A stretch of 64,000 bases of DNA from Bolinopsis microptera (lineage: Eukaryota; Ctenophora; Tentaculata; Lobata; Bolinopsidae), in contig NC_087074.1 of assembly GCF_026151205.1 (NCBI RefSeq), forward strand, positions 3,224,001-3,288,000, written 5' to 3'. The stretch's first letter is position 1. Each line of letters opens with the position of its first letter. A program made the translations under genes and the position numbers. The notes under the pieces are model-generated. The model searched no databases. It was not told where the DNA came from and worked only from the letters and a program-made list of their open reading frames with translations. This document shows positions 1 to 64,000 of this stretch, one piece after another.

Positions 1-1370
1 ATAATAAGTGGGCTGAAGATATTAACTTGAAACATGTCGCAATGGAGATTGAAACATATCACTAAAAGAGTGTGCACAAAATGAGATCCGAATATATTGA
101 AGAATGGGGAAAACAGTAATAGTGGGATAATTATAGTGGTAAAGAGTTTACTAGAGAGTGGTCCACAAGGAGGCTACGTGGGAGAGGTTGAGGTGCATGC
201 TGTGATGGGTGGTCAAGAGCTGTCCAGCCAAGTTTATATGGCCTAAAATAAACACACAAAGCCTACAATAGTAGTTAAGGAGCCGCCACACTGCACTTGG
301 CCAGGCAAGTGAACGAGGAGAGATCAGTGCAGTACGGCAACATCAAAAGAACGTTTTGAATTACAGTTCAATGGTAGGCAGGGCTAGGTAGCAGCACTTT
401 AATCACTGAGAAGAAGTCCGAAAGAAGGCCTAATTTAACATTGTTTTTAATGTGCACCGTAGTTGTGCTGTTATTCGATTGAATGTTTACACTGTGCAAA
501 ATGAAGTCATCTTCCAGTGCCTAGCTGTAAAAAAAATGCTACGTGCGCGGAAGTGTGTGAACAAAAATACGGCACTAACTAGCGAGCATGAGCAAGGGAA
601 ACAGGACTCAGTCGAAAAGGAGCCCTACACTAGTGTTTGTGACACTAAGGGGAGCGCAAGCGAGAGTAAAGAGGGCTAAAATTTAAGCAAGCAAATGCGC
701 GAGCAATAAGACTCTGCCGACTTAAGTTGTAAAATAAGTGACCAAAACAGAATCTAAATTAGAAGTATATCCATATGTTAAAACTTAAAGGAGTAGCAGC
801 TGATGAGAAGGGTGCTGATGAAAATGTAAGATGACAGATAAAAGAAAGGTGATGGCATGAGTAAAGTCATAATAAAACGTCAGCGCAGAGAAATAGTAGA
901 TGAATTTATAAAGTAAAAGCTAAAAACTTAGAAGAGGATCATGGTTAATAATTAGTTAAAGAGTGGCAGGTTACCAGCTTTAGAAAAAATGCTTTAGTTG
1001 AAATGCTATTGAAGATGAAAGATTGCAAATAAAAGAACGTTGAAGACGTAAGTAAAGTCATAATAGATCGTTACGTAAGTAGTAAAGTCATATTAAAACT
1101 TACGTAAGTAAAGTCATATTAAAACTTAAGCGCAAAAGGAATAGCAGATGGGTTTATTAATGAAGTGATACGCCAAACCCTGATCTGACAACGTGATGTT
1201 TCCGTTACGTTGGTGTAATCGAAGTTGCGTCGGTATAATCGGAGTTGAAGTAGGGCTGAGCTGCCTTGAGTGTGCTGCTTGCTGCATGCTGGTATATCGT
1301 TTCCATCCAAGGTATAGGGGACGGGGTCTATAACTTTATTGAACTAGCCAAAATATCTCCCTAAGTCGCG
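1..1370. other. Gene-free flank
   Basis: No coding exon, RNA gene or complete mobile element is recognisable here. The only structure seen is a short tandem duplication near 1074-1127, where the motif GTAAAGTCATATTAAAACTT occurs twice, and looser echoes of the same words around 860-1080. Short open frames lack any recognisable domain. Near 1371-1412, just before the satellite, a CTCTCT/GAGAGA-rich stretch can fold back on itself. Confidence 0.5.
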
Positions 1371-1459
1371 CTCTCTCTCTAATTATAGAGAGAGCTGCAA
1401 TTAGAGAGAGGAGAGCTGAAAATTACAACGCACGGGAAACTGCAAAACTGGGACTGAAA

Positions 1460-4400
1460 TAATACTGGAGATAAGTGTACTGTATTTTCCAATAATACTG
1501 GAGATAAGTGTACTGTATTTTCCAATAATACTACAGATAAGTGTACTGTATTTTCCAATAATACTAGAGATAAGTGTACTGTATTTTCCAATAATACTAC
1601 AGATAAGTGTACTGTATTTTCCAATAATACTACAGATAAGTGTACTGTATTTTCCAATAATACTGGAGATAAGTGTACTGTATTTTCCAATAATACTACA
1701 GATAAGTGTACTGTATTTTCCAATAATACTGGGGATAAGTGTACTGTATTTTCCAATAATACTAGAGATAAGTGTACTGTATTCTCCATTAATATTGGAG
1801 ATAAATGAACTGTATTTTCAAATAATACTGGAGATAAGTGTACTGTATTTTCCAATAATACTGGAGATAAGTGTACTGTATTTTCCAATAATACTGGAGA
1901 TAAATGTACTGTATTTTCCAATAATACTAGAGATAAGTGTACTGTATTCTCCATTAATATTGGAGATAAATGAACTGTATTTTCCAATATTACTGGAGAT
2001 AAGTGTACTGTATTTTCCAATAATACTGTAGATAAGTAAACTGTATTTCCCAATAATACTAGAGATAAGTGTACTGTATTTTCCAATAATACTAGAGATA
2101 GGTGTTCTGTATTTTCTAATAATACTGGAGATAAATGTACTGTATTTTCCAATAATACTGGAGATAAATGTACTGTATTTTCCAATAATACTAGAGATAA
2201 GTGTACTGTATTTTCCAATAATACTGGAGATAAGTGTACTGTATTTCCAATAATACTAGAGATAGGTGTTCTGTATTTTCCAATAATACTGGAGATAAGT
2301 GTACTGTTTTTTCCATTAATACTGGAGATGAGTGTACTGTATTTTCAAATAATACTGGAGATAACTGTACTGTATTTTCCAATAATACTGGAGATAAATG
2401 TACTGTATTTTCCAATAATACTGGAGATAAATGTACTGTATTTTCCAATAATACTGGAGATAAATGTACTGTATTTTCCAATAATACTAGAGATAAGTGT
2501 ACTGTATTTTCCAATAATACTGGAGATAAGTGTACTGTATTTCCAATAATACTAGAGATAGGTGTTCTGTATTTTCCAATAATACTGGAGATAAGTGTAC
2601 TGTTTTTTCCATTAATACTGGAGATAAATGTACTGTATTTTCCAATAATACTAGAGATAAGTGTACTGTATTTTCGAATAATACTGGAGATAAGTGTACT
2701 GTATTTCCAATAATACTGGAGATAACTGTACTGTATTTTCCAATAATACTGGAGATAAGTGTACTGTATTTTCAAATAATACTGGAGATAACTGTACTGT
2801 ATTTTCCAATAATACTAGAGATAAGTGTACTGTATTTTCCAATAATACTAGAGATAGGTGTTCTGTATTTTCCAATAATACTGGAGATAAATGTACTGTA
2901 TTTTCCAATAATACTGGAGATAAATGTACTGTATTTTCCAATAATACTAGAGATAAGTGTACTGTATTTTCCAATAATACTGGAGATAAGTGTACTGTAT
3001 TTCCAATAATACTAGAGATAGGTGTTCTGTATTTTCCAATAATACTGGAGATAAGTGTACTGTTTTTTCCATTAATACTGGAGATGAGTGTACTGTATTT
3101 TCAAATAATACTGGAGATAACTGTACTGTATTTTCCAATAATACTGGAGATAAATGTACTGTATTTTCCAATAATACTGGAGATAAATGTACTGTATTTT
3201 CCAATAATACTGGAGATAAATGTACTGTATTTTCCAATAATACTAGAGATAAGTGTACTGTATTTTCCAATAATACTGGAGATAAGTGTACTGTATTTCC
3301 AATAATACTAGAGATAGGTGTTCTGTATTTTCCAATAATACTGGAGATAAGTGTACTGTTTTTTCCATTAATACTGGAGATAAATGTACTGTATTTTCCA
3401 ATAATACTAGAGATAAGTGTACTGTATTTTCGAATAATACTGGAGATAAGTGTACTGTATTTCCAATAATACTGGAGATAACTGTACTGTATTTTCCAAT
3501 AATACTGGAGATAAGTGTACTGTATTTTCAAATAATACTGGAGATAACTGTATACTGTATTTTCCAATAATACTGGAGATAAATGTACTGTATTTTCCAA
3601 TAATACTAGAGATAAGTGTACTGTATTTTCGAATAATACTGGAGATAAGTGTACTGTATTTCCAATAATACTGGAGATAAGTGTACTGTATTTTCCAATA
3701 ATACTGGAGATAAGTGTACTGTATTTCCCAATAATACTGGAGATAAGTGTACTGTATTTTCCATTAATACTGGGGATAAGTGTACTGTATTTCCCAATAA
3801 TACTAGAGATATGTGAAATGTATTTTCCAATAATACTAGAGATAAGTGTACTGTATTTTCCAATAATACTAGAGATAGGTGTTCTGTATTTTCCAATAAT
3901 ACTGGAGATAAGTGTACTGTTTTTTCCATTAATACTGGAGATAAGTGTACTGTATTTTCAAATAATACTGGGGATAAGTGTACTGTATTTTCCAATAATA
4001 CTGGAGATAAATGTACTGTATTTTCAAATAATACTGGAGATAAGTGTACTGTATTTCCAATAATACTGGAGATAAGTGTACTGTATTTTCCAATAATACT
4101 GGAGATAAGTGTACTGTATTTTCCATTAATACTAGAGATAAGTGTACTGAATTTTCCAATAATACTGGGGATAAGTGTACTGTATTTTCCAATAATACTA
4201 GAGATAAGTGTACTGTATTTTCCATTAATATTGGAGATAAATGTACTGTATTTTCCAATAATACTAGAGATAAGTGTACTGTATTTTCCATTAATACTGG
4301 GGATAATTGTACTGTATTTCCCAATAATACTAGAGATAAGTGTAATGTATTTTCCAATAATACTAGAGATAAGTGTACTGTATTTTCCAATAATACTAGA

Positions 4401-5715
4401 GATAGGTGTTCTGTATTTTCCAATAATACTGGAGATAAGTGTACTGTTTTTTCCATTAATACTGGAGATAAGTGTACTGTATTTTCAAATAATACTGGAG
4501 ATAACTGTACTGTATTTTCCATTAATTATATTGTAGGTTAGTGTACTGTATTTTCAAATAATACTGGAGATAAGTGTACTGTATTTCCAATAATACTGGA
4601 GATAAGTGTACTGTATTTTCCAATAATACTGGAGATAAGTGTACTGTATTTTCCATTAATACTAGAGATAAGTGTACTGTATTTTCCAATAATACTGGGG
4701 ATAAGTGTACTGTATTTTCCAATAATACTAGAGATAAGTGTACTGTATTTTCCATTAATATTGGAGATAAATGTACTGTATTTTCCAATAATACTAGAGA
4801 TAAGTGTACTGTATTTTCCAATAATACTGTATTTTCCAATAGTACTGGAGATAAGTTTACAGTATTTTCCAATAATACTAGAGATAAGTGTACTGTATTT
4901 TCCAATAATACTAGAGATAAGTGTACTGTATTTTCCAATAATACTGGGGATAAGTGTACTGTATTTTCCAATAATACTGGAGATAAATGTACTGTATTTT
5001 CAAATAATACTGGAGATAAGTGTACTGTATTTCCAATAATACTGGAGATAAGTGTACTGTATTTTCCAATAATACTGGAGATAAGTGTACTGTATTTTCC
5101 ATTAATACTAGAGATAAGTGTACTGAATTTTCCAATAATACTGGGGATAAGTGTACTGTATTTTCCAATAATACTAGAGATAAGTGTACTGTATTTTCCA
5201 TTAATATTGGAGATAAATGTACTGTATTTTCCAATAATACTAGAGATAAGTGTACTGTATTTTCCAATAATACTGTATTTTCCAATAGTACTGGAGATAA
5301 GTGAACTGTATTTTCCAATAATACTAGAGATAAGTTTACAGTATTTTCCAATAATACTAGAGATAAGTGTACTGTATTTTCCAATAATACTAGAGATAAG
5401 TGTACTGTATTTTCCAATAATACTGGGGATAAGTGTACTGTATTTTCCAATAATACTGGAGATAAATGTACTGTATTTTCAAATAATACTGGAGATAAGT
5501 GTACTGTATTTCCAATAATACTGGAGATAAGTGTACTGTATTTCCCAATAATACTGGAGATAAGTGTACTGTATTTTCCATTAATACTGGGGATAAGTGT
5601 ACTGTATTTTCCATTAATAATGGAGATAAGTGTACTGTATTTTCCAATAATACTAGAGATAAGTGTACTGTATTTTCCAATAATATTGGAGATATAAAGT
5701 GAATTGTATTTTCCA
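1460..5715. repeat. 33-bp satellite array with higher-order repeats
   Basis: About 130 head-to-tail copies of a 33-bp unit (AATAATACTGGAGATAAGTG then TACTGTATTTTCC, with GGAG/AGAG/ACAG and AAGTG/AAATG variants). Because 33 is a multiple of three, several frames stay open for hundreds of bases on both strands. These are a by-product of the period, not genes. Some units are one base short (GTATTTCC instead of GTATTTTCC) and one type is cut to 18 bp. The positions of such marker units show higher-order copying: the block from about 2234 to 2795 recurs 756 bp downstream, and the block beginning near 4574 recurs 446 bp downstream at 5020. Flanking DNA is unrelated. Confidence 0.95.
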
Positions 5716-5719
5716 ATGT

Positions 5720-6255
5720 GGAAAGCATATTTGAAGTCTATTATTTTGCTTTCCCAATTATATATTAGCAATAAGGAAGTGCTACTACTAAAATGACAAC
5801 GAACCACTCTGACTACTGATAAAAAGTGTTTTGATGTCTGTATAGACTTATCAGGTGGCCTTTTTAATGATCCGGATATGGCAATATCTGGTCTCTGAAA
5901 ACCACAAATATTGACTTATCCGCGGGCGCGGAACGTTTTGAGTGAATTTTGCTAGTAGGCAGAACATGTGGTTCGCCGGTGCTAAATTATCACAGATAAC
6001 TAACGCGCATTTAGGAGACGCGCAAAAGTTGAAATTGTTATTACGGTTTGGGCGAGCGATTTAGAAAGAGCCTATGCGGATGGATAGTGCAGTGACCACT
6101 ATATAGTCATATTACTATACTATAGTTTATACTTGATAGTTCATAGTTCTAGTTGATACTGCAATGCGCGCAATTTTGGGAGTGAGCTTTCTCATTTCTC
6201 ATGTGGAGATAATAACTCTACCATTGTACCAATAACTCTAAACTGGGTACGCATT
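5720..6255. other. Gene-free spacer after the satellite
   Basis: No gene is seen. The DNA turns from the AT-rich satellite to mixed sequence with several CG-containing words (GCGCG, CGCGG). A cluster of near-palindromic TATAGT/ACTATA words lies at about 6100-6150. Nothing here can be assigned to a family. Confidence 0.4.
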
Positions 6256-6378
6256 TAAGTGTTTCTCTATTGTATATATGATATATACATGACAATGGAG
6301 AAACACTGAAAAAACACTTAAAAACTTTCTATATCGTGCTGGTACGTAAGTAGTACATATACTGCTTACGTACCAGCA
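6256..6378. repeat. Two adjacent hairpins
   Basis: Two inverted repeats sit side by side. The first, about 6256-6308, pairs AGTGTTTCTC with GAGAAACACT around a TATATA-rich centre. The second, 6337-6378, has a perfect 14-bp stem (TGCTGGTACGTAAG / CTTACGTACCAGCA) and a 14-base loop. They are probably small mobile-element relics, since no gene is nearby. Confidence 0.7.
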
Positions 6379-6670
6379 TGCAGCAACCACGTGTGAGGTG
6401 ATATAGAAATTAGAAAGTCGTAAAATATTTGTTTTGAAATATTGACCGTTGACAGGATATGGTGCATTTTAATTGACGATGTCAATTCATAGCAGCTCGG
6501 CGCGGCACAGTAGCGCATTTCGCCGATTTAGCCCGCTGTAACGCATCGCGCTACAATGGTGCATCCAATAACAAATAATGCTTTTCGCAACCACTAGAAC
6601 TGCAAAATAAACCACTGGGCTGAGCTGTGAAGGATTAAAACATCGTGAATCAAAATATATATATATATAT

Positions 6671-6722
6671 ACATAATTTTCAAGCTGATCTCACATATGT
6701 GAGATCAGCTTGAAAATTATGT
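6671..6722. repeat. 52-bp perfect palindrome
   Basis: Bases 6671-6722 are their own reverse complement, with 26-bp arms reading ACATAATTTTCAAGCTGATC onward to the centre CATATG. There is no spacer. Such perfect palindromes are prone to cruciform formation and deletion. An AT dinucleotide tract lies immediately to the left and the next inverted-repeat element begins two bases to the right. Confidence 0.9.
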
Positions 6723-6723
6723 G

Positions 6724-6866
6724 TTGTAGGTTTAGACCTACCAAGACGCGCGCGCCAAGTTGGACAAGCGCGTGACGCGTTAACGGGTGATACTCGTAAA
6801 ATATTTATTCCAGGACCGTCGACAAGTCCAACTCGGCGCGCGTCCTGGTAGGTTGATAACCTACAA
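6724..6866. mobile_element. Small foldback element (MITE-like)
   Basis: The ends are inverted copies of each other: TTGTAGGTTTAGACCTACCA then AGACGCGCGC..., matched by ...GCGCGCGTCCTGGTAGGTTGATAACCTACAA. The arms are about 45 bp. Each arm also contains its own short inverted repeat (GTAGGTT..AACCTAC), giving hairpins within hairpins. A further copy of one arm lies at about 7053-7110. No target duplication could be fixed, so the class is unknown. Confidence 0.65.
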
Positions 6867-7052
6867 GTGACGACTTAATTGACGATGTCAATTCATGGCA
6901 GCTCGGCGCGGCACAGTAGTGCATTTCGCCGATCTAGCCAGTGAGAAGCCTCATTGAGTGCGCGGCGCGGCACAGTAACGCATCGCGCTACAAGTGACGA
7001 CTGACGCGTCGTCGACAGTTTTGTATTTCATAGTTTAACATTTGGAACAAAT

Positions 7053-7112
7053 ATTGTAGGTTTACAACCTACCAGGACGCGCGCCGAGTTGGACTCGTCG
7101 ACGGAATATGGA
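7053..7112. repeat. Partial copy of the foldback arm
   Basis: The sequence from TTGTAGGTTTACAACCTACC through GACGCGCGCCGAGTTGGAC matches the arm of the element at 6724-6866, including its small internal inverted repeat. The opposite arm is not found downstream. It is therefore a solitary or truncated copy. Confidence 0.6.
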
Positions 7113-8945
7113 ACAGATATTTTACGAGTATCACCCGTTAAAACAAATATTATATTAAATGAGTATCTATATCACCCGGCCATTTTTTTTTTTTTTTTTG
7201 AAAACAAATTTAAATTTTGGTATTTATTAATAACAATCAAAACATATCATATCATAAAAATAAGGCCGCGCGTTGGTTGACTGCCTCAGTAAGGTGAATA
7301 ATATAAGCTCGAAGGTGCCCTGCGCATTTACAGAACCTCATGCGGCGATCACATGATCATGAGGACCTGTGAGCGCCAAATTTAATTTAAAGTTTCTAGA
7401 AATCATACATCACTACGAGTTAATAAAACAAAAGTTAATAAAACAAAAGTTAAATTTATTACCAATTATTCAATCAATATATATCATAAATTCTAATATT
7501 GGAAACACAATGCACATTTTACAGCCTACTATAAGAGCCCAGATTTCCACTCAAATACTGGCCAATGCATAATGCTATAGGACCTCAAAAATAGTATTAT
7601 AAAACATTTCTATTTTATCCCTACACATTTGTAAATAACTAGAATTGTGTAACCTTAAATTATTTCAGAATTATAACTATTGTGAATTCAATAAAATAAT
7701 TATCACTTTTGTATCCTTGTATCCTTGTATCCTATCCAATGCAAAATGAATGTCTTAAACTATAATTTCATTGTGACTAATAATCTATTGACTTTCAAAG
7801 TTGAATTTTAGTTAAGTATGAAATGCCAACACATCATAGTTAGGGTAAAATGTTATTTTTAAATTTTAAAATTGAGAAGATTGTTTATGGCTTAAAATTT
7901 AAAATTCTTATTCTTCTAAAGATATCTTATTTTTAAATAGTTGGTTACAGTTTATGACAGTACTGGCATGACTAGTTTTATTGTGGCTGGTAAAAGGACC
8001 CAGTTGCCTGTAAGGGCTTTACCGAACCCCAGGGGACCACAATGTGATAAGATCAGGCCAGATGTTTCTATGTAGAGCAATTTATTTATTTTGGAGCTAT
8101 GGTTACGTGGTATAGCTGGTGGTCATGTTTAAAAGTCAGTTTATCCTTGTGTGCTAATTATCCATCCAGATGCTTAGTGATGTGGGTAAATCATGCCCTT
8201 CTACGATATATAATGTTTGACCATAAATTTGTTTTTACCACATAAACTGTGGCACTAATGTCAATTAACAATATTTACATTCATTGATATTTAAAGCGTG
8301 TTTTTTCCCCAGCACTACTACACAGTTACTCATGCTTTTTTAATTTTTATAGGAGTGTAGATTGTCAGGTATTTCATTCATTCATACTTAGTCGGTTTAA
8401 AGCTGTATATTTAGAACTCACTATTGTTTAAACTATGAAAGCAGAACGTAGGTAATGGACAATATACCGACGACAATACCAAGGACCCGAGTGCCACAAT
8501 GACTTTTCCGGATCCGTTTTTACCGAGGGCTTATCCACCAGTTACGCATGCTGCATGTATAGTCTGATAATATTTATTTGTTTTATTCTATATAGCAGGC
8601 ATTCTGTAAATTGGAGTGTCGTATTCATTATAAAAGAGCCAGCCAACCTCCGCATTATAATCTTTTGTGTGCCAAGTTCGTTTATAAAATCTAATCATAT
8701 AATAAAATTGATCCAATAATATAAGATGAACGGTATATATCAGCTCATCGTTATTAAAATCCGAATGGATGAATTAATCAAGTAATGTTCCCTTTCAACA
8801 CAACTAAACAACAAACAAATGCTTGCTCACCAGTGGTGACGCAATCGTAGGGGCATGCAGTTATTTCGGATAACTCTCACCCCGACGACGGCGTCGAAAA
8901 ATAATCAAATTATGCATTTGCGCCATACTGGACACATTTTATATT
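7113..8945. other. Gene-free AT-rich stretch
   Basis: No exon, RNA gene or complete transposon was recognised. A T homopolymer of about 17 bases lies near 7184-7200. The short open frames are AT-rich and lack domain similarity. Confidence 0.45.
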
Positions 8946-8960
8946 TAATATTCTACAGTT
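8946..8960. repeat. Left 15-bp target duplication of the Penelope-like element
   Basis: TAATATTCTACAGTT occurs here and again at 13279-13293, directly outside the two ends of the Penelope-like element. A 15-bp exact match placed this way is best read as the target-site duplication made on insertion. Confidence 0.75.
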
Positions 8961-10318
8961 ATGGGTAGGGTCATTACGCAGTAAGATGGTTGATAACTAT
9001 GGCTTAGATATTACATACGAAGTGAAACCAATCACGGAGTTCACTCAGTTCCTGGACATTCAGTACAAGTTTGTTGGAGGGAGACTCACAACAGATCTGT
9101 TTAGGAAACCTACTGACGCCAACAGGTATCTAGAATTCTCAAGTTTCCATCCACGACATACCTTCCGGAGTATAGTCTTCTCACAGGCACTTCGATACAG
9201 AAGGATAATCAATGATGACGTCTTGCTGGATGAGAGATTGGCAGAGCTTCAGTTGTTTTTTGAACGGTCTTCATATCCTACTGATATGGTGAGAGAGGTC
9301 ATCAGTGATGTCAGATCGATACCAAGAACTTTACAGTACAAGGCAAAGGATCAGGGTCCCCCTTCTTTCACACCATGGATTGTTACATTCGGTGCGGGCT
9401 ATGAGGAAACCAAGGAAAAGGCTAAAGAGGCCAGTAACATCATCTCAAATAGCCGTACATGGAGCAGTGAGAACCCTGAGAGGATCCCTAAACTCCAAGT
9501 GGTGACCAGGCGAGCCCCTAACTTAACCCATTAGGGACGACGAGTTTTAAAGTTTGCCGATTTTGATGCCGTTTAACACACTAGGTCACTTTACAGCAAA
9601 AATGAGATATCCAAAAAAGCTAATCTGTATCTCGTTTACTTTAAAAGATACAGCTACGGTCGCATACGACCCACTCGTCCGGGTCGCAAACGACCCATCA
9701 CGGTTTTTCGGCTTTAACTTCTGAAACAAAGACGTTAGGATAAAATAAAATAAAAAGCATAAGTTAAAAACATATGGTCAATACTGTGTGACTCTAACTT
9801 TTTTTAAATAAAGAATTTGGGTCATTAACGACCCACTCGGCTCACTTGCTTATTACTACATATGTCCATGTAACTTCTTGAATTCAGCCTAAAGCATGAC
9901 ATCATAAGTTCAAAATCGCCTCTCAGCAAGTGATAATCATCATAAACTGCGAAAAATCGGTTAAATGGGTCATTAGCGACCCACTAAGACCACAAAATTG
10001 ATTAATTAAATATAATGTTGTCAAACTTTTACAAATATTAGTATAAAAACATGTTATATCTTGGTCATTACTCCTGTACGTTGATTTAAATTTTTAAATC
10101 GATCAACTGGGTCAATAACGACCCACTCGGAAGTTGAACCACGACATTAATTATCAGTATCATGTTGTTCTACCATCAAGAAAGACACTCGTAGGTCTTA
10201 ATTCCACGCAAACCACGGGTGGCTGACTACTAGCCCTTCTGAGATCTGGAGTCTCACGGTAATCTGCAGATCACGTCACCCAATGACTGACGAATAATGG
10301 GCAGAATTGGATTGATAG

Positions 10319-10467
10319 CAGGGACAAAAGGATTTCGCGATTATTTTGGCCAAAAATCGCGGTACCGCGAAATTTAACAGGCTATACATTAAACTATACA
10401 TAAAATTTGTCGCGGAGAATGGGAAATTTCGCGATTTCGTACATGCCGCGAAATCCTTTTGTCCCTG
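10319..10467. mobile_element. 149-bp hAT-type MITE
   Basis: The 149-bp element starts CAGGGACAAAAGGATTTCGC and ends with the reverse complement, GCGAAATCCTTTTGTCCCTG. It is flanked by an exact 8-bp duplication, ATTGATAG, at 10311-10318 and 10468-10475. CAGGG tips and 8-bp duplications are hallmarks of hAT elements. It has no coding capacity. It inserted into the interior of the larger TTAA-flanked element and is therefore the younger of the two. Confidence 0.9.
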
Positions 10468-10649
10468 ATTGATAGGTAGGTGAGTTTATCAGCTGTTAGT
10501 ACACGACCGTAATGTCGTGAGACAGCAAACAACATGCCTATTTTTTCCCGATTCCTAGAACGTCCAAGAAGAACTATACAACTGCTGGATTCAGATTTCA
10601 GATGGCTGCATCTACTCTCTTCGCAGCTCCCTTTCTTTACTTCTTATAA

Positions 10650-10912
10650 GGGGCCGTTCATATATTACGTAATCACTTATTGGACAATTTTTACGCCCCC
10701 CCCCCCCCCCACCACATAGCTATTATGTCAAAATTACACAAGCTTAATCATTTGGAAACTCCCCTCCCTCTCGGCCGATTACGTAATACTTGTTTTCGTT
10801 TTGAAAGCTGCCTCGTTGTTGCGGGGTTTGTTACCCAAAACGAGGTAGTTGTCTGAGAGATTGCAGGTTGCAGCACCGCCAGCCAAATGGGGGGGGGGGG
10901 GGGGGGGGGCTT
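10650..10912. mobile_element. Short element with TTACGTAAT ends and C/G homopolymers
   Basis: It begins near GGGGCCGTTCATATATTACG and holds a run of about 15 C at 10695 and one of about 21 G near 10890. A block reading (on the minus strand) ATTACGTAATCGGCCGAG then GGAGGGGAGTTTCCAAATGA matches a second copy near 27290-27345 in the SPTLC2 gene. It splits an inverted repeat of the host element, which argues for a later insertion. The exact ends and superfamily are not resolved. Confidence 0.5.
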
Positions 10913-13278
10913 TTTCCTTGTCCTTCTTCACAGAGCTGTAGATGTAGCCATCTGAATGCAGCAGTTGTTTAGTTATTCTCGTACTTTCTAGGAATGAAAA
11001 AAACATATTGGCATGTTGGATTAGAATATGCAATTTGACCACTCGTCTTTCAGTATTTACCCAAGGTTACATGATATCTCGTATACTTCGTTCAGGGGAT
11101 TTTTCTTGAGTGACATGATCTGATCACCGTGGGACCCTGGGTCTCAAGCGGTGGGTTGAAGCAGGTCGTTTACCAAGATTCGAAATTGACGAAAAAGGTA
11201 ACAGAATCTAATAAGCAACAACAACAGCATGGCTATTACCTAGCAAGTTAGGAACGAGGGCCGATTCCTTTTCTTTTGCGGCACGGCCACGGTCCTTTCG
11301 GTACAGATTTCCACGCACCATAGTATTATAATCAGGACGCAACTCCAGGCATATGCAGTAGTGTTATTCTCGCAGCTCTTTGATAAGTGATGACGGCCCT
11401 TCAGTTGGCCCTGGATCTCAGAAGGGCTAGTAGTCAGCCACCCGTGGTTTGCGTGGAATTAAGACCTACGAGTGTCTTTCTTGATGGTAGAACAACATGA
11501 TACTGATAATTAATGTCGTGGTTCAACTTCCGAGTGGGTCGTTATTGACCCAGTTGATCGATTTTAAAATTTAAATCAACGTACAGGAGTAATGACCAAG
11601 ATATAACATGTTTTTATACTAATATTTGTAAAAGTTTGACAACATTATATTTAATTAATCAATTTTGTGGTCCTAGTGGGTCGCTAATGACCCATTTAAC
11701 CGATTTTTCGCAGTTTATGATGATTATCACTTGCTGAGAGGCGATTTTGAACTTATGATGTCATGCTTTAGGCTGAATTCAAGAAGTTACATGGACATAT
11801 GTAGTAATAAGCAAGTGAGCCGAGTGGGTCGTTAATGACCCAAATTCTTTATTTTTAAAAGGTTAGAGTTACACAGTATTGACCATATGTTTTTAACTTA
11901 TGCTACAGTTTTTATTTTATCCTAACGTCTTTGTTTCAGAAGTTAAAGCCGAAAAACCGTGATGGGTCGTTTGCGACCCGGACGAGTGGGTCGTATGCGA
12001 CCGCAGTTAGTAAACAGCGTCTAGCTCTGTTTGTGAACATCTGATTATCACGGGCTTTTCATATGTCTCAAGGAAATCGTTGCCCGCAACTATTTTGTCC
12101 TCAACAAAATAAGCCTACATAAAGTTTTAATGTCCCAATCAAGGCAAGAAGTAAAGTGAAATATTTTCCAACTATGACGACTAATTAGCCTAATTATTTA
12201 GTTGTTAGTAATTAATTGGGTCTCGACTGGAAAGTCAATAATGTAGCCCAATAAATTTTGAGCATATGTGCGAAAGATTCGTTGCGTTTAGTATTATGGT
12301 TTGTCCTCTATAGCCTCTAGAAAAGGTGGGTCGTAAACGACCCTATCGTCCCTAATGGGTTAAAGGACACTTTATTCAAGAGAAAGAAGCTTGCCTTAGG
12401 TTCAGAGTCAAGAACAACTGACCCATGCACCAAACCTGGCGAGAAGAAGAAAGGCAGACCCTGCCAAACTTGTCACCTTGTTAGTGGCAATTCCATGGTC
12501 TCCAATAATGGACACTCAGTCAGAACTCAAGGTGGTAACTGTAAGACACGCAACATTGTGTACGGCGCGACATGCAAACTTTGTACTGTTAATAACGTAT
12601 ACGTGGGAAAAACAGTCACCAGCCTCAGCCAACGTGTGAATGGTCATCGCAGTAAATATTATGAGATTTTAGAGGCGAGTAGTAAGGGGAATGTTGAGAG
12701 CCATAGAGTTTTTGATGACGAGAATGTTTTAGGGGCACATCTTTTTTCAGTTCATAATTTGAGGGAGAGATCTGTTTTCAATGAAAGTTTCCATTTTGAT
12801 ATTTTGTGTTCTACATCCCCAGATAATATTAGAAAGTCAGAACAGTTTTATATTAACAAATTGAAGACACTTTATCCGTTTGGCCTGAACAATGTGAATT
12901 CCGTTTCTGGAAGCTAATTTTTCATGGTGTCCCGAATTTTATTTTTAAATCGTCCATTTTTTGTTTATATATGCAGTCTATCAATTTTTGAATTGCGTCT
13001 TTTTGATTTAATGAACTACTGCAGACTCCACATTATTATAGTATATGCGATTAATTTTGTTCCGATTTTAAACTATTCCATTTTTACGAGATGCTAAATT
13101 AATTTTTTGAGACTTTACTACATTTTTGATGAGAATTTTTGACATTTTCAAACTAACCATTGATATTCTCAGATTATGTGACTGATTAAATGCTGAAGAT
13201 AAAAGAAATATATTCATTTTGCTAAGATTATGTTTGCGTTTCATTGCTCAACAGCTGTTCGAAGGATCAAATATAAGA

Positions 13279-13293
13279 TAATATTCTACAGTT
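13279..13293. repeat. Right 15-bp target duplication of the Penelope-like element
   Basis: Exact repeat of TAATATTCTACAGTT found at 8946-8960. It marks the 3' end of the Penelope-like insertion. Confidence 0.75.
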
Positions 13294-16200
13294 TGTAGTA
13301 ATTATAGTGTTATATCTACAGTATAGCTTAACTGGCGAGCAAGCATCGTCCCACTCGGCCGGGACGAAAATACCGAGTCCAATCACAGAAAGTTGATCAT
13401 AAACTAAAGATAAATATAAGAGCTCGGACATCGACAAAAATCACACACTCCAGACGACGGGGGAAGAGAGGAAAGAAAGAGCGGCGCACATTGGGATTTA
13501 TTCATGCATACTGGGTTGTGCAGTGGCGCTTAATTTTTCATTCTGTTATTATATTAAATATTTTCAATATGAACACAATAGCCCGTGAAATCGATATCTC
13601 CTTGCTCTAACCAGAGCCCTCTCGCCTGCGTCACGCAGTACGCGTAGGCACATGGCTATGTGAACTACTGGGCTGAGTGTGCCTGATCGCCGAGCTGCGA
13701 AGAATTGAATTGAAGGTGGTCACGCAGTACTCGTATACACATGGCTATGTGAATATTAAAATTGTTTCACGGTGAATTATACTAAACGGCGTTCAATTTA
13801 TACCTGTCTTCACGTGTGAGTGTTTACAAACAATTAAGAGTACGTTGTATCACGTCGTGACCCCCATCGTCGTTACACTATACACTATAGTGAAGAGTGT
13901 AGATTTTCTACGATACAGGCGGGTCATACAACGTATGACAAAGAGTACGTCATCGATTTTTGAAAAATATGGTGATATTTTTGGTAGATCAGTCTTTTAT
14001 CTTTTACTTTAAAAAATACAAGCTTCCATTCACGAGATAGCCAGATATCTGGCAACGCCGCTCATGATGCTTCTCCTTACTGGGCCGCGCTCAGCCTGTC
14101 ATTCTGCCTGATCTCTATTCGTATGTTTATGAACATGATAGCCTGAGGTCCCCAGGTAAGCTTCTCCAAGCTCACACAAGTGTCAGCAAAGATATTCATG
14201 CATTTCTGCACGAGGAGCCCATCACAGCCACCAACAATTAATTTGTTTCCAAGGCTTAGGCCGTTACCATTTTGTGCTATATTTGTGCTGTCTTTATGTC
14301 TTTGTGCTGTCTTTCATCCATCCAGTGGATTTATTTAACTTTTGTTTTATTTGTGCGTGTGATTATAAGCCTGCTGCTGTGATAGAATTAAATAGTATCT
14401 AACTTGGTAGTGAAGCCACCTAACATATACAGTGAGCAGGAACACAATAGCCTCAAGAAGCTCACCATGAAATTGATCAGCTAGTTGAGGATCTGATTTG
14501 GGATTACTGGGGCTGTTACGAGTGACAATCCTGATATAACAAGGTGGTTTGTTTGTTTACCCAATTAGGCTCAAGTTTAACGTACATGTAGACAACTGTC
14601 ACTGATCTGATGAAAACAGTGATCGCAACTTATCGACAAAGTTATTTCAAATTGTACGGATATCACCTGTAATCATTCCATAGTGAGGTCAAAAAAGAAT
14701 TTGCATGGGAGCCCCATCTTATCCATGCTAGGTTATTCCAGGACAGAAGAGTAACCAGTCAGATTCGGTACATTTCGCATCATCTTAGATTTAGAGATAT
14801 GATAAAATACCACTAGTTACAATGTCGGTAATGGTTGCTTCAATCTTGATTTCACGTTCGTACCGCTACCCTATCGCAAGGATAATAGAATAATTGCTTT
14901 CTAGAATCTTTTACGTGAGATCCCCAGGAATTAAGGAATTGATTTTGCAAGTTTTCAATTATTACTTAAGGGCTGCAAGAGTTTGCGAGGAGAATTGCGT
15001 TAAGCAGTGATAATGAGTTGCTCTGGAGAAGGTTCGGATTGATACTGTTGAAGCCAGGGGTATAGGAAAATCTTGGCAAGGGGCGGAAAGGGGCCAACTT
15101 TTATCAGCCTCATTTAGCCTATCCGTCATTGCATTATCTAAATTGTCTTACTGCTTAAGTGTAGTCCAAATTTACATTCCTCATTGCTATAATTCATTCC
15201 TGAAAGCAAATTTTCCAACATTTTTCCAGATTCTCCTTCTTTGCACCCTTTTAGAGACTTATTGGTTATTACTGTAAGTATATTTTCAAAATTTGTAGGA
15301 CTTTATCCTTTGACCCCTAAATTGGCACAGCAAAGCCAAAATCTTACTGGATTTATCATTTCACATTACTAGATTTCAATCCTGAAAGCAAACTTTCTAA
15401 AATTCTTTCAAAGAATACAATATTTTAATTGGTCTGAGGAATGAAACACCTAATATGATCAATCACAGCCCCACCAATCTCTAAGAGATTATCAGTCAGT
15501 GATATAAAACAATCATAATAATAAATCAATCATAATAATAAATCAAATCATAAATAAAATCAACACAATGGGGAAATAGGAAATACAAACAATGGCGCTC
15601 TGAAAGACTCTGTTCGTTCATACACTTTCAATAATAAAGAATGTCAATAACTTTACTCTTCACTGCTGAGTTAATCTTTGAAACTACATTCTGATCCGAG
15701 TGTTGGGCTATTTGGTTATATAAACCATACCCATTTTCCGCTGGGTCGATATTCTTTACCTCACATAACTTATCCCACATCTCTACTTGTAGTCTTCATT
15801 CTTCATAGCTCATTGATGTTCTCCATTGTGGCGGGGCTGTTAGGCGAGCTGCTCGTGTGCCAGGGTCTCTCACAACATATTGCACATTAGTGTTTCCATT
15901 AGGGGGTGGTTGTTATTCTTCTTTTTCATCTCCTGATACCTGAACTAACACAATATATGCATCCCTTTTTCGAATCAAACTTATTTAGCAAGAGCTGCTA
16001 GTAGGCTCTTATATAATGTATTTAAAATCGTATTATTTGAATCGTTCTTGAAACTGTGTTTAAAAATGATCTCTAGTGCCAACGTGCTCAGCTAGACCTT
16101 TAAAAAAATGTTCTACTGCGAAATGTTCGTCATTAATACCCATCTGCTAACAGAATTTAAACAGGATGCAGCCTTCGGCAATGATCCTGCCATAAACTTT

Positions 16201-16660
16201 AAAGTTTTTTACATGCATGGTTGATACTAAATGTTGCTGTTTTGACATTCAGGCGCACACCGCGTTACATTTTTAAAACTTTATGATTTTGGGCTCCTCA
16301 TGAAGAAAATCATTCCTACGCCCCTGGTTGAAGCACTCAATTTTTGATTCAATACCTACAAACCATGATAACTTGAGGTTAGCCTGCTCAGTCATTTCAG
16401 CGTTGACTAGTTTGTCTAGAGGGGAGGCTCATAATTCTTTTGAAAAATTTAACGCTCAGTTTCAAAGTTTCAATGGTGATTGGGTATGAACCAGTTGGGT
16501 ATGAACCAGTTTTTCGATGATATTATGAAGTATTAACGAAGGTGGGAGCGATTCATCATTCTCCACAGGTGGAAAGTCCTCCACGGAAAGACCAGCAATG
16601 ATCTGAACGGCTTGGAAACCTTCAGTAATTTCATCAAAACGTAGAACCAGTTCAACAGCA
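13294..16660. other. Gene-free region
   Basis: No host exon was recognised. A pair of diverged direct repeats containing GTCACGCAGTAC and CACATGGCTATGTGAA lies at about 13630-13760. A TACGTTGTATCACG... / ...CATACAACGTATGA inverted pair lies near 13840-13940. A small AATCATAATAATAAATCA duplication lies near 15510-15560. These look like decayed repeats of unknown class. Confidence 0.4.
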
Positions 16661-16664
16661 AACC

Positions 16665-16930
16665 TCACCTTGTTTGACAATTCATTTGCAGTTCAGGGAC
16701 CTAAATTGTGGAATGCAATTTCAAATCTCGAGCACTTCAAAGATAAGCTCACAAAGTTCATGTTGTCTCTCCCTGATAAACCGCCGTTCAGGGGATATAC
16801 TCCTCCAAATACGAACTCTCTGCTGTGCTGTCGCAACAAGCGAGACTTTACTTCGCTATGAGGTGGTCAGAAGATGTGATGGCCCGTCAAGTCTTGACGA
16901 AACTCAACATAGGTCACATATAAGTAGGTC
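16665..16930 (+). mobile_element. LINE 3' end fragment
   Basis: A 3' relic of a non-LTR retrotransposon. The frame starting near 16670 reads FDNSFAVQGPKLWN, then a spacer, then LSLPDKPPFRGY and NTNSLL. This is the extreme C-terminus typical of LINE reverse-transcriptase proteins. Two other fragments in the window (about 22080-22350 minus, 58925-59200 plus) share this order of motifs and a GAGGTGGTC..(T)GATG word just after the coding end. All three therefore probably belong to one family. The catalytic domain is absent and the copy is dead. Confidence 0.75.
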
Positions 16931-16934
16931 ACCC

Positions 16935-18311
16935 CATTATACAGCTTTTGATTGTTCTAATTCTTTCCCTGAAACTGCTCCAGATTGCTATTCTTGTTAT
17001 ATTTGAGTGACCTTTATATTTGAGTGACTTTTATAATTTATATTATCTCAGTATAAAGTATATCAACACTGAACTACTCATTTTCTGTGCTTTATTTTGT
17101 AAAGAAATAATTCTCAATGCTTACATACTAAAGCAGATTGCGACTTATTAAGTTATGATCTTAATTATCCATCAAGCAAGATTACAAGAAATTCCTGCCC
17201 TATTACAAGAAATTCCTGCCTTAAGTGAAGTGAGATTATCTTGCTCGATTTGTGTGTTTGCATAGATAATAGCTTTTATTATCTTCGTTTTGAATTTGTT
17301 ATGTTTTAATCGTTATGTTTTAATCGTTAAAATTCCAGATTCTGACCTGCAGGAGACCAGCCAATCGATTTAGACTGGGCCATATCTGCTTCCCAAGCAG
17401 CCAAACTCGGACGCTCACGTCTTTACTATGTATACTTGCTATTGAAATTATAATACTTTTCAGTTTACACTCAGTTAATCTTTCCCCTGCAATTTTGTGA
17501 CGAAATTAAAGACAGTAGCCCATGGTAAGAGCATATTCAGGGATTGGTTTCTATAAAAATGGAAATAGAAGTGGCACCTCGAATATATCACGCTTAACCA
17601 GATTGGCGACATAAGTGATAAGTTCATAAGAGTCCTAATTTTTTGCTATATCAAATTATTAGGTAGATACTACTGATAAGCCATAAAGGCCAAGCAAAAT
17701 TTGGGCCATAAGTTGAAATAGAAGTGGCACCCTAGGTATTTTAACCATTAAAGCATGTAAATCTTAAATTGTCACACCTTGCCCAATCTTTTGTAGGACT
17801 AATGTCATTACCTAATGTCATTACCGAAAGATTTCAGTATAGTTGTATCTCAACCGCAACGTATTGTTATCTATCCCAGGTCATGTTTCACTGTATTTTG
17901 ACCTGTTGAGAGTTCTTCTTCCAACAAATTTCATTATTTTGCCGGTCTTTTTTTGTTGTTTAGCTGCTTGATTATGGTTTAATGTCGTTAAAAAGATAGT
18001 ATATACAGGTGGCCAAAAGTCAGTACACGTACGTTAGGGCCTAGTTTTCAGTCACTGAGTGCCCCATTGAAATTATCCTTTTTGGCATGTCTTGCTATTA
18101 TCGCTCATTCGAGGAATATCATTTTTTCAAATGAACATTTATTTTTGCAGATGTTAGACATTTTGAATGATTGGATCAAGTCAAAATGTAATAGATTGTG
18201 TTTGGCCCTTGTACAAATAATATGGTTACAATTTACAAATGATAACACAACCTATTTTTGGTAACATTTATAGTGTGTTAAATTAATTTTATTCTCATTT
18301 AGCGGGTAAAA
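16935..18311. other. Upstream region of the SPTLC2-like gene
   Basis: No exon was recognised. A 19-bp direct duplication (TACAAGAAATTCCTGCC) lies near 17187-17221. The promoter of the downstream gene is expected here or in an unseen 5' exon, but no clear TATA box or initiator could be assigned. Confidence 0.35.
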
Positions 18312-27531
<9,220 letters not shown>

Positions 27532-27951
27532 AAAACATATCGGAATACGGTCATGACAAAGGATCCATATTTCAGAAAACTTTCGCAGTATCTCGGAACT
27601 GATAATACTAATAGCTATAATGTTGGTTGTTGGTATTCAAACCATATAATTATAAACCAATCTTGAATCACAGCCACGAACATGAAGGAGTTTTTATCTT
27701 TTTACTTAAATGGCTGCAATTTATCCAGTAACCCTCACCCCATGTTTGTCTATCAATTGACAATAGTAACGTAGTTCAAGTGTAAATTGAACCAATAAAC
27801 GTTATATCAAAGATGAATACCTTTGATAGCAGATCGTAAACATACCTGAGTATTATACAATGCTTTACTCAATTTTTAATCTTTCTAGGTTTAGTTTTAC
27901 GGTCTAATTATTTAGCTTTTAACCTGATATACAAATTGTATTATTACTTAA

Positions 27952-28882
27952 GGGGGGGGGGGGGGGGTTCACCCTGATTTTTTGTGAAACTTGGTTTCGA
28001 GATAGCAGTTGACCAACAAACTAGGACCAGTGACCAAACTTTTGAGGGGGTCCCGGACCCCAACCGCCAAACGGTGCCCGCGGGGCAGCCACACACATTG
28101 GTCCAAATTAGGCCCAATTTAGCCAAATACCCTGAACATACCCAAAATCCAGATTTTAGGTGCAAAAATTTGGCGGCCAAATTCCAAAATTTGCAATGCA
28201 AAATTCAGAATTTGGCCGCCAAATTTTTTTAAAGGCCTAACTCAAAATTCCAATACAAAACTTAAGGTCGAAATGCGATTCTACGTTGATTCTGAAAATT
28301 TCATGTAAAAATATTGAAACCCTATTGAGTTCTATTGTTTTGAGCGAAGTCAGTTTTGCAAATATCGCGAACTGAGATATGGGCAATTTTGTTCATTTTT
28401 TGCGATTATTTGACCACAGAATCCACAGTTAGGTAGATACTGAGCTGATAATCATAGATAATGGTAGAATAGGCTTACCTTCCATATAAAGTTGGTTTCA
28501 TTCAAAAATATTGATATTTGACCAATTTATGGGCCAAAATCGATCAAATTTGGTGCGTATGCCCAAATATGGTCATATGGTTTTTGCTCATAACTCAGTC
28601 ATTTTTTGTCCAATCTTGATGAAAATTCATATACGAGTTCAGGGGACCACTAGCTACAAGTAGAGCACCTAAAATCTGGATTTTGGGCATGTTCAGGGTA
28701 TTTGGCTAAATTGGGCCTAATTTGGACCAAATATGGGCGTGGCTGCCCCACGGGCACCGTTTGGCGGTTGGGGTCCGGGACCCCATCAAAAGTTTGGTCA
28801 CTGGTCCTAGTTTGTTGGTCAACTGCTATCTCGAAACCAAGTTTCACAAAAAAATCAGGGTGAACCCCCCCCCCCCCCCCCC
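27952..28882. mobile_element. 931-bp TTAA-flanked foldback element with G-run tips
   Basis: It is flanked by TTAA at 27948-27951 and 28883-28886. The tips are a run of G on the left and C on the right, followed by inverted arms of about 220 bp: GGTTCACCCTGATTTTTTGT... at 27966, mirrored by ...ACAAAAAAATCAGGGTGAAC at about 28846-28866. The arms carry the shared words TTTCGAGATAGCAGTTGACC and GGTCCCGGACCCCAACCGCC. The centre (about 28170-28650) has no open frame of note. The TTAA sites suggest piggyBac-type mobilisation, but the tips differ from those of the element at 9527. A truncated relative lies at 47275. Confidence 0.75.
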
Positions 28883-29129
28883 TTAAACAGGAGGATTGCG
28901 CTTTTACGTGTTATATCTTATAGAGCGCGATCGCAAATATGAAGCTATAAGTATATTAAGTGAAACTGTTATCTCTATGTACTTGTTAATGTTAGGATTG
29001 AAAGTTTTATAATTATAGTCATTAGTCACTCGGTGGAGTGGCACGAATTTTATCACTAGAGCAATCCTATTAGATTGCTGATGAAATATTTTTACTCGGA
29101 ATTTGCTTTATGCATACTCAATACTTTAA

Positions 29130-29206
29130 GGTGCAGTTTATATCTCCGCCAAAAGCATCACATTTTAGCATTGCTTTTGCATTTTGGCGGAGATATAAAC
29201 TACACC
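29130..29206. mobile_element. 77-bp MITE with 9-bp target duplication
   Basis: A very small complete element. The left end GGTGCAGTTTATATCTCCGC then CAAAA is matched by the right end TTTTGGCGGAGATATAAACTACACC. The 9-bp direct repeat ATACTTTAA flanks it exactly (29121-29129 and 29207-29215). A 9-bp duplication is typical of Mutator-like elements; an 8-bp hAT duplication plus a chance base cannot be excluded. Confidence 0.85.
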
Positions 29207-29495
29207 ATACTTTAAAGCTAAAACCAATTTTGTAGTTTTTAGGTTAATACGGGCTTAATACTCTATTTTGTTTTTTTTTGATTTGTAAATTTGAGCTTCT
29301 GTAGTTATGGCATGGATGTGAAAGTGTGCAATATACCTATGTAATGATGATGTTAATAATAATCTTGATGAGTTTTAACTTTAAAAAAGCTTAAGTTTTA
29401 CTGAAACTCATGGTAAAAGTCCCTTCAAGTAGGCGCTAGTCACTAGTGTAGAAGAATCCGAGCTCGTACGCTAAATCCGACAGCCATTCAAATTA

Positions 29496-30389
29496 CCTTA
29501 TCGGACCTTATTTGGACGGACATTACTTGAACGCTGGAGGCCCTAGCGTTCATCTTAATGTCCGTTCAAATAAAGTCCGTTCAATTAATGTCCGTCCAAG
29601 TTAAAGTCCGTTGAAATTTTTTCAAAAATTTTTCCATTTCGAACTTTTTGTCCAGAATATGACAACTTTGAGAACTTTGTTGTGCCGTAAGTTAACGACG
29701 AAAAGGTTCTCCTTGGTCTGCCGGAGGCACAGAAAACTCTACTACTACTACTACTAGTATATGATGTTTTCAAGGGTCACTTGACGGAAAAAGTCAACGA
29801 AATTATGGCACTCAACAACATAGTTCATGAACTAGTCCCCGCCAACATGACAAACTTGTTCCAGCCTCTAGATATTATGGGTAAATCGTGTTGCCAAGGA
29901 CATTGTCCGACGTTGTTATAGTTCATATTACTCGGGGGCGGTAATGAAACAGTGCTAGGAAAGCTCCACGTGATGTTAAGGTTAACCTTAAGTTGTCTAA
30001 GATAAAACCACTCCACGCCGAATGGCTTGTAAAAGTTAACACTGAAATGCAGGACCGGGGTAGTTTGATAAAAAAAAGGTTTCCATGAAGCTAGAAATCA
30101 CTGATGCTTTAAGCATGGACTATTTCATGCACGAAAACCCATTTGATGAAGATGATATGTGATATTAGACACTGATCAAGTACACATTTTTAAACATTTT
30201 TACTGCTTAATGACTGCTTTTCTTACTAACTGTATAAAAATGGATTTGAAAATCATTTGCTGAAATTTAAAAAACGTCAAAAAAAATTCGGATTTTTGAT
30301 GGTTTTGAATGCCTTCGAGCGTTCACATTAATGTCCGTTCATAATTATGGCCGTTCATGTAATGTCCGTCCAAATAAGGTCCGATAAGG
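29496..30389 (+). mobile_element. pogo/Tigger-like DNA transposon relic
   Basis: An 894-bp element flanked by TA on both sides. Its tips are CCTTATCGGACCTTATTTGG and the inverse CCAAATAAGGTCCGATAAGG; further GTCCGT words are repeated near both ends. Inside are broken plus-strand pieces of a DDE transposase of the pogo/Tigger type: a YDVFKGH block near 29755, VHELVPANMTNLFQPLDI near 29820-29880, and a C-terminal ITDALSMDYF..NPFDEDDM near 30097-30160. The start of the protein and the helix-turn-helix domain are missing, and the pieces lie in different frames. It is a dead, internally deleted copy of the IS630-Tc1-mariner superfamily between two convergent genes. Confidence 0.8.
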
Positions 30390-30391
30390 TA

Positions 30392-31234
30392 CAATTTGTT
30401 ATTCTCTGGTTTCACTTAGCCATATCCGTTCATGATCGAGGGGCTCAGGGGTGGTCTCAATTTCTTGGAAAATCATTTTATATCACGCGCATACTAGCTG
30501 CGCGCTCCCACGCGCACATCGTAAATGATGGCAATATGGTACTTTTGATAGCCATAAACGCTAAACCGTACAAAGCAAAGTACCGTTTTCAGGTTGCGGT
30601 AACGTACAGACGGTCGGTGTTATAAACAGTCCATTTATTTCCCTCTCCGTGTCGGCTCATAATAAAATAAAACACATTGATTGACCAGGTAGTAATATTA
30701 AACATTGGTACAACTCTCTACATGACAGAAATTATTGAATCTTGGAAATACAATAATTATGAAACACTGCCCATCAACGGCGCCTCTATCATGAGAAAAT
30801 CAAAATGCTAAAAGTTTTAAGTTCCCTAAAAACGGAGAACGCAGTAAATGGATAAGGTGGAGATCTGTCACTTTCTCTCGACTTCCGCTCCGAAGTTGGA
30901 TCGGGACAACTTCTAGCAAAAGGAGACGTAACCTCGCACCACGTGGTTCCCACGTGGTAAAACATATTCAGCGGAACCCACGATATACGAGGTAAAAACT
31001 TGCGCCAAGCAAGTCATGTGACAGTGCCATGTAGAGGATACTTGGTAACTAAATTACAGGTCTTTTGAAAATGCTTACATGTAAATATAGCGGATAGTTA
31101 AATTTATTAATTATATGTTATCATTGCGAGAAAAAAGTTAAATATGTATCGTACTTGTTATAAATCAGTTTTTTGAAAATAAAATTTCAGAATATCAAAT
31201 ATTCATGAGATAAAGATTGTTCAGATCTTGAGAT
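30392..31234. other. 3' flank of the FAM120-like gene
   Basis: No separate gene is seen. This should contain the 3' UTR of the minus-strand FAM120-like gene. An AATAAA on the minus strand lies near 31095-31102, about 130 bp past the stop, and another near 30640-30646. Two CACGTGG words occur within 20 bp near 30940-30960. Confidence 0.4.
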
Positions 31235-34200
31235 TTATGTTCCTTCGTTGTCGAAGCCTGAAAGAAAACAAATTCATATCATACATCTCATAATCATAAT
31301 TATAGGTGTATTATCAACAAAATGAATCACTGACATATTTTGTGGAGAGAGCCCTTGGGCTTTCGAAGTTGACAATTTGTTGTTTTTCAGAACTACCATT
31401 AATTCAAACAAGTTTAAAATCAACAGTAAGCTCTTTATATAATACTCACAATTAATTTCCTAGGAAGTTTATCCATTGTTTCGTATCAGATCTGTCAGGC
31501 ACATTTCTCTTGCCTGGAAACATAATTATCTTAATACAGAGACACAGCATCAGGAGTATAAGTAGGTATTTAAGCATAATCAAATTAAACAATACTCGAT
31601 CGAGACAGGATGGCGTTTACAAGCTGATGACACAAATGTCGACACCAGCGTGTCCCACTTTGGCCAAATTATCAGCCGCACAGACGGTGACACCCGCAAA
31701 ACTCCGCTAACTTCATTCCCAAAGAACCTACCATAAGGATCGTTATCTTTGAACCCTCCCCCGGGTATCTTGTTGCCCCCGAACATCTGGTTATTGAAGC
31801 CGCGCTGTTGAGGGGGGTTGTCGCCTCCCCGTGAGTAGTGCTGTTGGTCCCCACCCCTGTAGTAACCGTTCTGTGGTGGTCCATCTCCGCCACCTCCTCC
31901 TCCTCCTCCTCCTCCGCCTCCTCCTCCTTGTTTGTATGAGTAGTTATTACCTGTGCAAAGAATGTTGTTACAATTTCTTAAGAATATCTCCATATTGGAG
32001 TAGCGGTTCATGAGATCGAAAACTTTTCATAGGTCTGAAAGTTGTTTTTGAGTAGCTTAAAGCACATAGCTCATCTTCAAAACTTCTAACGGTTCAAGCA
32101 TGTCTAAAAATAGATTTCTACGTCTTTGACGACTCTAACTACTGTGTTTGATATAAAGTGTATAAGCAAATTAAAAAACCAAGCGAACCGTTCATGTTAG
32201 AGTAGGAATCCTGGTTTCTATTGTAGCCTCCTCCGGATTGGTAGTTGTTGCTGTTATTGTTATTGCTGTTGTTATTGTAGCTGTTACCGTTGCTGTAATT
32301 GTTGTAGTTGTTGTCGTGATAGTTATCGTTCCTGAATTGTGAAGCGAAATAAAGTGAATTTGTTGGGATACACAACGGGAACATCAGGATGAATACTTCG
32401 TGGTGAAAACAACTACATCGCTAGTCCTGCTTGATGAACAATTAAAATAAAAAGATGGTGTTAAAATTTCACACTCGGGTATCGGGATCTGAGAATATAG
32501 CTGGCAAATGCACCGGCTTGTTCAGGGTGGTCAACAGCATACCATAGTTTCCCTAAATTAGAAGGCTCTACACTTAAAACTGAATCAATACGTACAGAAC
32601 AACAACACAAGCAAGGCATTATTCATTCCGAGTTTTATCGGTTTTAAAAACTCATAAATCATTCTCAGGATTGTAATAACTCACTGCTCGTAGTTGTTAG
32701 AAGGGTATCGTCTGTTGTTGTACTGCTTGTGCGGTTGAGGTTGTTGGTTGTTGAAGTGTTGGGGACGAGAGGGCTGGGACCCCCCCTGGTTGTAGTGTCC
32801 AGGTGGCTGGTTGTAAGGACCTGGTCATTAATTAATTATCAAGTAATTAATTAATTATCAAGTAATTATCTGGTAGACGTTACACCTCAATACCTTAACT
32901 TGTTGCACATTCGAATTCCTCCGAATTAGCTATTATAATCACATGTGCTAACTAACCATTTCCAGGATGCTGGTTATAAGGGCCAGCTGGAGAAGGAGGT
33001 TGAGAGTAAGGTCCAGGAGGGGGAGGTCCGTACGGTGGTCGGTACTGGGGCCGGGAGTTGTTAACAGGTGGGCCATAAGGTCTGTACATTCCACGGTTAC
33101 CTCCTGGAGGAAGACAGGGTGTAGCTAAAGACAGCCTATACTAGACAGGGTGTAGCTAAAGACAGCTTACACTTGAGGTGTTTTTATTTCAACACTGTTT
33201 GATATTATTAGCCACGTACTGAAATTAGATATCACAAAATGTTTATTCTTCTAAACTCTGAAATTACAGATAATTTGTTAGTTATAATTTGGGTGTTTGA
33301 GAATTATTTGTACAACAATCATTGGAAGTCATTCATGTACATTATCTCGTCTACAATTATCAAAATATTTAAAATCCTACATAGTAAGAAAGTTTCAAAT
33401 TACCATGATTGTTATAAGGAGGCCTGGGTTCACTGGACCTCATTCTCCCTCCATCATGAGGTGGTCTAATGGGTGGTGGCCCCCTACCAGGAACCCCTCG
33501 AGGAGGTCCCATTGGTCCAAGTGGTGGAGATGCAAACACTGAGCGGGGCAGTTCTTCTGCAACCACACAGCGCAAATGTCGGAAATAATCTACGGCTCCA
33601 AGATCACCTAGGGGAATTGGAAATGTTGGTTAAAACTTGAATGTGGACATGATCGTACATCGTGCAATTCCATAAACTTCAAATTAAGTTATTAAATAAA
33701 TTTGATAAACCTCGATAAATCAAAATAATACATTTATCTATTTGATATAAACTAATTTACCATCGCAAATGTCGAGGAGTGAGAGGCCAGCTCTGCACTG
33801 TCCAAGTTTCAGCTGGAAGAGCTTCCCGTCAAAGAAGTTGCCAATGAAGCAGAAGCGTCGGTTGATGGGGTAGTTACAAGCGTCGTTAGCCAGAAGGAGA
33901 GTCTCAACTCCGCGCACGAAGATGTGCGCCAGCGTGCACCCACGTGATGTTAGACGGCCTGGTTAGAAGATATTATCAGGAGAACTAAAATATATGTATA
34001 TTTTAATGGTATTTCATTAAATTTTACTCTTCCAAAATCAGTTACTGTAACAATCATGAATCATCATCAAATTTTAGAATGTCGTCATTACCCTAGATAG
34101 AAATGACATTAATTATCGGCGTGTACACACACTTAGGACTGAGTGACCTGTGACCTGTTAATTATCCACCAATTAACCTAATTATTGCTAAATTAAGTAG

Positions 34201-37200
34201 TAAATTACCTGGAGTAATTTTGTACAAGTGGCTAGGTCCAAAGTGAAGTTGAGGAGACAAGGCGGTTGCCAGGAAGGCGTCCAGTTCGTACTCCCGCAAT
34301 ACCTTGTTGCCAGTAGTAAGGATGTACCGCAGAACTATACATACCTGGGATGATCAGAGCGATAATTTGGTGGTGAGGTGATAATTTGATGATTTATTAT
34401 TATTATAGGGTACATTTGAATGAGAATCTTGACCTTATATAATTTAATAAGAATTTAGAATGTGAAAGATACTCATAAACGGAAGAGATGGAAAAATGCA
34501 TATATCCAACGACAATGACGAGACGGATTTAATTGAAAATAATATTAAGATGGAGCTAGAATTATGAGACCAGATGATAGCTCATAAAATTGTTCCCTCA
34601 GCTCTGATAACAAGCACGCAGACACTGGTGTTAAAACTAATGATTGAAATTGAACGCTCCGGATAAACATACCAGCAAGTATTCATTAGCAATAATGTTA
34701 GGACTAAAGAATGAAGGAATGTTGCTGTTCATGATGGCGAGCAGGGTACTGCGTCTCAGCTCTTGTATTTTAGCACTCATTCCTGAAGGAGAAAGTGAGA
34801 TATATGCGTTAAATGAGAAGAAACGAGATTACGGATTGAATGAGTATTGTACTTAAATGTGGCTTGATTATCTAAAATAGGAGCCGATAATATTAGACTT
34901 ATGACAATACTTTAAAGTAGACATATGAATAACAATTTCAGGTTTTGTATGCCACAGCATCGACAGTATTAAAAGGATTAAAACTCAAAATAGATTAAAA
35001 AAGTGACTTTGTGATTTTTAACGTACCGATCCACAGTCGGTCGATGTGGGGGGTAGGTTTTCTAGCGGGTTGTTTTGCATTGGGAGCGTGAACCGGCATT
35101 GCTGGAACCTCTTCCCCATCCACCAGATTCCTCTTAGAACCGTTAACTATAAACTCCTTGACGATCACTTGACGTTGTGTATCTATCTTGGTGCTGCGCT
35201 GCCGTTTAGCGTCAGATTTTACCCATCCGCGACCAACTCCGAAGACAAGACCGTAGATTCTCTGTCTTGCGGTCCTGAAAATACACACGCGGTAAATCTA
35301 GGTTTTAAAATAACATGGACATTGGACAAAAGCTTTAATTCTTTATCTTTCCTATGAATGAGCATATTTCCCAAATTTAGGATATTCAATGAAAATTAGC
35401 GTATTTAAACAAATTTTAAATTCTGGTCTACACAGAAGAACTTGTGGTCAACACAAGGAAATTTGCCCTGTAATCAAGCTAACCTGTACAAAAGAGCTGA
35501 CGAGACCGTATCCTTATCCTTGTTATCCTCAAAAAGTGGCCCTAAAGACAGGGTGCCAGTGCACATAAGAGGGTACAGATGAGTGTTGAGCGTACCGCTC
35601 GCGTGCGCTGCCGCAGCGCTGCTCAGGACCTTGCTCGTTATAGCTGGTACAGTTACTGGAAGAGAAATTGATTATTAATGGCAATGATTTGACTTCTTAT
35701 TCCACAAGTTGAGGTAGCATCTGGCTGACTTGTCGATTGTACGATCTAAACTAACCAGTACAATGAAATTTGTATAATTATGTCAGTACTGGAACGATTC
35801 AGTAGATTCTGTTTATGTAGTGAGAGCACCGTGTACTTTAAGATCGGTTTTACAATTGTACATCGTACAGATATTTAAATGAGCTCATTGCTTCATCGGA
35901 GTTTCACCAGAGCTCAGTTGAGTTTTAGTTTAAAGTTATAATTTTTTATTTAAGTTTAAGAAGTGCATCATTTCAGAGAGATATATCTAGTCCGCATAAC
36001 CGTACCGGATGTAGAATGTAAAATACAATATAATTATAACAGCTTCCTAGTATTTTCCTCTATCTTTGCGAATGTCACTCGCGAATGTGTTTTTATTTTT
36101 TGATTCCCCAGTTTGCAGCCTCAGAACATGATATATTGATTAATTTTTGTGATTAGTCAAGGAAAACCGTGCTCGAAGGATTACATTACTTTAATCCTTG
36201 CACCCTGATCCGTGATGTTCTGTACTCAGGAACAAGTACTTAGAGTCAAACCTCAGTTTCAAAACGGTAGTAGCTCACTGATCTTGCCGCTCTTCGTCAG
36301 TCTCACATGCAAACATATCACTACATAACATGATGCAAGTATTCCTATTATCTACTGTTTTTAGTACGTTGATAATAACTCACCAGTTTGTCTGCGCTAA
36401 CATCGCAGGATTTATAATTAGTGAATATCTGATGATTTACTAACTGGTCTAACTCTCTCACTACTGGTCTCCTCTCCACTCCAGTCCCAGGGCTTAGTTC
36501 CAGTCCCCGTCAGCTCCAGTCCCCCCGGCCCCACTCCAGTCCCCCTCAGCTCCAGTCCCCCTCAGCTCCAGTCCCCCTCAGCTCCAGTCCCCCTCAGCTC
36601 CAGTCCCCCCGGCCCCCACTCCAGTCCCCCTCAGCTCCAGTCCCCCTCAGCTCCAGTCCCCCCGGCCCCCACTCCAGTCCCCCTTAGTTCCAGTCCCCCT
36701 CAGCTCCAGTCCCCCCGGCCCCCACTCCAGTCCCCCTCAGCTCCAGTCCCCCCGGCCCCCACAGCTCCAGTCCCCCGGCCCCCACTCCAGTCCCCCTCAG
36801 CTCCAGTCCCCCCGGCCCCCACTCCAGTCCCCCTTAGTTCCAGTCCCCCTCAGCTCCAGTCCCCCCGGCCCCCACTCCAGTCCCCCTCAGCTCCAGTCCC
36901 CCCGGCCCCCACAGCTCCAGTCCCCCCGGCCCCCACTCCAGTCCCCCTCAGCTTCAGTCCCCCTCAGCTCCAGTCCCCCGGCCCCCACTCCAGTCCCCCT
37001 CAGCTCCAGTCCCCCCGGCCCCCACTCCAGTCCCCCTTAGTTCCAGTCCCCCTCAGCTCCAGTCCCCCCGGCCCCCACTCCAGTCCCCCTTAGTTCCAGT
37101 CCCCCTCAGCTCCAGTCCCCCCGGCCCCCACTCCAGTCCCCCTCAGCTCCAGTCCCCCCGGCCCCCACAGCTCCAGTCCCCCCGGCCCCCACTCCAGTCC

Positions 37201-40200
37201 CCCTCAGCACCAGTCCCCCCGGCCCCCACTCCAGTCCCCCTCAGCTTCAGTCCCCCCGGCCCCCACTCCAGTCCTCCTCACTCCAGTCCCCCTCAGCTCC
37301 AGTCCCCCCGGCCCCCACTCCAGTCCCCCTCAGCTCCAGTCCCCCCGGCCCCCACAGCTCCAGTCCCCCGGCCCCCACAGCTCCAGTCCCCCCGGCCCCC
37401 ACTCCAGTCCCCCTCAGCACCAGTCCCCCCGGCCCCCACTCCAGTCCCCCTCAGCTCCAGTCCCCCCGGCCCCCACTCCAGTCCCCCTCAGCTCCAGTCC
37501 CCCTCAGCTCCAGTCCCCCCGGCCCCCACTCCAGTCCCCCTCAGCTTCAGTCCCCCTCAGCTCCAGTCCCCCCGGCCCCCACTCCAGTCCCCCTCAGCTC
37601 CAGTCCCCCCGGCCCCCACTCCAGTCCCCCTCAGCTCCAGTCCCCCTCAGCTCCAGTCCCCCCGGCCCCCACTCCAGTCCCCCTCAGCTTCAGTCCCCCT
37701 CAGCTCCAGTCCCCCGGCCCCCACTCCAGTCCCCCTCAGCTCCAGTCCCCCCGGCCCCCACTCCAGTCCCCCTCAGCTTCAGTCCCCCTCAGCTCCAGTC
37801 CCCCCGGCCCCCACTCCAGTCCCCCTCAGCTCCAGTCCCCCCGGCCCCCACTCCAGTCCCCCTCAGCTTCAGTCCCCCTCAGCTCCAGTCCCCCCGGCCC
37901 CCACTCCAGTCCCCCTCAGCTCCAGTCCCCCCGGCACCCACTCCAGTCCCCCTCAGCTCCAGTCCCCCCGGCCCCCACTCCAGTCCCCCTCAGCTTCAGT
38001 CCCCCTCAGCTCCAGTCCCCCCGGCCCCCACTCCAGTCCCCCTCAGCTCCAGTCCCCCCGGCACCCACTCCAGTCCCCCTCAGCTCCAGTCCCCCTCAGC
38101 TCCAGTCCCCCTCAGCTCCAGTCCCCCCGGCCCCCACTCCAGTCCTCCTCACTCCAGTCCCCCTCAGCTCCAGTCCCCCTCAGCTCCAGTCCCTCCGGCC
38201 CCCACTCCAGTCCCCCTCAGCTCCAGTCCCCCCGGCACCCACTCCAGTTCCCCTCAGCTCCAGTCCCCCTCAGCTCCAGTCCCCCTCAGTTCCAGTCCCC
38301 CCGGCACCCACTCCAGTCCCCCTCAGCTCCAGTCCCCCCCACCCCCAGTTGTTACTATTAAATCTTGCCAATTTATCTATAACACGATAGGGTCAGGGGT
38401 ATAATTTGTGTAATAATACACTCCTACTATCGTTATAATACTAGTACTAAACCTCATGAAAAATAAGACAGAGTTTCAGTTCATTCATTCTATGTTATTA
38501 TTGTGCTCCCGGTTTTGTTCTGATCAATTTAACGTTTCTAACAGCAACAAAACTAGTACACGACTGTATACATACATTTTATCATTTATTGGAAAACGTC
38601 CAATTCTAATTTTCAAAGTTGTTTCTTCTGAGTACTTGTTTCTGACTCAATCAGTCCAAATCTCACAATTTTAAGCAGAGTATTTGTGTTCTGTCAAGGT
38701 GCCAAAAGCCGTATATCTATTTCCATCCTTGGAACTTAACCGGAAACATAGTGTTCACCAACTGAAGCACTGTAAAATATCTCCACAATCCAATCCTTTA
38801 AATTAGAATAACCATCTTTACAATCGTGATACTTATTGCTAAGTATCTGATTAATTTAATACGGAATTTTGAATAATGCAGGTTACTAAACCTAATTTAG
38901 AAAAATTACCTATAACGTAAGTATAATATTAGCTGTTCTAATTTTAAAGTGTCGAGTAATGCTCTGACCTCCTGAACAATGACCAGAGTACTTATGAATA
39001 ATTATGTAATAACTTAAACCAATAATATGGGACGTGATGGGTGACGTTAAATTAATTTCAATGACCGGGTACAAGTGAATAATGGATGATGGGTACAGGG
39101 CAGTCCTGAGCATGAGCTGTTATCAGTTTAGCTCATTAAATACCCATTGTGACCCGTTTTCTGGCTTCTTTAAAATTTAATTAACTTAATTAACCAAACC
39201 GTTACCCTGGGTTTTATCTAAAAAACTGTGCTTCTGAACTTGTTCAAGTTTAAGCCTCAAAAGCCATGGATCGGGAAAACATTTGTGATCATAATAGTGA
39301 TTAAACGATCATTGAAATACAGCCTAACGTCGATTACTGTGTCTCCGCTAACCCGGACTCTCCCGATTATCTGTGTCTGTTTGTCTTCCCCAAGCACTAG
39401 TTTTAAGTATTAATTAATGTAAATCTTATTGATATTTACCGAATACCTCAAGTAACCGGACCCGGGATGTTTGCCTCCCCAGAGACCGGTGAGGTACGAT
39501 TCTGATTCGTTATTAAACGTGTATGTGACAGTCCGTGACAGTCCAAGTTCCTTAGTCCAAGTGCCTAGTATACATCTGGGCCAGTGATCATTCCCTGTTA
39601 GCTTATTTAATTATAATATTATTAATTTATAACGAACGTTTTCTTTATTTTTCGTCAGATATTTGTACCTGATATCTTAACATTACGTTATTGACGTTTC
39701 ACATGTTACAATCAAATCATATCTCGGCTGAACCACTTTGTTTATATTTTCACTCTGATGTTGTTGAACATACTGGTGAATAACATTGGTTATACTGTTA
39801 GCTTGTAGAGTGAACGCTGAGATTAGTAAACGTCCGATGAGGGCCGGCAGGTTGATTTTAATGTTTTGTAAAGCGTCATAGCTGGTTGCTTTGGTTTCCA
39901 TGCATATTTTTGCATTTTATAACTTAGTGTAATATCCGGTCTCCGGATCGGAACATTATTTTTAAGTCGCATTGTTGTAACGTTTTTTGGGCAAAATTTG
40001 CAGTGTTCCCGTTTATTGTCACAATAAACGGGAACACTTAAAATATTGCCCAAGAAACATTGCATTGTCACTTAGTAATCGACCAATTTTAAATCTAACA
40101 ATCATATTTTTTACGTTGTGTGTTTCCCTTCGTGTCCAAAAGCATTATAATCATATTTTTATATTGATACATTTATTATTTATCAACAAATTCGATTCAG

Positions 40201-43200
40201 TTTCAAACCGTCTCATAATTACATGTTATACGTTTTACAAGTCACAGTGAACGAAGCTGAAGTAATGACATAACTTGCTTCCTCCTCAGTCCTCACGAGC
40301 TTTAAATTCCACGCTTCTAAAACACTTCAGACCCCACTGCTTCCTAATGTTCTAGAGTTGTTGTGAGATGTATGCCGGCACGTTTGCTTGCTGAGCTTAT
40401 ATTGTTGCATATATTAGTTGTATTACTACTTACTAGCTGTCCTTGAAGATATTATATTTCTCTTGTTGTGGTAGCCATATCTTTTTTTCTAATATCTTAT
40501 ACCTATTGTTATCATATTATAGTCGCTGCCTTGTAAATGATTTTCATAATTTAATACTAACATACAAGTAAGTAAATGATAAAAACTATTTGTAAATGAT
40601 GTGGGTTGAATTTTGCTTATTTGTCGGTTTAATTCCTAAATAAAACGGGGTTTTTTTAAAAAGACGTGTGTCGAGTAATGAAATGAAGACATTCAAGCAG
40701 CATGTTAGAGGTGTCCACATTGGAAGAGGGTGGGATGTGAGAGCTATGATTGTTTTATGCCCGCATTCACAAGGAGAGGCCGTTAGAGCACGTGTTATTT
40801 TGGTTTAGATTCTAGATCTTAAACTACAATTAAGGTCACAAATAATGAGCTGCAAATGATAACAGTGGCCAACTTACTCACCTCAACGCTTACATCAAGG
40901 AAATATAATATTCATTTTTATGGTACGTGGGTCGTAGTCACGAGGTAAAGTTAGTTGATAGATAACGTGACCATTTTTAGCCAGCGAGAAGGGCTCGATT
41001 TGATTTACCTGGGGACCCAGTCTTAGTTCTTTAAAAAGTGTTTTTTAAATTAGTCGGAGTGAGCGGCTGGCAAGCGTCTTCTTTGATATGAACACTCATC
41101 AAGTCATCAAATGCAATACTGAAATAATATATAAATTTATCCACGTGTATCGCCACGTTACAAAATTGCGTTACCCAGGCCCATTCGCAGTTTGGTTAGC
41201 TGTCATGTGGTAACCAGTGGTTACCACATGACTAACCACGAGGGTATCACGATGGTAGCAGCATTGCAGGACGCTCATTAGTCATTGGACAATGAACACT
41301 TCGTGACAGAAGTAATTACATTGTTTTGCCGATTTGACACAGGTAAAATTCACCAAATTTCAATTTTTTTGTCGGAAAATGTTCCCAAGACTGTTTTCTT
41401 GTGCCGTACTATAAGTATATTTTAGAACTCCTGACAAAATTCGTACCTTCGGCACTAGTTGGGTCAGGTGTTTTATAACTTCTACTCACGTTTGTAAAAC
41501 CAATAATTTTCCATAGCTCACCACTTATTCCTTTCCATGGCCTAATCTCTTAACAACATTCTTTACTCTCTAAACTAAAGTTTCTGGAATTTAGAAGAGA
41601 TAACGATAGCTTAAATAAATTACTATGCCAATTATGAAAATGCTGCTAATATCAAAAAATCTTACATTGTAGAAATTGTAATACATGGACATTCCGCTGG
41701 GTTATAATTATGTGCAAACGCTGCCGATGAACGGAAATGGCGGGCTGGACAACAATAGGGACTTGAGGAGGGTTATCCTTCCCCAGAACCACAGGATCAT
41801 AATCCACGGAGCTCAATTTTATAGTCTGATAATTTAATCCAGCGGACGATTAAACAATTTCTCAAAGCTGATATTTCAATTCATCAATGCTATGATGCTA
41901 TTTTGGTGCACATCGTTTATCTGTCCGGGCCTGTTTTAGCAGCCCGATCTGTCCAGGCCTGTTTTAGCAGCCCGATCTGTCCGGGCCTGTTTTAGCAGCC
42001 CCATCTGTCCGGGCCTGTTTTAGCAGCCCCATCTGTCCGGGCCTGTTTTAGCAGCCCCATCTGTCCGGGCCTGTTTTAGCAGCCCCATCTGTCCGGGCCT
42101 GGTTTAGCAGCCCCATCTGTTCGGGCCTGTTTTAGCAGCCCCATCTGTCCGAGTCTGTTTTAGCAGCCCCATCTGTCCGAGTCTGTTTTAGCAGCCCCAT
42201 CTGTCCGGGCCTGTTTTAGCAGCCCTATCTGTCCGGGCCTGTTTTAGCAGCCCTATCTGTCCGGGCCTGTTTTAGCAGCCCCATCTGTCCGGGCCTGTTT
42301 TAGCAGCCCCATCTGTCCGAGTGTCCGGGCCTGTTTTAGCAGCCCCATCTGTCCGGGCCTGGTTTAGCAGCCCCATCTGTCCGAGTGTCCGGGCCTGTTT
42401 TAGCAGCCCCATCTGTCCGAGTGTCCGGGCCTGTTTTAGCAGCCCCATCTGTCCGGGCCTGGTTTAGCAGCCCCATCTGTCCGAGTGTCCGGGCCTGTTT
42501 TAGCAGCCCCATCTGTCCGGGCCTGTTTTAGCAGCCCCATCTGTCCGAGTCTGTTTTAGCAGCCCCATCTGTCCGAGTGTCCGGGCCTGTTTTAGCAGCC
42601 CCATCTGTCCGAGTGTCCGGGCCTGTTTTAGCAGCCCCATCTGTCCGGGCCTGGTTTAGCAGCCCCATCTGTCCGAGTGTCCGGGCCTGTTTTAGCAGCC
42701 CCATCTGTCCGGGCCTGTTTTAGCAGCCCCATCTGTCCGAGTCTGTTTTAGCAGCCCTATCTGTCCGGGCCTGTTTTAGCAGCCCTATCTGTCCGGGCCT
42801 GTTTTAGCAGCCCCATCTGTCCGGGCCTGTTTTAGCAGCCCCATCTGTCCGGGCCTGTTTTAGCAGTCCCATCTGTCCGAGTCTGTTTTAGCAGCCCGAT
42901 CTGTCCGGGCCTGTTTTAGCAGCCCGATCTGTCCGGGCCTGTTTTAGCAGCCCTATCTGTCCGGGCCTGTTTTAGCAGCCCCATCTGTCCGGGCCTGTTT
43001 TAGCAGCCCCATCTGTCCGGGCCTGTTTTAGCAGCCCTATCTGTCCGGGCCTGGTTTAGCAGCCCGATCTGTCCGGGCCTGTTTTAGCAGCCCTATCTGT
43101 CCGGGCCTGGTTTAGCAGCCCCATCTGTCCGGGCCTGGTTTAGCAGCCCCATCTGTCCGAGTGTCCGGGCCTGTTTTAGCAGCCCCATCTGTCCGGGCCT

Positions 43201-46200
43201 GGTTTAGCAGCCCCATCTGTCCGGGCCTGTTTTAGCAGCCCCATCTGTCCGGGCCTGTTTTAGCAGCCCCATCTGTCCGAGTCTGTTTTAGCAGCCCTAT
43301 CTGTCCGGGCCTGGTTTAGCAGCCCCATCTGTCCGAGCTTCCGAGTGTCCGGGCCTGTTTTAGCAGCCCCATCTGTCCGAGTCTGTTTTAGCAGCCCTAT
43401 CTGTCCGAGTCTGTTTTAGCAGCCCCATCTGTCCGAGTGTCCGGGCCTGTTTTAGCAGCCCCATCTGTCCGGGCCTGGTTTAACAGCCCCATCTGTCCGA
43501 GTCTGTTTTAGCAGCCCCATCTGTCCGGGCCTGTTTTAGCAGCCCTATCTGTCCGGGCCTGTTTTAGCCCCATCACTCAGTGCAGACCAGAAAATAGAAT
43601 AATTGCTTCAGTTTTGTGGTCAACTATTCGGATTTAAAACAGAGGAATGCTCTGACGCAGTTAACCTTAACTGCTGCAGTTTTGCCAAAGTATTGAACAT
43701 TTAGCTTCCGTGTTTTGATAAGCCCACATCCAACCTGGTGGAGACGTTGATCTTTGCTCTTTTCTACAATTACAAATACGTATGTGATAAATCCTATTTG
43801 CTAGCAGACGATTTACGTTATAAATCTTGGACGATTTTAGTGCTTTTAAATTTTAGTGCAGACAGTTTAAATATAATATTGTGGCAGAATATTGAATATT
43901 GGTGGTAACTACACTTTGACAGTTTGACACTGCTCGTATAGCCAGTATTTTATTAGCACCACATCTTTAACTTTTATCAGCGTGGTACAAGTGCGGTAAT
44001 GGTGATTGTGTTACCTTATCAAAAGCAGATAGCAGCCAATATCATCAGATTACATAAACAAAAAATGCTCAAATGCAGCATCGTTTCATTTTAGATTATA
44101 TAATTGTTTTGTGCACTGGATACATACAGAGTCGAGTAAGATACTTACATATCTGTTCACTGCTAGAGTAATCAATATCAGTTTTTTGATGTCGTGTAGT
44201 TTGGTGTAACAACTCAATTTAGGTTCAAGTAGCAATTCAATTTAGGTTCAAGTCATGGAAATTTTGATAAGAAAGTTTAAAACATAAATATTTCACGCGA
44301 CGTTAGTTCCTTCATGCAATCATGGAAACTTGAAACATTTGTTAAAAGCCCGTTTATTTTATTTCTTTGAAATTCGCTTGACTTTGGAAATACCCACTCC
44401 TAAAAATAAAGCTTTACGGCCGCTGGCAGCTTAACGATTTTGATCTTCCAGCCCTTGTTTTACTTAATCCAGCAATTGCTTAATTTTTCCCATAGGCTGA
44501 CCTAAAAGATTCAATGAACTATTAATTTGCATGAAAAAGTTAAACATGAAGTCATTTACTGACACTGTGCAATACTATTACTATTGGAAACATTTTCGAA
44601 TACATGTGTCTTAAGTTTCCTTTTGAATAACAGAATATCACAGCTTTTAATTGGTAGCAGGTTTCGAACAAAGGGTCCTCAGTTACTTAGGTGTCGATCA
44701 GTTCTACGAATATTTGGTATCTTTTATCTTTATTTTTAAATTCTAAGACCACTTCTAACGTTTAAATTGTACGTACACTACTATGCATAATGCATGTGCG
44801 CATCTTACATGACTTGGCGACTTGACAAGTCCCATATTAAAATCTGTTCACGTAAACAGATCAGAATTCTCCTAGGAACAAGATTACATATCGTCGTGGT
44901 TTTTTTAAAAGGGCGAATGTTTAAGAAGTTTCGAGATAATGGCCCCTAAAGGATAAAATTGGCCCTTTTATGTAACCCATTTTTTGAAACGTTTTAGGGC
45001 GAATGTGTGACATAGTATGTATAACATATTGTATAACATTCGGCTTTTTTGAATTCTCGAAAATAACATTCGCCCTTTGAAAGTTTGAAAATCTAAACTA
45101 AGCACGATAGAGCTTTTCGGGATGTTATAAGACCTATTTTTTAAGCCATACTGAAATTTGACATTCGCCCTTTTAAAAAACCACGACGATACATTATCAC
45201 ATTCCCCATTGACCATTCTTCACATGGATAGGAGGTTATTCCAAGCTGTTATCGTACTTGCTTTGGTTGATCATTCTTGTCACTATGCTAAGTTTAAGTG
45301 ATTGCGCTTTTAAAAACTTTATGCGTTCAGATTTTATTAAATATTGATTTCTCCGGAGTCCGGACACATGATAAGACACTAGTTTTACTTTGATACTTAA
45401 TGGATTTATAAAGGAGAACGTTTTGATGCTCCACAAATTCGTTCCATTTGCTGCTGTGGTTATCAACGAATCGAATGATCATTATCTGCAGCCTTTTTTT
45501 TACGGCAAGATACCTTAAACCGACTTTCTTATTCCGAAATTAAATATCAAATAATTTATATAAAATAAACTTCAGTAAAAGATTCAGACTTACTGAGTTT
45601 TTGAGGTAGCTCGTCATCCTTAGTACTATCTTCATTCGACATTTCTTCGTTTCCTTCGTTGTCTTCGCTAGTTTCTTCGCTAAATTCTTCTTTAACTTCG
45701 TCTTCTTCGGCAGTATTCTCTTCTTGTATCGCTTCTTCCTTGATCTCTTCTTCTTTGACATCGTCTTCCTTGACCTCTTCCTTGACCTCTTCCTTGACCA
45801 CCTCTTCCTTCACCTCTTCTTTGATCTCTGCTTCTTTGATATCCTCTTCTTTGTTCTCTTCTACTTTGATATCTTCTTCTTTGACCTCATCTACTTTGAC
45901 CTCATCTACTTTGATATCTTCTATTTTGATCTCCCCTTCCAGCACTACTGCTTCAGTTTTTTCGGTAACTCCATCATCAACGCTGAGGTATTTATAAATC
46001 ACTATGCGAATGTTAACATGTAATAGTATGGTAATTAAATTGAAAACCTACAATATCAGACAAAAGTAAGCGATTGTTCAAAAAAGTTTTTAAACTCATA
46101 CATTTTAGCTTCTCCGATCATTTCAGTAATCTCATCAACAGCGTTAATCTCCTCTTTTTCTTCTTCCTCCTCCTCCTCGTTGTCTTCTGCTTCGTCAACT

Positions 46201-49200
46201 TCTTCCGATACTTCATCAGTTGCTCCTTTCTCTTTCGGTTTCGTTTTTACTTTCTCTTTCTCTACTACAGATACTGTCACCACCTGTTGAATAAATACGG
46301 TATGAATTTTCTTTTTAACATTTCAACATTATATATTATGTACTTATCATTACATTGATTTATTTTCGAATTCAAATTTTTAGAGATTTCTGGGATAAAT
46401 GGTGAGAATGAGGAAAGTCCAAAATATCTTATATCCGCGGGATAAACGTCGAATTGCGATTAAATGATCAAATTGAATGGTATTCCTCTGGTATGGCTAA
46501 AGTGGAGTTGTAGCGTTATTATCAGAATATCCACTACGTAGGGTAGTTAACAGTTTTAAAGGTTTTACTTGCCGAAATAACCGTTAAATTTATATGTTGA
46601 AAAATGTAAACTTTATGCATGCAATGCATAATATTTTTATTACATATTATATTACACGCAAGACATTCTGCTGCTTTACAATCAGTTCTAATTGTGGTTT
46701 TAATATGACTGGACAGGTAGCATAAGTGTAACTCAGGGGTCAACTTACAGATTCTATTAAAACTGGAACCGTCAGATGATCGGGTCAGATAAAACTTCGA
46801 ATATGTCTAGATACTAATGTTACCTAGATTCTTGACGTCATGTCAAGTTAAATGTTTTAATTATCCCAAAGGTGATCGGTGATGCATGATATACGTGGTG
46901 GCAAGATAAAATGAGAAATATCGTGGTTCTGATTCATGGTTATGGAGAGCACGTTTTTAGAACTCAGTACCAAAAACTTACACAGGTGACTTTGATCACG
47001 TGACTTTAATACACGGAATTTATAATAATCACGTGACTTTAATAGACATAATTTATAATAATCACGTGACTTTAATACACGTAATTAAAAATATAATATC
47101 CGCGTGATCACTCCAAATGTGTGCAAGTTTTAAATTGAACCTAACAGAAAGAATTTTACATAAAGATTCAACTCTCGGTGTGAAGCCAACTCACCAAAAT
47201 AATTATGTGACTAAACATGAATAGTCTTCTTACATTATTTTATATCGTGTAACCACCTAGTCTCTTAAGGGAGGATTCAGCCTGAAATTTTCGTGAAACT
47301 TGATTCTGACAAAAGTTTTGGCGCAAAAATCTTTTTTCTGGCTGCCAAATTTTTTTAGAAGGCCTAAATCAAAAATCCGGGGCAAAAGAAATCGCTGCTC
47401 TGAAACCCAGAAAATAATGTAACAGCCCACCCTCCCAGTACCTGACGGATCTAGGATGGGAGGTACGGAGACATGTGATCCAGGACCATTGGTCAGGTGA
47501 CCCGGGGGACAACTCACATTCCTACTACTTCGATAATTTCAGTACCCTGATCCGGGATCTTGGAAATCAGGTACAGAATAGTTGTGCAGATTCTTACAAT
47601 TCATTACACGAAAAGCTCATGAAGTCTAGGTAATTTCCCGCCATATCAGAGCCAACTAAATCTGACAACACTATACTTAAGTAATATTACTTATAGTTGA
47701 TATAATATATACCATGTTAGGTATACTTTAATACTTTAATGCTGTCTCGTCAGGTGATGGACATCAAGGAGGAGTTTGGAGAGGAAGATATCAGAGTGAT
47801 TATTGTTGGAAAGTCTCTAGGAGGTCTAATAACTGTGAGTACTGAGTATTCTTATACATTGTCACAGTGTTTTGACACCACTCAATCACATATTTAAGCA
47901 TTGTCCACCACATCACATTCAGCTGACGACGATTAACACATGTTTATTGAAAGCTTCTACAAGTTAAATCATCGTATCTCTTATATGTTTTTAACCCAAC
48001 TCCACTCAGTTCTAAGATATAATGGGTTTGTTCAGCAGACAGATAACATCTGAATTCTACCTAATATTCTGAATCGTTACTAAACAGCAACTGTCACCTA
48101 ATGTCTGGAGAGAGATTGTCTAGACGGTAGACAATGATAATAGATATTGTGCATTATATAATTGTGATACGATCTGTTGGTTTTGTTCCACTGAGTCAAA
48201 GACACACACAGTACGATTATAAACACACTAAGACCATGTTGTCTCGAATCTAGGTCTAATAACATTGGTTGGTAAGAGTGTATAGCTGCCCCCATTGCAC
48301 TGAAGTTGTAGGTGCTAAATGAACAATTAGGAGCTACCAACAAGTCAATCATAACAACCTTAAGGCTTAATTATATGTACCAAGATCTTAGTACAGACAA
48401 ACATCTGCCCTCCAATTTAAAGTCCCCTCCAATTTAGCGCCCTAGATAAAGTAGTCCATACTCGTGGACCTTAACCTACGAGCTACGAGTGGGGAGTCTA
48501 GCCCCTAAAGTGGGCAGTCTATCCCCTAAAGCGTAAGCAAACCCTGCCTCTTCCCTGCACAATGGATCAAGATTAGTTTGCAAAAGAGATTTAACAAATA
48601 TGTACGTATTTCAGATCAGGTTGCTAGAAGAGTTACCCCAGGAACTGGAGGGGGTAGTGTCAGGAGCAGTGGTAATAGCACCTTGTCTAGCTCTGGGAGC
48701 CAAGTATGACACTCCAGTAAAGAGGGCTCTTGCTTATCTTATGATTGACGTAAGCTTTTACAGATGTACGTGATTTCAGCCACATTTTAGTTTTTTTTTT
48801 TCTACAGAACCTGTCCCCAATCCGTATTGGAAAATGACCCGAATTAATACTTAGTTTGAATACGGGTGGTACCTGCAAGGGTCAAGTTAACACGTACACT
48901 GTTTGTCCTACTGATATCTGGATATTATCCGGTTGGAAGCGACAAGGACAAGTGAAACAAGGAAGTTAGGAGTAAGGGCAAATTTTCGGCGTCAACGCCA
49001 TCTTCAGGCTAAAATTGTTATAAATGTTAGTATATAATAAATGCTTCTATACTAGTTAAAATGCTAAATTAAAATTACACACACTGAATACAGGTTACAT
49101 CAAATGGTATTGTACATTACATTGAAAATAGTGATGTACACACGTTTTACACTCTGTCCAAGTACATAATATCTACTGAACAGCAGGGTCGTGTGCTATT

Positions 49201-52200
49201 TGTTTAAATTTGTCTTTGAATATGTTGTAAAAAAAAACTGTTTGTTCTGATTAACACAGTATTTGCGGTAATTACACTCTCATCAGAAGTAACAATGGAG
49301 GGTGTGACTTTCTAGTCTCCGGTCCCGTATAGTATGTACATACTCGGTTCCGTATTTATATCCCTGGTGTAACTTAGTATCGTGTATTTGTCCTAACTGT
49401 ATAACTTAATGTTACTGCATAACGGAATAATGCTCCCGTATATATCCCTACTCAAACTTAATATCATGAAACAACGAATAGTGAATATTTGCGTGGTTTG
49501 ATTTTACCGTACAAATTGTATGAGAATTATTTACTATTAAGTACAGTATTACAGTAACTGAAATCTGTATTCAATAATTTAACTTGAGTCTTTTGGCAGT
49601 ATACTTAGCATTCAATAAGACCATTGTAATTTGTAGTAAGCTAGGCCATGGCAGTTATTTAGCTTGATCTAGATTGAGCCAAAACCAAACACGTGCCCAT
49701 TAGGATTATTAGCAGTATGTTCGTGATGTCTGACATTTACTCAGTACACTCTTAGTGCTCTACACGGCAATCAAATTCAGAACATCTCAAGCATGTAAGT
49801 AGTTCTATAGAATCCCCTAGAACGAGTATCTGAGACCTTTAACAGATAACTTAAAGGACACAATATAGTCATCACTACCACACACACACGAGCAATTATT
49901 ATATAATCGGGTAAATTTATAGATCCCATTGATCTTAAATGGTTCTAACTTATACCCTCTGGCTCTATAACGCCACTATTTCTAACAGTAACACTCCACC
50001 ATAATATTACCCTATAGTACTGACACTCCTCGGCTCTTAACACCCCATCACAGTATCTAGGGTTTACGTGGTTCTACAGTCCCTTTGATGCGCTCATCCC
50101 TTCTGACGTCACCAAACAGACTGAACAGTTCGTGTCGGACCCACACATTCTGTCACGTGGTGCCTGGGCTGCAGTCGCTGTGACAACACGGAATGAAACC
50201 TTCCTTGCTCACGAGAGGAGAGGTAATATGGTTGAAGAAGTTTTAAAACTTAATGTGTCTAAACGTGGCTTAAGATATCGGGGCTGGAAGATTGCCAGAA
50301 AGACCTGGGCAAAACATCAAACATGTGCCCAAAACTATTGGCCATGTGCCCAAAACTATTGGTCATGTTCCAACTTTAGTCAGAGTAGCAGGCCACAATT
50401 ACTGCTGAGTTATGAAGTTACATCGGCTTCATAACATGTCATTGGTAATCGAATATTCTCGGTAGATCCTCAAATAGTGGCACTAATACCCGAATCATAT
50501 TCGCCAGATTGTTTGAGGAAAAAGCTCCTGATCTTGCACGGAACAGATGATAAAGTTTGTGAATGCAGCTCTTCGATAGACTTCACCGAACATACTTCAG
50601 AGTTTACAGAAATAGAGACGTACCCGGGTACCGCACACGATCTCCTGGACGAGGGCCAGCCGGTAAATAACCTGTTATTATTTAACTTATAAATAGCTAA
50701 ACAGTAATTATTTACCACTTCCATATACATTGGTCATTCAATTTCTAATTTAAATCTCCAATGTCCAGCGACCAGCATGGTATTAATACTAGAATATAAC
50801 AGTGTTTTCATTGCAGGTTTTAGGTCAAATGTACGATAGGATAGCACTATTTCTACAGACATTCAATCCTAATGAGATGTAAAGAAAGTTCAACAACATT
50901 GATTATAAAAACACATTTTACTTAATAAGATATCTTGCCTTAACAATTGTTGTTAAGAATTGAATTTCTGTGGACAGATTACATAGCTAGAACTGTACTT
51001 TTAAACATATTATACTAATACTTATCATGAGGCATTTTTAACAGTTAATTCAGTTCCGTGTACTATTATAATAATGTTTGTTTAGCATATTAAAGCGACT
51101 ATTGTTAAGAGTTGATGCATCAGATATTCAGATTACTACTATTATGCGTGCGACGTTTTTAACATTTGATTGCTTCAATATATGTGTGAAATGATTTTAT
51201 TGTATAAAATTAGAGTGAATTAGCATGAACTTTTTAAAGAGATAATATATCTATTACAGTTCAGATATTTAACTAAAATCATAGTTGCGGTTCACAAATA
51301 TTATATGTGTATTATTCAAAACCGCATTACTGACAACTAAAGTGGTCGAGAAGGCCTCACATGACATTTCTATTAAGAAACATAAAATCTATAAAATTAG
51401 CAGCTAGAATTGTAAAACTTACAGTGGATGGTACAGGTTCAGTTTCATCAGGAATAGGCTGTGATTCTTTATACTGCTCCAAGCCAGAGAGGAATAGAGC
51501 TTCAATCTCTTCAGTGTTCTCACTTTCTGGCAATACCTGATAAATTTAGTTAAAGAACGTGTGTCGAGTATCAAGTTGTCAATCGATTCAATTTTAGAAA
51601 ACATTTATAATACAGCGATATATAGATAATCTGTTATACATAAATAAATAAATTCCAACATTTATTACACGCTTCAGCATTAAAATATGCCCCACGAAGA
51701 TGTACATTTAAGTCATTCAAGCGAGACTTAAAATGGTAATTATATAAAGATTGAAGATTATGTACTTATTATTATATTATTATGGATATGATAAATATAA
51801 TTACCAATGATTTATTTTCATTCGAAATATCAGGGTTATCCTCATAACATATCAAGTACGAGAATTACGGGTTGAATTATGTATGTTTCGGATCAAAATG
51901 CTTGATAATGATATTTCAAAACGGGTCCAGACAGAGGATAAAACAATAAATAGTAAGAGTGTTTTAAGATAAAAGTATCGAACCTGTTTGATAATGGTGG
52001 AGACATTACAGGAGATGTCTGTCCTAATCTCAGGATCGAGCTCCTTTACGAAATCAATTACTGCGGACACCAGTTGTATTCCTTCTTTTTCATCTTTCTT
52101 TCTCTCTCCTTCTTCTTCTTCTGAATACACGCACCAGTAATTTACAATTTACATCTTACAATTTACATGATACACTTACAATATATTATGGTAAAAACAA

Positions 52201-54519
52201 CATGATGTATTATGCACAACAACTTAGTAACTTAGCGTTATGTTTCTTAAGTGCGAACAGTGTATACAATTTTGACCATGACATCATCAAGTATACTTCA
52301 AAGCTGTACTGATGTCTTCATGTCTAAACCCCCCCCCCCCCCCCCCCGCTACTGTAAACTTCAATATCCGTACCTGAATCTTTAAGCAGTCGTCGGTGGA
52401 ACTCTTCCAGCATTTCGTAGTTGATAACATCGTTACCCAAAAGACACGACAGCAGCGGAAACAGAGTCAGCGGTAAACTTAGACAATCAGATATTTTCTC
52501 ACGGTCAATGATTACCGTGGATATGGTGTTCCCAGAAATCCTGACAAATGTAAGGGTTAAGTGTCTTAATACGCAGTTCTAGAGAGCCGTTACTGAAACT
52601 GAATACGCGACTTCAGTTATACAAAATGAGTTATACACGTAGCAAAGTTTATTAAATTTTATATGGTGTATAACTTGATGCTCATCAGAAGATGTAACAT
52701 GAGTTCTGTGCGATGAAACAAATTAACTTTTCATAATAATGTACCTTCTTACACTTAATGTATGTATACAAGATCAGGGATCTTGAGTGAAAAAGTTTTC
52801 ACTCCGCTTAGATTAACGTATAATCCAGAACGTTCTACTTAAAAATATTTAAAATAACAAAACCAATCGTATGCATATATTCATTAGAGTAAATAAATAT
52901 GCAACATATGAGCATATATTTAACGTTATAGTGTAAGAGTATCACATACAAGATTTAATTATGTCCAGGTCCTTTATTTGCTCTGACCTGAGATGGTGAA
53001 GAGAGAGGTATCGGGGAGCGTTCATCATTATAAAGTCTGAATCGTTGGCCAGGATACCGTATGCGTTGTGCTTATGAGCATATTCTACCATGGCTTTGTC
53101 CGTAGAAAATGGAGTCGAGATGACTTTCACGTGGCAGTTCAATAAAACCTGGGTGTTAGGATAACCTTAGATCTTTTCCATACTGTATAGTAGTACAGAG
53201 AGGAGTAGTACAGAGGGGAGATGTACTGCTTGGACTAGAATCAGGAACAATGTAGTCCTTGGAATAACGTTAGAGTATATTGTCCTCATACATGGAAACT
53301 AAGGTTAAGATAGTTTACATACCATATAGGTATTCTCTGTAGTTACTCGTGGCTATTTTGGCTAAGCACCCCTTTCATAATTAGAGAAACGAACACAACT
53401 CTAAGTTTGTGAACAATGAGATTGATTGTGGACGAGACGGCCGATGCCACACCTGATTCGTATAGAAACATAACATTGTACATCGCAAACTGTACACCGA
53501 CCTACCTGTCTGAAAACTTGTGGATGAGTCTCGTTTGGGAGGAAATGTTTACGGTCGGGAGCGTAGCCTCGCTGTCGAAGCCCCTGCATGACCATGTTAA
53601 CAGTGTCTCTGTTCTGTGACTTCTTGCGGGCCCACTCTGCCCTCATGTCATCCTCTATCCCTCCAGTGAAGAACACAGCAAGTTCACAGTTTGCCTGAAT
53701 AGGAAAAGTCAATTAGCTATAGTTCTAGTTAATTATGGATGATCAAGTTTAATAACGAGTATTGGTCTTGTAGACATTAGCACTATCCGGGGCAATTTGC
53801 AGTCGGCCGCTGCCAATTCCGGCAACATAAAGCAGGAATGAGGTTGTCCTGTTTTTTAATTTTTCTGCTCCTTGCAAGACTATTTTAATTAAATCAAGCC
53901 AATTTTTATGTAATACTTTGCCACATTCAGCGTAATGCCGCTGTTGGTAACTTCATGCTGAATGCAGCTGAGCAATCAGTTATAAATGAGACAAACCTGT
54001 TGGAAGGTATTGACAAAGCGACGGATTGAAGCCCTGAATTCTTGCCACTGTCCTCCACAGATGAAGTCCATGTGAGGACCGTACACCGAACGTAAACAAC
54101 TCCATCCTTCAACGACAATAAGCCTTTTCTTCTTATCGGTATTCGCTGAAGAAAACAGGAAGAGTCAAAAGCGATATAATGCACACGGTAACAGTAATTC
54201 AAAGCATTAAACGAAAGTTGTTAGGTATGATAGAAACATGTTAACCGGGAAAAGTTTGGCCAGGCACCACACACGCCGTTCACAGGAAATATGCTCTGTA
54301 ATTCATGCACTAATTCATCACGATCACAGTCACTCAAAACGGTAAGACGCACAATGAAACTCACTATTATTAAAAGCACAATCATACATCTAAATATCGA
54401 TTCCACAATGTAGAACCCAGTCCACATATTGGGGTCGAAAACTGACCTGTGAGTTCGACAGGTATGAGACTATCTGGGCATTTAGCAAGAATATAACTTT
54501 GAAGACCACGGACGCCCAT
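31235..54519 (-). CDS. FAM120: FAM120A/B-like protein (constitutive coactivator of PPAR-gamma family), complete, 20 exons
   Basis: Exons in transcript order: 54447-54519, 53997-54145, 53506-53694, 52946-53148, 52374-52540, 51984-52120, 51423-51536, 46102-46283, 45594-45982, 35484-35655, 35027-35274, 34673-34782, 34209-34344, 33761-33958, 33404-33607, 32957-33103, 32685-32820, 32189-32331, 31732-31950, 31235-31257. All phases agree; 1112 aa, close to human FAM120A (1118). The N-terminus MGVRGLQSYI starts a PIN/FEN-like domain with CELAVFFTGG, FHVKV-type NCHVKV and YGILANDSDF (Asp173, Asp175). The motif that is VDADN in human is VVEGW here, so nuclease activity is doubtful. Residues 345-534 are Lys/Glu-rich with KEE repeats. 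The FAM120 core follows: ALLYRTARQRIYGLVFG, LRYILTTGNKVLREYELDAF, TLAHIFVRGVETLLLANDAC and FFDGKLFQLKL. The tail is low-complexity Pro/Gly/Asn/Tyr, including 14 consecutive Gly. Family members bind RNA and act as scaffolds; that role is inferred. Intron 7 hosts an antisense lipase gene. Confidence 0.95.
36475..38347. repeat. C-rich minisatellite with 16/22-bp units
   Basis: About 1.9 kb built from two alternating units, CTCCAGTCCCCCTCAG (16 bp) and CTCCAGTCCCCCCGGCCCCC plus AC (22 bp), in variable order with occasional CTTCAG or CAGCAC variants. The transcribed (minus) strand is the G-rich copy, with closely spaced runs of 4-6 G. The array has the composition of a G-quadruplex-forming tract in the FAM120-like pre-mRNA and DNA. 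It is intronic and shows no coding sense. Confidence 0.95.
39983..40052. repeat. Inverted repeat hairpin
   Basis: The arms TTGGGCAAAATTTGCAGTGT then TCCCGTTTATTG and CAATAAACGGGAACACTTAA then AATATTGCCCAA pair around a TCA centre. The inner 16 bp per arm is perfect. It lies in FAM120-like intron 9 and is probably a small foldback relic. Confidence 0.75.
41192..41242. repeat. Inverted repeat hairpin
   Basis: The arms GGTTAGCTGTCATGTGGTAAC and GGTTACCACATGACTAACC pair with a single small gap around CAGT. The stem is long and GC-balanced. It lies in FAM120-like intron 9; the family is unknown. Confidence 0.7.
41921..43574. repeat. 28-bp minisatellite
   Basis: About 58 copies of a 28-bp unit, CTGTCCGGGCCTGTTTTAGC plus AGCCCCAT. 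Variants are the last two bases (GAT/TAT/CAT), GGTTTAG for GTTTTAG, CGAGTC for CGGGCC, and an extra 9-bp CCGAGTGTC-type insertion that recurs in blocks, showing higher-order copying. There is no spacer between units. It lies in FAM120-like intron 9. Confidence 0.95.
44891..45189. mobile_element. 299-bp TA-flanked MITE
   Basis: The tips TCGTCGTGGTTTTTTTAAAA then GGGCGAATGT and ACATTCGCCC then TTTTAAAAAACCACGACGA are inverted copies, flanked by TA on each side, as in Tc1/mariner elements. The word GGGCGAATGT or its inverse recurs internally at least twice more (near 44997 and 45065). No transposase is encoded. It sits in FAM120-like intron 9. Confidence 0.82.
46911..50882 (+). CDS. Monoglyceride-lipase-like serine hydrolase, nested antisense in FAM120 intron 7, 8 exons
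   Basis: Probable alpha/beta hydrolase of the monoglyceride lipase (serine aminopeptidase S33, hydrolase_4) family, releasing fatty acid from monoacylglycerol or lysophospholipid. Exons: 46911-46985, 47439-47570, 47754-47834, 48615-48749, 48808-48823, 50061-50222, 50466-50662, 50817-50882; 287 aa, phases consistent. Motifs: LIHGYGEH at residues 7-14 (oxyanion region), IVGKSLGG with nucleophile Ser90, LHGTDDKVC with Asp229 and GTAHDLL with His258. The triad therefore looks complete. The usual GHSMGG is GKSLGG, and the family DH.GHG.S region is DHWSGDPGD. The fifth exon is only 16 nt and is the least certain part. The start ATG is short compared with human MGLL, so an upstream exon is possible. 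The whole gene lies inside intron 7 of the opposite-strand FAM120-like gene. Confidence 0.85.
46994..47085. promoter_or_regulatory. Three tandem TCACGTGA E-box/M-box units
   Basis: ATCACGTGACTTTAATA occurs at 46995, 47028 and 47061, exactly 33 bp apart, joined by AATTTATAATA-type spacers. TCACGTGA is the palindromic M-box/CLEAR-like core bound by MITF/TFE-family bHLH-ZIP factors. The repeat begins about 10 bp after exon 1 of the lipase gene. A regulatory role is inference from motif, number and position only. Confidence 0.5.
47275..47400. repeat. Truncated relative of the 27952 foldback element
   Basis: It starts at TTAAGGGAGGATTCAGCCTG, followed by AAATTTTCGTGAAACTTG, and includes GGCTGCCAAATTTTTTTAGA with AGGCCTAAATCAAAAATCC. 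These correspond to words in the left arm and inner part of the element at 27952-28882. Only one end is present. It lies within 40 bp of the acceptor of lipase exon 2 and may have shaped that splice site. Confidence 0.6.
52330..52347. repeat. C homopolymer in FAM120 intron 5
   Basis: A run of about 18 C beside the exon 5 donor side of the FAM120-like gene (minus strand), about 27 bp into the intron. On the transcribed strand it is a G run close to the 5' splice site. No other feature is seen there. Confidence 0.9.
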
Positions 54520-56416
54520 TTTTGAAGAAAAAGATAAAATATAATATGATATTGAGACTAAATTTTAAACTAGAAAATTAACCGATCATGGCAGACTACA
54601 ATATGAGTACATCTCCTAAACTAGGATCGCCTGGGCAAAACAAACCGCTATTTTTGGAGCGCTCGATCCAATGTTAATATTTTATGGTACACAAGATTGA
54701 AGTGCGCGGCGTCGACTTTAACGTTTGGTAAGTCAGTCTTAGTATATAATATGAAGTAATAATAAATTATGATATTATTTTATATTATCACTTCAATTTT
54801 ATTTCATTGTTTAAATTCAATGATTTAATTTCTAATTTTATGGCAACAAATTTGATATCCTCCCAAAAGTTTTACACATATAACAACAGTTTTATAAAAT
54901 TATACCAAAACATATTTAATATCACAATAGCTATAATATATAATATAAAGCTTATAAAACTAATTTTAGTATTATATTGCTTGTTTAAAAATGTCATAAA
55001 GTTTAATTTTTAAATTTTTAAAAACTTTGATTAATTTTGCATTCAATTTAAATTCTATATTTAAAGTTTTATATATGTAAATATATATAGCAATAGATCA
55101 TTTAATTTTGGTAACGCCGCGCGAAGCACAATTTCTCAAAACAACAAAACGTTTTTTTTTTCAATTCTATCAATCGAGCGCTGTAATATATATTGAATTA
55201 TATTTTAATGAAGCTCTCAGTATTCGTTTGCGCTGATCCTAGCCGTACGGTATTTTCCTTCTTCGTTTTACTAATGATGAACTTTTGCGACCTTTAGTTA
55301 TCTTTGCCAAGTTAAAAGCAACTTAATTTATTACAATTTTTCTGTATTCTTTATAGACATTAGACATAGTACCACAACGATTTGTATCCCGAAACGATTT
55401 ACCGTTTTCGGTTATTTTAACAACAAATTCTGTGTATAATACACCGAGAAATTTATGACATGACTTATTCAGCATTTTATTTACATAATTATTATATAAG
55501 CATTTTTGGCTACGATTTGGCACAAAAACTGAAAACAAGATGATTTAATTTCAAGGAAACAACACATTTTAATTTTGTACCAATTTTTCATGGGGGCCTG
55601 AGTAAGAGTCCAAAACACATGTTCTAACATGGACTATCAATTTGGTGAGAACCTCGCGAATTATTCATAATTAAGGTCTTAAGGCTAACCCTGGCCCTGA
55701 TTTCAAGCAAAGCTGAGAATGTTTTCATGATTTATTTACCTTTTCAATTTATAATTGCTTTGTAAACAATTATTACAGTTCACGATAGTGGACTTATAAT
55801 GGTTCCTTAAACAGTCAAATCTTGTTTATTCATGCCTGCCCTAACTAGTCTGAGCACTTTCCAGCTTAAACATTCCCCGTTGCCATTGTTTTTATATAAG
55901 TTCATGTTTTTGTTGTTTTCTTGTTACGTAAGAAAAGATTGCACATACAAGATATATTCATAAGATCTATATTTTCAAGTTTCTTGTGAATGTTAGCTGT
56001 GAGGCTAGCTAGTAAGACTGCTTCCATTGTAAAAGTGCATCCTGTCCGCACTTATTGCTTTTATGAACCGTTAAATCTGATGCTACATACCAGCCCCCTA
56101 TACTATCTTGTGCACTTCACATTAAATGCCTCATCTAAGGAGTTTGGCAGACAGCTGTGAATTAAGTGTGATAATGGATAACTTTGCGTGATTGCTACAA
56201 TATAGCTGCTAAACTTTGATTTGTTGTTTTCTTGAATTTTTTTCTTGAAATGTGTTGTTTTCTTGATTGAATTGCCATAGATAAGTTTGATAGCTATGAA
56301 TAGGTAAATGTCTTGTTAACGTATTATATAAAATGGAATATTCTTGTTATTATCGGTTAAACCATCAGCAATGAGAGTTCAAAAGTTATGAGGATCAGAA
56401 GATTTCATCTATAGCC
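54520..56416. promoter_or_regulatory. Divergent intergenic region between FAM120-like and CPD-like genes
   Basis: The two coding starts point away from each other, 1.9 kb apart, so both promoters are expected here unless unseen 5' exons lie elsewhere. No TATA box could be assigned with confidence. The segment 54720-55200 is extremely AT-rich. A CCAAT word occurs near 54670 within a CG-containing stretch (GAGCGCTCGATCCAATG). Otherwise nothing recognisable. Confidence 0.4.
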
Positions 56417-59400
56417 ATGCTACGAATCTGGGTCCTTGCCCAGGTATAGTAATATAAAGTACATATTATATATTATGTAAGCTATAACCGATATTAATCT
56501 TTCATTGTGTGAATATTTCTCTCCTATATGTATATCATATACAATAGAAATTCGACAACAAAGACTTTTCCTCATCCGATATAATAGACTTCAATAATTT
56601 TATGAGGATAAGAAAAGTATTTGTTTTGCTTTTGACAGCTCTAAAGCAAAATAATTATTCTGACGTATCCTAATTCTGACATTATTACAATTTCTATTTC
56701 AGTTTATTGCTGGACTACTGTCACTGCAGCTAAGCACCCTGGAACAGTTCCAGAATTCTATGAAATCCTTCAATGCAACTTCAGTTGGCAAATCAGCTGG
56801 TGGGCTTGATATCCCCCACGTGACAATATCAGATAATGGGTTATCTAAACCCAGTGTGGGTATCATATGCAATGTAGCTGGAAACAGACTATCGTCAGTT
56901 AATGTTTGCATGAGCTTTATAGATGCACTTTTAAATCAAAAAGACTCTGAATTAGCGCCATTGCTCAGCAAATATAATTTACATATAATCCCTAATTTGA
57001 ACGTAGATGGTTCACAGAAAGCATTTATTGACATTAATAAAGGGACAACTAATGGGGATGGCATAGATCTGACAAGTGCATTTCCAAATTTACGGGACAA
57101 TGTCGCAGTTGACAGTGCTAATGTACCTCCTGAAGTGAAATCAGTGATTAATTTCCTGGAGGAAGAGTACTTCCAGGCAGTGGTTGTGGTGGGTGCTTCA
57201 GCAACTGGTGTCACGTTCCCGCTCTATTATACTGAGGATGATCACGAGGGGATTATTGATGATGCAATTCATCGGGAGATTGCCAAAAAGGCATACGCTC
57301 AGAACCCCAACCTGGCATCATCAGGATGCAGTATGGGAGTAGGAGAAGGTCGATCACGTGACTATGGTATGCATAGTTCCGTGGCACGCCAGACAGCTGC
57401 AGAGTTTGAACATGCAGCTGGAACACTGGAAGATTACATTTACCTAAAACACGGATCATTGACTTTCCACCTTTGTGTATCTTGCTCGCTGAACGCTGAC
57501 GATGATGTGTTTGATGAGAATAAAGGAGTTTTTAGAGAGTTGATCAACTCGGCTGATCGGGGGTTACATGGCAGAGTTGTTGCTCCTGATGGTACTGGAC
57601 TGAAAGGTGCAATGGTTACCGCTAATGGTCACGTGGTTTTCTCTGGAGATGGAGGTTACTTCTGGAGCCCACTTGTTGCTGGGACTTACGATATAAAGAT
57701 TTCTTACGGTTAGTTATTAACCAATGATAACTCTTCCTTTTAAATGGTAACAGTACTGAGTACATTATACACGTCATACATTATATATAGGGGGGGGTGT
57801 CACGTCCGTCTATGTCCGCTTGTCTCATAGAATCCAAAAAGGACAGGACATAGGCGGACATAGGCGGACATAGGCGGACATAGACGGACATAGAAGGACA
57901 TAGGCGGACATAGAAGGACATAGGCGGACATAGAAGGACATAGGCGGACATTAATGGACACCTAAATTGCTAAATAAAATGTTCAATTTTTGCTGTTATA
58001 GGGGGATCATGTTTTTTGTCCGTTCGGTACCCTATATTTTCAAAACGGACAAAAATAGAGCGGACATAAACGGACAAAAATGGACAAAAACGGACAAAAA
58101 TGGAAATAACATTTAGATGCTTCCTCCTCCTACTCTTCCTCCTCCTCCCCTTGGGTCTTCCTGATCTTCCTCAGTCCTCTTCCTTCTCCCCTCCTCAGTC
58201 CTCCTCCTACTCCTCCTCCTCGTCCACAGTCCTCCTCATCAGTCCTCAACAGTCCTTCTCCTCCCCAGTCCTCCTCCTCCTCCTGAGTCCTCCTCCTGGG
58301 TCCTCCTCGTGGGTCCTCCTCCTCCTCTTAATCCTCCTCCTCTTCCTCCTCAGTCCTCAGTCCTCCTCAATCCTCCTCCTCATCCTTCTCCTCAGTCCTC
58401 CATCTTCTTCCTCAGTCCTCCCCCAGTCCCCCTCCTCCTCCTCCTATTCAGTCCTCCTCCTCCTCCTCCTCCTTCTCAGTCCTCCTCAGTCCTCCTCCTC
58501 CTCCTGAGTCCTCCTCCTCCTCCTCCTCCTCTTCCCTCTCAGTCATCCTCCTCAGCCATCCTCCTCAGTCCTCCTCAGTCCTCCTCCTCAGTCCTCCTCC
58601 TCCTGGGTCCTCCTCCTCCTCTTCATCCTCCTCCTCTTCCTCCTCGGTCCTCAGTCCTCCTCCTCCTGGGTCCTCCTCCTCATCCTTCTCATCAGTCCTC
58701 CTCCTCCCCAGTCCTCTCCCAGTCCCCCTCCTTGTCCTCCTCCTATTCAGTCCTCCTCTTCCTCCTCCTCCTCAGTTCTCCTCAGTCCTCCTTCTCATTT
58801 CTCCTAAGTCCTCCTCCTGAGTCCTCCTCCTGAGTCCTCCTCCTCTTCCTTCTGAGTCCTCCTCCTGAGTCCTTCTCCTCCTCCCTCTCAGTCATCCTCC
58901 TCAGTCATCCCTTCCCTGTCTAGGTTGAGTTCCTCGAGCAACCAGACACTCTATGACAGCTCATTTGCTGTAAGAGGACCAAAACTGTGGAACAAAGTGC
59001 CTGATAATATTAAAGCTGAAGCTACGTTTGAGTCGTTTAAAGTTAGTTTGTCCAAGTTTATTGCTTTGATACCGGACAACCCTCCGACTTCCGGTTATAG
59101 CTGCAGCTGGTCTAATTCCCTGGTAGACTACTCGCCATCGAGGTGGTCAGAAATCTGATGACCCTTCCTGCTACGAGGATAAACACAACCAAAGTAACCA
59201 AAGTAATCCTCCTCAGCCATCCTCCCCAGCCATCCTCCTCAGCCATCCTCCTCAGTACTCCTCAGTCCTCCTCCTTCTCAGTCATCGTCAGTCCTCCTCC
59301 TCAGTCCTCCTCAGTCATCCTCCTCCTCCTGGGTCATCCTCCTCCTCCTCCTGGGTCCTCCTGGGTCTTCCTGATCCTCCCCAGTCCTCTTCCTCCTCCC

Positions 59401-62192
59401 CTCCTCAGTCCTCCTCCTACTCCTCCTCCTCGTCCTCAGTCCTCCTCATCAGTCCTCAACAGTTCTCCTCCTCCCCAGTCCTCCTCCTCCTCCTGGGGCA
59501 TTTTCCTGGGTCCTCCTCCTGGGTCCTCCTCCTCCTGGGTCCTCCTCCTGGGTCCTCCTTCTCCTCCTCAGTCCTTCTCCTCCTCCTCCTCAGTCCTCTT
59601 CCTCCTCTTCCTCCTCCTCCTCCCTCTCAGTCATCCTCCTCAGCCATCCTCCTCAGCCATCCTCCTCAGTCCTCCTCCTTCTCAGTCCTCCTCAGTCCTC
59701 CTCAGTCCTCCTCCTGAGTCCTCCTCCTCCTCAGTCATCCTCCTCAGTTCTCCTCCTCCTCCTCCTAGGTCCTCCTTTTGGGTCCTCCTCCTCCTGGGTC
59801 TTCCTGATCCTTCTCCTCCCTCTCAGTCATCCTCCTCAGTCATCCTCCTCAGTCATCCTCCTCAGCCATCCTCCTCAGCCATCCTTCTCAGCCATCCTGA
59901 TCCTCCTCAGTACTCTTCAGTACTCGTCAGTACTCTTCAGTCCTCAAAATTTTTGCCGCTAATGTCCACCAATGTCCGCTAATGTCCACCAATGTCCATC
60001 CAAGTCCGCCAATGTCCGTCCGGGTCCGCCAATGTCCGTCCGAGTCCGCCAATGTCCGTCCGAGTCCGCCAATGTCCGTCCGAGTCCGCCAATGTCCGTC
60101 CGTGTCCGCCAATGTCCCAAAAAACACGTCCGTTGTCTCATAGAATCCAAAAAGGACAGGACATAGACGGACATAGACGGACATGACACCCCCCCCTATA
60201 TAATATGCAGTGCAGGACGATTACTGACCCTCCTTAAAAATATAATATGTATACATTTTCAGAACCTGGTGACCTCATAAAATCCTTGCTTGATTTATTG
60301 ACAAATAGAAATAGAAATTATTATCATTTTACCATTTTTACAAGGCATGTCATTTTACTCAGCCAATTCTGTCAGACCAGCCAGCTACTCATTAGCTACT
60401 CATTACACTACCATTCAATAGTCATTAGCACCTGAGCTATTATTTTTGACGATTTTTGACGCACCCAATTTTATATTTTTCGTACTGTCAGAACTAATGC
60501 TGCAAATAATCTTGACTATGATATTGTTGCATCACACGTTATTTGCCACCTATCGTGAACCGATGCGACGATTACATGCCACATAAGCTCACTCACCGTC
60601 GCACCTGCTCTTACAGGGAGGAGTGTTTAATAATTTACCTGGGTCTACTTTCAACTAAATACATAACAGCCCGCCCCCTGTTGTGCAATATAAGCAGGTG
60701 CTGCGTATTATACGTGTAGCAGTTGTAATACTATTGGTTATCGTCACGTGATATCGGGCTGCTGCACGTGACATCACGTGACATCATTAGGAGGGTTTTA
60801 TCTCAGTCAGTTGATTGGGTCTGACTGTTTAGCAAGACTCAGCTCTTCAGAATTCAAATGCTAAATGTGGAGGGTGGATTGTAGTGGTGTTATATAATAT
60901 TGTTTCAAGCAATCCAATTTCATGATTGTTAACTCCAGTCCTTACCAGCTATTGTTTGATCTCAAGGAGGGATGGGTGAGATAAATGAGGCACAGAAACC
61001 CAGTCATTGTGAGTCAGCACTCACATCAACGTGATTAGTTAACTATGTAATTACCGTTCTCTGCTATCATATTGTTTGGGAAACAAAGTACCTACTGAGA
61101 ATGGTTGCAAGATATTGCATATCATACTGCCTGCACCTAAAACAGCTCTATCATAATAGTTGAAATTCGCTAGCTTGAAACTCGTGTATAAGATTGGTAA
61201 GGTCAATTAAGGTTAGTTTATACGATTCATTGTCAAATTTAAATGATGGATATTTTATGATATTGGCTTTTAATGGTATACGTATTATAAGGAATAAGGA
61301 TAAATAAAGCTACTGAGTTGCAAAGTAAAAGAGTTGGGTAATTATTTATTATCCCCATGGAATATCTGGCTATCTGAATAAGATGACATTTTGTTTATAA
61401 TATCTAGCAGCTTATCAGTAGGAATGTGTGATACGAAGGAATTAGAAGGAACAATGTAATGAATAATGTAGAATGTAGATATATCTACATTATTGCTCCT
61501 CATTAAATCGCTGTGTCACTTGTGTAACTTTTAACTGCACTACAGATTTCAATCAGTTGTAGAGAATGGTATAATATACGAGTGGAGAGTATGAATATGA
61601 GAAGCCTTGTATCAAATCCTGCTGTACACACATCATCACTGAAGACTATCTATAGATTATTGTCTGTTGTTTACGTCACGAGTGTTCTATGATATGATAT
61701 CTGCCCTGGTATCAGTTAGATATTATCAGGTTTCTTATTGGTCCACACTTCGCACAATCAGATAACGGGACCTCACCTGACTGTCAGCCAAATAGGCACG
61801 TGATACACATAATATAATGCATTATATTATATCAGCCATTGTAACATTATCAGGACTCATTGTATCAATACACCCAGAGATAATCACACATTCAGTAATA
61901 TTCTACAAAGCTAAGGAATCGTACCTGACACACGTGCTTGTAAATTCTTTCCATAGCTAGAGATTATATAGTAAAAAATATGTGAAATATTCGAAATATG
62001 TGAATACTCCCCACCAGGCTCATACCCGGAAGTACAAGTACCCACACTGGCAGTAGAGGAGCGTACCCAACTACCTGACACTGTCATGGGAGATCTCTCT
62101 CCCGTAGCTACTGAACACGAGAACTTCGTGCAGATGAACGCGACTCTTCACAGTTTACATAAACAGTATCCTGCTATTACCAGCCTTTACAG
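56417..62192 (+). CDS. CPD: Carboxypeptidase D-like protein, 5' part; first M14 domain inactive
   Basis: Exons seen: 56417-56443, 56703-57708, 62018-62192, in agreeing phase; the gene continues past the window. Residues 1-20 or so (MLRIWVLAQ then FIAGLLSLQL) form a signal peptide, so the product enters the secretory pathway. Exon 2 encodes a whole metallocarboxypeptidase M14 fold: SVGKSAGGLDIPHVTISDN, NLNVDG, IDLTSAFPN, PPEVKSVINFLEEE, then a transthyretin-like module ending GTYDIKISYG. Key residues are lost: the zinc motif is CNVAGNR where the family has NMHGNE, the third ligand site is GASATG where a His is expected, and the catalytic Glu position lies in LTFHLCVSC. This domain cannot be an M14 enzyme. 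Exon 3 (HENFVQMN, LHKQYPAITSLYR) begins a second M14 domain, the tandem layout typical of carboxypeptidase D. Whether that domain is active cannot be seen. Confidence 0.85.
58105..59940. repeat. TCC-rich polypyrimidine satellite
   Basis: Two blocks (about 58105-58915 and 59205-59940) of TCCTCCTCC and CAGTCCTCC words with GGGTCCTCC variants, separated by a LINE fragment. The strand is almost pure pyrimidine over long stretches, so triplex (H-DNA) formation is possible. Long Ser/Pro/Leu-rich open frames here are compositional artefacts. Confidence 0.9.
58922..59200 (+). mobile_element. LINE 3' end fragment inside the TCC satellite
   Basis: The frame at 58925-59158 reads SSNQTLYDSSFAVRGPKLWN, then a spacer with FKVSLSKFIALIPDNPP, SGY and WSNSLVDY. 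This is the C-terminal signature of the same LINE family as the copies near 16670 and 22080. The shared AGGTGGTCAGAA..TCTGATG word overlaps the stop. It ends with a duplicated ACCAAAGTA word. TCC-rich DNA flanks both sides, so it either inserted into the satellite or was captured with it. Confidence 0.78.
60200..62010. other. Remainder of CPD-like intron 2
   Basis: AT-rich intronic DNA. Apart from the E-box cluster no exon, RNA gene or complete mobile element was recognised. The exon 3 acceptor (CCCCACCAG) follows at 62017. Confidence 0.5.
60739..60785. promoter_or_regulatory. Cluster of three CACGTG E-boxes
   Basis: CACGTG occurs at 60745, 60765 and 60775 within 36 bp (contexts GTCACGTGAT, GCACGTGACA, TCACGTGACA). 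It lies in intron 2 of the CPD-like gene. It resembles the E-box cluster in the nested lipase gene. Function is inferred from motif density only. Confidence 0.4.
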
Positions 62193-63680
62193 GTATGTGT
62201 CACAGATTTTACAGGGGCCACATTTTACAGGGGTTTCTGTGTATATTTTACTGTGTCTGTCTTTTTTGTTTTCGTGTAGTCTTGTCAACTTCACTCCAGT
62301 GTCCAGTGTCCAGTATGTTTCATGAAATGTAATTTAATTTTTAAAGGAATTTATCGAGACATTTCAATATAATGTAATAGATCTTCACTTTACCTATATA
62401 CTATAGCTATTTGAGGTATGAGTTAAACTGTGTGGCAAATATTGAAAACAGTAGTCGGGTAGTAGTTGAAAAAGTGGGTTTAATAATTTGGATCGATATC
62501 AAAATAGTGGTACTTGCACTCAAATTTAAATATCAAACTTTCTGCACTATGTACTGGAATGTTTGAAAAGAAAAAGCTTCAAAGTCGGAGAAACAAGGTA
62601 TGTAACGTGATACAAAACGGATTATTGAGCGATGATAACTAAATAGTTGATTCCTGGGTTGCAGAGTTCTCCTGATTCCTCAGTCTTTCAATGTGGTTTT
62701 TGTTCTTGTTCAGTTCTGTCCATATTTCCTCGTGTTATGTTCAAAGTGTCATGTTGTCCTCAAATTATTTGTATACTAGTGTAACCCGTGCCTACGGCCG
62801 GGACTTTACTTTCGCAGTTGAAATGCAAAAGTATAAACCCGCCTATTATAATTCGAAAACATGCATTACATTTTCGTAGTTAAACCGGTGCGTCACTCAG
62901 TCCAAGCAGACCGCAATTTAATTCAGAGTGCCCCAGTGCAGGCCCCTCACATATTATCTAATATTATATCAGATTTGCAGATTACTTACACTCTTCTAAT
63001 ACCTCACTACTCATTAACGCTACTAACATTTAAATATCTACATTAGACCTAATTAACACAACTGCCGCTATCTGATGAGCTCCGTGTACTCCAGTTCCAA
63101 CAACTTTACCTGTATAATTACCCTAGTTACACTACCCAGCACCCATCCTATACCATAGTAAAGTACATGTTGTTCATAGCTTACGGTATAAGGTTTACCA
63201 AAATCATTAGCATTGGTTACATCAGGTAAACGGTGTGTGTACTGTGTAGGATTCTGGGTTATTACATGCAGCTCCACATATTCTGAAATATTTAACTGGT
63301 ATTCAAATTTACAGTAATTACTAAACACTGTGTAGTGACTAGTGAGTGTCTGATCGTAGGAATTTTAGTGATTTGCATAATCTTACAAATAACACTACAC
63401 TCACTCACCTGTACAATTTACATTATATATGTGATAATTTGTATAGACGTGACTTTGTAATGACATTGCACCGCTTATGAATGAACAAATAGCCACGTAT
63501 CAGATATTCAGTTAGCTAGCGGTTGACTTGTCTGAGTCAACAATTATAGTACACCTCATCATATATATATCATGTTATATAAAGTCACAACTAGAACTTT
63601 CTGTGCTGCAAATCATTCCATCTTTAAATAATAATTATAGATTTAGAGCGAGGTAGATAGTGAGGTAATGTCTCCTGGAG
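62193..63680. other. Start of CPD-like intron 3 with a dispersed repeat
   Basis: The next M14 exon was not found, so the intron probably runs beyond the window. A dispersed repeat beginning ACTAGTGTAACCCGTGCC near 62775, with AGTATAAACCCGCC near 62828, matches the repeat at 23775. Otherwise no feature was recognised. Confidence 0.4.
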
Positions 63681-63686
63681 AGTTAA

Positions 63687-63755
63687 GAGGTTTGTGATCG
63701 AACAGTGTAGAGGTTTGTGATCGAACAGTGTAGACGTTTGTGATCGAACAGTTTA
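63687..63755. repeat. Three copies of a 23-bp tandem repeat
   Basis: AGGTTTGTGATCGAACAGTG then TAG is repeated three times with one or two differences in the last copy. The origin is unknown. It lies in CPD-like intron 3 near the window end. Confidence 0.85.
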
Positions 63756-63822
63756 GGTCAAACTCTTTGTCCTAAGATTCATGTTCGAATGAAAGAACAC
63801 ATTATGTGGTTTTTGTTGTTCT

Positions 63823-63935
63823 TTTATACGGATCACTGCATGATCTGCTTAACATTTCATCAAAATTGGTGATACAATGAAACGACCAAATGCGGAACTG
63901 AACCAATCGAACTTACACTGTATGATCCGTATAAA
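63823..63935. mobile_element. Possible 113-bp MITE
   Basis: TTTATACGGATCA at the left is matched by TGATCCGTATAAA at the right, a perfect 13-bp inverted pair 113 bp across. No target duplication could be seen, so this may be a relic or chance. Confidence 0.4.
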
Positions 63936-64000
63936 GGATGAGAAGTACACTGTACTTCGCTGATGACAACCTATAATGTCGGGAATATTTTAATATCTTG

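Follow-up and report, generated by a model that had tools for sequence, protein, structure and literature searches.

The interruption analysis of transposons, as set out in the available part of its description, relies on transposons interrupting other transposons and is applied genome-wide (PMC2517846). A nested Penelope element has been described in Adineta vaga, where, in the accessible part of the report, Penelope lies in a non-LTR retrotransposon, a full-length and a 5′-truncated copy form a partial tandem, and short target duplications of 8, 9 and 10 bp are found, the insertion into the non-LTR element itself being without duplication and joined by microhomology (PMC3846280). Non-autonomous TTAA elements are represented by the coral CMITE families, for which the available text reports one family whose ends also occur on a piggyBac-like transposon in that genome, and one insertion displayed against its empty allele (PMC2872659).

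The locus described here, which lies in a 64-kb window (the whole stretch of DNA that was analysed, contig positions 3224001–3288000) of the Bolinopsis microptera genome, resembles these systems in part and is one locus rather than a genome-wide survey. Four unrelated mobile elements are nested one within another, and they arrived by separate transposition events, each into the preceding element; we assign this reading a probability of roughly 0.96. As in Adineta vaga, the nest involves a Penelope-like element with a short target duplication inside another retroelement. Unlike the non-LTR insertion in the part of that report available, a duplication of 15 bp is present here, and further inside the nest holds a TTAA element and a miniature inverted-repeat element (MITE) (PMC3846280). 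A preliminary description of this DNA had recognized a three-level nest of hAT-type MITE, piggyBac-type element and Penelope-like element; all three layers lie where it placed them, and the depth is four, an outermost LINE having been overlooked. The target duplications that it gave for its three layers (8 bp, TTAA and 15 bp) are all present. The features are as follows.

7200 to 7422, minus strand: 3′ end piece of the LINE, the outermost layer (L069 99.5%, L071 97.8%, L070 94.7% from 7256 on)
About 7423 to 8324, no strand assigned: insert X inside the LINE, its main part matching 41 other places at 91–98%, its ends uncertain by a few bases
7515 to 7736, no strand assigned: a further insert, Y, nested in X and about 222 bp long, with a duplication of about 7 bp (CAATGCA); the halves of X abut in its other copies
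8325 to 8960, minus strand: LINE 3′ region, second piece, from alignment with unbroken copies
8946 to 8960, plus strand: left copy of the Penelope-like target duplication, TAATATTCTACAGTT, single in the unbroken LINE copies L069–L071
8961 to 9526, plus strand: upstream part of the Penelope-like element, 5′-truncated, 98–100% identical to other copies
9523 to 9526, plus strand: left copy of the TTAA duplication, at ends of the family that are seen elsewhere
9527 to 12359, plus strand: non-autonomous piggyBac-type TTAA element, 2841 bp including the TTAA on either side, or 2684 bp once the MITE and one ATTGATAG are subtracted
10311 to 10318, plus strand: left copy of the MITE target duplication, ATTGATAG, 8 bp
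10319 to 10467, plus strand: putative hAT-type MITE, 149 bp, with perfect 21-bp inverted ends, CAGGGACAAAAGGATTTCGCG
10468 to 10475, plus strand: right copy of the MITE target duplication, ATTGATAG, 8 bp
12360 to 12363, plus strand: right copy of the TTAA duplication, at ends of the family that are seen elsewhere
12364 to 13278, plus strand: downstream part of the Penelope-like element, with the frame to a stop ending at 12917, a GIY-YIG-like stretch (by eye), then the 3′ untranslated region
13279 to 13293, plus strand: right copy of the Penelope-like target duplication, TAATATTCTACAGTT, 15 bp
13294 to 13479, minus strand: LINE 3′ region, third piece, the window copy being 5′-truncated at about 13479

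The outermost layer is an antisense, 5′-truncated LINE fragment spanning about 7200 to 13479. Its relatives include a locus (L071) with a 427-aa frame on the LINE strand that matches the reverse transcriptase profile RVT_1 at 3.7e-25. The end points differ between the window copy, L069 and the pair L070/L071, as expected of 5′ truncation; over the compared sequence the window copy has 20 differences in 1035 positions from L069 and from L071, and 52 in 1034 from L070. At its left end the fragment is bordered by a T run (7183–7199) that looks like the LINE poly-A tail. As a first step, a LINE would have inserted in antisense orientation, truncated at its 5′ end, leaving its 3′ end and this tail-like run. 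A target duplication of the LINE's own was sought at the fragment ends and was not found; a 13-bp match at 7148–7160 and 13547–13559 is not adjacent to the LINE ends, and a join built on it retrieved no unbroken relative as an empty LINE site. The left flank of the LINE lies within another abundant short repeat.

The boundaries of the Penelope-like layer can be read directly from copies of its host. When the LINE flanks were joined at the 15-bp site, the target was crossed unbroken by all 40 listed LINE matches at 91–98% (best 40 of 182 candidates), and the three LINE copies that were read (L069, L070 and L071) each carry TAATATTCTACAGTT once. With at most one mismatch allowed, this 15-mer is matched twice in the 64 kb, whereas shuffled sequences give 0.02 matches on average. 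Inside the duplication, the first complete codon of the window's element corresponds to residue 610 of the 981-aa frame found at L078. The second step would have been the entry of a Penelope-like retroelement into the LINE 3′ region, with only its last ~1.48 kb copied and a 15-bp duplication generated, a combination consistent with target-primed reverse transcription at a staggered cut. Other copies of the family have varied 5′ breakpoints. In 6/6 other Penelope-like insertions tested, 11–13 bp are common to both junctions, a count that stands without a shuffled control; some of these shared bases fall inside the Penelope-like element, as with microhomology, in L002 (nine of 12), L004 (5) and L008 (4), and in L003, L005 and L007 the repeat leaves gaps of 4, 10 and 2 bp to the junction, respectively.

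That the Penelope-like frame continues in register across the TTAA site had been proposed in the preliminary description, and it is borne out: with a single TTAA counted, the frame at 8905–9534 runs on in phase into that at 12321–12917, and in natural copies without the interruption the reading continues across this point. A 300-base join across the site was crossed unbroken by 39/40 scored Penelope-like copies (best 40 of 45 candidates), the window being the fortieth and the only broken one, and seven other copies that were read across the site are all unbroken with one TTAA each. The Penelope-like frame is thus truly interrupted, and among the scored copies only in the window. Being truncated and interrupted, the window copy is dead. 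The same comparison bears on whether the TTAA block, or the MITE within it, is an integral part of a larger element and was copied along with it. Both families have many near-identical copies, as that explanation would have it; yet the block is missing from those 39 Penelope-like copies, the very copies in which its presence had been anticipated as a refutation of nesting, TTAA elements occupy many different flanks, and the MITE is missing from the other full TTAA elements (below). The chance that either is an integral part is negligible, and the TTAA block as a component of the Penelope-like element is ruled out for the scored copies.

The third layer belongs to a family with well-defined ends. 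Its inverted ends, CCCATTAGGGACGA, are 14 bp long, or 18 bp if the TTAA is included, and its subterminal inverted repeats are 98% identical over ~590 bp. After merging, TTAACCCA stands at the left end of 39/39 loci, the window among them, and their flanks differ. We read 28 of these 39 loci to the exact right end, and in the other 11 the sequence piece ended too early or lacked an exact copy of the 18-base string; in all 28 fully read copies, again including the window, TTAA is present on both sides, as a duplicated TTAA target. The 27 other full copies measure 2674–2694 bp in 26 cases and 3121 bp in one, and in pairwise comparison the 28 differ from one another by 0.79% on average.

A search with the piggyBac-type transposase profile PF13843 returned 26 places, of which the best four were read (L072–L075). 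These encode DDE_Tnp_1_7 at E ~1e-79 in open frames of 678–681 aa; in L073 the frame counts 671 aa when begun at its first ATG. At the left end, the one compared, they resemble the window element, with 80–82% identity over the first ~420 bp and no difference in the first 42 bases. The likely mobilizer of the TTAA element, judging from these similar ends, is this piggyBac transposase family. In the third step that family would presumably have mobilized the TTAA element in trans, and the element would have entered a TTAA in the Penelope-like frame. The ends of the non-autonomous and the transposase-bearing elements alike begin CCCA. The available part of the coral study gives the piggyBac-type terminal motif as CC[C/T]T, with inverted ends of 12–19 bp, so the TTAA family appears a little off type by that description (PMC2872659). 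The resemblance to the coral families thus lies in non-autonomy and in ends shared with a transposon of the same genome, and the differences, within what that source reports, lie in the terminal motif and in the length of 2.7 kb, which exceeds that of a typical MITE (PMC2872659).

The innermost layer is absent from 27/27 other full TTAA elements, each of which has a single ATTGATAG. In a search with the left half of the element, 39/39 other listed copies stop at query base 788 (best 40 of 296 candidates), which is window position 10318, immediately ahead of the MITE. For the copies read and listed, these two counts rule out the MITE as a part of the TTAA element. Elsewhere in the genome the MITE is abundant, and 13/39 other listed copies are 100% identical over the stretch covering the 149 bases (best 40 of 943 candidates). 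Members of the hAT superfamily make 8-bp target duplications and have short inverted ends; the designation hAT-type is accordingly a putative one, given from the ends and the duplication length alone. hAT dimerization domains do occur in the genome (best 150 of 365 candidates scored). In the fourth step the MITE, for whose movement a hAT transposase is presumably responsible, would have entered the TTAA element with an 8-bp duplication.

The MITE might have joined the TTAA element elsewhere, so that the latter arrived already carrying it. Cut-and-paste transposition can carry an inner MITE along, and 11 sites private to the window's TTAA element (see below) fit a past at another location. No other sampled copy, full or left half, has the MITE, but this is weak evidence against a pre-loaded arrival, since a donor that moves by cut and paste would no longer be at its former site. 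We regard such an arrival as improbable, and favor entry of the MITE after the TTAA element had reached the Penelope-like frame.

Unbroken relatives, which the preliminary description had proposed to seek genome-wide, were found for all three hosts (LINE, Penelope-like and TTAA element) in a search of 264.65 Mb in 232 contigs. Containment together with these relatives gives the order of insertion as LINE, Penelope-like element, TTAA element and MITE; the previously proposed order of the inner three is upheld, and the LINE insertion precedes them. Within one genome, the nest thereby ranks four transposon families that move by different mechanisms in an unambiguous relative order. Fusion of unrelated repeats during assembly or polishing would offer another account of the arrangement, and every layer does come from a repeated family in a genome represented by one assembly; the three inner joins, however, fall at exact target duplications and at ends that other members of the families also have, and we consider such a fusion very improbable. 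The locus is an ordinary, well-preserved instance of common transposon nesting. Boundaries, duplications, unbroken relatives and order are observed directly, and the enzymes and mechanisms suggested for the individual steps are inferred. The evidence for the family names is uneven, the piggyBac link being strong and the Penelope-like and hAT names weaker. An Rfam search of the window returned no match.

The locus had also been put forward as a useful dating landmark, a claim that holds for order and fails for the clock. Divergences between copies were compared for all layers, as had been suggested, and the comparison misleads, with the inner TTAA element appearing older than its host. The Penelope-like copy has 1/1443 differences from L078, 2/1475 from L003 and 3 to 8 of 1475 from L004 to L008. 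The TTAA element differs from its nearest read relative at 16/2672 positions, and the MITE has 0 differences from its nearest listed copies (best 40 of 943 candidates). The nearest-copy counts of the TTAA element and its Penelope-like host differ at Fisher P ~0.01; the window–L002 comparison (108/1429 differences) was left out because a separate insert in L002 distorts the alignment. Private sites point the same way, with 11 of 2672 for the TTAA element and 0 of 1475 for the Penelope-like element (Fisher P ~0.01), the latter count being taken over nine rows from eight loci with the misaligned L002 among them; when the TTAA element is sampled with only 8 other copies, 11–15 private sites remain.

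Since the TTAA element lies inside the Penelope-like host, its greater divergence cannot be insertion age. The likely cause is that a cut-and-paste element brings its donor's mutations along, and copy sampling may add to the excess. The nest is a clean record of order and a poor clock, because copy divergence would put the TTAA element before its host. It serves as a compact warning that divergence among cut-and-paste copies does not date an insertion. The inner three families are apparently young.

The mildly unusual part of the locus is the Penelope-like family, which is young, multi-copy and built on a 981-aa frame that Pfam hardly recognizes. On the reverse transcriptase stretch alone RVT_1 reached E = 0.22, below the cut-off, and on the longer Penelope-like frames it gave no match; GIY-YIG was likewise without a Pfam match in the frame, and the Pfam search of the Penelope-like pieces listed nothing above a cut-off, rows such as Spore_GerAC (0.017) looking like chance. 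By eye, YGYPLLKIHK, SIDIVSLYDS, RFVDDI and FRKPTDANRYL fit Penelope-like reverse transcriptase motifs and NIVYGATCKLCTVNNVYVGKT fits a GIY-YIG endonuclease; the GVPTGGINSVDCGNIALF stretch, at the position of the B′ motif by eye, is unusual. No solved structure matched better than E = 0.12, and none of the matches was to a nuclease or a reverse transcriptase. A structure model of the 183-aa endonuclease piece had a mean pLDDT of 32.9 and was not usable, and a search of viral contigs for relatives found none. By coordinates, none of the PF01541 places elsewhere in the genome, among the best 150 of 524 candidates, is one of the 40 Penelope-like copies, which sets the family apart as divergent from those that Pfam sees.

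The hammerhead ribozyme is an optional feature of Penelope-like elements (PLEs), and its absence does not exclude membership; Rfam gave no match up to E = 5 in L006, L007, L008 or L078. The motif is reported for PLEs in the accessible part of one study (PMC11167929). At the one locus read for tandem structure, L078, the whole 981-aa frame has a 5′-truncated copy directly upstream, head to tail, and partial head-to-tail tandems are described for Penelope elements in the available portions of two reports (PMC3846280, PMC11167929). The name Penelope-like is partly supported, by the motifs read by eye, this tandem structure, the target duplications and the sub-threshold Pfam match. Whether the layer represents a divergent Penelope-like lineage that is recently or currently active is doubtful; what speaks for it is a reverse transcriptase and an endonuclease below Pfam recognition, the full-length frame, the partial tandem, and the identity of 96–100%, over the compared stretch, of the 39 other scored copies (best 40 of 45 candidates).

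The Penelope-like family that carries the nest has received a TTAA insertion at another genomic locus as well. At L002, which holds another copy of this family, a palindromic MITE occupies a TTAA in the 3' untranslated region of the Penelope-like copy, and its 18-base ends are identical to those of the window's piggyBac-type TTAA element.

L002, 578-818: palindromic TTAA MITE, 241 bp including both TTAA

This MITE is a second insertion into the Penelope-like family, independent of that in the window. A GIY-YIG match was also obtained in many other frames of the genome, open for up to 1043 amino acids (150 scored of 524 candidates); these frames possibly represent further Penelope-like families.

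Among the full genomic copies of the TTAA element, the one at L066 (C12:12350765) measures 3121 bp; because it exceeds the length of each of the 26 others by more than 400 bp, it probably holds an additional insert. At each of the four loci that were read for piggyBac transposase frames with ends similar to those of the TTAA element (L072-L075), a unit of roughly 39 bp is repeated in tandem beside the frame (4/4), and this array lies within or adjoins the transposase-bearing element.

The LINE fragment that hosts the nest contains further inserts, one nested in the other; the main part of the larger, insert X, is matched at 91-98% at 41 other places in the genome.

Window 7423-8324: insert X, within the LINE fragment
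Window 7515-7736: insert Y, about 222 bp, nested in insert X

Just beyond the LINE lies a short repeat, some 100 bp in length (window about 7046-7150). The joined-flank query for the LINE returned 1722 first-look candidates, and almost all of the 40 that were scored fell on this repeat.

Elsewhere in the window, an open frame at 56664-57713 encodes a Peptidase_M14 (zinc carboxypeptidase) domain at E = 4.8e-24; it also matches a carboxypeptidase regulatory-like domain, below the cut-off of the latter model, and is probably a host gene. A minisatellite spans 1458-5717 with well over 100 units of 33 bp, several of its frames being open, and two further long minisatellites, one C-rich and one with 28-bp units, occupy 36499-38349 and 41919-43568.
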